This document shows positions 1 through 64,000 of a DNA stretch of 64,000 bases, piece by piece (position 1 is the stretch's first letter; every line of letters starts with the position of its first letter). The notes beneath the pieces are model-generated. The model was not told the DNA's origin and made no database searches. It saw only the letters and a program-made list of their open reading frames with translations. The DNA is from Acidobacteriota bacterium (GTDB lineage: Bacteria; Acidobacteriota; Thermoanaerobaculia; Multivoradales; J023): NCBI GenBank assembly GCA_029263395.1, contig JAJCXO010000104.1, positions 1 through 64,000 on the forward strand, given 5' to 3'. The position numbers were made by a program, and so were the translations under genes.

Positions 1-118
1 AGCTGGAGGGGGATTCTCTGCCCCCATCAAGGCTCCACCGTTCATCGCCTTGGTCAGGAGGAAGAGAAATCCCCCCTCGATCCCCCCTTTTTCAAAGGGG
101 GGGAAGAAGAGCCTAGAC
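1..118. repeat. GC-rich palindromic dispersed repeat (copy 1)
   Basis: Runs of C and G separated by a short A/T-rich loop (CCCCCC TTTTTCAAA GGGGGG near 85-108) form a hairpin, preceded by a GGAGGGGGATTCTCT-type block at 5-20. The same blocks recur at 15650-15736. The repeat supplies the Pro/Lys/Gly-rich C-terminal codons of the DUF559 gene, so it has inserted at, or been captured into, that gene end. Confidence 0.7.
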
Positions 119-473
119 GCTGGCGTGCGGTCTCATAAATCTGCTCCATAACCGAATCGAGCTGCTTCATGACTTCGAGGTTGGAGAACCTCAGAACCCT
201 CAGGTTCAGCTGCTCCAGCACTCTATCGCGCTCGTGGTCAGCTGCCGCATGATCTGTCTCCCAATGTTGTCCTCCGTCGACTTCGATAACCAAATCAGCT
301 CTCGGGCAATAGAAGTCGACAACGTACTGGTGAATCGGTTTCTGCCGATAAAACTGCAGCCCGAGGATCTGTTTCTTCCGGACCTTACTCCAGAGCACCC
401 GTTCCGCCGGTGTCATGTTGTTCCGCAGGTTGCGGGAACGCTCCTTGTGGTCTTTGTTGTAGGGTAAAGGCAA
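54..473 (-). CDS. DUF559 / Vsr-like endonuclease-fold protein
   Basis: This 139-residue protein has the DUF559 layout: an N-terminal 'MTPAERVLWSKVR' helix, a central 'VVDFYCP' strand followed by 'DLVIEVDGGQHW', and a C-terminal 'LRVLRFSNLEV' strand. The D..EVDG..H residues match the very-short-patch-repair-like (PD-(D/E)XK-related) nuclease fold. The last about 17 residues (SSPPLKKGGSRGDF...) come from a dispersed palindromic repeat and are not part of the domain. Function in the cell is unknown. Such proteins often sit in accessory islands, as here beside toxin-antitoxin genes. Confidence 0.85.
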   Translation of the reverse strand: MPLPYNKDHKERSRNLRNNMTPAERVLWSKVRKKQILGLQFYRQKPIHQYVVDFYCPRADLVIEVDGGQHWETDHAAADHERDRVLEQLNLRVLRFSNLEVMKQLDSVMEQIYETARQRLGSSSPPLKKGGSRGDFSSS

Positions 474-606
474 CGTTAGATATCCAGAGCCATTTATGCT
501 TCGTCGCGAGCGTTCGGTTTACTTCTGATGCACTCGAGGAGAGCCGAAGCGGACTCGTCGTTCAGGACTTGGTCGGCGAGCTTGCCTTCGAAGGCCCACT
601 TGAAGA

Positions 607-672
607 TGGATTATCTCGGCCAGGAAAGCGGACCGCGACGAGGAACAAGACTACTGGAGGCGCAGGAGATGA
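607..672 (+). pseudogene. BrnT toxin C-terminal remnant
   Basis: The reading frame gives RWIISARKADRDEEQDYW before a TGA at 670-672. BrnT RNase toxins characteristically end in an RIISARKAxxxERxxYE block. The TGA overlaps the BrnA start codon as ATGA, the normal brnT-brnA junction. A stop lies in frame at 601-603 and I see no BrnT core upstream in any frame, so only the toxin tail is left. Confidence 0.6.
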
Positions 673-887
673 GAGACCACTACAATTTCTCCGAAATGGA
701 AGGACGCAAGAATCCTTTCACCAAATACCTCAAACAGCCTGTCACGATCAGAATTGATCGCGACACCGTCACCTATTTCAAGGCGATGTCCGAGGAAATG
801 GGGATTCCCTACCAGAGTCTGATCAACTTGTACCTCCGTGACTGCGCGATCCAGGAGCGCAAGCTCAAAATGAAATGGGCTTCCTGA
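669..887 (+). CDS. brnA: BrnA-family antitoxin
   Basis: This is a 72-residue ribbon-helix-helix antitoxin. 'YNFSEMEGRKNPF' and 'VTIRIDRDTVTYFKAMSEEMGIPYQSLINLYLRDCA' are typical of BrnA/CopG-like antitoxins. I chose the ATG at 669 because AGGAG lies just before it and it overlaps the stop of the BrnT remnant. A longer reading from 528 adds residues with no family resemblance. The cognate toxin appears dead, so this may be an orphan antitoxin able to neutralise BrnT elsewhere. Confidence 0.8.
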   Translation: MRDHYNFSEMEGRKNPFTKYLKQPVTIRIDRDTVTYFKAMSEEMGIPYQSLINLYLRDCAIQERKLKMKWAS

Positions 888-1120
888 ACCTCGCACGGGA
901 GTCTGAAGCGCACCGGAGTGGACGCAATCCCTGGCTACCGGCTTCGAACGAAGACCCCGGGGTACTTCCGCAGCGATAGGCCCAGTAGGACGTTCGCATC
1001 TACGCCCGGTTGCGGCGAGAAAACTCTCTGCCAAACTCACGGATCGAGAGCACTGGCCGAAATCGACCCCGGCACCCGGTCGATATTGCCGTAACAGGCC
1101 TGGTGGCCTACGATTGCGGC

Positions 1121-1288
1121 ATGATGAACGATCGGGTGGGATGTTGGATCCGCGATGCGTGGAAGGCTCGGGGCTGGAATCAGAGTCAGGTCGGGACGAT
1201 GGCTGGCGTCTCGCAGGTTCGCGTTTCACAGTGGGAGCGAGGCCAAAACCCTCCCACCGACGAGGAGCTTCGGCTCTGTGCCGAATAA
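1121..1288 (+). CDS. Short XRE-type helix-turn-helix protein, probably truncated
   Basis: A 55-residue reading contains a helix-turn-helix of the Cro/XRE type: 'WNQSQVGTMAGVSQVRVSQWERGQNPPTDEELRLCAE'. The frame stops immediately in a duplicated 'tgtgccgaataagt' stretch that leads into a GTGCCCGGCACC motif. This looks like loss of the natural 3' end at a repeat. Two adjacent ATGs (1121, 1124) could start it. Binding target unknown. Confidence 0.55.
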   Translation: MMNDRVGCWIRDAWKARGWNQSQVGTMAGVSQVRVSQWERGQNPPTDEELRLCAE

Positions 1289-1301
1289 GTGTGCCGAATA
1301 A

Positions 1302-1313
1302 GTGCCCGGCACC
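1302..1313. repeat. GTGCCCGGCACC dispersed motif
   Basis: A palindromic GTGCCCGGCACC lies just after the stop of the truncated XRE gene. Close relatives occur at 2366-2377, 15744-15755, 17137-17148, 19511-19522, 20179-20190 and 38791-38802, all between genes or at broken gene ends. Confidence 0.6.
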
Positions 1314-1426
1314 GTTTTCAGGCTCGAAGAAATTCCCGGGCCGCATCACGGGAGCCCGGCACTTCCGAGAAAGCTTCGAATAAGTACCCGGAACCGTCTT
1401 CAGCAGCTAGGGCATTGGCCCGCCAG

Positions 1427-1900
1427 CTACAGCAATTCGTGGACGGATTCCACGGGCGAGTGATAACCGTGATCGATCATTTGTCGGAGCAGAGCATCCG
1501 CCTGAGCCCCAGTGAGGTGAGCCAATCTCACCAATCGCACCAAGACTCCTAGAGTACCGCTGATCGCGATCCCACTTCGGCCGGCAAAGGTGCGAGCATC
1601 CCGATCATCGGTAAGGACGCGTGCGGGGCGATGGGCCGCTATAGCCAGGCAGGTTGCTTCTCCCTTGTTCAAGTGGCGGAGGAACCTCTGGCAACTCTCC
1701 TCTTCGGCCGCGGAAAGCGACAAGACCGACAACCAGGCCCAATCTGTCTCGGGCACGTGGCCGAGGGCCACACCGGCCAAAAACTCGCCCATTACTTGCG
1801 GGGTAGTCGCAGCTCCAGGACCGAGAGCAAGTTGGAGAAGATCGGCGCGCCTGACCGAGGCAAAATTAGAGAGGACGGTGTTGTCAAGGAGAACAAGCAT
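1427..1900 (-). CDS. PIN-domain toxin, DUF3368 type
   Basis: A 157-residue protein beginning 'MLVLLDNTVLSNFA', the first acidic block of a PIN ribonuclease, with 'GEATCLAIA' and 'VLTDDRDAR' providing later acidic residues. The arrangement matches DUF3368 toxins. These pair with UPF0175 antitoxins, one of which lies 47 bp upstream on the same strand. It probably cleaves RNA when not bound by the antitoxin. Confidence 0.8.
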   Translation of the reverse strand: MLVLLDNTVLSNFASVRRADLLQLALGPGAATTPQVMGEFLAGVALGHVPETDWAWLSVLSLSAAEEESCQRFLRHLNKGEATCLAIAAHRPARVLTDDRDARTFAGRSGIAISGTLGVLVRLVRLAHLTGAQADALLRQMIDHGYHSPVESVHELL

Positions 1901-1947
1901 CAGACGTCAGCAGCCGCAAGCCCAGAGCCGCTCTCGCTGTCCAACGG

Positions 1948-2274
1948 CTAGGGGCTTTCAGCCAGCGGGTCTTCAGAAAACCATGCATCGAGCGCATCCA
2001 CCTCGGCCCGCGCTTCCGCCAAGTTCGAAGATCCCAGGCGCAGAGGCACTCCGAGATCCCGAAAGCGCGCACGTAGCTCGAACTCATGCAACTCCAACAA
2101 CTCAGCCGCCTTGCCAAGATTGATCTCGCGATCCAGGTAGGCACTTACCACGACGGACCATCTCAGCTCACTATCTGCCTTCAACAAACGTGTGATGGCT
2201 TGATCGACGAGTTCAGGTCGAGTCTCGCGAAGCCGCTCCAGATGTTTCATTGCCCATGGTAAGGCTGTAGGCAT
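1948..2274 (-). CDS. UPF0175 antitoxin
   Basis: A 108-residue protein with the UPF0175 core 'SVVVSAYLDREINLGKAAELLELHEFELRARFRDLGVPLRLG', a helix-turn-helix-like antitoxin. AGGAGAG lies about 8 bases before the ATG at 2274, which supports this start. A second in-frame ATG at 2250 is possible. It precedes the DUF3368 PIN toxin and probably forms a type II toxin-antitoxin operon with it. Confidence 0.8.
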   Translation of the reverse strand: MPTALPWAMKHLERLRETRPELVDQAITRLLKADSELRWSVVVSAYLDREINLGKAAELLELHEFELRARFRDLGVPLRLGSSNLAEARAEVDALDAWFSEDPLAESP

Positions 2275-2420
2275 ACTCTTTACTCTCCTGGCGATGGCGG
2301 GAGCCTCTACGGCTCACCTACCGAAGGATAACACGAGCAGGTTGAGCATCACTCTCTGCCGATAGATGCCGGGCACCAGCCCACGGACGAGCGTCAATTG
2401 TTGATCAACGTCGAACCAGC

Positions 2421-2454
2421 GCCTAAAGCAGGACGGCTTCGCCGCCAGCTTAGG
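2421..2454. repeat. Inverted repeat hairpin
   Basis: GCCTAAAGC and GCTTAGGC flank an inner CGGC-TTC-GCCG stem. It lies in the 240-bp gap upstream of the HEPN-like gene. It could be a recombination or transcription structure. No run of T follows, so it is not a standard terminator. Confidence 0.4.
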
Positions 2455-2515
2455 CAAGAACGCTCTGCGACCGGGGCCACTGCGCATTCCGGCAGCGAGA
2501 TCGATAGGATTCGAG

Positions 2516-3064
2516 ATGCCAGAGCATACTGAAGACCGAAGAAGGCTGGATGCAGAGAAGAACCTCCGGCGCCTCGTTATTGCGGAGTCGGATCTATTTC
2601 AGGCGTATCGATTTGCGGACTTGCTGCTCGAATATGAAGATGGCGACGCCAGCAACGAGCAGGACCGCGCCGCAAAGGATCTCGCGACCGCACTCGATAT
2701 TGCGTTAGTCGTTGCGTATTGCCGGCCGTTCCTGAACAGCCAAGGCGGGCAACACGCCAACACTGCGCTGAAGATTCGAAAGCATCTCAGACGAACGTTC
2801 TCAGACCGGGAGAGCAAGCTACATGACAGCATTGTGGAGCAGAGATCCAAAGAGTTCGCTCACTCCGACGCTGACTCCTATTCACCATCGATTTCCAAGA
2901 CGCCTTTCGGGCTTATGCCGATCATGCGCGACCCGTTTCCCTACGTGGATTTTGAACGAGCCAGAGTGATGAAAAACATGATCGCCAAGATCATGCGGTC
3001 CATTGGAGATGAGAATAAGCGGCTGAGCAGCGAGATCCCCATGGGGACGACCATACACACTTGA
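2516..3064 (+). CDS. Putative HEPN-like (AbiU2-type) protein
   Basis: A 182-residue, mostly helical protein. The segment 'LHDSIVEQRSKEFAHSDADSYS' carries an R-x5-H motif with the following 'AHSD', as in HEPN/AbiU2 proteins whose Arg and His form an RNase site. The upstream 'RFADLLLEYEDGDASNEQDRAAKDLATALDIALVVAYCRPF' resembles the first HEPN helices. It stands alone between two gene pairs running the other way. The HEPN assignment is from motif reading only. It could be an abortive-infection type RNase or an inactive relative. Confidence 0.5.
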   Translation: MPEHTEDRRRLDAEKNLRRLVIAESDLFQAYRFADLLLEYEDGDASNEQDRAAKDLATALDIALVVAYCRPFLNSQGGQHANTALKIRKHLRRTFSDRESKLHDSIVEQRSKEFAHSDADSYSPSISKTPFGLMPIMRDPFPYVDFERARVMKNMIAKIMRSIGDENKRLSSEIPMGTTIHT

Positions 3065-3204
3065 GGAGCGATACGAACTCGATGACGTTTGGGCGTTTGC
3101 CAAAGATCCGCGGAGCATCCAGTAAATGTTTTTCTTGCACCTTCTACGCAGAACACTTCGCCTAAACAGCGGCTACGCGCCGCTTGGCCCTGGCCGTTAT
3201 GCAG

Positions 3205-3563
3205 CCTGCAAGGGTCCTTGATCGAGCATGGAAGAAATATCCCCCAAGAAGAGGCTTGAGAAGCTCATGTCTCTCCATTTTACCCTCGAGGGTCGCTGCT
3301 TGCATCTTGAATAGATCGCTGATGCTGGAGATATAGTCCGGAAACTCGACGATCGTCAGCCCTTAGCCGCGAAGGTAGTCTAGGTAGCGTTGCTCGTGTT
3401 CCTCACCTCGACGGACCAGGATGTCAAGCTCGGGATCCTCTCGACGGGGCCTTGCGGTACGGGCTTCCGCAGCGGCGCGCTCGAGTTGGGTCAAGTGCTC
3501 GCAGACGAGGTAGCCCGTAAGGTCGGACACACTGAGAACGAGCTTTCCTTCGATCGTTTGCAT
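3205..3563 (-). pseudogene. TM0106-family RecB-like nuclease, broken
   Basis: The first 66 codons ('LVLSVSDLTGYLVCEHLTQLER...RRGEEHEQRYLDYLRG') match the N-terminus of TM0106/COG2251 RecB-like nucleases. A TAA then interrupts, but the same frame continues sensibly as 'GLTIVEFPDYISSISDLFKMQAATLEGKMERHE' before losing similarity. Intact family members are far longer and carry a RecB nuclease domain that is absent here. It lies 60 bp downstream of the DUF429 gene, as the last gene of the defence operon. It was probably once part of that system. Confidence 0.65.
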
Positions 3564-3623
3564 TCACAGAACCTCGCTGATGGCCAGCCCGAGTCGCCCC
3601 TCCGTCTATAGCACCACCGTGTC

Positions 3624-4502
3624 TTACAGAGGATCCTTCTCTGAGGACGAGAGTGTGAACTCCGACGCCAATGCGAACAACTCCTCCTCTGTAATCGGTC
3701 CGTTCTCGGGCCTTGAGTATCCTGCCCCGGGAAGGGCCATCAAGTAGTCTTGTGAGACTGCCGCTAGGCGCTCGGGCCTTCCTTCGGAGTTCCGGATGAC
3801 GGAAAGATCGCCCCCATGCTCCTTCCAAGCGAGCGCGACCAGTGCCATCGCCATGGAATCGAGGTAGTTGTCGGTCGACACCGAGCCGGTGGCCGGGAGG
3901 TGATGAAGGCGCAGAGCCAGGTTCTGACGTTGTAGGAGGGTGCCGCGAGCCAAGAGTCCGGTCAGCGTCTTCTTGCTTCCAGCCCTTGGCAAAGCGCGCC
4001 CAAGAAGGGCGGTGAACACCAGCTCTGGGTGTGATTCGAGAGTCAATCCCTTGGCGTCGCGGATTCTCTCCGCGTAGTGAATCGCCGGCAGAAGACCCCG
4101 CGCATGACCTCCAGGACCCTTCGCTACAGATCTCCACTCATCTAGCTCTGCTTGAACTGGCGGACCGAAGACTGAGGACTTCAGGCCGCCAAGCCAGACC
4201 TTAGCTCCCTCATCACACGCGCGGCAGACGGAAACTCGACCTTCTTCGGAGGGCAGCCCAATAGGGGCGTCGATGACGACGCAAACGGCTTCTTCGACCC
4301 CTGGAGAACTCGGCGCTTCCTCCGCAGCCAAGTGACTGAGATGGAACTCCTTGGAAGAGTCGGTGCCGAGTCTGCAACAGGCCCAACCCTTCTTGCCATC
4401 GATCCAGTCAAGTCCGAGAACGAAAGCCGACGAGCTGCTGGTCGGTGGAGAACTGCGCTCACTGATTTTCACTCTTCTCCACGATCCGATGAAATCGCGC
4501 AT
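3624..4502 (-). CDS. DUF429-family predicted nuclease
   Basis: A 292-residue protein with the RNase H-like DUF429 pattern: 'FVLGLDWIDGKKGWACCRL' at the N-terminus, 'VCVVIDAPIGLP' in the middle, 'LTLESHPELVFTALLG', and a final 'TDNYLDSMAMALVALAW' helix. The D, D, E/H and D residues in these blocks are the likely metal site. It starts 4 bp after the SNF2 helicase stop, so it is probably co-transcribed and translationally coupled. This suggests the nuclease or effector part of the defence operon. Activity is inferred from fold only. Confidence 0.75.
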   Translation of the reverse strand: MRDFIGSWRRVKISERSSPPTSSSSAFVLGLDWIDGKKGWACCRLGTDSSKEFHLSHLAAEEAPSSPGVEEAVCVVIDAPIGLPSEEGRVSVCRACDEGAKVWLGGLKSSVFGPPVQAELDEWRSVAKGPGGHARGLLPAIHYAERIRDAKGLTLESHPELVFTALLGRALPRAGSKKTLTGLLARGTLLQRQNLALRLHHLPATGSVSTDNYLDSMAMALVALAWKEHGGDLSVIRNSEGRPERLAAVSQDYLMALPGAGYSRPENGPITEEELFALASEFTLSSSEKDPL

Positions 4503-4506
4503 GCCC

Positions 4507-7305
4507 TTATCCTTGGCCGACGAGTCGGCTAGACGGATTCCCGATCTCGACCCACCCGATCAGCTTCGAGGAGTAGCCTCCACTCTCGGGAACCAGCCCT
4601 CGGTGATGCAATTCGCGCTGGATCATGGGCTCGACCGTGTCGCGCAGTAGCTCGCGTCGCAGGTCCGTGGACAGGCTCGATAGGCCAGGCTGCCGTTTGA
4701 GTAGGTCGATACCCTTGCGCTCCAGCTTCGGGATACGGTTACCGGTCTGGCCGATGGCGAGCGGCTTGACGAAGGACCTGTGCTCCCCGCTCTTCCCCTC
4801 CGTGTGGATGAGCCACCACGAGACTACCGCCGGTCCTTCGTTACCTTCGACAGCAACCCCGATCAACTCAGGGTCCAGGCCTTGCCATCGTTTCAACGCC
4901 TCCAGCATCAGTGGATGGTCGAGGCCCATCAGCTCAAGACCTTCTTGCTCGCGCGCGAGGTCCCGATCGGTGGTGAACGTGACCTCCGAGCTGCCGTTCC
5001 GGGACAGGATGGCGAAGGTGTTCTTGTCGAGCCACTTCACCTGCTGGCCGTTCTCAGACATCGCCGCGCAGAGGAACTGGACGATGCGGTCAAAGCCGGC
5101 CTCGACGTTGGCGAACGGCTTGTAGTCTTCGAGCGAGAAGCCGTCGAGATCCTGGAACAGCTCAAAGACAACCTTGCGAGCTTCGCTGGCGTTCGACATC
5201 GCCGCCTCCAACTCCTGCTCCGTCCGGCGCAGCTCGGGGTCGGAAAGCGCCTCTCGAAAGAGAGTGTCGTAGCTCAGGCGCTCGGATAGTTGCCCGAGAA
5301 TCTGTATGCGAAGGTCTTCCGCGACATTGCCGTGCTCATCGAGCTTGCCGAGAGTACGCGCGATTTCCTCGAGTTTGTCCATAAGGAGCAGGAAAATGCG
5401 ACCTTCGATGGTGTCGGACAACACCAAATTGTAGACCTGTGCGGTGTGTTTCTGCCCGTACCGATGAATCCTCCCGATGCGCTGCTCGACGTCCATCGGG
5501 TTCCAGGGCAGGTCGAAGTTGAAGAGGACACGGGCGGTCTGGAGGTTGATTCCTTCCCGGCCTGCGGCGGTGCAGACCAGGACTCGCGGCCCATCCGGCT
5601 TCTTGAAGCGCCGCTCGGCCGCAAGCTTCGCACCATGGTCTCCGCCTCGCAGAACAACAACGCCTTGCCCTGGATAGGAGTGCTCGATCTCGTTGCCGAT
5701 GAGGTCGACTGTGCCGAGGTAGGTCGCAAAGATGACGACTTTCTCCTTGGAGTTCTGTTCCCACAGAGCACCCAGACCGCGCAGGAGTTTTTCCACCTTC
5801 GTTTCGCGTGTCATCGGGAACAGTCTCAACAGGTCGCGGATCCGAAGTCGTTCTTCGGGCAGGGCCAAGCTGACCGCCATAGCAACCGCATCTTCGCCGG
5901 CCGCAGCGGCTTCCTCGCCGGCCGCCGAATCCGAAGCCATTGCAAGCTCATCCTCGTCCATGCGTTTGAGCATGCGCACCTTGAGGTCCGCCAAGATGGC
6001 GTCAACCTGCCCTTTGGAAACAGCATCCTCCTTGGGGAGTCCGTAGTCCTCGTGGATAAGCCTGCGGGCTTCGTCATAGAGGCTGTCCCGAGCATCGATA
6101 TCGAGCATCTGATCTTTGATGATCGCCTCATGTAAGGTGAGCATCAGCGATCGACGGCGTAGCGTTCGGCGAACCGCCGCAAAGCTCGATGCCGCGATCT
6201 TCTGGAAGATGGTCATCACGAAGCCGAGAGCGCGCCCCTGGTTGCCCTGACGCTTGGCGAGAGCAAAGCCTTCCTCCAGGTACTCACGCAGAGCGACATA
6301 GAAGGCGCGCTCGTCATCGGCCATAGTGAACGATTCGGTGTGAACCCATCGGCGGGTGAAGAGCGGCGAGCCATCGGGTTTGCATGCGTCCGCTTTGGTC
6401 CTGCGAAGAGTAACCGCGTTGAGACGATGGCGGTTGGCGACCATCTCTTCAGGCCCGGCAAACAGCGTAGGATTCAACAGCTGGATTAACATCCAGAATC
6501 GGAAGTGATCGCCTTGATGTGGAGTCCCTGAGAGAAGCAGCAGATCGCGAGCGTGGTCCTTGAGCGCTTCTGCTAGTTTGTAGTTCTCTGTCTTTCGGAC
6601 CTTCCGGCCGGAGCGGTATGCCGAAAGGTGGTGCGCCTCATCGAATACAACGAGGTCCCATCTGGGCGCTTCGAGAAGCCGCCGGACGCGAGCCCGGCGC
6701 TTGAGTGTGTCGATGCTGGCGATCAGGCGATCGTGTTTGATGAACGCATTTGATTTGCGATCGGTGACATCGCCCTCGCTGCCGAATACCTCGAAGTCGA
6801 GGTTGAAGACTTCATTTAGCTCTCGATGCCAGTTGTTCACGAGGCCCGCGGGAACAACCATCAGCGCCCGATTGAGCTCTCCTCGGCTCGCCAGCTCACG
6901 CAACACGAGTGCGGTTTCGATTGTCTTTCCGAGGCCGACCTCGTCCGCTACCAGGTAGCGACGAGGTGAAGCTGTCGCGATGCGGTGGGTGAGTACGACT
7001 TGGTGGGGCAGCAGATCGATGGGTGCCGCCGTCAACGCTGCTGCGCTTTCCATCAACGGAAGAGAATGAGCCTCGCACGCAAGCCATGCACGCTTCAGGC
7101 GGGCCTTGCTGGCCTCAACATGACCGAGAACTCGGTCAGTCCAGGAGACAAGGGACGCGAGGGAACTTTCGGGAACTTGCCGCTCTCCGTCCGTGAAGAA
7201 CGCACGGAGATAGCCTTCGCCAGCACGACCCACGACAACGCCCTCGCCGAACTCGGCATGCTGAATGCGTTGGCCCGGCTCAAGGTGTGGCGTCTCTCCC
7301 ATCAT
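4507..7305 (-). CDS. SNF2-family helicase (DrmD/BrxHII-like)
   Basis: A 932-residue SF2 helicase. An N-terminal 'GQRIQHAEFGEGVVV' small beta domain precedes Walker A (DEVGLGKTIE, residues 121-130), DEAH at 222-225, 'SGTPHQGDHF', and a C-terminal helicase half with 'VCTAAGREGINLQ' and 'EQRIGRIHRYGQ' (motifs V-VI). All catalytic motifs are present. SNF2 enzymes of this type occur in BREX type 3 (BrxHII) and DISARM (DrmD). Its start overlaps the stop of the 173-residue gene by 4 bp. Probable role is ATP-driven translocation on invading DNA. Confidence 0.9.
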   Translation of the reverse strand: MMGETPHLEPGQRIQHAEFGEGVVVGRAGEGYLRAFFTDGERQVPESSLASLVSWTDRVLGHVEASKARLKRAWLACEAHSLPLMESAAALTAAPIDLLPHQVVLTHRIATASPRRYLVADEVGLGKTIETALVLRELASRGELNRALMVVPAGLVNNWHRELNEVFNLDFEVFGSEGDVTDRKSNAFIKHDRLIASIDTLKRRARVRRLLEAPRWDLVVFDEAHHLSAYRSGRKVRKTENYKLAEALKDHARDLLLLSGTPHQGDHFRFWMLIQLLNPTLFAGPEEMVANRHRLNAVTLRRTKADACKPDGSPLFTRRWVHTESFTMADDERAFYVALREYLEEGFALAKRQGNQGRALGFVMTIFQKIAASSFAAVRRTLRRRSLMLTLHEAIIKDQMLDIDARDSLYDEARRLIHEDYGLPKEDAVSKGQVDAILADLKVRMLKRMDEDELAMASDSAAGEEAAAAGEDAVAMAVSLALPEERLRIRDLLRLFPMTRETKVEKLLRGLGALWEQNSKEKVVIFATYLGTVDLIGNEIEHSYPGQGVVVLRGGDHGAKLAAERRFKKPDGPRVLVCTAAGREGINLQTARVLFNFDLPWNPMDVEQRIGRIHRYGQKHTAQVYNLVLSDTIEGRIFLLLMDKLEEIARTLGKLDEHGNVAEDLRIQILGQLSERLSYDTLFREALSDPELRRTEQELEAAMSNASEARKVVFELFQDLDGFSLEDYKPFANVEAGFDRIVQFLCAAMSENGQQVKWLDKNTFAILSRNGSSEVTFTTDRDLAREQEGLELMGLDHPLMLEALKRWQGLDPELIGVAVEGNEGPAVVSWWLIHTEGKSGEHRSFVKPLAIGQTGNRIPKLERKGIDLLKRQPGLSSLSTDLRRELLRDTVEPMIQRELHHRGLVPESGGYSSKLIGWVEIGNPSSRLVGQG

Positions 7306-7823
7306 GAGATCCTTGGGTGATACAAGCCGACGTAGGCATCGCCATCGACGTCAGGGTCCGCGGCGTCAGAGATGAGAATCCGCGTAACATCCGACTCAGC
7401 GCCGGCCCAGAGGCATCGCCCTATCGGAAGCCCGGGGACGCTCCTCGATGAGTCGGACTTCCAAAAGTATTCCTCGGTCGCACGGACCATGCTTACGCGA
7501 CGACGTCCCGAGGGAAGCCACAGGATCAGCGCTGCCTGACCCTCATATTCCTCCTGAAAGCTGAGGACAGCTTGCTTCAGATCTGTCTCCAGCCAGACCT
7601 TACCGTCGTCGTCAGTCAAGGCGTCCAGGCATCCCTCCACGCCCGCCACAACGAGTGCGTCGCCCCCGGTACCAGGGAGATCTTCTGGCCACGCGTTCGC
7701 CATGGAGAAGAATTGCCGTATCGAGACGACGCCGGATGGCGACGCCACTTTCGACAACGCGTTGGGATCCCACAATAGTGAGAAGCCCCGTCGCGTCCAC
7801 CCGGAATCTCGGAGTACCCTCAT
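7302..7823 (-). CDS. Unknown 173-residue protein of the BREX-like operon
   Basis: I do not recognise this protein. It is soluble with no signal peptide or transmembrane segment. The readable parts are 'GVVSIRQFFSMANAWPEDLP', 'GDALVVAGVEGCLDALTDDDGKVWLETDLKQAVLSFQEEYEGQAALILWLPSGRRR' and a C-terminal 'DAYVGLYHPRIS'. There is no Walker motif. Four-bp overlaps with the methyltransferase upstream and the helicase downstream mean it is almost certainly made with them. It occupies the place of a small accessory Brx-type subunit. Confidence 0.8.
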   Translation of the reverse strand: MRVLRDSGWTRRGFSLLWDPNALSKVASPSGVVSIRQFFSMANAWPEDLPGTGGDALVVAGVEGCLDALTDDDGKVWLETDLKQAVLSFQEEYEGQAALILWLPSGRRRVSMVRATEEYFWKSDSSRSVPGLPIGRCLWAGAESDVTRILISDAADPDVDGDAYVGLYHPRIS

Positions 7824-10800
7824 GATGGCGCTCCTTCCTCAAAGAAAAGACTCATCTGCTTTACCTGTGGCTGGTTCTTGGATCTCCATGCCTGTAGGAT
7901 GTTGCGGGCTCGGATAGCAGCGTTCCGAATCTCCGTGGTGGCGCCCCTGCTGGAAAACCAATCAAGGAGAGCACCCAGAGCCGGATGCGGCTTGAAGTTG
8001 TTGTTGGCCAGCGTCTCTGTCGCGTTGATGCCGCTGTTGTCGAAGCACGCCCCGATGAGGAAGGCCGCCTGGTCGTAGTCGCTGGCCAAGCCCTGGCGAT
8101 GCTTACCGACCCACCCGCGCGCTATCTCTAGGGGAGGCACGAGATGATAGATCTTCTTTCTGCTGCGGCACCAGCCGCGTTCCATGAAGTCTCCGGGTGA
8201 AATGCCGGTGCCGCGCAGATACTTCTGCATCTGGTCGCGGGGAATCTCCGCTCCCCCGGCGAAGAGACGGAGAAACTGACGGGTAAACGGTTCTGCGTTC
8301 GCGGGCGGCGGATCGGTGACGACGCCAAGCTCTTCATCGAGCAGCTGATTGATTCCCAAGAGAGCTTCACGCACCGAGATTGCTTTGGCCTCGTCGACGT
8401 ACACTTTGCCGTAGTGGCGGCTGTAATACTCGAGCGCCTTTCCTCGCCGAATCACTTGAAGGTCTGCTTCGGGGAGCCCTTCCTCTTGATGGTGCTCAAG
8501 AAGTGTCTGAAGTTGCCTCACATCGGCGAGCACCTGCTTGCGCATTCTTGCCCAACTAACTGGCTTGGGCTCCTCACGACGCTTGCGGCATACGTGGATG
8601 ATATCGTACTCAATCTTTTGGGAGCCAAAAGTACCGGGCTTGGCTCCCTCGCCTTTGGTTTCGTCACTCCGAATCGGATACGTCGCTTCTAGGTAGAAGT
8701 CAGCCTCGAAAAGACTCTCAAGGACGGCCACCCATGGGGCGTCTTCACTATGATGGAACGTGAAAGCGAGGACTCCACCGGGTTTGAGGACTCGATGAGC
8801 TTCGCGCCAGCAGCCCGTTAGAAGTCGCTGGTAGAAGGCGTCCGGATCTTCGGGGTGTCGCGCACGACTTGCTACTGCTTCCAGAGACTTCGGCGTATAT
8901 TCAGCCGAGAAGTTCACCGGATAGCGATCTTTCAAGACAAGTCGCAGCCAGACGTAAAAAAAATCGGCAAGTTCTGCGTAATGGAGGAGGCCTCCGAACG
9001 GAGGGTCCGTGATCACTACATCAAACGTTTGATCACCGAGCGACGTTAACTCGGTAGCGGATGTACACTCGAGCTTCACGGAAGACGAAATCGGTGTATC
9101 AGGAAGATACGCCTTTTCGCTCTTGCCTGAGACCTCCTTCGCAAGAGCAGGGACGAGCTGAGCGAGACGCTTTGTACTTACTAACTCCCATGGGTGTTCC
9201 TTCCAGTCTGCGCTACTCAACAATGGCTTTACCGTTGAGGCCCAGGGGCCATAACCCATCGGCGGGAAAACACCAACTTCGATCATAGTCGACTTAGGAT
9301 GGAAATTGCTGTTGGAAAGTGCCGGAGCGAGTTTGTCGAGCTTGATATGCCAGAACGAGAACATGCTCTGGTTCCTCAGGTGCTGCTGAAAAGCCCCCAA
9401 AACGTAGTCTCGAACTTCTAGTCGGTGTTGGCCTGCACCGCGAGAAATAGCGCGCAAGAGCTGCGTGTGAACCAGCAGCTGACGCGGATTGAACATCGTC
9501 CACCAGTGCGTAAATCCATGATTAGGGATGCCGCCGTTGTTCATGTGGGTCATAAACCCGTAGGGAAGTTCGCTCTTGGGCCAGAAGTCCTCGAGATCCG
9601 AATCTCGCCGTTTCTCCCACTCCCTAAATGAAGCATTGATTGCGGCACAATCGATGATTGGAGAGAAGAATCTCCCACGGTAAGGGCGCTTCTCGTTTGC
9701 ACACACAGGGCAGTACCCCTGGATCGCATACGCGGCGACCGGTCCCGATTTATCGGATGCCTTTATCGCCGTAAGAACGTCCTGGACGGTGCCGCACGCG
9801 CCGCAGGCAAAGTGGGATCTCTTCGGAACCGTACCGCCGGCCTTCCCGGTCTTCAACCGGCTGTCCGCACCTGGGTAAACTATCTCATCTGGCAACTCGC
9901 CGCGGAATTCGATTAGCCGTATTTTTGAACTGCGGGCGACGTTCCACTTGGCCGTTGACTCCGCATCATCCGAGACACATCCACCGTACTGCACACCTTC
10001 TTCTGACAGACTGGCTTCGCCGGCCAGCCACTGTGGATCAAGCAACAGGGATAGCGATATCTTCTTTCTTCGCGCCTTTCCACGACGGGAGAACATCGCC
10101 TCGCGGTAGCCGCAATGAGGGCATTGCACAGATAAGTCTGCCCCAAGAATGGCATAGGGCGCCTCGGACTCTGCGACTACCTGCGGCATACCCGGAGCCA
10201 TTCGAGCATCTTGCTCTTCGACATCGAAGTCTCGTTGGCAGTTCGTGCAATTGCAGTCCCACGTCTTCACCGTCAATGACTTCAGTGCAATCATAGGATC
10301 GGAGATAATTGGTGTTCGGTGATTGCAACCGGTGACCTGACACGGTCCGTGTTTCGCCCAGAAGACGTAGATGATTTCAGGGCCGTGATAGCTGTAGTCG
10401 GCCCGCTGTTCGGGCGTCAGTGTAAGCGGATCAAACTCGCCCCCCATAGTTTCCTCAGTCGATTCGCGCTTCCATGTCCCCTTGTGCCCCCGTGGGCAAT
10501 CACACGCATAAAACGGCATGACCTGAGGTTTGACTACAGCTTCGACGTCCGCAAGTAGTGCTTCAACTTCGATCCTCTTTACATCTGCTAGTGCATTCTT
10601 GACCACAAACCAGGCTACGGGATTGAGATCCGTTCCATACATGCTCATGCCGAGGCGGGCACCTTCGACGATGGTCGTACCGCCTCCCATAAAGATGTCA
10701 GCTACCTTCAGCTTTGAGAATGCTCCCGTCTTCTGGTGGTTGCCGTAGTACCCGTCCCAGACTGTCTTGGCAGCTTCAGCAGCGTCTTCTGGAGCACGGG

Positions 10801-11071
10801 CGACCGCAGCGATCAACATAGAGCGAAACACACTCGAGCGGCGGCGCGCCCACCACTTGGACATCTGGTAGATTGGTTTACCGGCGTTGCCCTCGATTGC
10901 GGCAACCTGATTTACGGGAAGGATCGGGAAATCGACTTCCAAGCAGGTCTTTGGCCTATCGGGGTCAGAGAAGTCCACCGTCTCAAGAGCGAGAGGCTTT
11001 CCCGCATTCACTGCGCGGGCAACCTCTTCTGCAACTCGTTGGGCCTTCGTCGTTCCGTTCTTCACCGCCAT
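7820..11071 (-). CDS. DUF1156 DNA methyltransferase (PglXI/COG1743-like)
   Basis: A 1083-residue DNA methyltransferase. The N-terminus 'LEVDFPILPVNQVAAIEGNAGKPIYQMSKWWARRRSSVFRSML' is the DUF1156 signature. A SAM-binding 'FMGGGTT' block is at 127-133 with 'GTDLNPVAW' just after, and a catalytic 'DPPFGG' lies around residue 680. At least five CxxC or CxxxC/H groups between them suggest zinc ribbons. I chose the ATG at 11071 (MAVKNG), preceded by GGAGC and 1 bp after the PglZ stop. An upstream ATG at 11101 is also possible. This is the modification enzyme of the operon, probably N6-adenine. Confidence 0.9.
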   Translation of the reverse strand: MAVKNGTTKAQRVAEEVARAVNAGKPLALETVDFSDPDRPKTCLEVDFPILPVNQVAAIEGNAGKPIYQMSKWWARRRSSVFRSMLIAAVARAPEDAAEAAKTVWDGYYGNHQKTGAFSKLKVADIFMGGGTTIVEGARLGMSMYGTDLNPVAWFVVKNALADVKRIEVEALLADVEAVVKPQVMPFYACDCPRGHKGTWKRESTEETMGGEFDPLTLTPEQRADYSYHGPEIIYVFWAKHGPCQVTGCNHRTPIISDPMIALKSLTVKTWDCNCTNCQRDFDVEEQDARMAPGMPQVVAESEAPYAILGADLSVQCPHCGYREAMFSRRGKARRKKISLSLLLDPQWLAGEASLSEEGVQYGGCVSDDAESTAKWNVARSSKIRLIEFRGELPDEIVYPGADSRLKTGKAGGTVPKRSHFACGACGTVQDVLTAIKASDKSGPVAAYAIQGYCPVCANEKRPYRGRFFSPIIDCAAINASFREWEKRRDSDLEDFWPKSELPYGFMTHMNNGGIPNHGFTHWWTMFNPRQLLVHTQLLRAISRGAGQHRLEVRDYVLGAFQQHLRNQSMFSFWHIKLDKLAPALSNSNFHPKSTMIEVGVFPPMGYGPWASTVKPLLSSADWKEHPWELVSTKRLAQLVPALAKEVSGKSEKAYLPDTPISSSVKLECTSATELTSLGDQTFDVVITDPPFGGLLHYAELADFFYVWLRLVLKDRYPVNFSAEYTPKSLEAVASRARHPEDPDAFYQRLLTGCWREAHRVLKPGGVLAFTFHHSEDAPWVAVLESLFEADFYLEATYPIRSDETKGEGAKPGTFGSQKIEYDIIHVCRKRREEPKPVSWARMRKQVLADVRQLQTLLEHHQEEGLPEADLQVIRRGKALEYYSRHYGKVYVDEAKAISVREALLGINQLLDEELGVVTDPPPANAEPFTRQFLRLFAGGAEIPRDQMQKYLRGTGISPGDFMERGWCRSRKKIYHLVPPLEIARGWVGKHRQGLASDYDQAAFLIGACFDNSGINATETLANNNFKPHPALGALLDWFSSRGATTEIRNAAIRARNILQAWRSKNQPQVKQMSLFFEEGAPS

Positions 11072-11072
11072 G

Positions 11073-12080
11073 TCAGCTCCCAGATGGTCTCGACAGTTCA
11101 ATGAACGGGACCGCTACCTCAAGCAGCGATAAGCCGCCATGCGCGAGCGTCGGATATCCGCCCTGGCTCTTCCATTTGCGTTGCCCAAGAGCGAAGGCGT
11201 GTCGCCCGTGGGGCGTTTGGAGGACGAGATCAATTGGCGGCACCCAGTCGCTTGGAGATTCTTCGTTGGGTGCAGAACGTCCACTCTTGAACCGTGACTT
11301 CAGATGTTGCGCCTGCTTCTCGTCCGCGGGGTCGGGAAACAATCCTGTGGCCGCGTAACCGTGATCACTGGTGATGACGAGTCGACGACCGGTCGTAAGG
11401 CGCTCGACAAGCGACCAGAAATCGTCGCTTATGAGCTGGTCCGAGGCTTCATTAGCAAGCGCAGAGAGCCCGTGGCCCGGTGAGCCAAGCTCGTGGATTC
11501 GTTCGTCGGGCCAGTGATGCCACAAAACCCAATCGGTCGATGCATCGATGAGGTCGACGCAATCTTGCCACGGGAGATCGACGCTATCCGTTCGGGCGCC
11601 CTGCAGCTTGTGAGAGCCGCTCGGGTTATTGTTCTCGAGAGACGAGCGTTGGCCGAATCCGAGAGCTTTCGCGAAGGGGCTCGTGTCCGCTGGCAGCTCG
11701 GCGCCGGTGGGCTCGGCTGCATGAACAGCGTAGCCTCGCGCTACCGCACCGTGCAGAAGCCACGGTGCTTCCCGGAGTGACAGGGCATCGAGTACCAGCA
11801 CGGCGCGGCCTGGTGAATTACTGCTCCACCAGTCAGCGAGGCGTTCGGCCGTCCTCGAGACGCTGCCGTAGTAGCACGACCAGAGATCCCATCCTGCCGT
11901 GGCAATGAAGAGGTCCGCGGGCGCGATCGCCCGGTCGCGACGGGTTATCACGCTGGCGACCTTGCCGCCGGAAATCTCTGGGCTGCAAATCTCCCAAGCA
12001 AATGAGAATAGCTCAGTCCATACCTCGTTCGGTGGAGCCGATTGGAGTTTCCGCAACAGCTCGAGGGGTAGGGCTGTCAT
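11073..12080 (-). CDS. Small PglZ-domain protein
   Basis: A 335-residue protein of the alkaline phosphatase superfamily, PglZ group. 'RAVLVLDALSLREAPWLL' (D98) and 'RLVITSDHGYAATG' (D239, H240) are the metal-binding blocks. BREX PglZ proteins are usually twice this size or more, so this is a compact version carrying mainly the core domain. It overlaps the DUF499 gene by 4 bp and ends 1 bp before the methyltransferase start. PglZ proteins are required for BREX, although their substrate is not established. Confidence 0.8.
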   Translation of the reverse strand: MTALPLELLRKLQSAPPNEVWTELFSFAWEICSPEISGGKVASVITRRDRAIAPADLFIATAGWDLWSCYYGSVSRTAERLADWWSSNSPGRAVLVLDALSLREAPWLLHGAVARGYAVHAAEPTGAELPADTSPFAKALGFGQRSSLENNNPSGSHKLQGARTDSVDLPWQDCVDLIDASTDWVLWHHWPDERIHELGSPGHGLSALANEASDQLISDDFWSLVERLTTGRRLVITSDHGYAATGLFPDPADEKQAQHLKSRFKSGRSAPNEESPSDWVPPIDLVLQTPHGRHAFALGQRKWKSQGGYPTLAHGGLSLLEVAVPFIELSRPSGS

Positions 12081-14788
12081 GTTTTCTCCTTGTTGAGGCT
12101 CAGCTCATAGGTGATGCCGTCGGGAAGTGCCCTAAGCAGCTTGTCGAGTTGTGCCCCAGTCAAGGATGAGACCTTGATCGACATGTCCTGGACCTGGGTT
12201 CCGGTGCTGATACCCCACGACTCGACCTTGCCGAGAAGGTTGAGTGCCGATGTGGCCCCCGAGACGTACGGGATGAGTTCGGATCCACTACCAAAGATAC
12301 TCGCTCCACCTTCCGCTGGTGTAATCGCTGCCCCGCCTATGCCGCCTGTTTCATTCTGCGGCTGTTGCTCGCCGTTTCCGGTGGAGTCACCAAAGAGCCC
12401 GCCCTCTGGTCCGGGCTGTTCTATGGGTTGCGGCACACTTTCCGTATGCGGCACGGCCTGCGGGCGCAGCACGTAGGTCTCATCTAGGTGCTTGCCTGTG
12501 CCGAGTTTGCCGCGCATTCGCTTCCAGGCGGTATCTTCATTCTCGCCGGCTCGCAGCTGGAGATACTCCATGCCTCGCACGTTGATGGCGATATCTCCTC
12601 TGGCACAGATGCGGATGATCCGTTCTTTCATCGGAGTCTCGCCGAGCCATGGGATGCAACTCGCCCCTGATGGACGCGGCTCCCGAAGTTCTCGCAGCAG
12701 CTTGCCGACCGACTCGTTGTTGTCAGCTGCGGCGAGCACCAATGCCTCGAAGTCCTCAGGAATGAAGAGATTTGTGCGGATGTGCTCGTCGACGGCCTCG
12801 GGGATTCTCGTACCCTCAGCCTTATGCGACTCTAGATGAAAGGTGCACTTCGCTGGCTCTTGGTAATTCCAGCTGTCGAGGATCGCGTAGCGGTCGAATC
12901 GCTTGGTCAGGATGTCCCGTAGGTCTCGCTCGTACTTGATGAGCAGCTTGCGATACTCCGGGCCTTGCGCTTTCCATTGTTTTGCCAAGACCACAGCGCG
13001 AGAGAGGATCAACAGATCACGTTCATGGAAGACGTTGGTGCTGCCGGCCCTGGGAAGAAGGAACCGGACTGCGTTTCTTCGCGTCTGCAGATGGTCTCGG
13101 AGCCATGGCCCCAACGTTGGGCCAACCTTTTCGGGGCTGGCAGGGAGCACCAACAACGGCAGACGCTCGTCCCAGCTTTGCGGCCTGGCCTTCTCATCTA
13201 CGGATGCCCACGGTGCTGAGGACCAGTTCGAGGGCAATACAATGACCCGGAATGCCTTCGAGACACCCTCCTGGCCGCTGATCACATAGCGAACCTCCTT
13301 TGCAAGCTGCTCTTGATCAGATCCATCGATGAAGAGCTTGTCGTTACGCGCACTGGCAATAAGTTTCGCTTGCGGGTTCTCGTCCGTACGGAAGACCAAC
13401 CGTGAGCCGTCCTGGTGGATGTTGAAGCTATTCTCGACGATCGCTGACAGCTCTGCCTGGAAGGCGTTATCGTCGATGGGATTTCCGCGTGTGATGTCGG
13501 CTTGTAAGGTTGCGGGCTCGGCACCAGCGACGTTCCCCACGGCAAGGGACCGCAACCAGAGGGCGCCGACGATCTCCGCCAAGTGCGGCACGAGGGAGTC
13601 CGGGTTCTTCACAGCATCGAGAACCGCAGACAGGTTGCGTTGCGCCTTCTCACGGAGGCTTGCGTGGTGCTGGTTCGACACCGAATCGAGGAGAGCTGCG
13701 ATGCCGCTCTTCTCATCGTCAAGGCGGAAGTCAGCCGCAGTCAAGACAGGAGTGTCCTCGTGTCGTTTGAACAGATCGGCGAGGATGCGGATGAAGTCTC
13801 GCGTTTCTTGAGCTTGAGTGGCAACCAGAACTTGGTCTTCAAGGAGCTGCATGAGGTGGGGTGCATAGGGCCAGCATTCGATGAACTCTTGCCGAGCCTG
13901 GTCATGCTCTGAAGGTGGGACTTTCAACAGTCGGAAGTATTCAGATACGTGTGCATCCGTCGCCGTCACGATCTGCGAGTTAGGCACCTGCCTTCGGTTC
14001 TCGAACAGGCGGTGAAGAAGGAGTCTCTGGCGGTCCTGTTTCGCTGTCGGGCCTTTGAAATCAACCAAAGCCGGCCCGACGCGTTGAATCTGCTGAAACG
14101 CATCCGTGCTGCCATTCCGAATTGAGACGACCAAGACGAGTAGATCGGGTTTCGCCAATGCAATCTCCGAGAGCAGCTGGATGCAATTAAAAGCCCAGGT
14201 GCGCCACGGATACTGTTTTGTGTTCGTAAGACCGTCGTACCAAGTTTGAAACTCGTCGAGGATGAGTGCCGTCGGAGTGCGCTTGAACAGTTCCAACAAC
14301 AGATCGTAGCTGGGCACGTCGGTCTTCTTCTCTCCGAGACCCTTCCACATACCTCGAACCTCGGGGCCATGGGGATGGCGTTCGAAGATGAGATCCCAGA
14401 GGAACTTGTAGCTCTGGCGATGGAGGCTTTCGCTGATCACATGCATACCGCCGCGCAGCGGTAGCTTGGCGAGCTTGGGATTGCCGAGGCTATCTGCCCA
14501 CGTCCTCAGCCAGTCCTGCGTGGCACCGGCATCGGTGAAGGCGTGGTAAAGCATCGCGAGGAGGTGCGATTTACCTTGTCCGCGCTCGCCGATTAGGACC
14601 AGGGGACGACCATGATCTGGGCCTACGGCTTCGACCGCTGCGAGCGCGTCCGCCGACGGATAGGTGATCTCGAGGAACTCAGACGCGGCGATCTGCGTCG
14701 CGCCGGTGTTGCTCGCGTTCGCAAGCTCGATCGCGGTGCCCTTCAATCGGCGCCCTTGGAACTCTCTTCGGAGTGCCAGTTTCAACAT
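12077..14788 (-). CDS. DUF499 AAA ATPase (BrxC/PglY-like)
   Basis: A 903-residue ATPase and the first gene of the minus-strand operon. Walker A 'GERGQGKSH' is at 67-75, Walker B 'ALILDEFQTW' is at 174-183, and DUF499 sequence continues through 'KLIASARNDKLFIDG' and a C-terminal 'ELIPYVSGATSALNLLGKVESWG' region. DUF499 proteins are the BrxC/PglY ATPases of BREX and also occur in DUF499-DUF1156-helicase islands. Its C-terminal 'IKVSSLTGAQLDKLLRALPDGITYEL' may be a separate small domain. It probably forms the ATP-dependent assembly core. Confidence 0.85.
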   Translation of the reverse strand: MLKLALRREFQGRRLKGTAIELANASNTGATQIAASEFLEITYPSADALAAVEAVGPDHGRPLVLIGERGQGKSHLLAMLYHAFTDAGATQDWLRTWADSLGNPKLAKLPLRGGMHVISESLHRQSYKFLWDLIFERHPHGPEVRGMWKGLGEKKTDVPSYDLLLELFKRTPTALILDEFQTWYDGLTNTKQYPWRTWAFNCIQLLSEIALAKPDLLVLVVSIRNGSTDAFQQIQRVGPALVDFKGPTAKQDRQRLLLHRLFENRRQVPNSQIVTATDAHVSEYFRLLKVPPSEHDQARQEFIECWPYAPHLMQLLEDQVLVATQAQETRDFIRILADLFKRHEDTPVLTAADFRLDDEKSGIAALLDSVSNQHHASLREKAQRNLSAVLDAVKNPDSLVPHLAEIVGALWLRSLAVGNVAGAEPATLQADITRGNPIDDNAFQAELSAIVENSFNIHQDGSRLVFRTDENPQAKLIASARNDKLFIDGSDQEQLAKEVRYVISGQEGVSKAFRVIVLPSNWSSAPWASVDEKARPQSWDERLPLLVLPASPEKVGPTLGPWLRDHLQTRRNAVRFLLPRAGSTNVFHERDLLILSRAVVLAKQWKAQGPEYRKLLIKYERDLRDILTKRFDRYAILDSWNYQEPAKCTFHLESHKAEGTRIPEAVDEHIRTNLFIPEDFEALVLAAADNNESVGKLLRELREPRPSGASCIPWLGETPMKERIIRICARGDIAINVRGMEYLQLRAGENEDTAWKRMRGKLGTGKHLDETYVLRPQAVPHTESVPQPIEQPGPEGGLFGDSTGNGEQQPQNETGGIGGAAITPAEGGASIFGSGSELIPYVSGATSALNLLGKVESWGISTGTQVQDMSIKVSSLTGAQLDKLLRALPDGITYELSLNKEKT

Positions 14789-15559
14789 GGTCTAGTCCTC
14801 CCGCTCAGATCTCGCAAGCTCGGCCGGATACGGCGGCTGCGACCGCGTGGGGCTTCGCTTCTATCCAGGAATTGATTGCCGTCCGACCGGGCCGCCCTTG
14901 CTCGAGTGCCGACACCGCGCGAGGATGCGGTAGGTCGGCCGCCCTCGGTGGTGTGAAGACTCGTCCGCATTTCCGTAGCCCAGACTGCTACCAGACTCAG
15001 CATTCTAGCCGATCTCGCTCAAGTCTCTGATACCACGGAGGGGATGATCCCGAGATGCGTGAAGCGGAGGACTACTCCACCGGTTCTGGGTCGATCTCGA
15101 AAGCGGACGATGCTAGAGGAAACGAGGGGGCATCCTCTCCAAGACACCCCGCGTATGGCCCACCCAGGTGAGCGGCCGGATCGACGAGCGGATGGCGGCC
15201 GATGCGCCGCTTGAAGAGATCTGCCACGTCGTGGCCCGCGCCGTCAACGCCCGAGGCGGCGTCGACAACCTACGCGGCCGCGTGGAACCGACACGCTGCG
15301 CTTTGGCTTACAGCGGTTACAGCGGAAGAGGTCCTCTCGGATCGAACCACTTGTACCGGATCAGAACACGCCTCAATGTGGTGCAACAGATCGAAGGAGG
15401 TCAGATGCGGCAGCAGCACGCGCTCTGTGCGGGTCAGAATCCGCCTAACGTGTTGGCGACGGTGGCTGACTGTGGTCAAGGCCGGGGCAGCGTTGCAGAG
15501 TGCTGCCCCCTGAGTGCCCCTTGACACCCCAGAAGCCGCGATGTGGTAAGCTGCTCCAA
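14789..15559. other. Gene-poor region upstream of the defence operon
   Basis: About 770 bp with no intact gene. It should contain the operon promoter for the DUF499 gene. I could not identify convincing -35/-10 boxes. A PP2C phosphatase fragment lies at 15168-15290. The rest looks like non-coding or eroded sequence. Confidence 0.5.
15168..15290 (+). pseudogene. PP2C-type phosphatase C-terminal fragment
   Basis: The frame reads 'ERMAADAPLEEICHVVARAVNARGGVDNL'. The 'LVxxANxRGGxDN' pattern is the C-terminal signature of PP2C/Stp1 Ser/Thr phosphatases. Normal continuation (TVV) is lost right after DNL. No metal-binding N-terminal part is found nearby. Confidence 0.5.
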
Positions 15560-15649
15560 TCATGGGCACGACGGGAGTAAACACTGACCGGTCAAGCACT
15601 TAGAGATTGTTCGCTTGGATGAAATCGACGGGATTTTCGGCCTCTGAAA

Positions 15650-15736
15650 AGCTGTGATTCCCCCTTTTTCAATGGGGGGAAGAAGACACGGGCCCTCCCC
15701 CTTTGTAAAAGGGGGAGCTGGAGGGGGATTCTCTCC
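15650..15736. repeat. GC-rich palindromic dispersed repeat (copy 2)
   Basis: Two linked hairpins, CCCCC TTTTTCAAT GGGGG and CCCCC TTTGTAAAA GGGGG, are followed by AGCTGGAGGGGGATTCTCT, the same block as at the start of the window. It lies exactly where the hsdM homology stops. Confidence 0.75.
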
Positions 15737-15766
15737 AAGTTTAGGTGCCTGGCACGAGTAAACGCC

Positions 15767-16444
15767 GGTGCCCGCCGTAGGATCATAAATCGTGCGGATG
15801 ATGCCCTCTTCGGTCAGCGCATCGTCGTCCTCCATGAACACCAACGAGGTCGTCAGCCGCACAATGTCGCGGGGGGTGAAATGTTCACCCGCGGTCTCGT
15901 TGGAGCTTTCCGCAAAACGCCGGATCAGCTCCTCGAACACCAGGCCCATGTCATGGTTGCTGATCGCCTTGGGGCTCAGGTCCGTGGTGGCCACCTTCTG
16001 CACCACCTTGAACAGCAGGTTGGCCTCATTGAGCTTGCCGACGAACTCATCAAACCGGAAATGCTCGAAGATCTCCCGGGCATCTGGCGAAAAACTGTCC
16101 ACGTAGGTGGTCAGATTGCTCTTGATATCCGAGCTACCCAGCTTCGACAGATCCATTGGCGAAGTGTTGTAGAACGACTGCCCCGCCGCTCTGAGCAGGA
16201 ACTTCTCACGCGCCTCCTCCTCCACCTTCGGCATCGCCTTCAGCTTCGTGACCTGCTCGAGGACTTTGGGCTTGCGAGCCTCCAGCACACACTCCAAACG
16301 ACGCAGGATCGTGAACGGCAAGATCACACGGCCGTATTGGGACTGTTTAAAATCGCCGCGCAACAGATCGGCTAGAGACCAGATATAGGCGGCGGTTTGC
16401 GAGAAGTTCGTCCTCATGCTGGGTTCCTTGTTGAGCTGCGCCAC
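15767..16444 (-). pseudogene. hsdM: Type I restriction-modification HsdM, 5' fragment
   Basis: The N-terminal helical part of HsdM is clear: '[38 protein letters not shown]', then '[19 protein letters not shown]' and '[12 protein letters not shown]'. The reading leaves the family exactly at the SAM-binding DPTAGTG block. It continues for about 70 codons through a GC-rich repeat (Pro/Lys/Gly-rich) to a stop at 15560. The catalytic NPPF motif, hsdS and hsdR are absent, so the protein cannot methylate DNA. Starts at 16444 or the ATG at 16417 are possible. Confidence 0.85.
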
Positions 16445-16726
16445 AACTGAGCCGCCCGCAGGATCTCGGCAAACATGACCTCATCCCCAAACGGCCGATG
16501 CCCGGCTCGGGCCAACGCAGGTTCCTGCGATGTAATGGAAGCCGCGAGTCTATCGCATGCACTTAGCGCACTGGCTCGTCACGATTCGGCGATCGCGCTG
16601 ATGAGCCTCTCAGCCCCTGAACTGGCTCCAACCACTCCTCGCGCCGTACGCGATACGATGAGGGAAGGCCACCTGCCTGCGATTCCTCAACAACTGTCAG
16701 GATCCTCGACCAGAAGGAGGCCCGCC

Positions 16727-16978
16727 ATGAACGCCATCAAGTTCGAAACGACCGTCGATGAAACGGTAGCTGGTGCCATGCCGAAGCTGCGCCCAATGCT
16801 TGGCCAGCGGGTCGAAGTCATTGCCCTCAAAGCCACTCATCCCTCTACGACTCAAAATCGCAAAACTCTCGACGACTTCCTCGCGCACCGATTGAAACGT
16901 CCCGCAGAGGTCGAGCCCATAACTCTCGAGGACATGGAGAAAGCGATCGTACAGGGGGCATTGGGTGGAGACGTTTGA
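16727..16978 (+). CDS. Antitoxin of a VapBC-like pair
   Basis: An 83-residue protein, 'MNAIKFETTVDETVAGAMPKLRPMLGQRVEVIALKA...', with the plan of a short AbrB-unrelated VapB-like antitoxin: a beta-rich N-terminus and an acidic C-terminal 'EPITLEDMEKAIVQGAL' for toxin binding. AAGGAGG six bases before the ATG fixes the start. It overlaps the start of the damaged vapC by 14 bp. With the toxin deleted it is probably an orphan antitoxin. Confidence 0.65.
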   Translation: MNAIKFETTVDETVAGAMPKLRPMLGQRVEVIALKATHPSTTQNRKTLDDFLAHRLKRPAEVEPITLEDMEKAIVQGALGGDV

Positions 16979-17127
16979 CACCAACATCGTGGTTCGGTTG
17001 ATCGTCGAGCAAGGCTCAGCAGACTGCTCTGACTACGTCATCTTGGAATCAGCGCGGCACGGCAGCGCACTTCCTGTAAAGACCTTTGACCGACGGTTCG
17101 CACAACAGGACGACGTGAAGATTCTGC
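16965..17127 (+). pseudogene. VapC PIN toxin with internal deletion
   Basis: From a GTG overlapping the antitoxin the frame gives 'VETFDTNIVVRLIVEQ', a PIN N-terminus with its first Asp. It then jumps directly to 'CSDYVILESARHGSALPVKTFDRRFAQQDDVKIL', a PIN C-terminus. Roughly 70 residues between, including the middle acidic residue, are missing although the frame is kept. The natural stop is also replaced by a GGTGCCCGGCAT motif. It is presumably inactive. Confidence 0.75.
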
Positions 17128-17232
17128 CCGCAAATAGGTGCCCGGCATCGACACTCGAACAATGTCCTGCTTTGACGGTACAAAAGCATGGAGGTAGGAT
17201 AGTAGGTAAGACAGATAGGAGAAAACGGCATC

Positions 17233-17481
17233 ATGAAGATTTCGGTATACGTCCCCAAAGATCTGGAAAGCGACCTCCGGGAGCAAGCCAAAGCGCAGAG
17301 CATGACTCCATCGCTATTCGTCCAGTCCCTGGTTAGGGACCGGTTTGAACAGGGACCGAGACGCTTCTCATCATCTTTCGCTGCCCTTGCGGGTAGTTGG
17401 GAAGACGAGCGCTCTGCAGCAGAGATCTGTCTCGATCTCGAAAGGCGTCGACAGGACGCTACGCGGACTCTCTTGCGTTGA
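17233..17481 (+). CDS. VapB-type antitoxin
   Basis: An 82-residue protein. 'MKISVYVPKDLESDLREQAKAQSMTPSLFVQSLVRDRF' is a ribbon-helix-helix DNA-binding domain. The C-terminal 'GSWEDERSAAEICLDLERRRQ' is the toxin-binding tail. GGAGAAAACGGC precedes the ATG. Its stop TGA overlaps the toxin start (TTGA), the usual coupling of a type II pair. Confidence 0.8.
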   Translation: MKISVYVPKDLESDLREQAKAQSMTPSLFVQSLVRDRFEQGPRRFSSSFAALAGSWEDERSAAEICLDLERRRQDATRTLLR

Positions 17482-17885
17482 GCTACCTGCTCGACACCAA
17501 CGTCTGCATCTACTATTTGAATGGCGACAACCAGGAGTTAGTCGAGCGGATCCTCGCGCTGGGTCCGGAGTCGCTGGCCATTTCGACACTATGTCTCGCG
17601 GAGCTTTACTTCGGTGCGGCCCACTCAGCGCGACCGGAATCCAACCGTGAGCGAGTCGGGTTCTTCGTCCGTGAGTTGCCGACACTAGTCTTTGATGGCG
17701 CTTGTGCCCGGCACTTTGGTCGGATGAAGGCAAGCCTTGCGGCTCTTGGCCAGCCCATTCCCGACTTCGATGTCGCGATCGCGGCAACGGCGTTCGCGTA
17801 TGGTCGGGTTCTGGTAAGCAACGACAAGCACATGAAGCGTATCCAGGGTCTCCCACAAGAAGACTGGATCGCCTCCTCCGATTAG
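17478..17885 (+). CDS. vapC: VapC-type PIN ribonuclease toxin
   Basis: A 135-residue PIN-domain toxin with the four acidic sites in place: D6 (LLDTN), E42 (CLAEL), D96/D98 (PDFDVAIAA) and D116 (VSNDKHM). It begins at a TTG overlapping the antitoxin stop. It is a probable Mg-dependent endoribonuclease acting on tRNA or mRNA, held inactive by the upstream RHH antitoxin. It is intact in length and motifs. Confidence 0.88.
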   Translation: MSYLLDTNVCIYYLNGDNQELVERILALGPESLAISTLCLAELYFGAAHSARPESNRERVGFFVRELPTLVFDGACARHFGRMKASLAALGQPIPDFDVAIAATAFAYGRVLVSNDKHMKRIQGLPQEDWIASSD

Positions 17886-18194
17886 GATGATGCACAGTCC
17901 TGTCGGCTGGGGCGTATCTCAGGGACTGGATGCGCAAAGGTCGGACCATTCGGGAATCTTGCCCGGTTCGGAACAAGGCCGGAGCTATGACAAGCTGTGA
18001 CATCGAGCTGTGACAAGCTGTGACATCGAGCCAACTCCCAGCCCGCAGGAAGCGACCTGGAGCGAGCTTGTCATCCCTCAGCTAGAGGAAGAGTGGATCC
18101 CGGCCGCCGCCACCGGATGCTAAACTGCGCAATCTGAAGGTTGAACCTTCAAATTGCACGTTTTTCTATCTCCAAGACTGCTCCAACAGCCATC
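17886..18194. other. Intergenic region with tandem repeat and terminator
   Basis: A 23-bp unit (AGCT..TGACAAGCTGTGACATCG) is repeated twice at 17983-18028. A terminator-like hairpin follows at 18129-18165. I see no gene. Confidence 0.6.
18129..18165 (+). terminator. Rho-independent terminator-like hairpin
   Basis: A GCAAT/ATTGC outer stem and TGAAGG/CCTTCA inner stem are followed by ACGTTTTT. It could end vapBC transcription or be a leader structure of the downstream ATPase gene, whose start codon is 30 bp away. Confidence 0.6.
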
Positions 18195-19388
18195 ATGATC
18201 AGCAGAACCCTTCGCGATCACCTGCTCCAACTTTTTGCCAGCTACCCAGTCGTCACCATCACCGGGCCACGACAAGCCGGCAAGACGACGCTGTGCCGGG
18301 AAGCTCTGCCAAATCTCGAATACGTCAACCTGGAGCGACCCGACCTGCGGGAGATGGCGACGGAGGATCCTCGCGGATTCCTGCGCCGCTACTCCGAAGG
18401 CGTCATCTTCGACGAGATCCAGAGGGCGCCAGACCTGGTCTCCTACCTGCAAGTGATGATCGACGAGAAGCGCCGTAACAGCCTCTTCGTGCTCACCGGC
18501 AGCCAGCAGTTCCGGCTCTCCCAGACCATCAGCCAATCCTTGGCTGGCCGCACCGCCCTACTGCGCCTGTTGCCGTTCTCGATTTCCGAGGTCCGCAGCG
18601 CACGACCGGATCTGTCGATCGAGGACATGATCTACGGTGGCTTCTACCCGCGAATCCATGACCAGAACCTCGAGCCGACGCAAGCGCTCGGTGACTACTT
18701 CGAAACCTATGTCGAGCGTGACGTGCGGCAGATCAGCGAAATCCGCAACCTCACCGGCTTTCAACGCTTCGTGCGCTTGTGTGCCGGCCGCGTCGGCCAG
18801 CTCTTGAACCTCCACAGCCTGGGCAACGACGCTGGGGTCTCCCACACCACGGCCCGCGAGTGGCTGAGCGTGCTCGAAGCCTCGTTCCTGGTGTTCCGCC
18901 TCGAGCCCTACCACGCCAACCTCTCCAAGCGCCTGATCAAGTCGCCCAAGCTCTACTTCTATGACGTTGGCCTGGCCGCCTTCCTCCTCGGCATCGAGAA
19001 TCCCGGCCAGATCTTCAGTCACCCGCTCCGTGGAGCCCTGTTCGAAAACCTTGTTGTGGCCGAAGCCCTCAAGCATCGGTTTCACCAGGGCAAACGCAAC
19101 AACCTCTGCTTTTATCGCGACGCTCGCGGCCATGAAGTGGATCTGCTCTACCAACTCGCTCACCGTATCGTGGCGATCGAAATCAAATCAGGAGAGACCT
19201 TGTCCAAGAGTCACCTCCAGGGTCTCACCAAGCTCCGACGCGTCCTCGGCGACGCCATCCTGCGCGATGTGCTGGTCTACGCCGGCGACGGAGGATTCGA
19301 GCAACAAGGAGTCCACATTAGCGACCCGGCGGGCCTGGAGCCCATCCTGACCGAGCTCGATCAGCAGGCAGCCAACCGCGAACCGTAG
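18195..19388 (+). CDS. AAA_14 / DUF4143 ATP-binding protein
   Basis: A 397-residue protein. The N-terminal ATPase has Walker A 'GPRQAGKTTL' and Walker B 'VIFDEIQ', then 'LTGSQQF'. The C-terminal DUF4143 part ends in a nuclease-like 'HEVDLLYQLAHRIVAIEIKSGE' (D...E-x-K, PD-(D/E)XK style). I chose the ATG at 18195 because the upstream extension overlaps the hairpin and is not conserved in type. Such proteins are frequent, mobile and of unknown role. A second family member lies at 36998-38161. Confidence 0.88.
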   Translation: MISRTLRDHLLQLFASYPVVTITGPRQAGKTTLCREALPNLEYVNLERPDLREMATEDPRGFLRRYSEGVIFDEIQRAPDLVSYLQVMIDEKRRNSLFVLTGSQQFRLSQTISQSLAGRTALLRLLPFSISEVRSARPDLSIEDMIYGGFYPRIHDQNLEPTQALGDYFETYVERDVRQISEIRNLTGFQRFVRLCAGRVGQLLNLHSLGNDAGVSHTTAREWLSVLEASFLVFRLEPYHANLSKRLIKSPKLYFYDVGLAAFLLGIENPGQIFSHPLRGALFENLVVAEALKHRFHQGKRNNLCFYRDARGHEVDLLYQLAHRIVAIEIKSGETLSKSHLQGLTKLRRVLGDAILRDVLVYAGDGGFEQQGVHISDPAGLEPILTELDQQAANREP

Positions 19389-19445
19389 ATCTTTCAGGCT
19401 CCGGCAACACCGCCATCGCCGGTGGAAACTGGGTATCTGCGGCGG

Positions 19446-19500
19446 ACCTGAACGGGCGGCCACCCTCTCATAGACGCGGGCGAAATGACGAGCTCGTAGA
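19446..19500. repeat. Dispersed 54-bp repeat (copy 1)
   Basis: This stretch aligns base for base, with scattered changes, to 23166-23220. Both contain a shared GGCGGC..C..TCTC.TAG.CGCGGGCGAA core. It is non-coding here, between the ATPase and the RelE-type pair. Confidence 0.5.
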
Positions 19501-19645
19501 TCTCAGATACGTGCCCGGCACCATCTGGGCACCATCTGGGCTGCCCGGTCTTGAAATACTCGCCTGATAGCCCGTGTTAGAGTTGGCTTCCGCGATCGCC
19601 TATACCCAGAGCATCACGGTCGAACGGTACGTTCCAGGAGCTGCG

Positions 19646-19870
19646 ATGACCAGAGCCGAGCTACAACAAAAGCTGATGGAGTTGCCGGTCGACGAGCGCT
19701 TGGACATCGCTCAGACCTTGTGGGACAGCGCTACCCCACAGCCCGAGATCCCGGCTCTCACCGACGAGCAGAAAGCTCTACTGAGCGAGCGGCGAGCCGC
19801 TTTTCTGGCTGATCCGGCTGCTTGCCATCCATGGGAAGAGGTTAAGGCCCGGATTCTCGCCAGACTATGA
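19646..19870 (+). CDS. Addiction-module antitoxin (TIGR02574-like)
   Basis: A 74-residue protein: 'MTRAELQQKLMELPVDERLDIAQTLWDSATP...TDEQKALLSERRAAFLADPAACHPWEEVKARI'. This is the standard form of the putative addiction-module component family that precedes RelE/ParE toxins. CCAGGAG lies 5 bases before the ATG. The gene overlaps the toxin start by 4 bp. Confidence 0.85.
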   Translation: MTRAELQQKLMELPVDERLDIAQTLWDSATPQPEIPALTDEQKALLSERRAAFLADPAACHPWEEVKARILARL

Positions 19871-20166
19871 AGCGGGTCCTGACGCCCGAGGCGGAAGCGG
19901 AACTCACCGATGCGGCCCTGTGGTACGAAGACCGCCGCGAAGGTCTTGGGGTCGAATTCATCGAAGAAGCCGAAAGAGTCTTCCAAACGATCGAAGAGCG
20001 CCCGCAGTACTTTCAATCGGTCCACCTTGATATCCGGCGAGCCAATCTCCGTCGGTTTCCCTATAGCGTCTACTACGTCGTTCACCTAGATACAGTCGGT
20101 ATCTTGGCGGTTCATCATCATTCTCGCGATCCTCGACGTTGGAAGTGGCGGCGACCGGGGGAGTAG
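19867..20166 (+). CDS. RelE/ParE-family toxin
   Basis: A 99-residue protein with the RelE/ParE fold pattern: 'LTPEAEAELTDAALWYEDRREGLGVEFIEEAERVFQTIEERP', 'NLRRFPYSVYYVVHLDTVGILAVHHHSRDPRRW'. The conserved RRFPY..Y.......I.AV.H..R.P.. core is complete. Its ATG overlaps the antitoxin stop. It probably acts on the ribosome (RelE) or gyrase (ParE); the sequence does not decide which. Confidence 0.88.
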   Translation: MKRVLTPEAEAELTDAALWYEDRREGLGVEFIEEAERVFQTIEERPQYFQSVHLDIRRANLRRFPYSVYYVVHLDTVGILAVHHHSRDPRRWKWRRPGE

Positions 20167-20244
20167 CCCTAGCGGATCGGTGCCAGGCATACCTTCGAGG
20201 AGGCGCCCCTAGGTCGTCATCCCTCGTCGTCTAGGATTAGCCTC

Positions 20245-21297
20245 ATGAAGAGCTCGAATGTTGGAACCCTGCTCGGCGTGGCGATCGCAACGCTGGGACT
20301 CGTCCTTGGTGTCACGGCAGACGGTGGGCCGCTCTCAGACGGTGGGCCGCTCTCAGACAGCGGGCCGCTCTCAGACAGCGGCTCCACCACCGCCATCGAG
20401 ACGGTTGGAAGCTCAACAGACGATCAAGGCTCGTCTCCGGCTTCACCTTCTCCGCCAACCGTCGCGAAAACCGACCCGGACAAAAAATCGACGCAGAGCT
20501 ATCCTGCGGATCTCGAGGCCGAGCTCGCTCTCGCCTACTCTGCCGAGGCGCCGGCCAAATCCGCCACGCGCACCTTCGAGCTGCGCGCTGCCCCCACGTC
20601 GGTGCAACTGTTCGATGGCCGCTTGTTCGACGTCTGGGCCTACAATGACCAGGTCCCAGGGCCGGTGTTACGGGTTCGGCTTGGCGAGGAAGTCGAGGTG
20701 CGCTTGCGCAACGACCTGCCGCAACCGACGACCATTCACTGGCATGGAGTGCGGGTTCCCAACGCCATGGACGGCGTGCCGGGGGTGACCCAGGAAGCGA
20801 TCCCCCCCGGTGGCAGCTTCGTCTACCGCTTCGTGCCCAAGGACGCTGGCACGTTCTGGTTTCATCCCCACGTGCGCGGCGCAGAGCAAGTGGAGCGCGG
20901 ACTTTATGGCGTTCTGGTGGTCGAGGACGCTGAGCCCCTACCCTATGACCAAGACGAGGTCTGGGTGCTCGATGACTGGCGCCTCGGCGCGGACGGGGCG
21001 CTCGATACCCGTTTTGTGACCCGCCAAGATCTGGCCCACGACGGCCGTTGGGGGCAGGTCATCACCGTCAATGGCGATGCTGCCCAATTTGTGGTCGTTC
21101 GCCCCGGGGAACGCATTCGGCTGCGGCTGGTCAACACCTCGAATGGCCGGGTCTACCGCCCGAGCTTCGGCTCGCTGTCACCCAAGGTCATCGCGGTGGA
21201 TGGCATGACCACCCGACAGCCCCTCGATCTCTCGGGCTTTGTCCTGGCACCCGGAAATCGCCTCGATTTGGATCTGGCCACTTCTGGCCACCGTTAG
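20245..21297 (+). CDS. Multicopper oxidase, C-terminally truncated
   Basis: A 350-residue secreted protein. A signal segment ('VGTLLGVAIATLGLVLGVTA') is followed by four Gly-Pro-Leu-Ser-Asp type hexapeptide repeats from an 18-bp tandem repeat (20320-20391). Cupredoxin domain 1 has 'TIHWHGVRVPNAMDG' and 'GTFWFHPHVRG', that is HxH and HxH copper ligands, and domain 2 runs to 'LAPGNRLDLDL'. It stops before the third domain, so the T1 site and the HCHxxxH ligands are missing. As read it cannot form the T1/T2/T3 centre. It may be a pseudogene. Confidence 0.8.
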   Translation: MKSSNVGTLLGVAIATLGLVLGVTADGGPLSDGGPLSDSGPLSDSGSTTAIETVGSSTDDQGSSPASPSPPTVAKTDPDKKSTQSYPADLEAELALAYSAEAPAKSATRTFELRAAPTSVQLFDGRLFDVWAYNDQVPGPVLRVRLGEEVEVRLRNDLPQPTTIHWHGVRVPNAMDGVPGVTQEAIPPGGSFVYRFVPKDAGTFWFHPHVRGAEQVERGLYGVLVVEDAEPLPYDQDEVWVLDDWRLGADGALDTRFVTRQDLAHDGRWGQVITVNGDAAQFVVVRPGERIRLRLVNTSNGRVYRPSFGSLSPKVIAVDGMTTRQPLDLSGFVLAPGNRLDLDLATSGHR

Positions 21298-21312
21298 CAA
21301 AACTGGAGGGCC

Positions 21313-21468
21313 ATGAAGCCGGACGTTCTACAGATCGACACATTCCTGGACGACCATGCTGTGCTCTTTCAGGATCTGCTCCAAACGGTTGCCTGGGACA
21401 ACAGTATGGCGACACGTCGAACAGCGTCCTTCGGGAGCCCTTACAACGATTCGCAGATGCACTACTAA
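21313..21468 (+). pseudogene. AlkB-like 2OG-Fe(II) oxygenase N-terminal fragment
   Basis: A 51-codon reading, 'MKPDVLQIDTFLDDHAVLFQDLLQTVAWDNSMATRRTASFGSPYNDSQMHY', has the 'W...M..RRTASFG.PYN.S....Y' block of AlkB-type dioxygenases. It then ends. The iron-binding HxD...H part is absent. Together with the truncated oxidase upstream this marks a deletion junction near 21300-21470. Confidence 0.55.
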
Positions 21469-21491
21469 GATCCCTAAGGTTCCGTTGGAAC

Positions 21492-22175
21492 TCAATCATC
21501 TTTCTTTGACATGTCTGGCAGGAGTCCGGTGACGACAACATCGTCATCGAAGCCCAGGAGCTCAGCATGGTTCTGGATCGACGAGTTTCTCCGGACGATC
21601 AAGTGCAACCACATCCCCGCGCAACTACAAACTCCCACCACTAAACAAGCGGACAGCTGCAACTTCTGTAAGGTCTCGTAAAACGGCGAAATCCAGCTTG
21701 CCAGCGCTGCAAAGACCAACCCGACTCCAACAACCTGAGTCATATGAATCTCTGAATGGAGTTTGGCGATCCGATTGCCGGCGACCGGATGGACAAGCTT
21801 GATGTAGTCATACTCCTTCGACTTGCTCGTCTCGGCGAGTTGCACGAGTCCTTTCCTACCGTTGCTCCAGGCGAACGGCAGGAATTCTGAGACGAAGGCC
21901 AGCCAGCCTCGCAACAGGACCGCGGCGGTATAGAACCCCACAATCGCCAGGATCAGCAATAGGCTTCCCGTCAGGTAGCTGCTCGCCCACCCGGAGTGGT
22001 TCGTCCGCAGAGAGCTCCAAGCCTTCCCTGGGCCGGCGACCGCGACCACCCCGACAACCACAACCGCCGCTCCCGGCGTTAATCGCGCGATCACGTCGTA
22101 GAAAATTTGCGGCACAGAGGATGCAAGTCCTGATGCCTGCTTCGCAACCTCACCTGCTTGCTTGCCGTCCGTCAC
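21492..22175 (-). CDS. Uncharacterised membrane protein
   Basis: A 227-residue protein with two or more membrane segments near the N-terminal half ('AAVVVVGVVAVAGPG', 'LTGSLLLILAIVGFYTAAVLL') and two more in the C-terminal half ('VGVGLVFAALASWIS', 'SACLVVGVCSCAGMWLHLI'). I chose GTG at 22175 because GAGGAGG lies 6 bases before it. A longer reading would overlap the peptidase gene upstream. Cytoplasmic charged segment 'AETSKSKEYDYIKLVHPVAGNRIAKLHSEIHM' lies between. Function unknown. It is 28 bp after the C39-like peptidase and may form an operon with it. Confidence 0.65.
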   Translation of the reverse strand: MTDGKQAGEVAKQASGLASSVPQIFYDVIARLTPGAAVVVVGVVAVAGPGKAWSSLRTNHSGWASSYLTGSLLLILAIVGFYTAAVLLRGWLAFVSEFLPFAWSNGRKGLVQLAETSKSKEYDYIKLVHPVAGNRIAKLHSEIHMTQVVGVGLVFAALASWISPFYETLQKLQLSACLVVGVCSCAGMWLHLIVRRNSSIQNHAELLGFDDDVVVTGLLPDMSKKDD

Positions 22176-22203
22176 AGATCGCCTCCTCTCGCCTGTCGTG
22201 TCA

Positions 22204-22935
22204 TCAGATCTCGAGCCGGATGACGCCATCAACAAGCGCATAATCAGCAGATCGTTTGATGTGCATCCCCCGCCCCAGTGAAATGTACCCCCGAGCGGGC
22301 CTCGGCAGCCCGGCCTTCTTGCCGGTCAACGTGCCGGATTGCAGCACCTTAAAAAAGACAATCTCATTGGCAAATGAATCCCCTGCCCGAGGGGATGGAT
22401 CATGAAAAATCAGGTGATCCTCACCATGGCCAACCAGCGTCAACCAATGACCGCCAACACGCCGTAGCTCGGTTGGCGATTCCTGTTTGTACCAACCGAC
22501 GTTGACCCAAACAGCCGAGTTGCTTTTTACACCAGCCTTTATCCACTGCAACTCAGGTATTGAAACACCTGACGAAAACTTGGCTTGGTGTTTTCTCCAC
22601 CCCTGGTACTCGAGTTTCTCGTGACCACCAAACGTCTCGCCGGCAATTCTCTCGACACCCTTCAGCATCCCTTCGGTGCCGGTGCCAATCTTCAGGCTCG
22701 TATTCATATAACCAGGAGATGCCAACTGCTTGATCAACTCTACTTGCGAGCCCTCTGACTTAGTGAGCCACATGAGCGAGTTAGAGACCGCCACAGGACC
22801 ACAGAACTGGCTGCCATCTCCAAATTCCGTCCCCTGGACCTCGGTCTGGGTGAAGTCGGGAATCTGATTCAAATACACCGACTCAGCGTGCGCCGAGTTC
22901 GCGCTGAGCAGCAAGACCAACAAAACTAGACCCAT
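22204..22935 (-). CDS. Secreted C39-like papain-fold cysteine peptidase
   Basis: A 243-residue secreted protein. A signal peptide 'MGLVLLVLLLSANSAHA' is followed by the catalytic Cys in 'SQFCGPVAVSNSLMWL', the His in 'VGGHWLTLVGHG', and 'LIFHDPSPR' as the Asp-bearing strand. This matches C39-like/papain-fold peptidases. The C-terminus 'GRGMHIKRSADYALVDGVIRLEI' recurs nearly unchanged in a broken copy at 43319-43510, so the family is duplicated in this genome. I start at the ATG 22935 because it directly opens the signal peptide. Confidence 0.75.
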   Translation of the reverse strand: MGLVLLVLLLSANSAHAESVYLNQIPDFTQTEVQGTEFGDGSQFCGPVAVSNSLMWLTKSEGSQVELIKQLASPGYMNTSLKIGTGTEGMLKGVERIAGETFGGHEKLEYQGWRKHQAKFSSGVSIPELQWIKAGVKSNSAVWVNVGWYKQESPTELRRVGGHWLTLVGHGEDHLIFHDPSPRAGDSFANEIVFFKVLQSGTLTGKKAGLPRPARGYISLGRGMHIKRSADYALVDGVIRLEI

Positions 22936-23165
22936 CAGCGTGGCTCCCTCGGATGCTTGCGGACGACAACCCACGTTCTTCAATCGGAGCACCGACGAGC
23001 CAATTTTACTCGAGAGTTCGACGTCCACCCGCTTGGACGTGGCAGCTCCGCCCATGCGCAGTCTTCTTTATACCTATCCAAAGAGCCTACAGATAGGCAG
23101 CCCTCGTGTTCAGGCCCCGATACCGCCAATCGAGACCGGCAGCAAACCGGACCATCCGAGGGGAT

Positions 23166-23220
23166 CTGGACAGGCGGCTACTATCTCGTAGGCGCGGGCG
23201 AAGCTGCCGAACTCGTGGAG
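23166..23220. repeat. Dispersed 54-bp repeat (copy 2)
   Basis: Second copy of the repeat seen at 19446-19500, in the same orientation, upstream of the sigma-54 promoter region. Confidence 0.5.
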
Positions 23221-23565
23221 CGGCTCGGGCTTGCCGCTGCGGTGGTTTCGTGCTTGCCTCCGCACTTAAAAAAACCACCTAAAAGCTGCCAGAACGGCAT
23301 ACCTTGCGCCAAGATGGCGCATCACGATCGATAACCTTTAATCATTTCACGTTCTGCTTTCGAAGTCAACCCATTCATCTCCAAAAAATTTGGACCCATT
23401 CTCGCAGCGTCCTACCCTCCCTCGTCGAGCCTCACAATTCTTTCAAAATTTCTGAAAACAGGAGACTTGTCTCCGAGCTTCCCAGCGGCGGCACGCCGGC
23501 CTCCCCGCACCCACAGACTCCGGAAAAGCAATCCAGAAGCAATTTTTTGCCCTTGACAAAGATAT

Positions 23566-23581
23566 TGGCACGCTGATTGCT
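23566..23581 (+). promoter_or_regulatory. Sigma-54 (RpoN) -24/-12 promoter
   Basis: TGGCACG-CTGA-TTGCT matches the sigma-54 consensus TGGCACG-N4-TTGCW at every position, with GG and GC at the correct spacing. A TTGACA 14 bp upstream is probably incidental. Transcription would start near 23592, giving a long leader for the gene at 23790. Confidence 0.75.
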
Positions 23582-23789
23582 TTTATTTTCCTCCATCAAC
23601 TGCCCGCAGTGCAACTTTGTCATCCCAGCCAGACGCCAGCACTGCCAGAAAAACGCAAAAGGAGGTGACGCCTATAAGAGCAACGTACCAAGCTTCGGAA
23701 GCTATGCACCACAGCAGCTTTCGGAGGCTTGCCCGAGCCAAAATCCCACCCCTGGCACCGGGAAGGTCAGAAAAAGAAGGAGCCCCACA

Positions 23790-24665
23790 ATGAGAAGTCA
23801 GACCGCATTCGCCCTGTTGAAGAGTGCCAAGGAGATCCGCATCGCCTTGGACGCCAACGGTAGCCAGATCGCTGCCGCCCTGACCAAGAAGTATCCACCG
23901 CTGATCGTCGACGAGCAACCGTTGATCGATTACAGCCGCCAGATCCAACACCTGGTGCATGACCTGCGCACCGCCGAGACGCAGGTGCTCGAGACCGAAG
24001 ACGCCCACATGAAGCAGGAGGTTCGGGTATCCCGGCTGCGCACTGAGCGCGACGAGTCCACCTTGACCAACTACGACAAGCTGGTCGCCGCACGCCAAGG
24101 CCTCGACGGCCTGCAAGGCGACAAAGGTAGTTTCGAGACCGTCTTCGTGGCGGGCCGAGCTCCGCGCCAAGCCGAGCGCCTGCTCGATCAACTCGCCCAG
24201 AGCGTGGCGCTGCTGGATGATCCGCCAGTTGCCCTACGCAACCCCAAGATTGCTGGTTTCGGCATCGACCCAGCTGCCATGGCCCGTGATCTCGAAGCTG
24301 GGATGGCAGAGCTCAGCGCTATCGTCGATCGGCTCGACGCCGAGAACAAGCTCACCGAGAGCACGATGCTGGCGCGGCGCGACGCGATCGCCGAGCTGAG
24401 TAGCACCGTGATCTGGGCCGGCCGCACGGCGGAAGGTTTCTTCCAACGCGCCAACGAGTTGGAGCTCGCCAAACGAATTCGGACTTCGACCCGGAGGCCG
24501 CTGCGGCCGTCGGAGGAGTCCGAAGGCGAGACGACCACCCCGGAGCCGGCTCCCGAGCCGTCACTGGATCAGACGCTATCGCCGGGTCAGACGGTATCGC
24601 GTGAGTCGTCGGCTGAGACTGCAACGCCGGATTCCGCTGCGGGTCCTGCCGAGTCGGCCCACTAA
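23790..24665 (+). CDS. Coiled-coil protein of unknown function, sigma-54 driven
   Basis: A 291-residue soluble protein, mostly helical. Residues about 55-110 ('HLVHDLRTAETQVLETEDAHMKQEVRVSRLRTERDE') and 165-230 look like coiled coil. The last 50 residues are a disordered Glu/Pro/Ser/Thr tail. AAGAAGG precedes the ATG at 23790. It is the only gene here behind a consensus sigma-54 promoter, so expression probably needs an enhancer-binding activator. It ends 27 bp before a strong hairpin. Role unknown. Confidence 0.7.
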   Translation: MRSQTAFALLKSAKEIRIALDANGSQIAAALTKKYPPLIVDEQPLIDYSRQIQHLVHDLRTAETQVLETEDAHMKQEVRVSRLRTERDESTLTNYDKLVAARQGLDGLQGDKGSFETVFVAGRAPRQAERLLDQLAQSVALLDDPPVALRNPKIAGFGIDPAAMARDLEAGMAELSAIVDRLDAENKLTESTMLARRDAIAELSSTVIWAGRTAEGFFQRANELELAKRIRTSTRRPLRPSEESEGETTTPEPAPEPSLDQTLSPGQTVSRESSAETATPDSAAGPAESAH

Positions 24666-24691
24666 GCCCTTGCCTAATCCCTGATCGCTTT

Positions 24692-24724
24692 GCCAGGCGG
24701 CCCCGTTTTTGGGGGCCGCCTGGC
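24692..24724 (+). terminator. Strong GC hairpin terminator
   Basis: A perfect 13-bp stem GCCAGGCGGCCCC / GGGGCCGCCTGGC encloses a G-TTTTT-G loop, followed by CTTGTTT. It ends the sigma-54 driven gene. The T-tract is short, so termination may be partial. Confidence 0.65.
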
Positions 24725-24952
24725 CTTGTTTCGCCCCACCCCCCTGCCCCTCCCCCCTGCCCCTCCCCGTCTGCCCCACCTGTTTTGCTTGGAATGCCGC
24801 CACGTTCTCGTCTATCCCTTGGTCGAAACCTGATCGAACTTGCTCTGACGGTTCCAACCGGGCGTGCGCACCGGTGGATGCGGCCCATCACGGGCCGATC
24901 CCCGCGTGCTGGCACCTCGGAACCGGCCACCAAAGCTCCAAACCCCGGTGCG

Positions 24953-25210
24953 GACGCGTTTGTCGGTCGACAATTGCATTTGCACGCGGTGTTGACGCGT
25001 TTGTCGGTCGACAATTGCGTTTGCACGCGGTGTTGACGCGTTTGTCGGTCGACAATTAGCTAAACACCTGGGTGTTTTCCCCATTTCCGGCCGGCATATG
25101 GGTCCGCACCGCGGTGCTCGAGCCATTTGCGACGGACATTCGGCGTGATCCCCTGGTGTTCGAAGGGTCTGCGGGCGGGAATCTTCGCCAACACGCGAGG
25201 TTTCTTGCGG
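24953..25210. repeat. Palindromic repeat array A (41-42 bp period)
   Basis: A 41-bp unit starting GACGCGTTTGTCGGTCGACA is repeated at 24953, 24994 and 25035 (third copy partial). Each unit is centred on TTGTCGGTCGACAA. Beyond it, palindromes with other arms (AAACACC-TGG-GTGTTTT centred 25070, GCACCGCGGTGC centred 25111) continue at about 42 bp. On the minus strand the units read as 14-residue repeats. Same architecture as the arrays at 31240 and 38810. Confidence 0.7.
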
Positions 25211-25460
25211 CACGACCCAGAAGCAGTAGAGTTACCAGAGCTGAGAGACTTGGAGGACATTGAGACCATGTTGACCGAACAAGCCCCTTCATGGACAGAA
25301 GCCGCAGAAAACCGAGGCCGCCGCAAAGGCTTACGCGAAGGTCTACGCAAGGGCCGGCGCAAAGGCCGGCGTGAAGGCCAGCGCCGAGGCGAGGCCGGGA
25401 TGCTGCTTCGTTTGCTGGAGAGTCGCTTCGGGACTCCCGAGGTGGCCTACCTACCACCAA
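25210..25460 (+). pseudogene. Rpn-type transposase/nuclease C-terminal fragment
   Basis: The frame reads 'ELPELRDLEDIETMLTEQAPSWTEAAENRGRRKGLREGL' then a run of RRKGRREG-type repeats and 'GEAGMLLRLLESRFG'. This basic repeat followed by LLRLLExRFG is the C-terminal tail of Rpn/DUF4351 recombination-promoting nuclease proteins. The catalytic N-terminus is missing, replaced by array A. The reading runs out of homology where the opposite-strand gene ends. Confidence 0.6.
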
Positions 25461-28255
25461 CCCGGGTCGTCGTCGGGCACAGAGATCACCAGGCCCGGGA
25501 ACTGGACCAACGGCAAGCGATCATCATCAGTCACGATGGTGGTCGCAAACACCGACAGCAAGAAGCGCAGGCTGCTCTGTTTAGCCTGAGCCCCGGTGTT
25601 GGTGCGCCAGGCGTCGAGATTGCTCGCGATCTCCTTTGCGGCCGCCTCTTCTTCACCAGGCTCGAGTGCCTCCTCCAAGAGGAAAACCGGCAGCAGGCTG
25701 AAGGCGCTGCCGTTCTGAGCCAGAACCTGGTAACGATAGTCGATGGACGTCTCAAATCGCAGCAACGGGCTAGAGTCGTTGGTTAGGCTGTCGTCCGGGG
25801 GAGTGGTGAGCTGTTTCAGCATCGCTTCGACAGCCTGCGCGAGCGAGTCGCTAGCCGGTAGATCAATCAGATCACCCACGGTGATCAGTGGCACGATGGG
25901 CGTCGGCCAGGACACGGTCTCGGTCCGATAGACGAAAGCCGGATTGGTCTGCTGGGGCGGAACGGCCAGGTTGCGATTGCGCTCAGTGAAAGCGCTCGGC
26001 CGGATGTTCTGATAGTCGAGGACGTAGAGACGTGGCCACGACATCACCAAGGTAGCCAGGGGCACGCCACCGTCAGGTTGATAGATCGCCGTTAGGCCGG
26101 ATTCCGAGACCTTCTCGTAGCCTTCGATCTGGGGAAAGGGCGGTGGGCCGTCGTCGCGCTTCCAGGTCCCGGTAACCTGGAGATTGTCGCTGTTCTCGAC
26201 GTTCTCGATCTTGAAGTTCCAGACCTCGAGATCGCTGTCGCGATCGGAATCGGCGAGGCCACCGAAAGGAGGGTTGGGGGGGATCCACTCTGGCCACCTG
26301 AGCGCAGCACCGGCGATGAGGGCGCTGAACTCTTGCACCGCGAGCACCGATTCGGCGCCACCGCCCGCCGGGAGATCGTCGATGAACGGCTCGAGTTGGG
26401 GGTACTCGAAGACGAACCGCGCCAATGCCGCGAACAGATCGGAGGGCACCGGCCGGTCGTTGGCGAGCCGCGCCGCCAAAGGCGCGACAGCAGTGGTCGG
26501 CTGAAGCTCGTTGAAGCTCAGCGACAGGTTGAGCGAATCCTGATCGGCACTCGAGCGCTCGACTGTGACGGTGGCAGTCCAAGTGAGCGCCTGAGGAATG
26601 TTGGTGATGGGATCCTCCTGCGACGCGCTCACGCCCTGCAGCTTGGGCAATGGAGGATAACTCCGCAAGGGGATCGGAATACGGGTCTCTCCGATCGGTT
26701 GGGTCAGGGTATTGTCCTGGCGCTGGGGCAGCGGCTCGGGGTTCTGCTGGAGCACAAAAGTGATCCAGCTCGAGGGGGTGTAACCACACGCCGTAGCCGC
26801 CCCGTCACGCAGATGTTCAATCTGGTTGACCTCGTAATCCAAATCGAGTGTAAAAGCACGCTGCGCTGCCGGATCCTGCGCCGAGACCAGGAAGTTCAGC
26901 CAATTTTGGCCTTCGACCAGCGGCAGGGTGGTGGGTGTCAGAGAGTAAGGCAGACTGTCCGAGGCTGGCTCGCCGGGGACCTGCACTGCCCCGTAGAGCT
27001 GCGGAGGATGGCTCGGGTCGCCGCCGGGCTCGATTTCCCCGTGCAGGCTGACCAGCGCCTGCAGTTGGGTGAGCGTCGAGAAGCCATAATCGTTCTCCAA
27101 AGTCCGCAGCAACGCTTGACGCCAGGTCTCTTGTGCTGATGGCGGGTCCCCGGTTCCGGCGGTCTCGTCGAAGACATAGGCCACTTTCTCCGAGATGCTT
27201 TGGGCGAGCGACTCCTTTTGCGTCACGAACGGATCGTAGAGCTCAACTGCTGGCGTCGACTGGTCAGCAACTGCCGATGCCATCACCGGACGGAAGATGG
27301 TCTCCACCTGGGCCAGGAAATCGGCCGCCATCAGGTCCATGTCGGTCGCCGTGAACACCTGGTTGACTTCCTTGAAGTCACTGGGCGAATCCTGATATTC
27401 CCTCAGCCCTTCAACCTCACGCGTGATCAGCTGAGTGCTGAGCGGCGGCGGCGCGTAGAACACCGGTGGGTGGGCGTCGTCGTTGAGGATCTCGACGGCC
27501 GTGCCGGCGGCGTCGCTCCAGCGTTGGAGCCAGATGCTGCGGCGGCCGAAACGCTGACTCGAGAGGTCGCTGTTGGTGCCGGTGCCAACCTTGATTACGC
27601 CTTGATCATCATCGTAAGGAAAGTAGGCGCGCTCGAAGTTGTTGGCGAACGTCGTCAGCCCCGATGGATCACCTTCTTGGCCGCTTTCCTCGACCGGCTG
27701 GACCGGCGAGCCGACCCGACGTACCTGGGGAGCCCGGTCGGCGATATCGTCGGGCACGTCAGCCCGCGCCAACACCAGCTCGACCACCAGCTCCTGCAAG
27801 TCGCCGGACCACACGGTGGGGTATGTCTTGTCGAGCGCCGCGGCCAGCGTCACCGGGGGTGGCGGATCGCCGGTGCCGCCGCCTTGCAGCCAGGCCACGA
27901 TCGGCTGGACGAAGCCCACCAGGCCGGAGAGCAGGCTGGCGCCGCCGGCGAGCTCACTCAGGAGTCCGGCGGCGAGGATGTCGCCTGTCGCCAGGCCGGC
28001 GCTGATATTCGGGTCGGTGAGCTGGGCCAGAAGCTGCTCGTACAGCGCGGTGACGACCAGCAGTCGCTCCGGATCGACCTCGCCCTCGGAATCCTGCACC
28101 ACCGAGGCGTCGACAGACAGCAGAAGCTGCAACTGCACGCCGCTGTCGTCCGTGATCAGGTAGTAGACCTGGGTTCCAGCCCAATCACCCAGTCCGAGGA
28201 TATCGTCGTTGTAGACGACGGTCAGATCCACGCTGGGCAGCAGGGCTGGCGCGGT
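25451..28255 (-). CDS. Giant uncharacterised protein, C-terminal part (after frameshift)
   Basis: This is the second part of a roughly 2000-codon gene. From about 28255 the minus strand reads 'APALLPSVDLTVVYNDDILGLGDWAGTQVYYLITDDSGVQLQLLLS' and continues for about 930 residues to 'FPGLVISVPDDDPGWW'. The open frame extends further upstream (to 29083), but that extension is a shadow of the first part. The content is acidic, Pro/Asp-rich, with many beta strands and no signal peptide, transmembrane segment or motif I know. A single-base indel would join it to the first part. Confidence 0.7.
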   Translation of the reverse strand, partial: TAPALLPSVDLTVVYNDDILGLGDWAGTQVYYLITDDSGVQLQLLLSVDASVVQDSEGEVDPERLLVVTALYEQLLAQLTDPNISAGLATGDILAAGLLSELAGGASLLSGLVGFVQPIVAWLQGGGTGDPPPPVTLAAALDKTYPTVWSGDLQELVVELVLARADVPDDIADRAPQVRRVGSPVQPVEESGQEGDPSGLTTFANNFERAYFPYDDDQGVIKVGTGTNSDLSSQRFGRRSIWLQRWSDAAGTAVEILNDDAHPPVFYAPPPLSTQLITREVEGLREYQDSPSDFKEVNQVFTATDMDLMAADFLAQVETIFRPVMASAVADQSTPAVELYDPFVTQKESLAQSISEKVAYVFDETAGTGDPPSAQETWRQALLRTLENDYGFSTLTQLQALVSLHGEIEPGGDPSHPPQLYGAVQVPGEPASDSLPYSLTPTTLPLVEGQNWLNFLVSAQDPAAQRAFTLDLDYEVNQIEHLRDGAATACGYTPSSWITFVLQQNPEPLPQRQDNTLTQPIGETRIPIPLRSYPPLPKLQGVSASQEDPITNIPQALTWTATVTVERSSADQDSLNLSLSFNELQPTTAVAPLAARLANDRPVPSDLFAALARFVFEYPQLEPFIDDLPAGGGAESVLAVQEFSALIAGAALRWPEWIPPNPPFGGLADSDRDSDLEVWNFKIENVENSDNLQVTGTWKRDDGPPPFPQIEGYEKVSESGLTAIYQPDGGVPLATLVMSWPRLYVLDYQNIRPSAFTERNRNLAVPPQQTNPAFVYRTETVSWPTPIVPLITVGDLIDLPASDSLAQAVEAMLKQLTTPPDDSLTNDSSPLLRFETSIDYRYQVLAQNGSAFSLLPVFLLEEALEPGEEEAAAKEIASNLDAWRTNTGAQAKQSSLRFLLSVFATTIVTDDDRLPLVQFPGLVISVPDDDPGWW

Positions 28256-31200
28256 AGAGCCCCTGGAGGAAGTTCTCGCTGCCGGCGTCGGCTTCGTCGG
28301 GAGCGTTGTCCCAGGTGATCGACCAACCCACCTGGCCGCCAGGATAGGCCGCGGTGAAGCCCTTGACCGGCGTGCCCTGGGCATCGCTGGCGAGGGTGCT
28401 GAAGATGGCCTTGCCGTCCGCCGGCGTCTCGCCCACCAGGGCATTCTGGTAGGGCGTTGCTTCGACCGTGCTGCCTGGTGTCCCGAAACGCACCAGGATG
28501 ACGAGGTCGGCCGGCCCTTCGTCGAACATCTCCAAGTCGAGATCCTCGACCTGCAAATAGAAACCACTGCTGTGGACGACGGAGACCTCCCACAACAGGC
28601 GCAGGAAACGGGGCAGCTCGTCACCGCCTTCGCCCGGCTTGGCGTAATTGGAGCAGAAGGTGTCGCCATCCGCGTTAGCGTCGTCGACGCTCGCCAGAGC
28701 GGCGGCGCCGGGTGGCAAGTTGTCGGTCGACAAATCGGTGCGTACCAACACGGTTGGCGTCTGGCTGGAGATGTAGTTTCCACGGCTCGAGCTGACCAGG
28801 AGATCGACACTCTGAATGCTCGCGCCAGGATCGTCGAGCAGAGCCTGCAGGAGCGCCCGGTTGGCCTCGTCGGTTCCGAGCAGCGAGAAGACGTCGGCCA
28901 GGATGGCGCCGGGATCCCCCGACGGATCGGGGATGGCAGCGAGCCGAACCGGAAGCGACAAGGCGGCGGAAGCGGTCCACGGGATACCAGGGTCAGCGAG
29001 GTCAACCTGCTGGTCCTGATCAGACTCGCCGCCCACCAAGGTCTGCACCAGCCACGGGCCGGTTGTGGCGCCGGCGCCGGCACGCCATTCGCGGATAGCC
29101 TGGGTCACGTCCTCGGACAGAGTGTCTATTACAAAGGTGGTTGCCGCTGCGTCTGTCCAGTTGACGTTGTTGTTCATGGGGAAGATCAGCGGCTTCTCGG
29201 CTAGCGCCCGGAGCTGGCCGAGGGTCCAAGGCGGCGTCGACGGACCGGTGGTGTGCACCATGCTCGGCTCGAGGCTCGACTGGGTGGGATCCATCACGGT
29301 GATCCAGGACGGCGTGCTGCCGGTGGCGACCAACTCGGAATCCAGAACAAATTCATCGTCCACCCGCTGGAGAGCAAATTGCTGGCCCGTCAGGATGTAT
29401 AGGGCTGCGAGTTGGTCGGGGTGGTCGGGATCCGTCAGCCGTACGCCACTGTTGAGGAAGCGCGAAACGTAGCCGCCGAGGTCGCCGAGGTTGAGCTCGG
29501 CGAGCGCTGTGGCCAAGTCGGGAGCACCGGTATTGATCAGCAGTTGGATGAGCTGCTGGGCCAACCCGACAAAATATCCGTCGAAGACCTGCTCGGCGGC
29601 TGATGCGCCGTCCGCGGCCGACGCCGCCGGCACCTCAGAGCCCGCCGAATAAGCCGCGATCATCTCGATGAAATTCGACGGCAGCCGGCGGCTGCCGAAA
29701 CTGTCGCGCGGCGCGCCGTCGGTTGCAATTTCGACCGTGGCGCCGAGCGGGTACCTGACGCCCAGGCTCGGCGGGATCGCCAACGAAACGACCTCGGTGT
29801 CAGCATCAAATCCGGCGGGTCCGATGGCGAAGATGAAGCGACTCGACAGCGCTTCGGAGACCTGATCGTCGAACTCTCCTCTCGCCAGAGCCGCCTGGGT
29901 GGCGGCGAGTTGTTGGTGGAAATCGCCGCCACCGCCGTATTGGCCGACGAGCCACTCGGCGAGGCCGGTGGACAGCAGGCCGAACGGCGACGTGGCAGCG
30001 CCCGACTCCAGTACCAGGGTCGCCACTCCCTGCGGCGCCCAGTTGGCGCCGTCCGCCGAGATCGAGGTTGGCTGCATGACGTAATCGATCGCCACAGTCA
30101 CCGGATCGGCCGCGGCACGAACGAAGGGTGGCCCCGGGGCACGGTAGCCAGGCGTGGTGGGCAGAGCCTTGACTCGACTCAAGAGCTTGGCGTCGAGCCG
30201 CCGCGCACCGGAACCCGCGGCTGCATCGAGGACGGCCGTCGGGGTCGGACCACTGAGCTTGGCGACCGGGCCGGTGCCGAAGGTCGTACTGAAAATATCC
30301 AACGTGGCTGAGAACGAAAACGAGATCTTGACGAATACGATCTTGATCGAGGCCTTGACCTTGACCTTGGCGGTTAGCGCCAGCGGTGAGCTGTGCTGGG
30401 TCTCGAGGGCGAAGGCGAGGGTGATGGTGATGGTCAGGGACACGTCCACAACAATGATCTTGAAGTCCACTTTGCCGAAAACGTTGCCGGTCAACGACAG
30501 GCTGACGCCCCACCAGTAATAGTCGATGCCTTCTTCGGTCAAAGTACCGTCGAACGACGCCAGAAAACCTTCCACGGTGAGCCCCAGAATGAGGCTAGCG
30601 CCGGCCTTGAGCGGGCCGTCTTCAAACTCTTTGCCGACCCCACCCGCGACGCCCAGACCGAAGGTCCAGATGAGGTTGAATTCGGTGCCGAACTGGTCCG
30701 GCGCGGCAGCGCTGCTGAGCTTGCCGAGGTAAAAGCCCGCTTTGACGATGACCGGCACCGGCCCAGCCTGGAATTGTGCCGTGATGGGGTGGGCGTTGTC
30801 GCCGGTGAAAGGCCACCCGATGGCGAAACGCCAGTCACCGTTGGTCCAGATCGATAGGCTGAAGTTGGGCAGCGACAGCATCACCGCACCGAGCTTGATC
30901 TGGCCCAGGTTGAGGTAGACGTCGGCCGAGAAGACGCCGACTTCGTCGCTCACCTTGCGGTAGATAATCGTGAACGTGAAGTCTTCGATCTTGTCCAGGA
31001 AACCACCGGACTCCGCTGCTTCCTCGTCCTCGGCGAGCGCCACGCTCGCCGAGCGGACCAGGGCGCTACCGGGGTCGTCGCCGGGGTCGGCGCCGGGCCC
31101 GATCTCGCCACCGTTGCCGTTACCGTCCTCTTTCTTCTCGGGCGTGATCTTGATCTGGGCGCCGTAGAAGGTCGAGTCATGCAGCACGGCGGTCAGCGCC

Positions 31201-31451
31201 AGACTGCGGTAGGAGAATTTGATCGCAAAGGCCTCTTTCAAAGCCCCTTCTACGGGCTCGACGGGCGGGAATCTCGTTCCAAGGCCCCTTCTAAGGGCTC
31301 GGCGAACGAAACAGGCCGTTCCAAGGACCCTACTACGGGCTCGACGCGTGCAAGAACCCGTTTTAGGGCGGGGACTAGCCACGGCTCCGGCGGGAATACT
31401 TGTTGGTACCAGGGGAACCCTCGAGTTTGCGCGGGGCTTGACTGTGTTCAC
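28185..31451 (-). CDS. Giant uncharacterised protein, N-terminal part
   Basis: A 1088-codon frame. The first about 70 residues come from repeat array B and read as 14-residue repeats rich in Arg, Pro and Gly. The likely native sequence starts at 'FAIKFSYRSLALTAVLHDSTFYGAQIKITPEKK'. Residues about 160-430 show alternating hydrophobic strands and glycines ('LTGNVFGKVDFKIIVVDVSLTITITLAFALE'), suggesting large amphipathic beta sheets, perhaps a beta-helix or lipid-contacting surface. The native frame ends near 28240 in 'ENFLQGLYRASPA', after which another frame continues it. I do not recognise a family. Confidence 0.7.
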   Translation of the reverse strand: MNTVKPRANSRVPLVPTSIPAGAVASPRPKTGSCTRRARSRVLGTACFVRRALRRGLGTRFPPVEPVEGALKEAFAIKFSYRSLALTAVLHDSTFYGAQIKITPEKKEDGNGNGGEIGPGADPGDDPGSALVRSASVALAEDEEAAESGGFLDKIEDFTFTIIYRKVSDEVGVFSADVYLNLGQIKLGAVMLSLPNFSLSIWTNGDWRFAIGWPFTGDNAHPITAQFQAGPVPVIVKAGFYLGKLSSAAAPDQFGTEFNLIWTFGLGVAGGVGKEFEDGPLKAGASLILGLTVEGFLASFDGTLTEEGIDYYWWGVSLSLTGNVFGKVDFKIIVVDVSLTITITLAFALETQHSSPLALTAKVKVKASIKIVFVKISFSFSATLDIFSTTFGTGPVAKLSGPTPTAVLDAAAGSGARRLDAKLLSRVKALPTTPGYRAPGPPFVRAAADPVTVAIDYVMQPTSISADGANWAPQGVATLVLESGAATSPFGLLSTGLAEWLVGQYGGGGDFHQQLAATQAALARGEFDDQVSEALSSRFIFAIGPAGFDADTEVVSLAIPPSLGVRYPLGATVEIATDGAPRDSFGSRRLPSNFIEMIAAYSAGSEVPAASAADGASAAEQVFDGYFVGLAQQLIQLLINTGAPDLATALAELNLGDLGGYVSRFLNSGVRLTDPDHPDQLAALYILTGQQFALQRVDDEFVLDSELVATGSTPSWITVMDPTQSSLEPSMVHTTGPSTPPWTLGQLRALAEKPLIFPMNNNVNWTDAAATTFVIDTLSEDVTQAIREWRAGAGATTGPWLVQTLVGGESDQDQQVDLADPGIPWTASAALSLPVRLAAIPDPSGDPGAILADVFSLLGTDEANRALLQALLDDPGASIQSVDLLVSSSRGNYISSQTPTVLVRTDLSTDNLPPGAAALASVDDANADGDTFCSNYAKPGEGGDELPRFLRLLWEVSVVHSSGFYLQVEDLDLEMFDEGPADLVILVRFGTPGSTVEATPYQNALVGETPADGKAIFSTLASDAQGTPVKGFTAAYPGGQVGWSITWDNAPDEADAGSENFLQGLYRASPAAQRGSDRRLQRRYPRTG

Positions 31452-31630
31452 CCGGGGAACGGGTTAGGTTTTTGCGGGACACCGGGTGCTTCCCGGTACC
31501 AACGAAGGGGTTTTGCCGACTGGTGAGTCCTCACCCGGGTACCAACCGAGGGTCCAACCGAAAAATCGACTTTCCCCCCGGTACCAACGGAAGGTTCCAC
31601 CGGGATCGAGTCCTCCCCCGGTACCCGGAA
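31240..31630. repeat. Palindromic repeat array B (42 bp period)
   Basis: Palindrome centres fall at about 31245, 31286, 31328, 31412, 31454 and then GGTACC-centred units at 31497, 31540, 31582 and 31622, all in steps of 40-43 bp or multiples. Arms differ between units (AAGG-CC-CCTT, GGTACC-AGG-GGAACC, GTTC..GAAC). On the minus strand it encodes 14-residue repeats and supplies the first codons of the giant gene. It lies between that gene and a sensor-protein fragment. Confidence 0.7.
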
Positions 31631-32051
31631 TCTCGAGATCGACGACTCCGCGATCGCCTTCGCCGCTCCCGAACGAGTCCGCTTCCGATACCGACTAGCC
31701 CCATTCGATGCCCAATGGGTCGGCGCCACGACTCGGCGAACGGCTATCTATCCGCGCCTCGGGCCCGGTCGTTACACTTTCGAGCTGGAAGCTTTTTCCA
31801 CGGATAGTGAGGGGCATAGCGCAGCGACGCTGTCGATCCAGCTGCCTCCGCTCTGTCATCAAACCCTTTGGTTTCGGTGGGCGGTCGGGCTGCTGGTTGG
31901 CCTGGCGGTGATCGCTTGCCAAGGGACTGGGGCGAGGCCGAACCGCCCTCAACGAAGCCACCACCATGGATCCGGCCGGAGCCGCCGTCTGATCAGCGCA
32001 GGGCGCGACTGCCACTTGTATCCTCCTGCGCCCGTGACGCCCCCCGGATAA
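31629..32051 (+). pseudogene. Y_Y_Y-domain sensor protein fragment
   Basis: An open frame without a start codon reads 'FAAPERVRFRYRLAPFDAQWVGATTRRTAIYPRLGPGRYTFELEAF' then 'LSIQLPPLCHQTLWFRWAVGLLVGLAVIA'. The first part is the Y_Y_Y domain and the second the following transmembrane helix, as found in two-component-regulator-propeller sensors. The propeller repeats upstream are missing, cut at array B, and the cytoplasmic output domain is lost downstream. Confidence 0.65.
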
Positions 32052-32090
32052 CCGCTACATCCACCATGGGTCGAGGATTTCTGATCGTGC

Positions 32091-33893
32091 TTACGGACAA
32101 CTGGCAAAGGCATCGGTGTCGGTGATCGCAGCCGCCGCCGTGCCTTGAGGGTTGGAGTACCTTTGGGTACGCCCGGTGGCGGTATCGAGTACCTTCAGGG
32201 TATAAGCGGTGTCGGTGGTTGCAGCTGAAAACACCCACTTGCGCTGGTTGATAGCGCAACCATCGAGTACCTTGACGAGCATTTCCCAGTTTTCGGGGGT
32301 GAAGAACCAGAATAGCCCGGAGTCGTCACTGCCGGCGGGAACCTCGGTTGCCTGCCCTGACTCGCCGTCGGCGGTGGTCCAGTCCACGGAAACCTGAAAG
32401 CGGCCGTTCTGCAAACACAGAATGTTGGGACTGGCGCAGTCGCCGGGTTCTACTGGACCGCCGTCGTCGTCGTCATCGTCATCGTCGTCATCATCGTCGT
32501 CATCATCGTCGTCATCGTCACCGCCAGGGTCACCGCCGGGATCGCTGCCCGCCAGAGTTCTCTGCCCGGTGCCTGTCGGATCGAGCCAATCGCGCAGCCG
32601 GTTGTTGCGAGCGCCGCCACCTGTCCAATGGACGCTCATCTTGCCGTAAAAATCTGGCCCTGCAGGACCGCCGCATTCTGAGTAGCCGCCGGTCAACGTA
32701 CCGACGCACAATCCAGCGCTGTTGAAAATGCAGGAGCCCGAGGAACCGGGTTCTGTGGTGCCGTCGTCCCAGGCTGCCAGCTCCCAATGGGTGCCGTCGT
32801 CAAACAATCTGTCGTTTTCGAAGCTGATCGACTTCTCGTCGAGATTGGGATGATGCACGCCGACCACTCGGTTCGGGGTCTGGCCGGTGGCATCCCAACC
32901 CGCGTAGTGGACTCGGAAGCTGGGATCCGGCTTACGGTCGAGCTCGACCAAAACAAAGTCTGACGGTCGATAGGCGGCACGCAAGGTTGCGCCGCTCTGA
33001 TTGTCGGAGACGTTCCCGCCCGACAAGCGACCGCAGGTTGGCGACTCGTAGTTCCAATACACCACCATCGTGCTGGCGTTTGCACGCGTAATTTCACAAT
33101 GTTCGGCACTCAGGAAATAGGCCGGCTGGCGCGCATCGCGGCTGTTGATCAGGCTGCCGGTACAGGCTCCAATTCCTTCGACGCTGTACCAGCCGACCGA
33201 ACGGATCTGATCCCGCCAACCGTTCCCCTCGGAGCACACAACGTCGTTCTGACAAGTGCCCTGTTTCAAGGCATCGGCGCCAAAGAAGCGATAGCCGTGG
33301 TTGACCCGACCGATCTCGATTTTCGGCTCGGCGGCGCTCACCGCTACATGGACCTCCACCACCAGTTCGTCAGTGGCAATCATCGGTGTCCAAAACTGCC
33401 CGGCGGCATTGCGGTGTTCGGTGGTGTAGGGACCTTCGATGTGCTCACCGTCAGGGCTGTAGATCCACAGGCTCGTCTCTGCCGGCAGGTCGAAGTCTAG
33501 AATCCCTAAATTGAGACTGAGAGCACCTGGCGACACGATCCGAAGACGCCAGAGCCGGGAGCCATCGGCTAGAACCTCCCAACTTCCGGAATCTGTCAGT
33601 GTGTAGCTGACTTCGATCGGCGTCGCAAATCGAAAGAGGCCGCCCCGTATTGCCGGTCGCCGTGCATCCTGCGCCTTGAGGCTGGCAACATCTACCCATG
33701 GCATCTCGACCTGTGCCACCGAAGAGAGTGCGGCAACCGGTTGTCGAAAGCTCTCCGGCAGCCGAGTCATCCTGGCTCGAGCGATGGACGCGTGGGCCAA
33801 CATAGCCACCGCAACTAGAATCATGGACTTCTTAGCGAGGGCTTTGTAAAAACGAAACGTCGGATGGATGGCAAGTCGAGGGGCATGTTTCAT
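32091..33893 (-). CDS. Secreted trypsin-like serine protease with poly-Asp linker
   Basis: A 600-residue secreted protein. It has an N-terminal signal segment (residues 20-40) and a propeptide-like beta domain (90-195). The trypsin-like domain carries catalytic H265 (FLSAEHC), D312 (SDFVLVEL) and S385 (GSSGS). Nearby Cys residues and overall plan resemble lysyl-endopeptidase/Achromobacter protease I relatives. A Gly/Asp linker with 19 consecutive Asp follows. The C-terminal domain 'LFWFFTPENWEMLVKVLDGCAINQRKWVFSA' is a type often attached to secreted Acidobacteriota proteins. It probably degrades extracellular protein. Confidence 0.85.
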   Translation of the reverse strand: MKHAPRLAIHPTFRFYKALAKKSMILVAVAMLAHASIARARMTRLPESFRQPVAALSSVAQVEMPWVDVASLKAQDARRPAIRGGLFRFATPIEVSYTLTDSGSWEVLADGSRLWRLRIVSPGALSLNLGILDFDLPAETSLWIYSPDGEHIEGPYTTEHRNAAGQFWTPMIATDELVVEVHVAVSAAEPKIEIGRVNHGYRFFGADALKQGTCQNDVVCSEGNGWRDQIRSVGWYSVEGIGACTGSLINSRDARQPAYFLSAEHCEITRANASTMVVYWNYESPTCGRLSGGNVSDNQSGATLRAAYRPSDFVLVELDRKPDPSFRVHYAGWDATGQTPNRVVGVHHPNLDEKSISFENDRLFDDGTHWELAAWDDGTTEPGSSGSCIFNSAGLCVGTLTGGYSECGGPAGPDFYGKMSVHWTGGGARNNRLRDWLDPTGTGQRTLAGSDPGGDPGGDDDDDDDDDDDDDDDDDDDGGPVEPGDCASPNILCLQNGRFQVSVDWTTADGESGQATEVPAGSDDSGLFWFFTPENWEMLVKVLDGCAINQRKWVFSAATTDTAYTLKVLDTATGRTQRYSNPQGTAAAAITDTDAFASCP

Positions 33894-34037
33894 CGGAGCC
33901 TCCTGTCAAGGTTCAGGTCGTCACCGCCTTCGCCATTCGCTTCCAGCGAAGAGTAGGCGCTAACCTTGAACGCGACGGATGCTCACAAGACCCGCAGAAA
34001 TGAAGCTCGGCTCTCCCAGCGCTGCTTGACTGGCACG

Positions 34038-34112
34038 ACCGCCATCCAGGACTCAGAGGCAAGCAGACTGGGAGTCTTGTCCCTGGGAAGCATCGGCGCC
34101 GACTTCGACTCG
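34038..34112. repeat. 75-bp direct repeat (left copy)
   Basis: ACCGCCATCCAGGACTCAGA and the following about 55 bases match 36894-36967 with few changes (shared GGCAAGCAGACTG and GAAGCA.CGGCGCCG blocks). The two copies are in the same orientation and flank the metalloprotease-like gene. Confidence 0.65.
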
Positions 34113-34113
34113 G

Positions 34114-36573
34114 CTACCAGGCCCCTGTCAACGGCTGGTCGCCGGTCAAACCGAAGCTGTAACCGAGATCTGTAGCCGGAGTCCAGGTTCCACCTTCGTC
34201 GGCATCCAGCAGGAACACTCGGTTGGCAGGTCGGTAAATACCGATCTCGTCGTCACCATCGCCGTTCCAGTCACCGGCCAGCGGAGTATCCCCCACCAAA
34301 CCCATCAGATACCCGGGGTCAACGCCAGCATTCCACGTGCCGTTCTCATTGAAGTCGACGAGAAAAACGCGGTTGGACGGTCGGTACACGCCGATGTTGT
34401 CATCGCCATCGCCATTCCAGTCACCGATCAAGGGCACATCGCCTACCAAGCCCAGGAGAAAGACCAGATCGGAGCCCACCTCCCAGGTACCGCTCTCGTC
34501 CAGATCCAGGAGAAACAAGCGCGCCGCTGGCCGATACACCCCGATGTCGTCGTCGCCATCGCCATTCCAATCGCCGATCAAGGGCACATCCCCCACAACC
34601 CCCATTTGCGAGCTCGAGTCTGTTGCGGGGGTCCATGTCAGGCTTTCGTCGAGGTCGAGCAGGAACCGACGATCGGCCGGGCGATAGACACCGATGTCGT
34701 CGTCACCATCGCCATTCCAATCACCGACCAGGGGTATGTCGCCCGCAATACCGAACGGCGCTCCGGTATCCGCCGGTGGATTCCAGGTGCCACCGCCATC
34801 TTTGTCCAACAAGAAAAGTCGATTCGCTGGCCGATAGACCCCGATCCGATCAGCCGGACGAGACCCCGACGACCAATCGATGCCGTTCTGTGTCTTGGCC
34901 GTATCCCAGTTGCGATTCAAGTTGCCGCCGATTTCGTCCGCTTCACTATCCAGCTCATCAAAAGCAGTGACGTCTCCCCATACGTTCGCACTATCCAGCC
35001 ATTCGACAATCTCGGTGAATCCAGGCGGATCGATGCCATCCGTATGGAGGTCCCAAAGCGCACGCATCCAATCGATCTCGGTTCCGTAACCGCCCCAGGG
35101 CAGAGGGCAGTTCGCCTCCATAAACCGCTCTACAAAACTGCCATTGGCATCTTCACAATCTACCGTGGGTGTCGAATCATTACCGAACTCGTTCTTATAG
35201 TAATGAAACTGACAATCGGTTTGGTAATGATCATTGAAAACATCAGCGGAGTAAAAGTGAGCAAATCCCTCGCCCAGAGCACAGCGGGCAAATTCTTTAC
35301 TTGCCATCGAATGCTGACCACCGCTAGCTCCACATACAGCATCCCCAAAGTCTTCACAGTTGAGGTCAACCAGCTTGAAGTTGTTGTTGCCGGTCCCGAA
35401 GTCGCCCAGCGCATGCCCCGCCTCGTGGACAATCACGAACTTCTTGAAATGATGATTCCGATGAATGTAGATACGATCTTGAAATCGATCGAATCGGCTG
35501 CCTCCAGCTGCATCGATGGTGTAACGATAGAACTGTGACTGCATTCCACCAGCGTGGCGCCATATCGCATAGGCCGCCGGCATGTAGACATTGAACTCGT
35601 CGAACGCCGCTGCCGCGTTCAGTGTCACATTGAAGGTTCCGTTCGACGCTACGATGTTGGCTGTATGGGAACGGATCAACCCCACACCTTCCTCAACGAC
35701 CTCGACGGTGTTGTTCTGTACCAGGCCTCGACTCTCGATGGTGACTTCGTAAGTTGCGTTGGCCGCCGAACCCGAAAAGTTGCCGGTACACCCGGCACCA
35801 GGATCGCCACTGCCGAGGCCGTCACCGAGAAAGCCCGAAAACAGAAGGTTCCCGCTGCGCCGGACCTCGACTTGAGAACCTCGTGATGTCCTTGCCGTTG
35901 GAAAATTATTGGTCCAGTAAGCCTCACCCACACCGCTGTCTGTGAATGTCGAAACTTGATTGATACACAACTTCAGCAAGTTGCCTTCGGCTGCGTCATC
36001 GACATTCGCCCTCTTCGAAACCAATGCCGGTCCGGTCGCTGCATGACCTGGTTCGCCAAGGCGACCGTCCTCGTGCTGGCGAGCGGCTATTTGCCACCCA
36101 CCTGGGGCCGACTGAAAGCGGAGGCGAACGACCTGGGGCACGGTCTCCTCATGAGTTTCGGAGTACTCGAGTTTCAACGTGAGTAGGATATCTCCGGGCA
36201 CTGCGAGCGGCTGGGTTGGCAAGCGAAGCAGGTCGACTGGAATGTTCAGGACCGTGGCCACACCCGGTTCCACTGGCACGGTTCGAAGGTCCTCCAGCGT
36301 CCGGAGTTCGAGCTCGCTGAACACGGTCGCGGTGACGGTCGCCAAACCTGCTGTTGCATGAGTGCTCGTGAATGTCAGTTGGATCGTCGGCCGATTCGCC
36401 AGGTATCGATCGCTGACAACGGCCACATCCAGATCCTCGACTTTGGATTCGGATGGAGTAATCAAACAAACATTGCCAGAAGGCTCTGCGGCGGGCGTTT
36501 CCGCCTGAGCGGAGATCAGGCTCGAGTCGACAACGAGGCCGAATACGATGACAAGGCGGAAAATATTCTTCAC
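34114..36573 (-). CDS. Secreted metalloprotease-like protein with FG-GAP-type repeats
   Basis: An 819-residue secreted protein. A signal peptide 'MKNIFRLVIVFGLVVDSSLISAQA' leads a long beta-rich region. A zinc-binding HEAGH sits in 'KFVIVHEAGHALGDFG', with catalytic Glu present. The C-terminal quarter has about five repeats of some 65 residues, each with 'GDWNGDGDDDIGVYRP' (calcium-binding FG-GAP/VCBS-like loops). Protease activity is likely but I cannot assign a family. It lies between two 75-bp direct repeats and may have arrived as a unit. Confidence 0.75.
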   Translation of the reverse strand: MKNIFRLVIVFGLVVDSSLISAQAETPAAEPSGNVCLITPSESKVEDLDVAVVSDRYLANRPTIQLTFTSTHATAGLATVTATVFSELELRTLEDLRTVPVEPGVATVLNIPVDLLRLPTQPLAVPGDILLTLKLEYSETHEETVPQVVRLRFQSAPGGWQIAARQHEDGRLGEPGHAATGPALVSKRANVDDAAEGNLLKLCINQVSTFTDSGVGEAYWTNNFPTARTSRGSQVEVRRSGNLLFSGFLGDGLGSGDPGAGCTGNFSGSAANATYEVTIESRGLVQNNTVEVVEEGVGLIRSHTANIVASNGTFNVTLNAAAAFDEFNVYMPAAYAIWRHAGGMQSQFYRYTIDAAGGSRFDRFQDRIYIHRNHHFKKFVIVHEAGHALGDFGTGNNNFKLVDLNCEDFGDAVCGASGGQHSMASKEFARCALGEGFAHFYSADVFNDHYQTDCQFHYYKNEFGNDSTPTVDCEDANGSFVERFMEANCPLPWGGYGTEIDWMRALWDLHTDGIDPPGFTEIVEWLDSANVWGDVTAFDELDSEADEIGGNLNRNWDTAKTQNGIDWSSGSRPADRIGVYRPANRLFLLDKDGGGTWNPPADTGAPFGIAGDIPLVGDWNGDGDDDIGVYRPADRRFLLDLDESLTWTPATDSSSQMGVVGDVPLIGDWNGDGDDDIGVYRPAARLFLLDLDESGTWEVGSDLVFLLGLVGDVPLIGDWNGDGDDNIGVYRPSNRVFLVDFNENGTWNAGVDPGYLMGLVGDTPLAGDWNGDGDDEIGIYRPANRVFLLDADEGGTWTPATDLGYSFGLTGDQPLTGAW

Positions 36574-36696
36574 GGTGCCTCCCTGGAAAACCTCAAAAGA
36601 ACTTCAAAAAGGGACAGGTAGCGTCGAACGACTCGTCCATCAAGGTGAGACTTGAACACTAGTGTCGCGGTCATGCTAAGTCAAGAGGATTCATCA

Positions 36697-36790
36697 CCAT
36701 CGAGATCGAGTCGACTCGTCGGTGGGTCAAACGCTACAACCGTGGCATCGACGCCTGAGAGATGCTTCGGTCTCTATCTCGGCGAACGCT
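36697..36790 (+). pseudogene. Duplicated 3' fragment of the AAA/DUF4143 ATPase gene
   Basis: The bases closely match parts of 37970-38080 in the downstream ATPase gene (shared ATCGAGATC, GTCGACTCGTCGGTGGG, AAACGCTACAACCG and TTCGGTCTCTATCTCGG), with an internal deletion of about 25 bases. It is non-functional. Confidence 0.75.
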
Positions 36791-36808
36791 GAGGTAGAGA
36801 CCGGCCCA

Positions 36809-36873
36809 CGACGCAACGGCACGACGCAACGGCACGACGCAACGACACGACGCAACGGCACGACGCAACGACA
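36809..36873. repeat. 13-bp tandem repeat, five copies
   Basis: The unit CGACGCAACGGCA occurs five times in a row, with GACA replacing GGCA in two copies. It lies directly after the ATPase remnant. Confidence 0.85.
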
Positions 36874-36893
36874 CTGGCAGCCGAGTGGCAACT

Positions 36894-36967
36894 ACCGCCA
36901 TTCCAGGTCTCAGAGGCAAGCAGACTGAGGGTCTTGTTCCTCGGAAGCACCGGCGCCGGGTTGACGA
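36894..36967. repeat. 75-bp direct repeat (right copy)
   Basis: Right-hand partner of 34038-34112, immediately upstream of the ATPase gene at 36998. Confidence 0.65.
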
Positions 36968-36997
36968 GCTTTTGCCTCTCAACATGGCAAAATTCGG

Positions 36998-38161
36998 GTG
37001 AAATTGCCACCTATGTATACACGTTTACTCGGGACACCTCGCCAGTCGATCTTCCTCTTCGGGCCTAGAGGCACGGGAAAGTCGACTTGGATTCACGATC
37101 GATTTCCCGACGCAACGACTTACGATCTGTTGGACACTAGCGAAACTCTTCGTCTGACCCGAGAGCCGGGGGCCCTGTATCGAGAGTTGGTCACGCTGCC
37201 ACCAGAGAGCTGGGTGATCATTGACGAAGTGCAGAAGGTGCCTGCGCTGCTGAACGAAGTGCATCGCCTAATGGAAACCCGCCGGCTCCGATTTATTCTG
37301 TCCGGATCCAGTGCTCTGAAGATCCGTCAGGGTGGCGCCAACCTGCTGGCCGGCCGCGCAATCACGACCTCCATGTTCCCACTGGTCGCGGCAGAGCGAG
37401 ATTTCCAACTGGATCTCGATCACTCCTTACGTTACGGCTCTCTCCCGATGGCGGTCACCGGCCACGATCCTGCGGGCTATTTACGAAGCTACGCTGAGAC
37501 TTACCTCGTTCAGGAAATCAGGGCCGAGGCCTTGACCCGCAATCTGGGCTCGTTCTCGCGATTTCTCGAGATCGCCGCACGCCAAAACGGTCAGGTCACC
37601 AATGCCTCGGCAATCAGCCGCGACGCTGACATCCATCGCAACACCGTGCAGAACCACTTCGGCATCCTCGTCGATACTCTAATCGGGTCTTGGTTGCCGG
37701 CTTGGAAGCTGAAGTCGGCCACTAAACAAGTCCAGCAGAGCAAGTTTTTCTTCTTTGACTCCGGCGTCGCCCGCGCCTTGACGGGTCGCCAGGCATATCC
37801 ACCTACCTCCGAGGAACTGGGGCCCCTGCTGGAAACCCTAGTACTGCAGGAGCTGCGGGCATTTCTTAGCTACACTGGCCGTCACTATCCACTGTACTTT
37901 TGGCGCACTTACGACGGTGCGGAGGTGGACCTCCTCTTTGAGACCAGCGACGGATTCATCGCCATCGAGATCAAGTCGACTCGTCGGTGGGACAAACGCT
38001 ACAACCGCGGGCTTCGACGCCTAAGAAGCGACCTAGGGGCAAATCGCACCAAGTGTTTCGGTCTCTATCTCGGTGAACGAAGTGCTCTTTGGGACGACAT
38101 TCGAGTGTTGCCAGCGCTCGAGTTTCTCCGTCTGCTTTGGAACGAAGAGATCGCTTGCTGA
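36998..38161 (+). CDS. AAA_14 / DUF4143 ATP-binding protein (second copy of family)
   Basis: A 387-residue protein. Walker A 'GPRGTGKSTW', Walker B 'WVIIDEVQ' and sensor 'LSGSSALK' lie in the N-terminal half. The DUF4143 half ends in 'AEVDLLFETSDGFIAIEIKST' (D...E-x-K, nuclease-like). It starts at GTG 36998; the ATG at 37013 is an alternative. It is only distantly similar to the gene at 18195. Part of its 3' end is duplicated upstream, which shows recent local rearrangement. Biological role unknown. Confidence 0.88.
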   Translation: MKLPPMYTRLLGTPRQSIFLFGPRGTGKSTWIHDRFPDATTYDLLDTSETLRLTREPGALYRELVTLPPESWVIIDEVQKVPALLNEVHRLMETRRLRFILSGSSALKIRQGGANLLAGRAITTSMFPLVAAERDFQLDLDHSLRYGSLPMAVTGHDPAGYLRSYAETYLVQEIRAEALTRNLGSFSRFLEIAARQNGQVTNASAISRDADIHRNTVQNHFGILVDTLIGSWLPAWKLKSATKQVQQSKFFFFDSGVARALTGRQAYPPTSEELGPLLETLVLQELRAFLSYTGRHYPLYFWRTYDGAEVDLLFETSDGFIAIEIKSTRRWDKRYNRGLRRLRSDLGANRTKCFGLYLGERSALWDDIRVLPALEFLRLLWNEEIAC

Positions 38162-38175
38162 ACGGGTTGGCCACC

Positions 38176-38802
38176 CTAGGGCACCTGCCACAGGACTTGC
38201 CCTTCAGCGTTGTAGATCGACAACTTGGCTGCCCCCGTGGCGTCCCGATGTAAACGCAGCACGGTGGCGTTCGGGCCAGGGCCGGCCGCCCATAGGCAGG
38301 GGGTTCCTGGCTGGCCCACCACCAGGTTGCCGTCGGCTTGGAAGCTCGCGAGGTATCCGGTGCACGTCGTCCAGGTGTCGGTGGACCAAGTCGGCTGCCA
38401 CAGGCCGTTGACAGTTTCGTAAAGCACGAAGTTACCGTCGCTATGCAACACGGCTTGGGCATCTGGGATCCGCAGGCCGTCTCCGTAATGAAATTGCGTT
38501 CCGGGCACGGTCAGGCTGCGACCGGCTGGCACCGGCGAATAGGCCATCCAGATCGGCGAACCCGAGGCATCTTCCACCACTATCTGGGCCGGATCGCCGA
38601 GAAACCCTTGCCGCAGCACGAACCGCTCTCCGGGTACTCCGAGAGACCAACACTCCTCGGCCCCTCCCGGGATCAATGCCAACTTGGCTAAACACAGCTG
38701 GACATCGAACTCAACGGAAGAGGTGTATTTTTCGATTGAGGCTTGACAAGCCGTCACACCTAGAAGGCACTTGTTTTGGCGTGGCGGCACGGTGCCGGGC
38801 AC
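38176..38802 (-). CDS. Bulb-type (GNA-like) lectin-domain protein, N-terminus probably lost
   Basis: A 208-codon reading. 'AVLHSDGNFVLYETVNGLWQPTWST' and 'ASFQADGNLVVGQPGTPCLW' are B_lectin repeats with the QxDxNxVxY-type mannose-binding pattern, partly degenerate. A third repeat may be around 'AKLSIYNAEGQVLW'. There is no signal peptide and the N-terminal codons lie in a GGTGCCGGGCAC motif and the edge of array C. The secreted N-terminus was probably replaced. Confidence 0.6.
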   Translation of the reverse strand: MPGTVPPRQNKCLLGVTACQASIEKYTSSVEFDVQLCLAKLALIPGGAEECWSLGVPGERFVLRQGFLGDPAQIVVEDASGSPIWMAYSPVPAGRSLTVPGTQFHYGDGLRIPDAQAVLHSDGNFVLYETVNGLWQPTWSTDTWTTCTGYLASFQADGNLVVGQPGTPCLWAAGPGPNATVLRLHRDATGAAKLSIYNAEGQVLWQVP

Positions 38803-39600
38803 TTGTTTTGGCGGATCGAGGCTCGATCCGAGTCTCGATTACCGGCCGGGACCCCAATCGCTGCTCGATTGGGGTCCCGTGCACCGCCGTTGAGGCAAAA
38901 CGAGGGTCGATTCGGCTGTTTGACGATCCGGACGAGGTCAAACGATGGTCGTTTGAAGGGTCCGACGCGGAGTTATTGTCAAAAAGAGGGGCGATTGGAC
39001 TCGATGACAAGCCTCAGGACACGGATCGACGGTCGATTGGCGGTCCCGGCGATGCTCCAGACCCGGATCGAGCCTCGATTTGCCTTTTTGCAGCTTTCAG
39101 GAGCGCGATCGACCCTCGTTTGGGGGTCTCAGGAGTTGCCGGCACCTCAAACGAGGATGAGTTGATCTTTCTGTCCCCAGCCAAGCTCGGATCGACCCTC
39201 GTGTTCCTTGGGTGACGAGCCCTCGGCCTGGAATCGAGCGTCGGGCTCAACGTGAGCAAGGTTTTTTCGAGAATAGGGCAAAGACTGCCGCCGATGCTCG
39301 AACATCGATCGAGATCTTGAGGAAAATGAGCGAGGCACTCCATCGACCTGGTGGTTCGGCGGAGGGTCCGTTCGACGAGCTCGTGGCTGAGATCGGGCAT
39401 GGCCAGAATTGGTATCGTGAAGTGCTTAGCGAAGCGGAACAAACGGTCGAGCAGAAGCTTGGGATATCTTCTTCGCTCGGGAAATCAAGTTGCCACAGGT
39501 GACCGGGAAACCCGCGGTGCCCTAGACGCTCGCCCTACCCTGGCCAGCCGCTCGACGGCATCCGCTGCATTTCACTCGAACCTATGTTGAGGAAGATCGG
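38803..39600. other. Repeat-filled region without a clear gene
   Basis: About 800 bp. Array C occupies 38810-39250. From 39250 to 39600 short frames exist on both strands, for example a 50-residue 'KMSEALHRPGGSAEGPFDELVAEIG' on the plus strand, but none is convincing. Confidence 0.55.
38810..39250. repeat. Palindromic repeat array C (42 bp period, 11 units)
   Basis: Centres lie at 38821, 38863, 38905, 38947, 38989, 39031, 39073, 39114, 39156, 39197 and 39239, steps of 42 or 41 bp. Most units have arms around a three-base loop: ATCGA-NNN-TCGAT, or TCAAACGA-TGG-TCGTTTGA. The unit at 38863 has 13-bp arms around a five-base loop. Arm sequences change from unit to unit while pairing is often kept. 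The minus strand reads as 14-residue repeats of the type 'TRIEPRSA'. Confidence 0.8.
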
Positions 39601-40605
39601 ATGTCCGTTTCCATATTGATCGTCGGAAGTACCGGTGAAGAAGATGGTGTCAGCACCCGACTCGCGGGTCGGGCACTGTTGTGGGGACTCGAGCAACGCG
39701 GCATTGGGTGGGACGTCTACCAGCCGCGGACCGGGCCAGTGCCTGATCTAAGCGTCTATGACGCGATCTTGTGTTGGTCGCACCGCATCTACCGAACGGA
39801 CGACTATTTCTTCGGGGCTCAGGAGATCGAAGCGCAGGCGCACGCCCTCGGCAAACCCGTGATCAACAGCGTCCAGCGCTCCCGTAGCCGCCATTCCGAC
39901 TTCCTCACGACCTGGCACGAGCACGGAATCCCCTGCGCTAGATGTCAACACTTCGACGACTTCGAAGACATCCGGATGGACGCCCCGATGCTTCTGCGTC
40001 GCGACGGCCTGCACCAGGGGAAGGACCTCTTCTTCGCCCCAACGTTAAGAGAAGCGCGGCAGACCATCCAGACTCGGCAAGCGGACAGTACAAAAGAGAA
40101 TCTAGACCTGGCGGTCGAATTCATCGACGTGCGCGATGAGCAGGGCCGCTACAACAAATATCGCAGCCTGGTCATCGGCGAACGGCTCATCCCGTATCAC
40201 GTGTTGGTTTCCGACCACTGGTTGGTGAACTACCACGGTAGCTTCCATGCCGACGAAACGGCTATGCGCTGCGGCGAGGCCTTCGTCCGCGAAGGGGAAC
40301 TCAATGTCGCCGAGGTGCTCGCGGCGGCTCGTTGGACCGGAGCCGATATCCTCGCCCTCGACTACGCCAAGCGCCCGGATGGACGTTACGTGTTCTGGGA
40401 GGCCAATCGGCATTTCTTGATGCTCGAGGATTATGGCGAGAACCAGAGTGACGAGTACGCGAAGGCGACGGGACATACCGGCGACGGACGCGACAAGATG
40501 CTCGAAGCCTTCGGGCTGGCGCTCGGTGAGCTGGTGCATGACCGGGCGACGGCGGAGCGCTCACCGATGAGGCGGCAGACCATCGAGTCGACAAGCTGCT
40601 CCTAG
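39601..40605 (+). CDS. ATP-grasp-like protein
   Basis: A 334-residue soluble protein. The N-terminal Rossmann-like part has 'ILIVGSTGEEDGVSTRLAGRALLWGLEQRG'. A central region carries 'PMLLRRDGLHQGKDLFF' (likely nucleotide-binding Lys/Arg loop), 'LDLAVEFIDVRDEQGRYNKYRSLVIGERLIPYHVL', and a C-terminal 'ADILALDYAKRPDGRYVFWEANRHF' where D, E and N are in the ATP-grasp Mg-binding order. The substrate is unknown. It starts at ATG 39601 after GAGGAAG. Confidence 0.7.
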   Translation: MSVSILIVGSTGEEDGVSTRLAGRALLWGLEQRGIGWDVYQPRTGPVPDLSVYDAILCWSHRIYRTDDYFFGAQEIEAQAHALGKPVINSVQRSRSRHSDFLTTWHEHGIPCARCQHFDDFEDIRMDAPMLLRRDGLHQGKDLFFAPTLREARQTIQTRQADSTKENLDLAVEFIDVRDEQGRYNKYRSLVIGERLIPYHVLVSDHWLVNYHGSFHADETAMRCGEAFVREGELNVAEVLAAARWTGADILALDYAKRPDGRYVFWEANRHFLMLEDYGENQSDEYAKATGHTGDGRDKMLEAFGLALGELVHDRATAERSPMRRQTIESTSCS

Positions 40606-40635
40606 TCTCCAAGGGTCAAACGCTAGAATGTCAAG

Positions 40636-41598
40636 ATGCCGGACTCCTCGTCGCCAACCCAACCCATCACAGACGACATAGCGCTGCCCAAGCAGCCGGC
40701 GATCAGCCAGACGACAATTCATGGTTGGTGGTCGGTTGGAGTGGGGTTGCCTGTGGTTGCGGCTGGAATCTGGCTCAGTGCACTTTCGCTCGACTGGATC
40801 CCGACACCGGACGATAGGTTTGGTGTGCCCCGGCAGGTCACGGCACTGCTCGGTGTGTCGTTTGCACTCTGTGGGCTGAGCCTGATGGTCAACGGTATCG
40901 TCGGCCTGGTGCGCCGAGCACGGATGGCTGCTGTGGCGGGAGCCCCTTGGGCGCTCGATTATGCCTGGGACTCTCAGGGTATCCGGAGCCGCAGCTCATT
41001 CTGGCGCAATGTGATGGGCATTGTCTTGACCAGCGTTTTCCTGGTGCCGTTCAACGGGTTGATGCTGTCTCCAACTCCCGGCGATCCGTTGTCGTCGAGC
41101 GTTGGAGGGTTTATGACGCTCATCATCCTGTTCTTTGATCTCTTGATTGTGGTCTCCCTGGTCTACACCTTTTATCTAGCGGCGAAGGACTGGAAGTACG
41201 GTCGCAGCTTCTTGCAGTTCCGGCGCTTTCCTTTTTTCTTGGGAGAGCCTCTCGAAGCCGATCTTCAGATCGAGAAACCAGGCGCTGTTCCGTTCTCGGT
41301 GTGCGCCACGTTACGCTTCATCGAGGAGCGTTTCGAGAAACAACAGCGTGGGTCCAACCAAGCCTCTGTGGTGGTGTCGTATCAGGTGTATGCGGTGTCA
41401 GCTCTGCTGCCAGGCCTGGCGAAGCCGCAACATCGAGGCACAAGTCTCAGAGTGTCGTTCCCGTTGCCGGAGGGAGATCAGTACGAAACCGGCCTCGGTG
41501 AACGGCCCGCAAAGTACTGGGAGCTCACGGCAACATCGGACAACCCGGAGGTCGACTACCGCGCAGCGTTCCTGGTGCCGGTCTACGCTCGAGAATGA
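40636..41598 (+). CDS. Membrane protein of unknown function
   Basis: A 320-residue protein with four predicted membrane segments: 'VGVGLPVVAAGIWLSALSL', 'VTALLGVSFALCGLSLMVNGIVGLV', 'VMGIVLTSVFLVPFNGLML' and 'LIILFFDLLIVVSLVYTFYLAA'. A soluble C-terminal beta domain of about 130 residues follows. The plan recalls DUF3592-like proteins but similarity is weak. It begins 30 bp after the ATP-grasp gene and may share its transcript. Confidence 0.7.
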   Translation: MPDSSSPTQPITDDIALPKQPAISQTTIHGWWSVGVGLPVVAAGIWLSALSLDWIPTPDDRFGVPRQVTALLGVSFALCGLSLMVNGIVGLVRRARMAAVAGAPWALDYAWDSQGIRSRSSFWRNVMGIVLTSVFLVPFNGLMLSPTPGDPLSSSVGGFMTLIILFFDLLIVVSLVYTFYLAAKDWKYGRSFLQFRRFPFFLGEPLEADLQIEKPGAVPFSVCATLRFIEERFEKQQRGSNQASVVVSYQVYAVSALLPGLAKPQHRGTSLRVSFPLPEGDQYETGLGERPAKYWELTATSDNPEVDYRAAFLVPVYARE

Positions 41599-41627
41599 CC
41601 TGACGTGATTTGAGAACCCTTCAAACC

Positions 41628-41656
41628 TTGACAAGTCGCTTGACGCACCGTATTGT
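41628..41656 (+). promoter_or_regulatory. Sigma-70 promoter of the MarR gene
   Basis: TTGACA (41628-41633), 17 bases, then TATTGT (41651-41656). Both boxes and spacing are near consensus. The predicted start falls inside the operator-like TTAGCAGTCCTAA. Confidence 0.75.
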
Positions 41657-41673
41657 TTAGCAGTCCTAACTAA
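41657..41673 (+). promoter_or_regulatory. Probable MarR operator (site 1)
   Basis: TTAGCAGTCCTAACTAA directly after the -10 box. The TTAG.AGTCCT core reappears twice upstream of the next gene (42411 and 42456), consistent with autoregulation. Confidence 0.6.
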
Positions 41674-41696
41674 GCACCTCGCAGCCGAGCGCCTCC

Positions 41697-42365
41697 ATGA
41701 GCGACAACTACTTCGACCTCCACAACGATTCTCTGGCACGCCGCATTGCCGGCGGTCTGGCCAAGTTGGGTACGGCTTTGCGTCACCAGGCGTGGCGTCA
41801 GGGCTCGCCCAAGGGTCTGACGCCGACTCAGGGGCAGATCTTGACGATCCTACGTACACGACCCGGAGCAACCCTGGCAGAGGTTTCGGAAGCACTGGCG
41901 GTGCGGCCGGCAACGGCCAGCGGGGCGGTCGCAACTCTGGAGTCCAAGGGCTTGGTCAAGAAGACTCGGCGCCCCGGGGATGCGCGGGTACTGTCTCTCC
42001 TGCTCACCGCCGAAGGTGAACACATCGCCGCGGAAGCGACGCAGTGGCCTGACTTTCTGGTTGACGCCATCGATGATCTCGAGGGTGAGGAGCGCCAGGT
42101 CTTGCTGCGTGCAATCCTGGGGATGGTCCGCGCCCTGCAGCGACGCGGCGAGATTCCAATCTCCCAGATGTGCCTGAGTTGTCACTACTTCCAACCCCAC
42201 GTCCACCAGGATGTGCTGCGACCCCACCACTGCGGGTTCGTCAACGCGCCCTTCGGGGATCGCGATCTCCGCTTGGAGTGTCCCGACCACGAGCCGGCGG
42301 ACGAAACCAAGGTCAACGCGGCCTGGGCTGCCTTCTCCAGCGCTCCACCAGCTTCCACACCCTGA
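41697..42365 (+). CDS. MarR-family regulator with Cys/His-rich C-terminus
   Basis: A 222-residue protein. Residues 15-150 are a winged helix of the MarR type ('LTPTQGQILTILRTRPGATLAEVSEALAVRPATASGAVATLESKGLVKKTRRPGDARVLSLLLTAEG'). The C-terminal 60 residues contain 'CLSCHYFQPHVHQDVLRPHHCGF' and 'LECPDHEPADE', a likely metal site (Cys/His cluster). The extension suggests sensing of a metal or redox signal. Operator-like repeats at its own promoter and before the downstream gene point to control of both. Confidence 0.88.
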   Translation: MSDNYFDLHNDSLARRIAGGLAKLGTALRHQAWRQGSPKGLTPTQGQILTILRTRPGATLAEVSEALAVRPATASGAVATLESKGLVKKTRRPGDARVLSLLLTAEGEHIAAEATQWPDFLVDAIDDLEGEERQVLLRAILGMVRALQRRGEIPISQMCLSCHYFQPHVHQDVLRPHHCGFVNAPFGDRDLRLECPDHEPADETKVNAAWAAFSSAPPASTP

Positions 42366-42410
42366 CGGTTATCGGTTTCAGCACTGCTACGAACCCTTCC
42401 CGCTAGATAC

Positions 42411-42421
42411 TTAGGAGTCCT
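42411..42421 (+). promoter_or_regulatory. Probable MarR operator (site 2)
   Basis: TTAGGAGTCCT, matching site 1 (TTAGCAGTCCT) at 10 of 11 positions, lies 77 bp before the downstream gene's start. Confidence 0.55.
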
Positions 42422-42451
42422 TATGGAAACTTGAACAAACGATTGGCACGC

Positions 42452-42473
42452 TTAATTAGGAGTCCTCATTAAA
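42452..42473 (+). promoter_or_regulatory. Probable MarR operator (site 3) over a promoter
   Basis: TTAATTAGGAGTCCTCATTAAA carries the same TTAGGAGTCCT core within a longer palindrome. A TTGAAC (42431-42436) lies 16-17 bases upstream of TAATTA, so the site would block the promoter of the secreted-protein gene. Confidence 0.55.
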
Positions 42474-42498
42474 CTCATTTCAGAAAGGTTTTCTACCC

Positions 42499-43254
42499 AT
42501 GACACACAAATCGATTCAGACCCTCACTTTCCTAGCTCTCGTGTTCTCGTCCAGCGTCCTGAAAGCCACTGAGAAGCCAGCGCAAGCCGTTCCTGACATC
42601 ACACCGCTACCACGCTCTGCGAATCTCGAGATCAAGGCTGCCTCGGTCACTTATATCGAGCACCTCGATCTCCTGGTCTTCGAGCAGAAAGTCCGTGGCG
42701 AGGCTGGCGGCACCGTACCGGCAGCCAAGGGACAGATGGACGGAGCGCCGGTCCTGGGCTACGTCTTCCCCACCACTCTCCAGCCCCAGGATGTCGGTTT
42801 CGGCGCCGTCGAGGGCACCCTCGCCTTGGCACTCACCTCACACCCCGACTTCGACGATACTCCACTGTGGGACGAAAACAGTGATCGCAACTATGCCAAC
42901 GACGGCGTTGTCTTCCACACCCACTGGGTGGTCCTGGTAGCGGACAAGCGAGTGCCGGGCGGGCTCAAAGTGCGGGAGACGGCAGGCGACTCCGAGGCGA
43001 CCCTACCACCAACCAATCCGGGAATGCCGATGTACCTCGACTCCCCCGGCTTTTCTGCGGTACTCCGCGGTGACACTCTGAAGATTTTGGTGCCAGCCCA
43101 GCGGGTGTCGGGCAAGACGTCGTTCCAATTCGACGCTGTCTCCGTCTACATGCAGGTGGCTCAGAGTGGTGACCGCCCGGTGCTCGGGGTTTATGAGGTT
43201 TACGGCGTGTTATCGGGAGACCTGAGTTTGCCCTACTCGGTCGACCGCAAATAG
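42499..43254 (+). CDS. Secreted protein of unknown function, MarR-controlled
   Basis: A 251-residue protein with signal peptide 'IQTLTFLALVFSSSVLKA'. The mature part is beta-rich and acidic. It contains 'YIEHLDLLVFEQKVRGEAGGTVP', 'GYVFPTTLQPQDVGF', 'LALTSHPDFDDTPLWDENSD' and 'VVFHTHWVVLV', whose HTH could bind metal. I do not recognise a family. AGAAAGG precedes the ATG. Two operator-like sites upstream link it to the MarR regulator. Confidence 0.7.
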   Translation: MTHKSIQTLTFLALVFSSSVLKATEKPAQAVPDITPLPRSANLEIKAASVTYIEHLDLLVFEQKVRGEAGGTVPAAKGQMDGAPVLGYVFPTTLQPQDVGFGAVEGTLALALTSHPDFDDTPLWDENSDRNYANDGVVFHTHWVVLVADKRVPGGLKVRETAGDSEATLPPTNPGMPMYLDSPGFSAVLRGDTLKILVPAQRVSGKTSFQFDAVSVYMQVAQSGDRPVLGVYEVYGVLSGDLSLPYSVDRK

Positions 43255-43318
43255 CATCCTCAGGGAGTCGTTAACTGACACAAATCCCTCGAGGCATGAA
43301 TTCGGCTTGCTCGTGGGA

Positions 43319-43510
43319 TCAGAGCTCGAGAACGATCACGCCATCGACGATTGCATAGTCCGCCGATCGTTTGATGTGCATCCCTCGCTCGAGAACGATG
43401 AATCCCCGGGCAAAGCCTTCGATCGCACGCCTTGGCCTCTTTCCAGGGTGAAAACCAGGTGAGTAGCCAGGGTGAGTCGGCACCTGGACGTAGCCCCTCG
43501 ATATATGCAT
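43319..43510 (-). pseudogene. C39-like peptidase, C-terminal remnant of a second copy
   Basis: The minus frame ends 'ERGMHIKRSADYAIVDGVIVLEL', nearly the same as the C-terminus of the peptidase at 22204 ('GRGMHIKRSADYALVDGVIRLEI'). The upstream codons (Pro/Gly/Arg-rich) do not match the catalytic domain. Only the tail survives, 21 kb from the intact gene. Confidence 0.75.
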
Positions 43511-43540
43511 ACTCAGCTATACATCTATTGGAGGATCTAC

Positions 43541-44320
43541 ATGATTGAGCCTTTGCGCCCCCTGATCCGTGTTCTACGACTCCCAACCATTTACCTCTTG
43601 ATGGGTCTCGGTTGCCTTTTCCTGACCGAAACCCTGCTCGCCCACGGCACCATGGTCACGCCGGCCAGCCGGATCTACAAATGCCGTTTCGAAGACAATC
43701 CCGAAAACCCGCAAGACCCCGCTTGTGCCGCGGCTGTTGCCTTTGCCGGCAGCCCTCAGTTTCTCTACGATTGGAATGGGGTTCGCCAAGGGGACGCTAA
43801 CGGACAACACCAGGTTGTGGTTCCGGACGGTGAGCTGTGTAGCGGCGGCGGCTCGGAGTACGCTGGGCTCGATCTGCTGCGCGACGACTGGCGCACCACC
43901 ACGATCAGCCCACGGAGTGATGGCACCTTCGAGTTTGTCTACCTGGCCTCAGCTCCCCACTCGACCCAGGACATGTTGTTCTACATCACACCAGAAGGGT
44001 GGGATCCGCTCCAGCCGGTGACTTGGGAATCCCTTGATTCGATCGATGAGCCAGGCAATCCCAACGACCCGGTGGATCCGTTCTGCCACCTGACTACCGC
44101 CAACCTGGAACCCCTCGACGGTGGCGGCCAGGGATATCGCATGGTGTGTCCGCTGCCGGCTCGCAGCGGACGCCATTCCATTTTCCACGTCTGGCAGCGC
44201 GACGATAGCCCGGAAGCGTTTTACGCCTGTATCGACGTCGAGATGGGGGGTAGCAGCCTGATCTTCGACAGCGGCTTCGAAACCGGCGACACCTCAGAGT
44301 GGTCGTTGGCTGGCCCTTGA
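43541..44320 (+). CDS. AA10-type lytic polysaccharide monooxygenase
   Basis: A 259-residue secreted enzyme. The signal peptide ends '..TETLLA' so the mature chain begins at H35 ('HGTMVTPASRIYKC'), the first His of the copper brace. The second His is in 'ASAPHSTQDMLFYITPEGWDP'. 'GRHSIFHVWQRDDSPEAFYACIDV' supplies the axial Phe/Tyr region. These are the AA10 hallmarks. It oxidises chitin or cellulose. The C-terminus 'IFDSGFETGDTSEWSLAGP' is a tail seen on exported Acidobacteriota proteins. ATG 43541 follows GGAGGATCTAC. Confidence 0.88.
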   Translation: MIEPLRPLIRVLRLPTIYLLMGLGCLFLTETLLAHGTMVTPASRIYKCRFEDNPENPQDPACAAAVAFAGSPQFLYDWNGVRQGDANGQHQVVVPDGELCSGGGSEYAGLDLLRDDWRTTTISPRSDGTFEFVYLASAPHSTQDMLFYITPEGWDPLQPVTWESLDSIDEPGNPNDPVDPFCHLTTANLEPLDGGGQGYRMVCPLPARSGRHSIFHVWQRDDSPEAFYACIDVEMGGSSLIFDSGFETGDTSEWSLAGP

Positions 44321-44331
44321 ACGATTCTTGA

Positions 44332-46155
44332 TCAGAGGGTCTTCATGTATTCGACGAGAGCCCATTTTTCGTCGTCAGCGAGGTCGACTCCGTATTCGTG
44401 ACCACTGTTGTTGTTGCCGGCAGTTTCGCTGCGGAACATCCAGGCGCCTTCGCCTTGGCCCTCGACGTCGAGGCCCACTTTCTCGGGATCGAGCTCGCGA
44501 CCAACCGGAAAGGCTACGGGTCGTGCGGACGCCGGTTGCAGCAGGTCCCACAAGGTCGGGACGGAGCCGTTGTGAAGGTAGGGCGGGCTGGCCCAAATAC
44601 CGCTGAGCTGGCGGGTGTGGTAGGCGCGGGTGATGCGCCAGGTGGGATCCGCGCTGCGTTCGATGGGGGCGAGCTCTTCAGCGGTGACGCCATGCGCCTC
44701 GAGACTCTGCTGTGCCACGGTGCCACCGAGCTCAATGAGGAGTTGAGCATAGGATTTGCCGTCTTGTTCGAGCTCGGCAAAGTTGACCGCCCGCAATGGG
44801 TCGGTACCAATCTCGTCGACCGGCGTCAGCGTTTCTTCCCGATGACAGGCCAGGCAATGTTGCGCGTAGAGCTCTTCACCCTGACTAGCCTGCGCTGAGT
44901 CGATCGCGCCGAGGACGTCGGCTGGCCAGGCCGGAGCTTTCAGGCTGTGGGCAGTGCTCTCGAGGGCGATCACGTTGTGCGGCAGCACGGTGGTGTGTTG
45001 AGTCTTGGGGTCGTAGTCGGCGCCGAGGGCAATCGCTTGAGCATAATCCCGCCCCATCACGGCGGATGAGTTGCCATCCCAATGGACCCAATGAAAGCTG
45101 GCATATTCGAATAGGTGAGGGATGCTGACCGGGGCGTTCATCGCGGTCAGATTGTCGTGTTGGACGAGGAGATCCCAAATCGAATCGAAAGAATCAGCCC
45201 GGCCCGGGCCGCCCGGAGTTTCACTTTGGAACGCCTTGGCGAGGGTGACCAGGCGCTCGGCGCGGCGCCGGATGAAAGCCAGGTCGTCGTGTAGCTTGGG
45301 GAGGGCCTCGCGCAGATGCTGCCACGCGGTCTCATCTCTGGACTCGGAACCGCCGGTGGTGACCCCATCGAGTCCGGTCGCCGCCTGCGCCAAGTGACTC
45401 TGTCGGGTCTCCGGGGAGTCGGCGTGATAGGCATCGTGCAGGCTGGATTCGAGATGCGCACGGGCGGCACCCAGGGGGTGATCGTCTGTTGCCGCGGCGG
45501 CCTTGGTGAATAGATCGTGAGCCGCCGGATGCATCTCGAAGACTTCTTGCTCCTGAGCAAGCTGACGCTCCCATTGCATCAAGGTACTCACGAATTGCAA
45601 AGTCCGCCGCGGCGATTTCAAGGTCTCAGCCAGGTCGCCTTCGAGACCGGCGAGGAGAGCCTCGAAGTCGAGCATGTTGGGCGCGCCGTCGATGGTCAAG
45701 GCGGTATCTTGGTAAGTGAACTGCCCGGAATGGCAGGCGGCACAACTGACGCCGACCAACACCGACTGCGTCGGTGCGCCCGCCACGGGTGCAGCAGAAA
45801 AACCGATTGGTAGCCCGTAGGTATTGGACGGACCGGCCACAAATCCAAAACGCGGCAAGATCTCGATAAAGGGCCGGCCGGTGACCGAATCTTCCAAGGC
45901 GTGGAAGAAGCTCAGAGGGATGAAACCGCTACCCTCGTCATGATGATGCCAGAGAGCCTGTTCTTGTTCGCTGAAGCCAACGTCGAGACGCAGGGTTTTT
46001 GTGGCGTTCGACTCGAGGGTCGGCACCAACTTGGCTGGCTGGGTTGCCGTTTCCTGGGTGGTCGTTTGTGAGTCTGGGCTTTCTTGACCGCACCCCGAAA
46101 GAACCGCCACGAGGCTGAGGGTCAGAATCAGTGCCAGAAGGTTGTGTTGTTTCAT
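44332..46155 (-). CDS. Di-haem cytochrome c lipoprotein
   Basis: A 607-residue lipoprotein: signal peptide with lipobox 'LSGC' near residue 20. Haem motifs CAACH and CLACH lie in the first third and toward the C-terminus, followed by 'GIWASPPYLHNGSVPTLWDLL', typical of the cytochrome c peroxidase/MauG-related di-haem family. A helical insert lies between the haems. The start at 46155 opens the lipoprotein signal; a longer frame upstream is not meaningful. It lies 67 bp after a similar cytochrome gene on the same strand. Substrate unknown. Confidence 0.8.
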   Translation of the reverse strand: MKQHNLLALILTLSLVAVLSGCGQESPDSQTTTQETATQPAKLVPTLESNATKTLRLDVGFSEQEQALWHHHDEGSGFIPLSFFHALEDSVTGRPFIEILPRFGFVAGPSNTYGLPIGFSAAPVAGAPTQSVLVGVSCAACHSGQFTYQDTALTIDGAPNMLDFEALLAGLEGDLAETLKSPRRTLQFVSTLMQWERQLAQEQEVFEMHPAAHDLFTKAAAATDDHPLGAARAHLESSLHDAYHADSPETRQSHLAQAATGLDGVTTGGSESRDETAWQHLREALPKLHDDLAFIRRRAERLVTLAKAFQSETPGGPGRADSFDSIWDLLVQHDNLTAMNAPVSIPHLFEYASFHWVHWDGNSSAVMGRDYAQAIALGADYDPKTQHTTVLPHNVIALESTAHSLKAPAWPADVLGAIDSAQASQGEELYAQHCLACHREETLTPVDEIGTDPLRAVNFAELEQDGKSYAQLLIELGGTVAQQSLEAHGVTAEELAPIERSADPTWRITRAYHTRQLSGIWASPPYLHNGSVPTLWDLLQPASARPVAFPVGRELDPEKVGLDVEGQGEGAWMFRSETAGNNNSGHEYGVDLADDEKWALVEYMKTL

Positions 46156-46222
46156 CGGTTTCCCAGTCGTTCTCGTTGGGTGGATTCTTTCGGTCCGGCG
46201 GCTGCTGCACGTTGGCCGAGGT

Positions 46223-47629
46223 TTAGAGCGTCTTGAGAAATTCGAGTAAATCTCGCTTCTCCTCTTCCGACAGGTCGACGCCGTAAGTATGGCCAACATT
46301 TGAATTGCCGCGGATCGACGTATCGTATTCGCTCGTTCCGGGACCTGCGACGGAAGACTGAAAGCCCATCTTGTCAGGGTTGTAGATTTCGCTGCCACGA
46401 TGGAATATCGCCGGTCGCGCCGCCTCCGGCGACAACAGGTCGACCATGCCAGGCACCGAGCCATTGTGTAGATAGGGTGCCCGCATCCAAGCCCCATCGA
46501 GCGGCACGTTGAGGTAACCGTCGGTACGTCGTAGACCAGGGAAGGCGAACGGTGGCGAGTTGATGCTCTTGAGGCGATCGACAAATGCCTCGCTCCACAT
46601 CTCGAGGAACGCCGGATCGGTACCAACCTCGGTCTGGGCTGTGACTTGCCCAACCCGGTCGCCATCGAAAGCGTGGCAGGATGCACAGTGGGTTTCGTAC
46701 GTCACCTGGCCACGGGCAGCAGTCTCAGCGTCGATCGCGAAGGGGAACGTGGCTGACGGCAGGTTGTAGAGGTATGCAGTGACTCGGTCGAAACTCTCTT
46801 CGAGGAAGCCGGAGGGTCCCTGGTTCAGGGGGTACACTGACATCAGATCGTCTTCGCGCAGGCTGTTGCCGCTGCCGTTCCAATGGAGGTATTGGCCTTC
46901 GCGGGCCCCCTGGTCCCAGAGTGGTGGATAGTCGGACGTGCCGACGGTACCATCGTCAGCCAGGCCGAGGACGCTGATCTTGAATAGGTTGAAGGCGTCA
47001 AAGCGACCGTGCCCGGCGGTCGGTCGGGTGTTCATCCAGGCCGCCCCTTGCTGCTGCTGGCGCAACGTTTTGCCCACCGTCGGCAACAGCACATAACGAT
47101 AGACCAAGCGTTCACTCCAGCTGAGGTCAAAACGTGCCTCGATTGCTGGCAGCAGCACGTCCGAGCGGAAGCGAGGATCGTTGGCGGCAGCAAAGACGAA
47201 GGTGTTGAAGGCTTGGAAGTCCAACGCGCCGGCTGGTGCACCGGGCACAATCACCGGTTCAGCGGTTGCCGAGGTGCGGTAGCGACCGGTGTGGCAGAGG
47301 GCACAGTTTGGGCTCAATGCTGGGAAGCCCACCGTCTGTTTGGCAAAACCGATCGGGTAGCCACGCCCTTCGTCGATCATGCCGAAAACTTCCCAGCCAC
47401 CTGACGTGGGTAATAGGTCAGGAAAAACTTCGGGCATTACCGTCCAGAGGTAATACGGGAAGCCTGGTTTAAGACCAAGCGCGCCGTATTTGAAGTGGGT
47501 CTCCGGATCGTCGAAGATTGCTGGCGGTCCCTTGCGCGCCAGGTGGTACCAGAGGCCCGAGCCGATCACGCTAAGTGCTAGCACAAGCCCCACCCCGGTC
47601 GCCGTGAGCACCTTCCGTCGTCGACTCAT
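46223..47629 (-). CDS. Di-haem cytochrome c, membrane-anchored
   Basis: A 468-residue protein. An N-terminal anchor 'VLTATGVGLVLALSVIGSGLWYHL' is followed by haem motifs CALCH and CASCH and 'GAWMRAPYLHNGSVPGMVDLL'. It is a diverged paralogue of the next gene: both end in 'GNxNxGHxYGVDL..EEK..L.E..KTL'. The ATG at 47629 (MSRRRK) fits the basic start of a signal anchor. The pair probably carries electrons or oxidises a substrate in the periplasm, linked by position to the two membrane cyclase-like proteins upstream. Confidence 0.8.
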   Translation of the reverse strand: MSRRRKVLTATGVGLVLALSVIGSGLWYHLARKGPPAIFDDPETHFKYGALGLKPGFPYYLWTVMPEVFPDLLPTSGGWEVFGMIDEGRGYPIGFAKQTVGFPALSPNCALCHTGRYRTSATAEPVIVPGAPAGALDFQAFNTFVFAAANDPRFRSDVLLPAIEARFDLSWSERLVYRYVLLPTVGKTLRQQQQGAAWMNTRPTAGHGRFDAFNLFKISVLGLADDGTVGTSDYPPLWDQGAREGQYLHWNGSGNSLREDDLMSVYPLNQGPSGFLEESFDRVTAYLYNLPSATFPFAIDAETAARGQVTYETHCASCHAFDGDRVGQVTAQTEVGTDPAFLEMWSEAFVDRLKSINSPPFAFPGLRRTDGYLNVPLDGAWMRAPYLHNGSVPGMVDLLSPEAARPAIFHRGSEIYNPDKMGFQSSVAGPGTSEYDTSIRGNSNVGHTYGVDLSEEEKRDLLEFLKTL

Positions 47630-47672
47630 CACAAGGTGCTCCACGGTGTGCCTGTCTTCAAGGCTTCGTTCT

Positions 47673-48332
47673 TCACAGGCGCTTCCAAAGCTGGACGCCA
47701 TCCCGCCGCGCCACGAAACAATAGAGACCAACGTAGACCACATTCAGCAGTATGGTGAATAGGTAGTAGGCGGTGATCCAAGTGGGTGGGACGTCCACTT
47801 GCCCTTGCTGTTGGGCAAATTGGGTAGGCAAGTAGCCGGCAGCATCGCCGATCAAAATGGCCAGCGCGATGTATAGCGACTGCCCTTTGACGCTGTTGCG
47901 ACGCAGCAGCATGGCGATCAACATACCGGAGTAGAACGGGGTGTTGATGGCCGCAAACAGCCCGCCGTAGGTATCTCCGAAGGCAGTCACGAAGGTGTAG
48001 ACCCCGACCAGGGACATTGCCAGACTAGCGGTGAGGAAGGTCAGGAAGTACTGCTTCAGGATCGGCCAATCGAAGTCGTCCCGCCCGAATCGAAAGAGGG
48101 TATAAACCACCCCGATATCGAAGACTAGAAAAAAACCATTGGCCACTCGGTAGGTCATCTCAATCTCGGTCAGAAAGGTGAAGATGAACTCCCAAGAAAC
48201 ATTCAGGCAGAGGGCAATCATCGGAAAGCCGTAGCTCTTGTCTAGGAACCCACGCCGAATCATCAGCACATAGGCGATCACCCAACACAGGGTCAGGATC
48301 AAGCTCGACTGATTGTGAAACTGTTCAACCAT
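47673..48332 (-). CDS. PaxB/Pyr4-like membrane terpene cyclase homologue (2)
   Basis: A 219-residue protein with seven hydrophobic segments. 'AYVLMIRRGFLDKSYGFPMIALCLNVSWEFIFTF', 'DIGVVYTLFRFGRDDF', 'RRNSVKGQSLYIA' and 'VYVGLYCFVARRDG' match in order the pattern I recall for fungal PaxB/Pyr4 transmembrane cyclases. The Glu of SWEF (E48) is in the position of the essential Glu. The later essential Asp appears to be Asn. I start at ATG 48332 because GGAGG lies 5 bases before it. It could also be a transporter-like protein of unknown role. Confidence 0.6.
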   Translation of the reverse strand: MVEQFHNQSSLILTLCWVIAYVLMIRRGFLDKSYGFPMIALCLNVSWEFIFTFLTEIEMTYRVANGFFLVFDIGVVYTLFRFGRDDFDWPILKQYFLTFLTASLAMSLVGVYTFVTAFGDTYGGLFAAINTPFYSGMLIAMLLRRNSVKGQSLYIALAILIGDAAGYLPTQFAQQQGQVDVPPTWITAYYLFTILLNVVYVGLYCFVARRDGVQLWKRL

Positions 48333-48344
48333 AGTTTCCTCCAC

Positions 48345-48436
48345 CCTTGGTTTACCGGATCTGCTCGATCAAAGTCTGCCGTTAGATCACAGTCTGCCGT
48401 TAGATCACAGTCTGCTCGATCAAAGTCTGCGCTCGA
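48345..48436. repeat. Short tandem repeat between the cyclase-like genes
   Basis: AGTCTGC-ended units of 15-18 bp (two CGTTAGATCACAGTCTGC flanked by TCGATCAAAGTCTGC) fill the gap between the paralogous genes. Confidence 0.65.
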
Positions 48437-49102
48437 TTAGAGCCGCCGGAACGGGTCGATGCCGTCCCGGCGAGCCACCTGCAGGAACAGCAGGATGTAC
48501 AAAATGTTCGCGGCCACGATCAGAACATTGACGGTATGCACCCAAGGCACCGAGATGTTCGGCTCGACGGTTTGTTTGGCGATCAGGTTCATCACCCAAC
48601 CGCAAATATCGCCCAATAGCACGAAGAGACCAATGTAGAGCGATTGGCCACGGACGCTGTCACGGCGCAGAATCATTCCGACCATCAGCACACTGAGCAG
48701 CAGAGTGGTGAAGGTGGCGCTGATGCCGCCGTAACTATCGTCAAAGCTGAATGAAAACTGGCGTACCAGGAAAAATCCGCCGATCAACGTCGCAACGGTC
48801 AAAGGCCGGAAGTAACGCTTGGTGAGGCGTGATTCGAAGTCCTCTGGACCGTAGCGTAGGCACGTCCACAACACCCCGAGGTCCACCGCGAGGTAAAGAC
48901 CGTAACCGATGCGGTTGGCCAACTGGGCACCAGAGAACAGCGAGTAGAAGACTTCCCAGGCGATGTTGAGGCACAACGCGACCATCGGCATGCCGTAACT
49001 GCGATCCTTTAACCCGCGCCGGATCATCAGCCCATAGGCGATGAGCCAGAACACCAGCCCACCGAGAGCCCAGAGATTCTGCGCAAGAGGAGAAAAGGTC
49101 AT
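48437..49102 (-). CDS. PaxB/Pyr4-like membrane terpene cyclase homologue (1)
   Basis: A 221-residue paralogue of the next gene, with the same blocks: 'AYGLMIRRGLKDRSYGMPMVALCLNIAWEVFYSLF', 'DLGVLWTCLRYGPEDF', 'RRDSVRGQSLYIGLFVLLGD' and 'LLFLQVARRDGIDPF'. E50 is the conserved Glu; Asn replaces the C-terminal Asp here too. Seven membrane segments. It is the first gene of the minus-strand cluster with the two cytochromes. If a cyclase, it would act on a membrane-bound prenylated substrate. Confidence 0.6.
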   Translation of the reverse strand: MTFSPLAQNLWALGGLVFWLIAYGLMIRRGLKDRSYGMPMVALCLNIAWEVFYSLFSGAQLANRIGYGLYLAVDLGVLWTCLRYGPEDFESRLTKRYFRPLTVATLIGGFFLVRQFSFSFDDSYGGISATFTTLLLSVLMVGMILRRDSVRGQSLYIGLFVLLGDICGWVMNLIAKQTVEPNISVPWVHTVNVLIVAANILYILLFLQVARRDGIDPFRRL

Positions 49103-49539
49103 CGATCTGCCGCCCTTTCCTAGTCTGTTGTCGTGGAGACCACCCAGACTCTCTCGGAGGAGGGCCGCGAAGTCAAGAGGTGCTGGTTGAGAACCGCAGG
49201 GCTAGCAGGTCGAGCTGCCCACAGAGCGAAGAAATTGGGTTCCGTGTCCTGAACTCCGCTCTGTGATGAGTATGCACCTCAAAACCGCCAGCGGAATATA
49301 GAAAAAGACACCTAGATAAATGTTTACAATAGTGGCACTGGCGCACATCTCAGAAACTCTCACAACGCCACAATAGAGCCGAATTACCCACCCAATAAAC
49401 ACCGTCATGCAAAACGACATGCAGCGAATTTCACTACGAAATAAACTAATATTTCCACAGTCTGCAGTAGAAACTATTTTCCGACTTGATACACTGAAAA
49501 ACCTTTCGATCTCGAACGGCAGGTCATTGGCGAAGAGCT
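49103..49539. other. A/T-rich divergent intergenic region
   Basis: About 440 bp, clearly richer in A and T at 49260-49510 than its surroundings. It separates the divergent cyclase/cytochrome and LOV-rhodopsin operons, so promoters for both should be here. I saw no consensus boxes strong enough to call. Confidence 0.5.
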
Positions 49540-51162
49540 GTGACAAAGGCCGAGCCTCGTCTATCAGCACCCAACATCGTGAACACTCATCAACTAATAC
49601 ATCTTCTAGCACCAATTTTCGAAGAGCTAGACGACGGGATCTCAGTTGCAGACGCGCGCCAACCGGACCTGCCGTTGAGTTACGTCAACGCCGCCTTTCT
49701 AAGAATGTCCGGCTACCGTTCGACAGAAGTGCTGGGTCGAAACTGTCGTTTCCTCCAAAGGCCTGAGACCGACTCCGGCTCGGTCGACAAGTTCCGTAGC
49801 GCTCTGTCCCAGAAAACCCCTTGCCAGGTGGTGCTACGAAACTATCGCAAGGACGGCACACCTTTTTGGAACGAGGTCAAGCTGTTCCCACTCCTCGACA
49901 CCTCCGGTTCGGTTGATCTGGTCGTCGGAGTCCAGCGGGACTTGACAGGCCGACCGCGCCACCACAGCGCCAGCGACCCCCTGGATCAGCTAGAAGAGAA
50001 AATGACCCGCGACCAGGCTCGGCTACGGACTATCAAAGAGAACCTCGCACCTATGGAGACAATCCTCGGCGAGGTGCGATTTGGTGTCGTCCTTACCACC
50101 GACGAGAGGGCCATCAGCTTCATCAACCGAACCGCCTGTGAGCTGCTCGGCATCGATCACTCGTTGGCCGTGGGTCGTGACTTTCTGACCCTTTTCGAGG
50201 AGGTCGAAGGGTTACGTCAGATGTTCCGACCAGATCTCGCAAAAAACGAGAACCGGATCGACACGATCCTGCGTCTGCCAGGCGGTCGAGAGCTTTCGGT
50301 CGGCCTTAGTTTCCAGCCGGTCCGGGCTGCCCCCGACCACCCGCCGTACCAACTCATTCTCTTTCGCGAACTCGGCGAGCTCAAGCGAGTGAAGGAGGAG
50401 ATGCGCCAACTCAAACGGCTATCCGCGTTCGGCCAGATGGCAGCCGGCTTCGCCCATCAAGTGCGCAATCCACTCGCCGCGATCCGTTCGATGGCCGATG
50501 GCTTGATTGAGGAGATCGAACCCGGCGATTCGCGACGAGAGTACGCGCAACGTACTGTGGCGCTGGTCGCACGAGTCGAAAAATTGGTGCGCCGATCGTT
50601 GCGATTCTCCCATAGCGAAGGCACCTCACTGCGCCCTGTCGAGCCTGCCACTCTGCTTACAGAGGCCATCACGGTGCTCGAACCGCGGTCGAGCAACACG
50701 GACGCGAAGCCGGTGCTCGAAGCTATCCAGAACCTGCCAGAGGTGATGGTTGATCGCGCTCAGATCGTCGAGATTCTAGTAATCCTGCTGGAGAACGCCA
50801 TCGACGCTGCTCGCGACCCCCAGCGGGTTCGGGTTGCTGGCACCGTCGTGACGGACGAAACTTCGCGCGCTCAGGTCGCCATCGACGTGGTCGACCTCGG
50901 GCCAGGGATGCCCGCTGGCCGCCTGGAGAAGATCTTCGACCCCTTCTTCTCGACCAAACCGCGCGGTACCGGCCTGGGGCTACCGATCGCGCTGCGCTTG
51001 GCCCATGAAAACGGCGCACAGATCCAAGCCAGCTCGTCTCTCGGCGAAGGCAGCACCTTCCGCCTCTTGTTGCCCATTGTTGACGAGGAATTACCTTCGA
51101 GTCGAATCCTGGTCGAGGACGCTCCCAATCTGGGCCGGAGCCGGCCAGCGGGGATCGAATGA
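49540..51162 (+). CDS. LOV-domain histidine kinase
   Basis: A 540-residue cytoplasmic sensor kinase. Residues about 25-135 are a LOV domain with 'GRNCRFLQ' (adduct Cys C69, Q73), N101 and N111 in 'RNYRKDGTPFWNEV' and Q132 in 'GVQRDLT', all the flavin-binding residues. A second PAS (about 172-275), HisKA with phospho-acceptor H306 ('AHQVRNPLAAI'), N box 'LLENAIDAA', 'DLGPGMP' and 'FSTKPRGTGLGL' complete it. It should autophosphorylate in response to blue light. Starts at GTG 49540. Its stop overlaps the response regulator start (ATGA). Confidence 0.93.
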   Translation: MTKAEPRLSAPNIVNTHQLIHLLAPIFEELDDGISVADARQPDLPLSYVNAAFLRMSGYRSTEVLGRNCRFLQRPETDSGSVDKFRSALSQKTPCQVVLRNYRKDGTPFWNEVKLFPLLDTSGSVDLVVGVQRDLTGRPRHHSASDPLDQLEEKMTRDQARLRTIKENLAPMETILGEVRFGVVLTTDERAISFINRTACELLGIDHSLAVGRDFLTLFEEVEGLRQMFRPDLAKNENRIDTILRLPGGRELSVGLSFQPVRAAPDHPPYQLILFRELGELKRVKEEMRQLKRLSAFGQMAAGFAHQVRNPLAAIRSMADGLIEEIEPGDSRREYAQRTVALVARVEKLVRRSLRFSHSEGTSLRPVEPATLLTEAITVLEPRSSNTDAKPVLEAIQNLPEVMVDRAQIVEILVILLENAIDAARDPQRVRVAGTVVTDETSRAQVAIDVVDLGPGMPAGRLEKIFDPFFSTKPRGTGLGLPIALRLAHENGAQIQASSSLGEGSTFRLLLPIVDEELPSSRILVEDAPNLGRSRPAGIE

Positions 51163-52262
51163 ACGTCCGCATTTTCATGGTCGACGATGAGACCGATCTG
51201 GTCTGGACGGTCTCCCAGCACATCCGAAGAGAGCGTGCTGATTGGACCCTCACCGGTTTTTCGAATCCGGTGGAGGCCCTCGAGGCGATCAACAAAAATC
51301 CACCCGACCTCCTCATCACGGACCTCCGCATGCCGGCCCTCGATGGCCTCGAGTTGGCACTGCTGGCACGCCAGCGGGTCCGCGATCTGCGGGTCATTCT
51401 GATCTCAGCCTATGGCTCCTCGGCAGTCATGCAGAATGCCGAACGACTGGGCCGGGTGGTGTTCATCGAGAAGCCGTTCGACTACCGCGAGCTGATTCAG
51501 CGCATCGATCGCTGGCTGGCCGAAGACTCTCGTTTTTCGGGCGAAATCGACTTACCCCTGCTGAGTGACTTGATCCAAATTGTCGCCCTATCCAAAGAGA
51601 CTGGGTCGCTCTCCGTGAGCCACCGTGGTCTACGTGGTCAGGTTTGGTTCACAGAGGGTCGGATCGAACATTGCACAACCCCAGACCTGGTCGGAACCGA
51701 AGCTTTTCGCGAGCTGATGAGCTGGACGGGGGGTGAGTTTCGACTCCAACCGGGCGAAACGGCTCCAACTTGCTCGATCGAAGGGCCAACCGACAAGCTC
51801 CTGCTCGACAGTTTCCGTCGGATCGATGAAGCGGGCGTCAGTGCGGCTGGATATGCGCCACCCGCAGCCGCGGATCCACCGACGATTCTCGGTCGCACCA
51901 AAGTCCTTTGGCAGCAGCGGCAGCAAACACTGAACCTACCGACCACGAGCACCGTGTTGGCAGTCTCGCTAGCCGACGGGAAGTCTTTGGCCCTCCATGG
52001 ACCTCACCAGGATCGAGGATCGGTAGACGGCCAGAAGTCATTGCGCGAACTCGTCGAGATCGCGAGTTCGCTGGACGCTGAAAGCCCGTCGGGAACCATC
52101 GAAGCATTCGAGCCCGGATTCGGCTGGATCGCGGCTTGGCATCGCGACCATGGCCTGGGCGTCGTTTATGCGCGGCCGCTGAGTGGTACCTCCGGCCGGG
52201 TTGGGCTACAACAACAAGGATCCGCGATCATGCAAGCATTGGAGATTTCTAGCGATGCCTAA
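51159..52262 (+). CDS. Response regulator with DUF4388 domain
   Basis: A 367-residue protein. The receiver domain has D9/D10, phospho-acceptor D55 (ITDLRMP), S83 and K105 (IEKPFD). A DUF4388/PATAN domain follows (about 125-215, 'LPLLSDLIQIVALSKETGSLSVSHRGLRGQVWFTEGRIEHC'). The C-terminal 90 residues look like a small alpha/beta domain, perhaps Roadblock-like. No DNA-binding domain is visible, so output is probably by protein contact. Translational coupling makes it the partner of the LOV kinase. Confidence 0.9.
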   Translation: MNVRIFMVDDETDLVWTVSQHIRRERADWTLTGFSNPVEALEAINKNPPDLLITDLRMPALDGLELALLARQRVRDLRVILISAYGSSAVMQNAERLGRVVFIEKPFDYRELIQRIDRWLAEDSRFSGEIDLPLLSDLIQIVALSKETGSLSVSHRGLRGQVWFTEGRIEHCTTPDLVGTEAFRELMSWTGGEFRLQPGETAPTCSIEGPTDKLLLDSFRRIDEAGVSAAGYAPPAAADPPTILGRTKVLWQQRQQTLNLPTTSTVLAVSLADGKSLALHGPHQDRGSVDGQKSLRELVEIASSLDAESPSGTIEAFEPGFGWIAAWHRDHGLGVVYARPLSGTSGRVGLQQQGSAIMQALEISSDA

Positions 52263-52725
52263 GCATGACGAACTTTGCCGGGCTCTCCTGGCAGATTCTA
52301 GCGAAGCGATCGTCTCTGGCCTGCTGGAGATCACGTCGAGACGGGTGTGGGGCCAGGCAGCGAGGCAAAACAGTGCGACGCGCTTCTCAAGACTGGCGAA
52401 GTTGGCCCTCCAACTGTGTCAAGGGCCTAGCGTTGGCAAGCTCTCCGCTGCCCTCCGGTTACAGCTCGGATCGACTTCGCTCTCCCGTCGCTCGGCCCGA
52501 CGCCTGGCGGTGCAGGTTGGGGAGCATCTCCTGTTGATGCGTACTAGCCGCGATGGCCGGATGTTGATTTTCCTGGTGTTGGCACAGGGCAAACCCTCGG
52601 ATGAGATCTGGGCGAGGATGGAAATTACGATCAATCTCATGTCGACAGTCAGCACTACCGACAACGGCCCGACCCCAGGGGCGCCTTCGAACGATCGCGG
52701 GCCGGCGTCAGTCCCAGGCAAGTGA
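52255..52725 (+). CDS. Possible Roadblock/LC7-like protein
   Basis: A 156-residue soluble protein that starts inside the last codons of the response regulator (8-bp overlap). The segment 'VGEHLLLMRTSRDGRMLIFLVLAQGKPSDEIWARMEITINLM' has the strand-strand-helix ending of Roadblock/LC7 domains, which often partner small GTPases or DUF4388 proteins. The N-terminal half is helical and the last 25 residues are disordered. Assignment is by pattern and weak. Confidence 0.5.
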   Translation: MPKHDELCRALLADSSEAIVSGLLEITSRRVWGQAARQNSATRFSRLAKLALQLCQGPSVGKLSAALRLQLGSTSLSRRSARRLAVQVGEHLLLMRTSRDGRMLIFLVLAQGKPSDEIWARMEITINLMSTVSTTDNGPTPGAPSNDRGPASVPGK

Positions 52726-52742
52726 TTCGAAGGAGATTTCCT

Positions 52743-53549
52743 ATGGACTCATACACTCGTTTTCACAAGACCGGCAAAGGGTTAGCCGAGATCGAGGATG
52801 ATGCGCTGAAGCTCAGTACAGAAGAGCGTCAGTTGTTGATTTTGATCGACGGTACACGGACCGTTGGCGACATCCAGTTGCTGCTGCCGGCGGTCAGTGA
52901 CCATGCTTCCCTCTTCCGCCAGCTGCTTCTGGAAAGCCTGATCACGACCGGTGGGCCCGTCACAGCAACCGCCACGCCAGCGTCGCCGGCAGTAACAACC
53001 TGGCCTGAAACACCGCCAGGAACACCACAACATGCGACCGCTCCCGCGTTGAGCGGGGCCGAGGCCGAACTGGAGAGACTGAGGGCAATGGCCCAGGCGG
53101 CTTCGCCACCCACAGCAGCCCAGCCGCCGACTGCCGCCGCGCAGGCGCCTGTCACCCCGGCAGCTGCCACCCCGGTAGCTGCCGCCCCGGCAGCTGTCAC
53201 GTCAGCAGCTGTCACGCCAGCAGCTGTCACGCCAGCAGCCGTCACTCCAGCGGCACTAGCGGCTCCCCTTGCTCCGACGCCCGCAATCACCGACCACGAT
53301 ACCAACGTAATCGACGTTGCTGAGATCGGCCTTCAGATAACGCTTCTCCAAGACAAGGTTCTACGCGAGGCACGGGAAGTCTTCGATCACGAAGACATCG
53401 AGCTGCTGGCTCCCAAAATTCAGGCCTGCGAGACGCTTTCTGAGCTGACCATTCTCTCCACGCGGCTTCGCGACATCGTGGAGTCTTATGCCGACACACA
53501 AACTGCAGACCGTTTCCTGATCCGGATCCGCAAGATCTTAACTGTCTAA
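52743..53549 (+). CDS. Two-domain protein with Ala/Pro linker
   Basis: A 268-residue protein. The N-terminal 70 residues ('RFHKTGKGLAEIEDDALKLSTEERQLLILIDGTRTVGDIQLLLPAVSD') resemble the winged-helix-like segments found with DUF4388 systems. Residues 75-185 are a low-complexity Ala/Pro/Thr linker with repeated AAVTP. The C-terminal 80 residues are helical. AAGGAG lies before the ATG at 52743. It is encoded between the two-component genes and the rhodopsin gene, so it may link signalling to them. No enzymatic motif. Confidence 0.65.
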   Translation: MDSYTRFHKTGKGLAEIEDDALKLSTEERQLLILIDGTRTVGDIQLLLPAVSDHASLFRQLLLESLITTGGPVTATATPASPAVTTWPETPPGTPQHATAPALSGAEAELERLRAMAQAASPPTAAQPPTAAAQAPVTPAAATPVAAAPAAVTSAAVTPAAVTPAAVTPAALAAPLAPTPAITDHDTNVIDVAEIGLQITLLQDKVLREAREVFDHEDIELLAPKIQACETLSELTILSTRLRDIVESYADTQTADRFLIRIRKILTV

Positions 53550-53595
53550 ATGTGTTGAGGTCGATCGGACGCGACCTTACAAAGGAGGCAACGCC

Positions 53596-54345
53596 TTGAC
53601 AACTCTGGCCATCATCACCCAATACACCTACTGGGTTGCGTTTTTATGCCTGGCTTCCGGCACCATCTACTTCCTCGCTGAACGAAACTCGCTGATCGAG
53701 GAGTACCGCGCGACCGCCACCACCGCCGCAGTCGTCTGCTTTATTGCGGCGGCCAACTACTTCGTCATGCAAGGATCGGTCGGACGTGACGGCTCTATCG
53801 AGTCGATCCTCAATTTCCCCACCGAGTTCCGCTACCTCGACTGGCTGATTACGACACCCCTGATCTTGACCAAGTTTCCATCGTTGCTCGGCTCGGGGGA
53901 AGATCGACGACCGCTGGTGGTCACGCTGATTTTTGCCGACGTGGTGATGATCGCCACCGGCTTTGCCGGTGAGCTGGCGATCAATCAGGCCGGCGGCAAT
54001 TTCTCGTCCCTCGGCCTCGGAATGTTCCTCGCCTCGGGCGCAGCCTTCTGCTTCATCATCTACATCCTGTTCACGATGGTCGTTGCTGCATCCAAGGACA
54101 AACTCAAACCTATCCGCGACGGTTTGAAACGGCTCAGACTGTTCATCGCCATTGGCTGGATGATCTATCCGATCGGCTATTTGATGGCGATGTTCGGCAT
54201 CGGACCCGAAGGCCTAGTGTTACGCGAGCTGATCTACAACATTGCCGATGTGGTCAACAAAGTCGGATTTGGCTTGGTGGCGGTGTTCGCCGTCCGGCAG
54301 GTGTCTCGCGACCAAACAATTCGTAAGGCGATCGCGAGCCTGTAG
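53596..54345 (+). CDS. Microbial rhodopsin, DTK-motif proton pump type
   Basis: A 249-residue, seven-helix retinal protein. Helix C has R79, D82 (acceptor), T86 and K93 (donor position), in 'FRYLDWLITTPLILTK'. Helix G has D218 and the Schiff-base K222 ('IADVVNKVGFGL'). Lys at the donor position is as in Exiguobacterium ESR. The helix B His of proteorhodopsins is N54 here and the carotenoid-fenestration position appears to be F144. Likely a light-driven outward proton pump. It starts at TTG after AAAGGAGG. Retinal genes follow directly. Confidence 0.93.
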   Translation: MTTLAIITQYTYWVAFLCLASGTIYFLAERNSLIEEYRATATTAAVVCFIAAANYFVMQGSVGRDGSIESILNFPTEFRYLDWLITTPLILTKFPSLLGSGEDRRPLVVTLIFADVVMIATGFAGELAINQAGGNFSSLGLGMFLASGAAFCFIIYILFTMVVAASKDKLKPIRDGLKRLRLFIAIGWMIYPIGYLMAMFGIGPEGLVLRELIYNIADVVNKVGFGLVAVFAVRQVSRDQTIRKAIASL

Positions 54346-54399
54346 GCGGTTTCCGGCGGCTGCCAGCCGCCGGGCGCTCATTGTCGACGTTGAGCCACT

Positions 54400-55905
54400 A
54401 TGAAACGACCGATCATCAAGCCGCGCTCCCCTGCTCTCGTCGTGGGGGCAGGATTCGGTGGTATTGCCACCGCATTGCGCCTGCGGGCCCGCGGCTATCG
54501 GGTGACGCTGGTCGACCGGCTGCCGGAACTCGGTGGCCGGGCACGGGTGTTTCGTCGAGACGGTTTCACTTTCGACGCTGGGCCGACGGTAATTACCGCC
54601 CCCTTCCTGTTCGCTGAGCTGTTCGAGTTGTTCGGCGAGCGGCTCGAAGACCACGTCAACCTGTTGCCGGTTGAGCCGTGGTATCGGATGCTGTTCGACG
54701 ACGGGAGCCGTTTCGACTACGGCGGAACAATGGCCGACACCGAGCACGAGATCGAAAGCTTGTCACCGTCCGATGTCGACGGCTATCGGAATCTCCTCGC
54801 ACACTCCAAGAAGTTGTTCGACAAGGGCTTTACTGAGCTGGCCGATCAGCCGTTCGATTCGCTCTCGGCCATGCTGCGCTCGGTGCCGGACTTGGTGCGC
54901 TTACGCGCTGATCGAACAGTCTGGGACGTGGTGAGTCGTCATCTTCGCGACCCACGACTGCGCCAGGCCTTCAGCCTCCATCCGCTGTTGGTCGGCGGCA
55001 ATCCCTTCACGACGACCAGTATCTACTGTCTGATTCACTTCTTGGAACGGAAATGGGGCGTCGTCTTTCCCCAGGGCGGTACCGGGGCATTGGTCGGCGC
55101 TCTGGGCGACCTCATGCAACGTGTTGGCATCGAATTCCGTCTTGGTGAGACTGTAGAACGTGTCGATATTGTCGATGGGGCGGCGGTCGGCATCACCCTC
55201 GATACCGGCGAGGCGCTCGACGGCTCGCCCGTCGTGATGGGCACAGATCCGTGTTTCGTCTACAAACACTTGATCGCGCCTGACCATCGGCGCCGATGGA
55301 CCGACGCACGGATCGGGAAGCTGCGCTCCTCGATGGGGCTTTTTGTGCTGTATTTCGGTACCACCAGAATCTACCCCGAGGTCGCCCACCACAGCATTCT
55401 CTTCGGCCCGCGCTTTCGGGGACTGCTCGAGGACATCTTCGAGAAGGGTCAGTTGGCCGACGACATGAGCCTCTATTTACATCGGCCCACAGCTACTGAT
55501 CCCAGCCTCGCTCCGGCCGGGCATGACGGCTTCTATGTGCTGTCCCCGGTACCCAACCTCACCGCGGCGATCGACTGGACCATCGAAGGCCCGCGGTACG
55601 CAGAGAAAATTCTCGACCGTCTCGAGAGCACCGTTCTGCCGCGCCTGCGCAATCACTTGGTGTCGTGCTTCCACGTCACGCCGCAGTACTTCCGCACAGA
55701 ACTCTTGAGCCATCGCGGAGCGGGTTTCTCTGTCCAACCACTTTTGACCCAATCAGCCTGGTTCCGCTTCCACAACGCTTCGGAAGATGTCCGCGATCTC
55801 TACTTCGTGGGTGCGGGTACCCACCCGGGGGCCGGCGTCCCGGGCGTCCTCAGCTCAGCCAAAGTGGTCGAAAATCTGTTGTTGGAACGGGAGAGGGCAG
55901 CATGA
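54400..55905 (+). CDS. crtI: Phytoene desaturase
   Basis: A 501-residue CrtI-type flavoprotein. The N-terminal dinucleotide fold 'ALVVGAGFGGIATALRLRARGYRVTLVD' is followed by 'GGRARVFRRDGFTFDAGPTVIT', and the C-terminal signature 'YFVGAGTHPGAGVPGVLSSAKVVENLL' is complete. It converts phytoene to lycopene. It is 54 bp after the rhodopsin gene and overlaps crtB by 4 bp, in the retinal-supply part of the operon. Confidence 0.94.
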   Translation: MKRPIIKPRSPALVVGAGFGGIATALRLRARGYRVTLVDRLPELGGRARVFRRDGFTFDAGPTVITAPFLFAELFELFGERLEDHVNLLPVEPWYRMLFDDGSRFDYGGTMADTEHEIESLSPSDVDGYRNLLAHSKKLFDKGFTELADQPFDSLSAMLRSVPDLVRLRADRTVWDVVSRHLRDPRLRQAFSLHPLLVGGNPFTTTSIYCLIHFLERKWGVVFPQGGTGALVGALGDLMQRVGIEFRLGETVERVDIVDGAAVGITLDTGEALDGSPVVMGTDPCFVYKHLIAPDHRRRWTDARIGKLRSSMGLFVLYFGTTRIYPEVAHHSILFGPRFRGLLEDIFEKGQLADDMSLYLHRPTATDPSLAPAGHDGFYVLSPVPNLTAAIDWTIEGPRYAEKILDRLESTVLPRLRNHLVSCFHVTPQYFRTELLSHRGAGFSVQPLLTQSAWFRFHNASEDVRDLYFVGAGTHPGAGVPGVLSSAKVVENLLLERERAA

Positions 55906-56894
55906 CGTCTCGGCTTGGTCACACTGTTCGGGCCGGCACCGGAAGACCTCTATCGATGCCTTCCGCCTCGCCTAACACCTCCACAACGATGGCTGGTCGC
56001 GGCTCTACGTTCGCTTGGGCTAGTCGCCTGCTACCTCAATCACTAGGGCCGGACGTTGCCCAGCTTTATAGCTTCTGTCGCCGCGTGGACGACATTGCCG
56101 ACCGTTCAGACGACTCTCAAGATGCGCGGCGTCGCCTCGCTGGCTTGCAGAACGCGCTGCTAGCAGGTGACGTGAGCGATCCGCTGGCGGCCAGAATGCT
56201 CGATCTGGCGCAACGATACGCCTTCGAGATCACGCCGGCCATCGCCTTGATCGAAGGGGCCAGCTCCGACCTCGGACCCGTTCGCATCGCGTCCAGTGAG
56301 GATCTTCTGCGGTATGCCTATGCGGTAGCAGGAACGGTTGGGGAGATGATGTGCCCCATCCTCGGCTGCCGCAAAGCGATGGCGTTGCCCTTTGCAATCG
56401 ATCTCGGCGTCGGGATGCAGCTCACCAACATCGCCCGCGACGTCTTGGAAGATGCCCAGAACAACCGCCTTTATCTGCCCGCCGACCGACTCGATCCAAC
56501 GGTGACACCACACAGCCTAGCGGCAGGCGAGTCGGCGGCGCGGGCCAGTACCTGGAACGAGATTCTGTGGCTCCTCACCTTGGCCGAGCGCTACTACCGA
56601 AACGCGGATCTCGGCATCGGCTTGCTGCCGCTTCGAGTAAGGCCCGGCATCTTGGTAGCAAGCCGCGTCTACGAAGCGATCGGCACGGAAATTCGACGCG
56701 CCGGCGAAACGCTCTACTGGCAGCGACGAGCCAAGGTCAGCCGCCGTGCCTTCTTGTGGCAGACGCTGCGGGCGCTTTCGCGTCTGCCCCGGCCGATTGA
56801 GAAGGCCAATCGGTCCGGTAGGATGACACCCGCGGCGCACTTACGCCGCGTACGGCTATCGACTCCTCTCGAGGAGCACCGTGAACAAGGGTGA
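55902..56894 (+). CDS. crtB: Phytoene synthase
   Basis: A 330-residue squalene/phytoene synthase. First Asp-rich motif 'RRVDDIADRSDD' (D63-D67) and second 'GVGMQLTNIARDVLEDAQNNRLYLP' are intact. It joins two geranylgeranyl diphosphates to phytoene. ATG 55902 overlaps the crtI stop as ATGA, which decides the start against a longer upstream frame. The first 30 residues are a non-conserved Ser/Thr-rich extension. Confidence 0.93.
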   Translation: MTSRLGHTVRAGTGRPLSMPSASPNTSTTMAGRGSTFAWASRLLPQSLGPDVAQLYSFCRRVDDIADRSDDSQDARRRLAGLQNALLAGDVSDPLAARMLDLAQRYAFEITPAIALIEGASSDLGPVRIASSEDLLRYAYAVAGTVGEMMCPILGCRKAMALPFAIDLGVGMQLTNIARDVLEDAQNNRLYLPADRLDPTVTPHSLAAGESAARASTWNEILWLLTLAERYYRNADLGIGLLPLRVRPGILVASRVYEAIGTEIRRAGETLYWQRRAKVSRRAFLWQTLRALSRLPRPIEKANRSGRMTPAAHLRRVRLSTPLEEHREQG

Positions 56895-58047
56895 ACGGGC
56901 AGACATCGCGATCATCGGTGGTGGTTTGGCTGGCCTCAGCCTAGCCTGGAGACTCGCCGATCCGACTTTCGGGCAGCATAGAGTCATTGTCCTCGAACCT
57001 CGCGAGCAGTACGTTCCCGATAGAACCTGGAGCTACTGGAAGCTTCATGATCACCCGTTTCAGCCTTGGGTCAGCCACTCCTGGGAGCGCTGGCAGGTTG
57101 CCACCAACGCTGGGACCGCCGTCGGAAATTCTACCGAGCACCCTTACCAACGGCTACCGGCCGCCAGTCTCTATTCTGCTGCGCTCACTCGAATCGAGAA
57201 CGCCGCCCATGTTCATCTTCGCCTCGGCTGCTCGGTGGATGGCCTGGTCGATCGCGGCCCAGGGGATGTCCAGGTCACCGGTCCATGGGGCGAGCTGAGC
57301 GCTGCTCTGGCCTTTGACAGCCGGCCTCCGAAGCTTCGGTCCGGTGCCCTTGTACAGCACTTCTGCGGTTGGGAGATCGAAACCCCCGAACCCCGCTTCC
57401 AGACCGACACTGTAACCCTGATGGACTTTCAGGTCGCACAGCAGGGAGCGGTGCACTTTGTTTATGTGCTGCCTCTTTCCCCGTGTTCAGCGCTGATCGA
57501 GGACACATGGATCTCGCGGTCACCTCAGCCACTGAACACTTATGCCCAACATCTGCGGCATTATCTGACCCAGCACCTGAACGTCACAGACTATCGGCTG
57601 CTTCGGATGGAGGAGGGGCGTATCCCTATGGACCCAACCTTGCGTCGACGTCGCCAGCGGTCGCGAATCGTGCAACTCGGTACTCGTGGCGGGATGGTAC
57701 GGGCCGCCAGTGGCTATGCCTTTCTCCAGATCCAACGGGACAGCGAGGACCTGGCTCGCCAGTTGACGGCAGGAGCTCGCGTCTGGCGTCGCGGACTTCG
57801 TCCACAACGGTCTCCAGGGGTGTTGACGCGCCGAATGGATTCGGTCTTCCTTGGCTACCTCGATCGTCATCCCGAAAGGGCACCAGAATTGTTTCGTGCC
57901 CTATTTACAGGCTGCCCGCCGGAAGACTTGGTGCGTTTCCTGGGCGGTGTTGGCAGCTTTTCAGACCACCTTGCTGTCATTGCGGCATTACCCAAACTGC
58001 CACTCTTGGCGCAGCTCTTTCGCGGCAAGAAGCGACATGAAGCTTGA
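56881..58047 (+). CDS. crtY: Lycopene beta-cyclase
   Basis: A 388-residue CrtY/CrtL-type flavoprotein. 'ADIAIIGGGLAGLSLAWRL' binds the dinucleotide; 'PDRTWSYWKLHDHP' and 'LVQHFCGWEIE' are lycopene cyclase blocks; 'RSRIVQLGTRGGMVRAASGYAF' and the C-terminal 'LFRALFTGCPPEDLVRFLGG' complete the family pattern. It makes beta-carotene, the Blh substrate. GTG start at 56881 overlaps crtB by 14 bp. Confidence 0.9.
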   Translation: MNKGERADIAIIGGGLAGLSLAWRLADPTFGQHRVIVLEPREQYVPDRTWSYWKLHDHPFQPWVSHSWERWQVATNAGTAVGNSTEHPYQRLPAASLYSAALTRIENAAHVHLRLGCSVDGLVDRGPGDVQVTGPWGELSAALAFDSRPPKLRSGALVQHFCGWEIETPEPRFQTDTVTLMDFQVAQQGAVHFVYVLPLSPCSALIEDTWISRSPQPLNTYAQHLRHYLTQHLNVTDYRLLRMEEGRIPMDPTLRRRRQRSRIVQLGTRGGMVRAASGYAFLQIQRDSEDLARQLTAGARVWRRGLRPQRSPGVLTRRMDSVFLGYLDRHPERAPELFRALFTGCPPEDLVRFLGGVGSFSDHLAVIAALPKLPLLAQLFRGKKRHEA

Positions 58048-58080
58048 GCTCCAAACACCGAGCCAGACGGGGCGTCCCAC

Positions 58081-59136
58081 TTGAGGATCACGCCTACGAG
58101 ACCGGGGCCCGTGCCTGGGGTTATTCTCGTCGTCCTACCACTGGTCGCCGCAGCGCCCTGGTTGCAGGACCTTCCGCCCGGCGCCCAGGCCATCGTCCTG
58201 CTCGCCGGAGTGTTGATTCTCGGCGTACCCCACGGTGCACTTGACCATCTGGTGGCACGGTCACTGCTCGCAACTCGTATCGGCCGGTGGTGGCCGCTCT
58301 ATTTCGGCCTGGCCTATCTGATGCTCGCTGGAGCGGTGTTGTGGGGCTGGCGAATCGCCGCGCCGTTCACCCTCGCCGGCTTTCTGGCGTTGTCGATTCT
58401 GCACTTCGGTTCGGATCGTCGAGCAGGGGCATGCGGCCGCTGGCTCAAGGTCGCAGCCCACGGCGGCGCTCCGGTGGTATTACCTTGCTTCTTCTACCCG
58501 GAACCGACGGCAATCATCTTCCGTCTGCTGGCCCCTACTGCGCAACTTGATGCCACAGCCGTGCTTGCGATCGCACGACCGGCCGCATTCCTGTGGAGTT
58601 TCGCAGCGCTGTATGTGATCGTCCGATCGCTGGTTGAACCGTCGCCAAGCGGCGCAAGATCAACCGCCGTTTGGCACGCGATCGAACTACCAGCTCTTGC
58701 TTGGCTGTTCGCCTTCTTGCCGCCGCTGCTCGGATTTGGCGCCTACTTCTGCCTGATCCACTCCGTTCAGCACCTCACAGAAATCGGTCGCCATTTGGGC
58801 CCGGCGCAATCCCTCAATCGGTTGCGCTGGCTGGTTCGTCAGGCACTGCCACTGACAGCCACGACAATCGTTCTCGGCCTACTCGTCGCTCCGTGGGCCG
58901 CCCCCAGCCTCACCCTGGACGAAACGTTCTTGCGACTTACTTTTTGGGGCCTTGCAGCCCTCACCGTTCCCCACATGCTGCTCCTCTTCTTCTGGAATCG
59001 ATATCGGATCCGAAATATCGAGGAGCCACAACAACACCATGGAGATGGAGCTCATGAGAATCCAGGTCACCGGAATCGCTTTGACCGCCGTACTCGCGCT
59101 GACCGGCGTCAGCACCGCCTCCGAGTTGGTTTGTAA
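58081..59136 (+). CDS. blh: Beta-carotene 15,15'-dioxygenase (Brp/Blh family)
   Basis: A membrane enzyme that cleaves beta-carotene to two retinals for the rhodopsin. Iron-ligand histidines are visible in 'GVPHGALDHL' (H51, H56), 'SILHFGSD' (H108), 'CLIHSVQHLTE' and 'TVPHMLLLFF', among about eight hydrophobic helices. The start is TTG 58081, or GTG 58111 in the same frame. The last 35 codons overlap the next gene by 83 bp and are basic and His-rich, unlike the family. They may reflect a lost stop. Confidence 0.9.
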   Translation: MRITPTRPGPVPGVILVVLPLVAAAPWLQDLPPGAQAIVLLAGVLILGVPHGALDHLVARSLLATRIGRWWPLYFGLAYLMLAGAVLWGWRIAAPFTLAGFLALSILHFGSDRRAGACGRWLKVAAHGGAPVVLPCFFYPEPTAIIFRLLAPTAQLDATAVLAIARPAAFLWSFAALYVIVRSLVEPSPSGARSTAVWHAIELPALAWLFAFLPPLLGFGAYFCLIHSVQHLTEIGRHLGPAQSLNRLRWLVRQALPLTATTIVLGLLVAPWAAPSLTLDETFLRLTFWGLAALTVPHMLLLFFWNRYRIRNIEEPQQHHGDGAHENPGHRNRFDRRTRADRRQHRLRVGL

Positions 59137-59641
59137 CAACGGCGCCACAAAATCCCTTGGTACAGACGGCGTGTGGCGGATCTTCAAGCCGATCGCTGTG
59201 CAAGAGGATCTGCAGGTTGCTCGGCCTCGTCACTATCACAAGCCGTGGAAAAAATTCTCTTTCCGAGTGCCTGCAGAAACACCGATGGTTGAGGGGTTCG
59301 GGCCACCCACTGGCGGTGCCAAGGACCATTCCACATACTTCGAGGACCAAGACACTTTACCGCTAGATGCCGCAGAGACACGCGCCTGCGAGTTATTCGC
59401 GGAGGCGACGTTCTCGGTCTATTCGCGAGAAGCAGTTGATCGTGAGTTCGCGGCCAAGATAGAAGTTCAACAAGGTATGGACGACATGCGAGCGACCCTC
59501 GAGGCGATCACCGGCAAACTCGAGAAAGTCACGGACGAGTTGGCGCGCTCGCAGCGCACCACCGTTCAGCTCAACGGGCGCATCGAATTACTCGAGCAAA
59601 AACTCAAGGCAGCAAGCGGAGTGGCTGGAGGGAAGAAATGA
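59054..59641 (+). CDS. Exported coiled-coil protein of the rhodopsin operon
   Basis: A 195-residue protein. Signal peptide 'VTGIALTAVLALTGVSTASE', a middle part with 'RPRHYHKPWKKFSFRVPAETPMVEGFGPP', and a C-terminal coiled coil (about 140-190, 'MDDMRATLEAITGKLEKVTDELARSQ'). GGAG precedes ATG 59054. It begins inside the blh frame, so the two are coupled. Function unknown. Its constant location suggests an envelope role linked to pigment or rhodopsin. Confidence 0.7.
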   Translation: MRIQVTGIALTAVLALTGVSTASELVCNNGATKSLGTDGVWRIFKPIAVQEDLQVARPRHYHKPWKKFSFRVPAETPMVEGFGPPTGGAKDHSTYFEDQDTLPLDAAETRACELFAEATFSVYSREAVDREFAAKIEVQQGMDDMRATLEAITGKLEKVTDELARSQRTTVQLNGRIELLEQKLKAASGVAGGKK

Positions 59642-59695
59642 GCTCGCGGGCTTGCCTTTGACTGGATTCTCAATGGCTCCAGAATAGGCCATCCG

Positions 59696-60694
59696 ATGTT
59701 GAATTTTATCCATGTCAATGCCTCCGACTTAACACGGGTCGAAGTACTCATGCATACCCTTGCACGAGGCGACTCAACCGATGGGTTAGGAAAAATCGCC
59801 AGCGAGCACATAGGCAACGGCGGCAAGCGGATTCGGGCCCAGCTTGCTCTGACTGCCGCCAAAGCGGTCGATGCGGAGATCGATGCTGCGCCCTGGGCGA
59901 CCGCCTGCGAATTACTTCACAATGCCAGCTTGATTCATGACGACATTCAAGATGGAGACCAGTTTCGCAGACAGAAGAAATCAATCTGGGCAGAATACGG
60001 ATTTGCACAGGCGATCAATGCGGGTGATCTCTTGTTGATGCTGCCATTGACTGCCGTCGATCGACTAACGTGTCCTGATCACATGAAGTGGAACTTGACG
60101 CGGGCGCTGATTCGGCGAGCACAGGCGGCTGCAAGAGGCCAAGCCCTCGAGCTCAGCATCCGACAAAACATCAACTCTACTTGGGCTGAGTGGAGTCATG
60201 CCTATCAGGGCAAGACTGGCGAGCTCCTGGCGTTGCCGCTCGAGGGAGCCGCATTATTAGGCGGCCTCCCGACCGAGGCGGCAAAGATATTGGGTAACAT
60301 CTTTCGTAAGTTCGGTATCGTTTATCAGATATGGAATGACATTGGGCAAACATTGAGCTTAACAAAGCAAACTACTCCGAAAGATTTGTCCTCGTTAGGC
60401 ATTCTACTGATCACGCACCTTCAGCTCCAACCCGAGGACTCATCACTGGCGGCGCTGACACTTGCATCAAAAGAAGGATGCCCAAGAGCTGCCTCTGAAC
60501 TTTTGGATCGAATTCACCGAGGCAGTGGGATTCACGAACTGCTCGAACGAGGCGAAGATATTCTTGAAACTATTCGGAGAGACCCGGCCCTAGCAGCTTA
60601 TCCTGGCTTGCAGGAGCTTGCCGAGGATCTTGCGACGCTCAGCCCCCTGCACGGGCAAATACCCATGCAGTCTGCCATCGCAAGTTATTCGTGA
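59696..60694 (+). CDS. Polyprenyl synthetase-like protein with degenerate second motif
   Basis: A 332-residue trans-isoprenyl diphosphate synthase fold. 'GGKRIRAQL' and the first Asp-rich motif 'DDIQD' (82-86, with RR at 91-92) are intact, as is 'QGKTGELLALPLEGAALLGG'. The second Asp-rich motif, normally DDxxD, is N214-D-I-G-Q218. In this operon a crtE-type geranylgeranyl diphosphate synthase is expected, but lost carboxylates would weaken Mg binding. Base composition is more A/T-rich than crtI-blh, suggesting a separate origin. It ends the operon. Confidence 0.8.
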   Translation: MLNFIHVNASDLTRVEVLMHTLARGDSTDGLGKIASEHIGNGGKRIRAQLALTAAKAVDAEIDAAPWATACELLHNASLIHDDIQDGDQFRRQKKSIWAEYGFAQAINAGDLLLMLPLTAVDRLTCPDHMKWNLTRALIRRAQAAARGQALELSIRQNINSTWAEWSHAYQGKTGELLALPLEGAALLGGLPTEAAKILGNIFRKFGIVYQIWNDIGQTLSLTKQTTPKDLSSLGILLITHLQLQPEDSSLAALTLASKEGCPRAASELLDRIHRGSGIHELLERGEDILETIRRDPALAAYPGLQELAEDLATLSPLHGQIPMQSAIASYS

Positions 60695-60923
60695 CCTGAT
60701 TACCCTCACTCCCTATGGGACCAACTCTGTTCCCTGCCTGAGTTGGGCATTCGGCAACTGATCGACGATCCACTGGATCAACTGAATCGCCTTGTCGACC
60801 AGCCCCCATTGCGTGACGTGGGTGCCAAGGTCGTCGACTGCCAGACCCTCGTCACAATCCCTGGTATAGTTCTTTCTAGTCATTCGAAAGGGCGCGTATC
60901 AGGGGGGCTATCGAGGAGGAGTC

Positions 60924-62846
60924 ATGCAAGAAGGCCAAAGCAGAGCCCAGTTCTTTCAGAACAATCCCAAGGCGAGTGCCTGGGCGGCATTAGACGACGC
61001 TACCAACCAACAGAAGAAGATCACCCCTGGCCCCATCAAGCTCAAGAAGGGCCAATTCGAAGGCAAACGGGCGATCATTCTTGGTGCTGGTGTTGCCGGA
61101 CTGACCACAGCCTACGAGTTGCTCGCTCAGGACTGCGGTATGCACGTGACGGTGTTGGAAGCTCAGAATCGCACCGGAGGCCGCTGCCTGAGCCTACGGA
61201 CCGGGGACACGTTGACCGAAGACGTCAACAGCAAGCTCTTCGACTCCAAACCTGGCAAAACCCAAGTTGTTCGCTTTAAACACCCGGTCGGTGACAGCGA
61301 GCCCTACCTGAACGCAGGTCCTGGACGTATTCCGTCGAGCCATAAACGACTGTTGGCCTATCTCGAACGGTTCGGGGTGGCGGTCGAAGTTTACGTCATG
61401 AATTCCGAGTCCAACCTGGTCCAAATGAAGGGCGGTCCCCATGGCAAGAAGCCGGTGGTTTACCGTCAGTTGGATCACAACACCCGCGGCTGGCTGGCCC
61501 AGATGGTTTACGAGAAGGCCGACGAGTTGCTGCAATGCACTGGGATCGATATTCCGGAAGAGGACCTCGACACTCGAGCAGAGCAGTTGCGAGATCTGAT
61601 GATCTCGTTCGGCGAGTTGATTGCTGACGGCTGTAACAAGGGAAAGTACGTGCCCACCGCGGGCCAAGACGGTCTCGAGAATGCCCGCTCGCGGGCGGGA
61701 TTCGAAGTGCTGCCGGGAGTTGATGCCGGCGTCATCGCCAAAGCCATCGATCTGGACACCCTTCTGAAATCCAAGTTTTGGAGCAAAACCCGTTTTTTTC
61801 AACCCGTCGACTTCTTGTGGCAGCCGACCCTATTCCAGCCCGTCGGCGGCATGGACCGGGTGCAACACTCGTTTGCCCAGCAGGTGGCGGCACTGGGAGG
61901 CGATATCCATTTGAACAGCCCGGTAAAATCGATTGATTGGGATCACAAACGTAAAGAATTTGTGATCCAAGTCAGTCAGATCGGCACTCAAAAGACCCTC
62001 GAATACCGTGCCGACTACTGTTTCAGCAACATCGCCATGCCGTTTCTGAAACGTCTTCTTTCCAAGAATCTTCAGGACGAATGTTCCACCAAAGGTTTCT
62101 CTGCTGACTTCAAGGCCAGCCTCCAGGCAGTTTATCAGTCACAATTCGAGCCGACGGAAAAGCCGGACAAACACGGTTACGTGGCTAGATTCCTGGCCAA
62201 TACGACCAAGGTGGGCTGGCAGGCGAACCGTAAGCTCTGGCAAGGCAGTCCGATGGTCGCTCGCCACGACGACGGGTGCAACGAGGACATCGTGGGCGTT
62301 CGCGACTCGGAGGTTGGCGTAGTGCCAATCTTCGGCGGTATCTCCTGGACCGACGACGAGATCGCCCAGATCTGGTATCCATCCGACAGTTACCACAACA
62401 AAAAAGGCGTCTTGACCGGTGCCTACAACTTCTCGAAGACCGCCTATAAATGGGGGAAATTGCCCATCAAACACAGGCTAAAGAAAGCCCGGAAGGGCGC
62501 TGCGAAGTTCGGTAAACCCTTTGGTGCGGGACTGCGGGACGGTGTCGCTATCGCCTGGCAGAACATGCCGCACATCAAAGGCGGCTGGGCACAGTGGCAC
62601 GTTGTGGACCAGGCGGTTACTCACTTCAATGTGCTAGACCAAGGCACCGGGGTGGCGAGCGCCAAGGGCAAGATATCCCCACCCGTGTTTTTTGTTATTG
62701 GCGATCAGATCTCGTCGTTACCCGGTTGGCAGGAAGGTGCAATCGCCTCGGCACTGAACGCCCTCAGCCGGATGGCTCGGCCAGACCTAGAGATCCCGCA
62801 TTTGCGGGCTTTGCCGGACACCCGCTTGATGGTTGAAGGCGTCTGA
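60924..62846 (+). CDS. Flavin-dependent amine / L-amino acid oxidase
   Basis: A 640-residue FAD oxidoreductase. 'RAIILGAGVAGLTTAYELL' and 'VTVLEAQNRTGGRC' are the FAD-binding blocks. 'YLNAGPGRIPSSHKRLLAYLERFGV' resembles L-amino acid oxidases, and 'PVFFVIGDQISSLPGWQEGAIASALNAL' is the C-terminal FAD signature of the monoamine oxidase family. No signal peptide. GAGGAGG precedes the ATG. It follows the rhodopsin operon by 229 bp in the same direction and may have its own promoter. The substrate cannot be told. Confidence 0.85.
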   Translation: MQEGQSRAQFFQNNPKASAWAALDDATNQQKKITPGPIKLKKGQFEGKRAIILGAGVAGLTTAYELLAQDCGMHVTVLEAQNRTGGRCLSLRTGDTLTEDVNSKLFDSKPGKTQVVRFKHPVGDSEPYLNAGPGRIPSSHKRLLAYLERFGVAVEVYVMNSESNLVQMKGGPHGKKPVVYRQLDHNTRGWLAQMVYEKADELLQCTGIDIPEEDLDTRAEQLRDLMISFGELIADGCNKGKYVPTAGQDGLENARSRAGFEVLPGVDAGVIAKAIDLDTLLKSKFWSKTRFFQPVDFLWQPTLFQPVGGMDRVQHSFAQQVAALGGDIHLNSPVKSIDWDHKRKEFVIQVSQIGTQKTLEYRADYCFSNIAMPFLKRLLSKNLQDECSTKGFSADFKASLQAVYQSQFEPTEKPDKHGYVARFLANTTKVGWQANRKLWQGSPMVARHDDGCNEDIVGVRDSEVGVVPIFGGISWTDDEIAQIWYPSDSYHNKKGVLTGAYNFSKTAYKWGKLPIKHRLKKARKGAAKFGKPFGAGLRDGVAIAWQNMPHIKGGWAQWHVVDQAVTHFNVLDQGTGVASAKGKISPPVFFVIGDQISSLPGWQEGAIASALNALSRMARPDLEIPHLRALPDTRLMVEGV

Positions 62847-62894
62847 CGGAGGCATCCAACATCGTCCGCGGGCTCTGGTGGCCGGAGCCCGCAA

Positions 62895-62955
62895 AGACGA
62901 TGGTTGACTAAGTACGGTGGTCGATTAGATGCGGCGGTCGATCAAGTACCGTGGC
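62895..62955. repeat. 17-bp degenerate tandem repeat
   Basis: Three units of the form GTCGAT.A.GT.CGGTG lie between the convergent genes, after a GCGGGCTC/GAGCCCGC hairpin (62868-62893) that may stop transcription from the oxidase. Confidence 0.55.
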
Positions 62956-64000
62956 CTACTGAATATTGTCCTTGGCCGACGCGGAGACCATCGGGTCCCC
63001 TGGATTTCCGTCACTGTCGTACGGAGTGATGACGTAAAAGATTTCGGTGTCGCCGTTGCCAGCAACACCGTAAAACGGATCACCAGGGTTGTCGTCGTAA
63101 TCATCCCGGTCGAGACTCCAGCCGGTGGCGCCATCGATCGGACGATGATTGTCTAGGATGAAGCTGGGACCAGGCACGGAGCTGTTCTTGTAGTACCACT
63201 GAACGGTGTGGGTACCTTCCATGCCGTTGCCTCCGCTGAACCCAGTCGCAAATTTTGCGGCAGTCCAGACGTTCGCAATCCTGTCGAACGATGTGGACCT
63301 GAAGCGGTCCGCATCTTGGATGTAGGGAAACTGAGGGAACTGATTTCGTGGCCAGAGCTCCTGGGTATGGCTATAAATCGTCGCGATTTCAGCGGCGTTG
63401 AATTCGCCTCTGGTGGCCAGAAGCGCCCGAAAATGCATCGCTAGAGGGTGGGCGTTGGTCCCGAGCTTGAGCTCTTTGAGCTCAAATGGGTTGATCAGGA
63501 ACGCGTCGATCGCCAAGACCTCGTCGACAAAAACTTTGAGACTGCGGTCGTCGCCGATCTTGACCCTGACAATCGAATCCTGCGCTAGCCGCGGGCGCTC
63601 GGTGAAGGGCGAGTAGAACTTCTCGCCACTGGGGCCAAAAAAGGCAATACCCCGACCGGCGGGGAAATTTGAGCTCGGCGCTTCTTCGAAGACCTTGATC
63701 GTGAACGAGCCCGTCACAAAACCTTCACGGACTCTGCCATTCCAACGCCTGAAGCACAGGACGATATCTACCGCGCCGTCGACATCGGTGATGCGTCCCG
63801 GATTCGTCTGGTATTCAGCGGCCGAGCCATTAAAGATCTGTAGGTAGCGATCCCAATCACCTCGGTCGACATAACGTGGAGCGGGTCCCAGGGAACCGTA
63901 CCAGAGTCTTGCCGGGTCGAAGTCGCCACTGATGTGCTCGAGATGTGGGGTATCGGGAAGAGCGCTCCCGAACGCTTCAAAGGACCTGACGCTCGCTCCA
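62956..64000 (-). CDS. Uncharacterised protein, 5' part beyond the window
   Basis: The minus frame is open from the window edge to a TAG at 62956, giving at least 347 residues. Readable parts are 'HLEHISGDFDPARLWYGSLG', 'RGDWDRYLQIFNGSAAEYQTNPGRITDVDGAVDIVLCFRRW', 'EGRVREGFVTGSFTIKVF'-like strands and 'VQWYYKNSSVPGPSFILDNHRPIDGATGWSLD', ending in Asp/Gly-rich loops. It looks like an extracellular beta-rich protein. The start lies outside the window, and an internal GTG at 63717 is unlikely to be the real start. No family recognised. Confidence 0.6.
   Translation of the reverse strand, partial: GASVRSFEAFGSALPDTPHLEHISGDFDPARLWYGSLGPAPRYVDRGDWDRYLQIFNGSAAEYQTNPGRITDVDGAVDIVLCFRRWNGRVREGFVTGSFTIKVFEEAPSSNFPAGRGIAFFGPSGEKFYSPFTERPRLAQDSIVRVKIGDDRSLKVFVDEVLAIDAFLINPFELKELKLGTNAHPLAMHFRALLATRGEFNAAEIATIYSHTQELWPRNQFPQFPYIQDADRFRSTSFDRIANVWTAAKFATGFSGGNGMEGTHTVQWYYKNSSVPGPSFILDNHRPIDGATGWSLDRDDYDDNPGDPFYGVAGNGDTEIFYVITPYDSDGNPGDPMVSASAKDNIQ

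Follow-up and report, generated by a model that had tools for sequence, protein, structure and literature searches.

The gene block described here probably represents a blue-light-regulated operon for rhodopsin phototrophy. It lies on the + strand of the window, i.e., the whole stretch of 64,000 nucleotides that was analysed, and comprises genes for a LOV histidine kinase, a DUF4388 response regulator, a Roadblock protein, a linker protein, a rhodopsin, crtI, crtB, crtY, blh and an exported protein, in this order; neighbouring genes overlap or are at most 54 bases apart. Synteny in three genomes and strict co-occurrence supported a link between blue-light signalling and phototrophy by rhodopsin. 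For the conserved system, the reading with the best support is that the rhodopsin operon is controlled at the level of transcription, and the gene arrangement, with an added activator and promoter in two distant relatives, points to light harvesting being switched on by light sensing.

Gene content and layout of the block

The genes named in the initial annotation were recovered at or near their assigned positions on the + strand, with the expected domains in Pfam and NCBIfam. The kinase (49540..51162, +) consists of a LOV domain (Cys69 in GRNCRFLQ), a second PAS domain, HisKA (His306) and HATPase_c (Pfam, NCBIfam). It had been called complete, and PAS/LOV, HisKA and HATPase_c were all matched above the Pfam cut-offs. 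In the alignment of the three genomes Cys69, the flavin-contact residues N101, N111 and Q132, the phospho-acceptor H306 and N419 of the N-box were invariant; judged by these LOV and catalytic residues, the kinase is intact. It aligned with LOV structures and with the LOV-FixL hybrid YF1 (4gcz). In both proteins an adduct-cysteine LOV domain is placed ahead of a HisKA kinase, but the kinase of the block has an extra second PAS domain and its gene partners NtrC-type or REC-DUF4388 regulators, not FixJ. In YF1, blue light converts the kinase to a phosphatase (PMC6798134); for the kinase of the block, the sign of the regulation, light on or light off, is not legible from the sequence.

The response regulator (51159..52262, +) carries Response_reg and DUF4388 domains (Pfam), and D9, D10, D55 and K105 were invariant in the alignment. 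After residue 242 a helix-two strands-helix-three strands-helix order was predicted with low confidence (model pLDDT 58.5). As a Foldseek search with this model returned mainly receiver domains, the assignment of the C-terminal domain as Roadblock-like has the secondary-structure order as its sole basis. The following gene (52255..52725, +), which has a homologue in the corresponding position in each of the two relatives, had been annotated as a possible Roadblock protein. By sequence it matched no Pfam family, and a profile search against solved structures was also empty. Its AlphaFold model (pLDDT 71) had Roadblock/LC7 3kye (E 5e-6) and MglC/MglB as top Foldseek matches and aligned to 3leq with a VIA-align Z of 13.4, hence the Roadblock/LC7 fold is assigned by predicted structure. 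The start of the gene is likely at 52255 and not at 52183. The linker protein (52722..53549, +) has conserved N-terminal (about 75) and C-terminal (about 65) residues around a Pro/Ala-rich middle; its real start may be the ATG at 52743. It belonged to no Pfam family and its profile had no meaningful match among solved structures.

The rhodopsin (53596..54345, +; Bac_rhodopsin in Pfam) has 55% identity to the Exiguobacterium sibiricum rhodopsin (ESR, 4hyj). D82, T86, K93 and the retinal lysine K222 align to D85, T89, K96 and K225 of ESR, of which K96 is the proton donor in ESR (PMC8387761). By its DTK motif, with Lys donor and Asp acceptor, and by its closeness to ESR, the protein is an ESR-type proton pump; in the tree its grouping with ESR had 94/91 support, just below the threshold of 95. 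Two differences from ESR were observed: the gene shares its cluster with genes for retinal synthesis and for a LOV kinase, and Asn54 stands at the position of ESR His57 in the rhodopsins of all three genomes. This histidine, which in ESR sits beside the acceptor Asp, was not used to define the group. The assignment is to the ESR-type donor motif and not to the same mechanism, and the nearest solved relative is still ESR. A rhodopsin alignment search of viral contigs yielded no relative, plasmids held solely distant rhodopsins (<31% identity), and GTDB contigs, seemingly without the kin of the window, had no close homologue.

The retinal biosynthesis cassette is complete by Pfam and NCBIfam: phytoene desaturase crtI (54400..55905, +; TIGR02734, 571.9 bits against a cut-off of 238.1), phytoene synthase crtB (55902..56894, +; PF00494, SQS_PSY, 204 bits), whose ATG overlaps the crtI stop, lycopene cyclase crtY (56881..58047, +; PF05834, Lycopene_cycl, 183 bits) and the retinal-making beta-carotene 15,15'-dioxygenase blh/brp (58081..59136, +; PF15461 and TIGR03753 above cut-offs). 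The alphaproteobacterial/SAR11 proteorhodopsin loci L027 and L033 have the same order of rhodopsin, crtI, crtB, crtY and blh, but no kinase or regulator homologue was present in the loci examined and their rhodopsins are of the DTE type, about 30% identical. The exported protein (59054..59641, +), the conserved last gene of the block, has a probable signal peptide and a C-terminal coiled coil in the alignment; its profile had no meaningful match among solved structures. A polyprenyl (GGPP-type) synthetase (59696..60694, +; PF00348, polyprenyl_synt) had been counted as part of the operon. The gene is present 54 bases after the exported protein gene, but no homologue was found around the cluster of either relative, which places the synthetase outside the conserved block, in the genome of the window only. 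A sigma-70-like match before it, at 59658, was within chance expectation.

Gene spacing makes a single transcript of the window block plausible. The distances in bases were -4 for kinase/regulator, -8 for regulator/Roadblock, -4 (or +17) for Roadblock/linker, +46 for linker/rhodopsin, +54 for rhodopsin/crtI, -4 for crtI/crtB, -14 for crtB/crtY and +33 for crtY/blh. The initial annotation had named a strong terminator as an argument against one operon, but none was evident between rhodopsin and signalling genes: terminator-like sites (11) were no commoner than in shuffled sequence (10.3).

Conservation of the block in related genomes

The genes of the block recur, identically arranged, in G020 and G012, two genomes from a different family of this taxonomic order. 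The initial annotation had made its proposal dependent on related genomes keeping the signalling genes beside the rhodopsin, and both relatives do so with unchanged order. The flanks of the block are unrelated among the three genomes, and the kinase has only 51-53% identity to its homologues in the relatives, against 79% for the rhodopsin, so the block order has outlasted much divergence. The block was found in three genomes only, representing two families. Among the 148 genomes of the class a close rhodopsin occurred in these three only, and the linker in exactly the same three; a full-length exported protein was likewise confined to the block carriers (3/148), other matches being short coiled-coil stretches. 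An orthologue of the LOV sensor was detected in the same 3 of the 71 genomes of the order (47%, E 1e-68), with matches elsewhere at E 4e-37 or weaker. In the stretches of DNA available around 44 other rhodopsin loci, no homologue of the kinase or regulator was present.

Transcriptional control and alternative outputs

In both relatives an NtrC-type sigma-54 activator gene sits between kinase and regulator, with Sigma54_activat, REC and HTH_8 domains (Pfam for G020). Just before the regulator gene, at an aligned position, are the sigma-54-like sites TGGCACCTACCTTGCT and TGGCCTGCGCCTTGCT, with chance probabilities of 0.00015 and 0.004 in simulated sequence; in one of them the -24 element is off consensus. 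With about 15 bases between them and the ATG, the leader would be very short. The dyads GGTCGA-AAA-TCGACC and GGTCAA-AAA-TTGACC, which differ by compensating changes, are located 69 and 84 bases upstream. The arrangement resembles the NtrC/AtoC/ZraR two-component systems in the REC-AAA-HTH_8 architecture of the activator and in the kinase region, which gave good scores, below cut-off, to the AtoS and ZraS models; it differs in that the sensor is a soluble LOV domain and that the window has no activator. In the relatives, blue light would make flavin and cysteine of the LOV domain form an adduct and would shift the kinase/phosphatase balance; the kinase would govern the phosphorylation of the activator. 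The activator would bind the dyad, its putative site, and drive sigma-54 transcription of all genes from the DUF4388 regulator to the exported protein, with rhodopsin, crtI, crtB, crtY and blh between them.

In the window no NtrC activator gene accompanies the kinase, and kinase and regulator overlap. The intergenic region before the kinase (49103..49539, +) had a best sigma-54 score not above chance and no dyad, and no -24/-12 promoter above chance was found there or at the kinase/regulator junction. The transcriptional part of the scheme can therefore not apply unchanged to the window. Within blh, at 58253, a sigma-54-like site reached a score of 14; it was set aside, since it is part of coding sequence and the relatives have no equally strong site there. 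The sole output visible in the window is the REC-DUF4388-Roadblock module. The kinase gene precedes the same operon here, and the most likely recipient of the kinase signal is the REC-DUF4388 regulator; from this regulator, the output would be relayed by protein contact via Roadblock protein and linker. The initial annotation had deduced such an output from the missing DNA-binding domain; this suits the window alone, but not the relatives with their NtrC-type activator and sigma-54-like promoter.

The contact could in principle extend to the membrane rhodopsin or the pigment enzymes, the kinase acting on them directly through regulator, Roadblock protein and linker and tuning pumping or retinal supply in light. 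The block of the window encodes no DNA-binding regulator, the genes for regulator, Roadblock protein and linker are directly 5' of the rhodopsin in all three genomes, and the linker occurs only with this rhodopsin. However, the linkage is explained by activator and promoter of the relatives, with no need for contact. The partners mainly known for Roadblock proteins are Ras-like GTPases, none of which was among the block genes or their Pfam hits. In Myxococcus (MglB/MglC/RomR) and the actinobacterial conservons a Roadblock protein is also next to two-component proteins, but the present block has a REC-DUF4388 regulator in place of a Ras-like GTPase. We regard direct action on the rhodopsin as conceivable but doubtful. 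Unlikely, too, is a takeover by a different NtrC-type activator elsewhere in the genome of the window, through which the kinase would control the operon in trans. The NtrC query gave 150 scored matches in this genome, yet the best one clusters with another NtrC of G020 (100/99 support) and no orthologue of the cluster NtrC was among the top matches. Moreover, the window does not contain the dyad, near-matches to it in the genome were as many as those to the reversed pattern used as control, and no sigma-54 site above chance precedes the kinase.

Two photoreceptor types encoded side by side had been interpreted as light-regulated phototrophy or a joint photosensory pathway. Synteny and co-occurrence support the association of signalling with phototrophy; a rhodopsin that is itself a sensor acting with the kinase is very improbable in view of its full proton-pump motif with Lys donor, its closeness to the pump ESR, the lack of a transducer gene and the complete sensor domain of the LOV kinase. 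The rhodopsin would be the energy-providing pump, with the sensor role left to the kinase. A chance neighbourhood of unrelated signalling genes can hardly be maintained: most genes come from common families and none but linker and exported protein is specific to the block, yet two families keep the order while their flanks are unrelated, and co-occurrence is strict.

Implications for rhodopsin phototrophy

To our knowledge, the regulation of bacterial rhodopsin phototrophy is poorly known. For Vibrio campbellii, it is reported that the proteorhodopsin gene is up-regulated by light with control through RpoS, that the genome lacks LOV and BLUF proteins, and that regulators were at that time known in no other proteorhodopsin organism (PMC3380642). 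In contrast to this control via RpoS, a dedicated photoreceptor kinase is linked to the rhodopsin here. No description of linkage between a LOV kinase and a rhodopsin operon was found in the literature covered, which included few subscription journals and was judged by titles, abstracts and a few passages. With kinase, activator, putative binding site and promoter linked to the rhodopsin operon, the whole circuit from light to phototrophy becomes testable, and the genome of the window is a natural experiment with the same operon minus the transcription activator. The block gives a context for signalling proteins with DUF4388 and Roadblock domains and for two uncharacterised families, linker and exported protein, found only with this rhodopsin. 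If direct action were true, blue light would gate phototrophy post-translationally, and the lineage of the window would show a transcriptional light circuit rewired to protein contact after the loss of NtrC.

Organization of the block and predicted proteins

The gene for a LOV histidine kinase (49540-51162) opens a block on the forward strand of the window. It is followed by genes for a REC-DUF4388 regulator (51159-52262), a small protein (52255-52725), a linker protein (52722-53549) and the rhodopsin (53596-54345), then by crtI, crtB, crtY and blh in this order, an exported protein (end at 59641) and a polyprenyl synthetase (59696-60694). At five junctions the neighbouring genes share 4-14 bases, and the remaining measured gaps span 33-54 bases; the blh/exported protein junction is a further overlap, provided that the exported protein starts at 59054. 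Terminator-like sites in the window showed no excess over shuffled sequence. Junction spacing and terminator frequency are thus compatible with a single transcription unit, as far as sequence can indicate.

In the kinase, the LOV cysteine and the flavin-contact residues are present; the LOV domain is accompanied by a second PAS domain, and the HisKA/HATPase pair is complete. A second LOV-sensor-like protein is encoded elsewhere in the same genome (L110, G000:C160:12499-13263), with 34 % identity across the LOV-PAS region. The regulator presents the conserved receiver residues and a DUF4388 domain, and in its C-terminal part the secondary-structure elements, predicted at low confidence, follow the order known from Roadblock domains. 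For the small protein there was no Pfam match; its predicted structure, which resembles 3kye (Foldseek E 5e-6) and 3leq (VIA-align Z 13.4, rmsd 2.3, 102 residues), is that of a Roadblock/LC7 protein. The linker is conserved at both ends, with a Pro/Ala-rich middle. The rhodopsin is 55 % identical to Exiguobacterium sibiricum rhodopsin (ESR); its DTK positions hold Asp, Thr and Lys, and ESR His57 is replaced by Asn. The ESR mechanism with a Lys donor has been described (PMC8387761).

Divergent from the block, two adjoining genes (47673-49102, reverse strand) match Pyr4-like transmembrane terpene cyclases. Next to them, two genes encode RoxA-like cytochrome c domains of the rubber-oxygenase type (44332-47743, reverse strand); a lytic polysaccharide monooxygenase (LPMO_10) is encoded at 43472-44320 on the forward strand. 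A defence-like island (3624-16444, reverse strand) includes a SNF2 helicase, for which HmaA is the best PADLOC match (E 2e-94) and which BREX and DISARM helicases match as well. Also encoded there are an HmaB-like DNA methylase and an ORF similar to Type I methyltransferases, and one further match, to PglZ, is weak.

Conservation in related genomes

The window lies on contig 104 of a 10.7 Mb genome. Among 148 genomes of the class, two others, G020 and G012, which belong to the same order but to another family, encode a rhodopsin of 79 % identity; a sample of 396 phylum genomes yielded no further close relative. The initial annotation had made its proposal dependent on signalling genes being kept beside the rhodopsin in related genomes, and this is the case in both. 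Their gene order is LOV kinase, an NtrC-type gene, REC-DUF4388, Roadblock (in G012 identified from position and alignment), linker, rhodopsin, crtI, crtB, crtY, blh and exported protein. The block thus occurs in three genomes, two of them from one genus. Identities between window and relatives are 51-53 % for the kinase and about 48 % for the regulator. Homologues of the window's flanking genes were absent from the fetched flanks of G020 and G012, and the terpene cyclase genes are not kept beside the block there. Among the 148 genomes of the class, only the three with the block encode the linker and a full-length exported protein, and among 71 genomes of the order the LOV-sensor orthologue is confined to the same three.

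At 44 rhodopsin loci of other lineages, some of them short, no kinase or regulator homologue was detected; crt or blh genes are present at several. The closest, a Verrucomicrobiales rhodopsin (42 %, likewise DTK), has neither homologue in 10 kb of upstream sequence. A distant DTK rhodopsin (33 %), from another family of the phylum, is encoded next to a lycopene cyclase (L101, G429:C12:326000-343000, about 8056-8820), and this locus contains no LOV kinase homologue.

Activator gene and promoter elements in the relatives

Directly after the kinase, G020 and G012 encode a REC-sigma-54 activator-HTH_8 protein (69 % identity between them), separated from the DUF4388 regulator gene by 93-148 bases. 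This interval contains an aligned -24/-12 element (TGGCACCTACCTTGCT; TGGCCTGCGCCTTGCT), with chances of 0.00015 and 0.004 for scores at least as high in first-order simulated sequence. A dyad lies upstream of it, GGTCGAAAATCGACC in one relative and GGTCAAAAATTGACC in the other; the differences affect both arms and preserve the symmetry. In G012 the dyad overlaps the end of the activator gene. At up to three mismatches, G012 has no further copy, and G020 has two more, both on one other contig. In G020, two identical near-copies, AGCGGTCAAAAATCGACCGAG, precede a further NtrC-type gene by about 1 kb (L100, G020:C32:1-6000, 9-29 and 160-180); this gene may encode an activator paralogue with a similar site.

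Unlike both relatives, the window lacks the activator gene; the dyad is absent as well. In a tree restricted to top matches, the nearest NtrC of its genome is orthologous to a G020 NtrC other than the block activator. With three genomes to compare, either loss of the activator in the window lineage or its gain in the other would account for this difference. The window's best sigma-54-like site, a strong one (TGGCACGCTGATTGCT, 23566-23581, forward strand), is at the start of an ORF at 23577, which has no Pfam match.

A separate promoter that divides the signalling genes from the rhodopsin had been named beforehand as a finding that would speak against the proposal. Such a promoter does stand in the relatives, between the sensor pair and the genes from regulator to rhodopsin. 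It is of the type that the pair's own activator would drive, so the link is strengthened and not broken.

Proposed light-responsive circuit

Each component has precedents: the rhodopsin-retinal cassette, LOV kinases, NtrC regulation and Roadblock signalling. The literature searched, whose coverage was limited, yielded no description of them linked in one conserved block. In Vibrio campbellii, light control of the proteorhodopsin gene involves RpoS, and LOV and BLUF proteins are reportedly missing from the genome (PMC3380642), whereas here a LOV kinase gene is linked to the rhodopsin.

The preferred reading of the conserved system is a circuit in which the LOV kinase, under blue light, would control the NtrC-type activator, which in turn would drive the sigma-54 promoter of the rhodopsin operon. 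Gene content, gene order and promoter elements are read from the DNA itself; phosphotransfer, DNA binding, the sign of the light effect, transcription and all other functional steps we infer. In the window, with the activator absent, the REC-DUF4388 regulator is the kinase's sole linked partner, and since the Roadblock and linker genes neighbour it, an output by protein contact is suggested.
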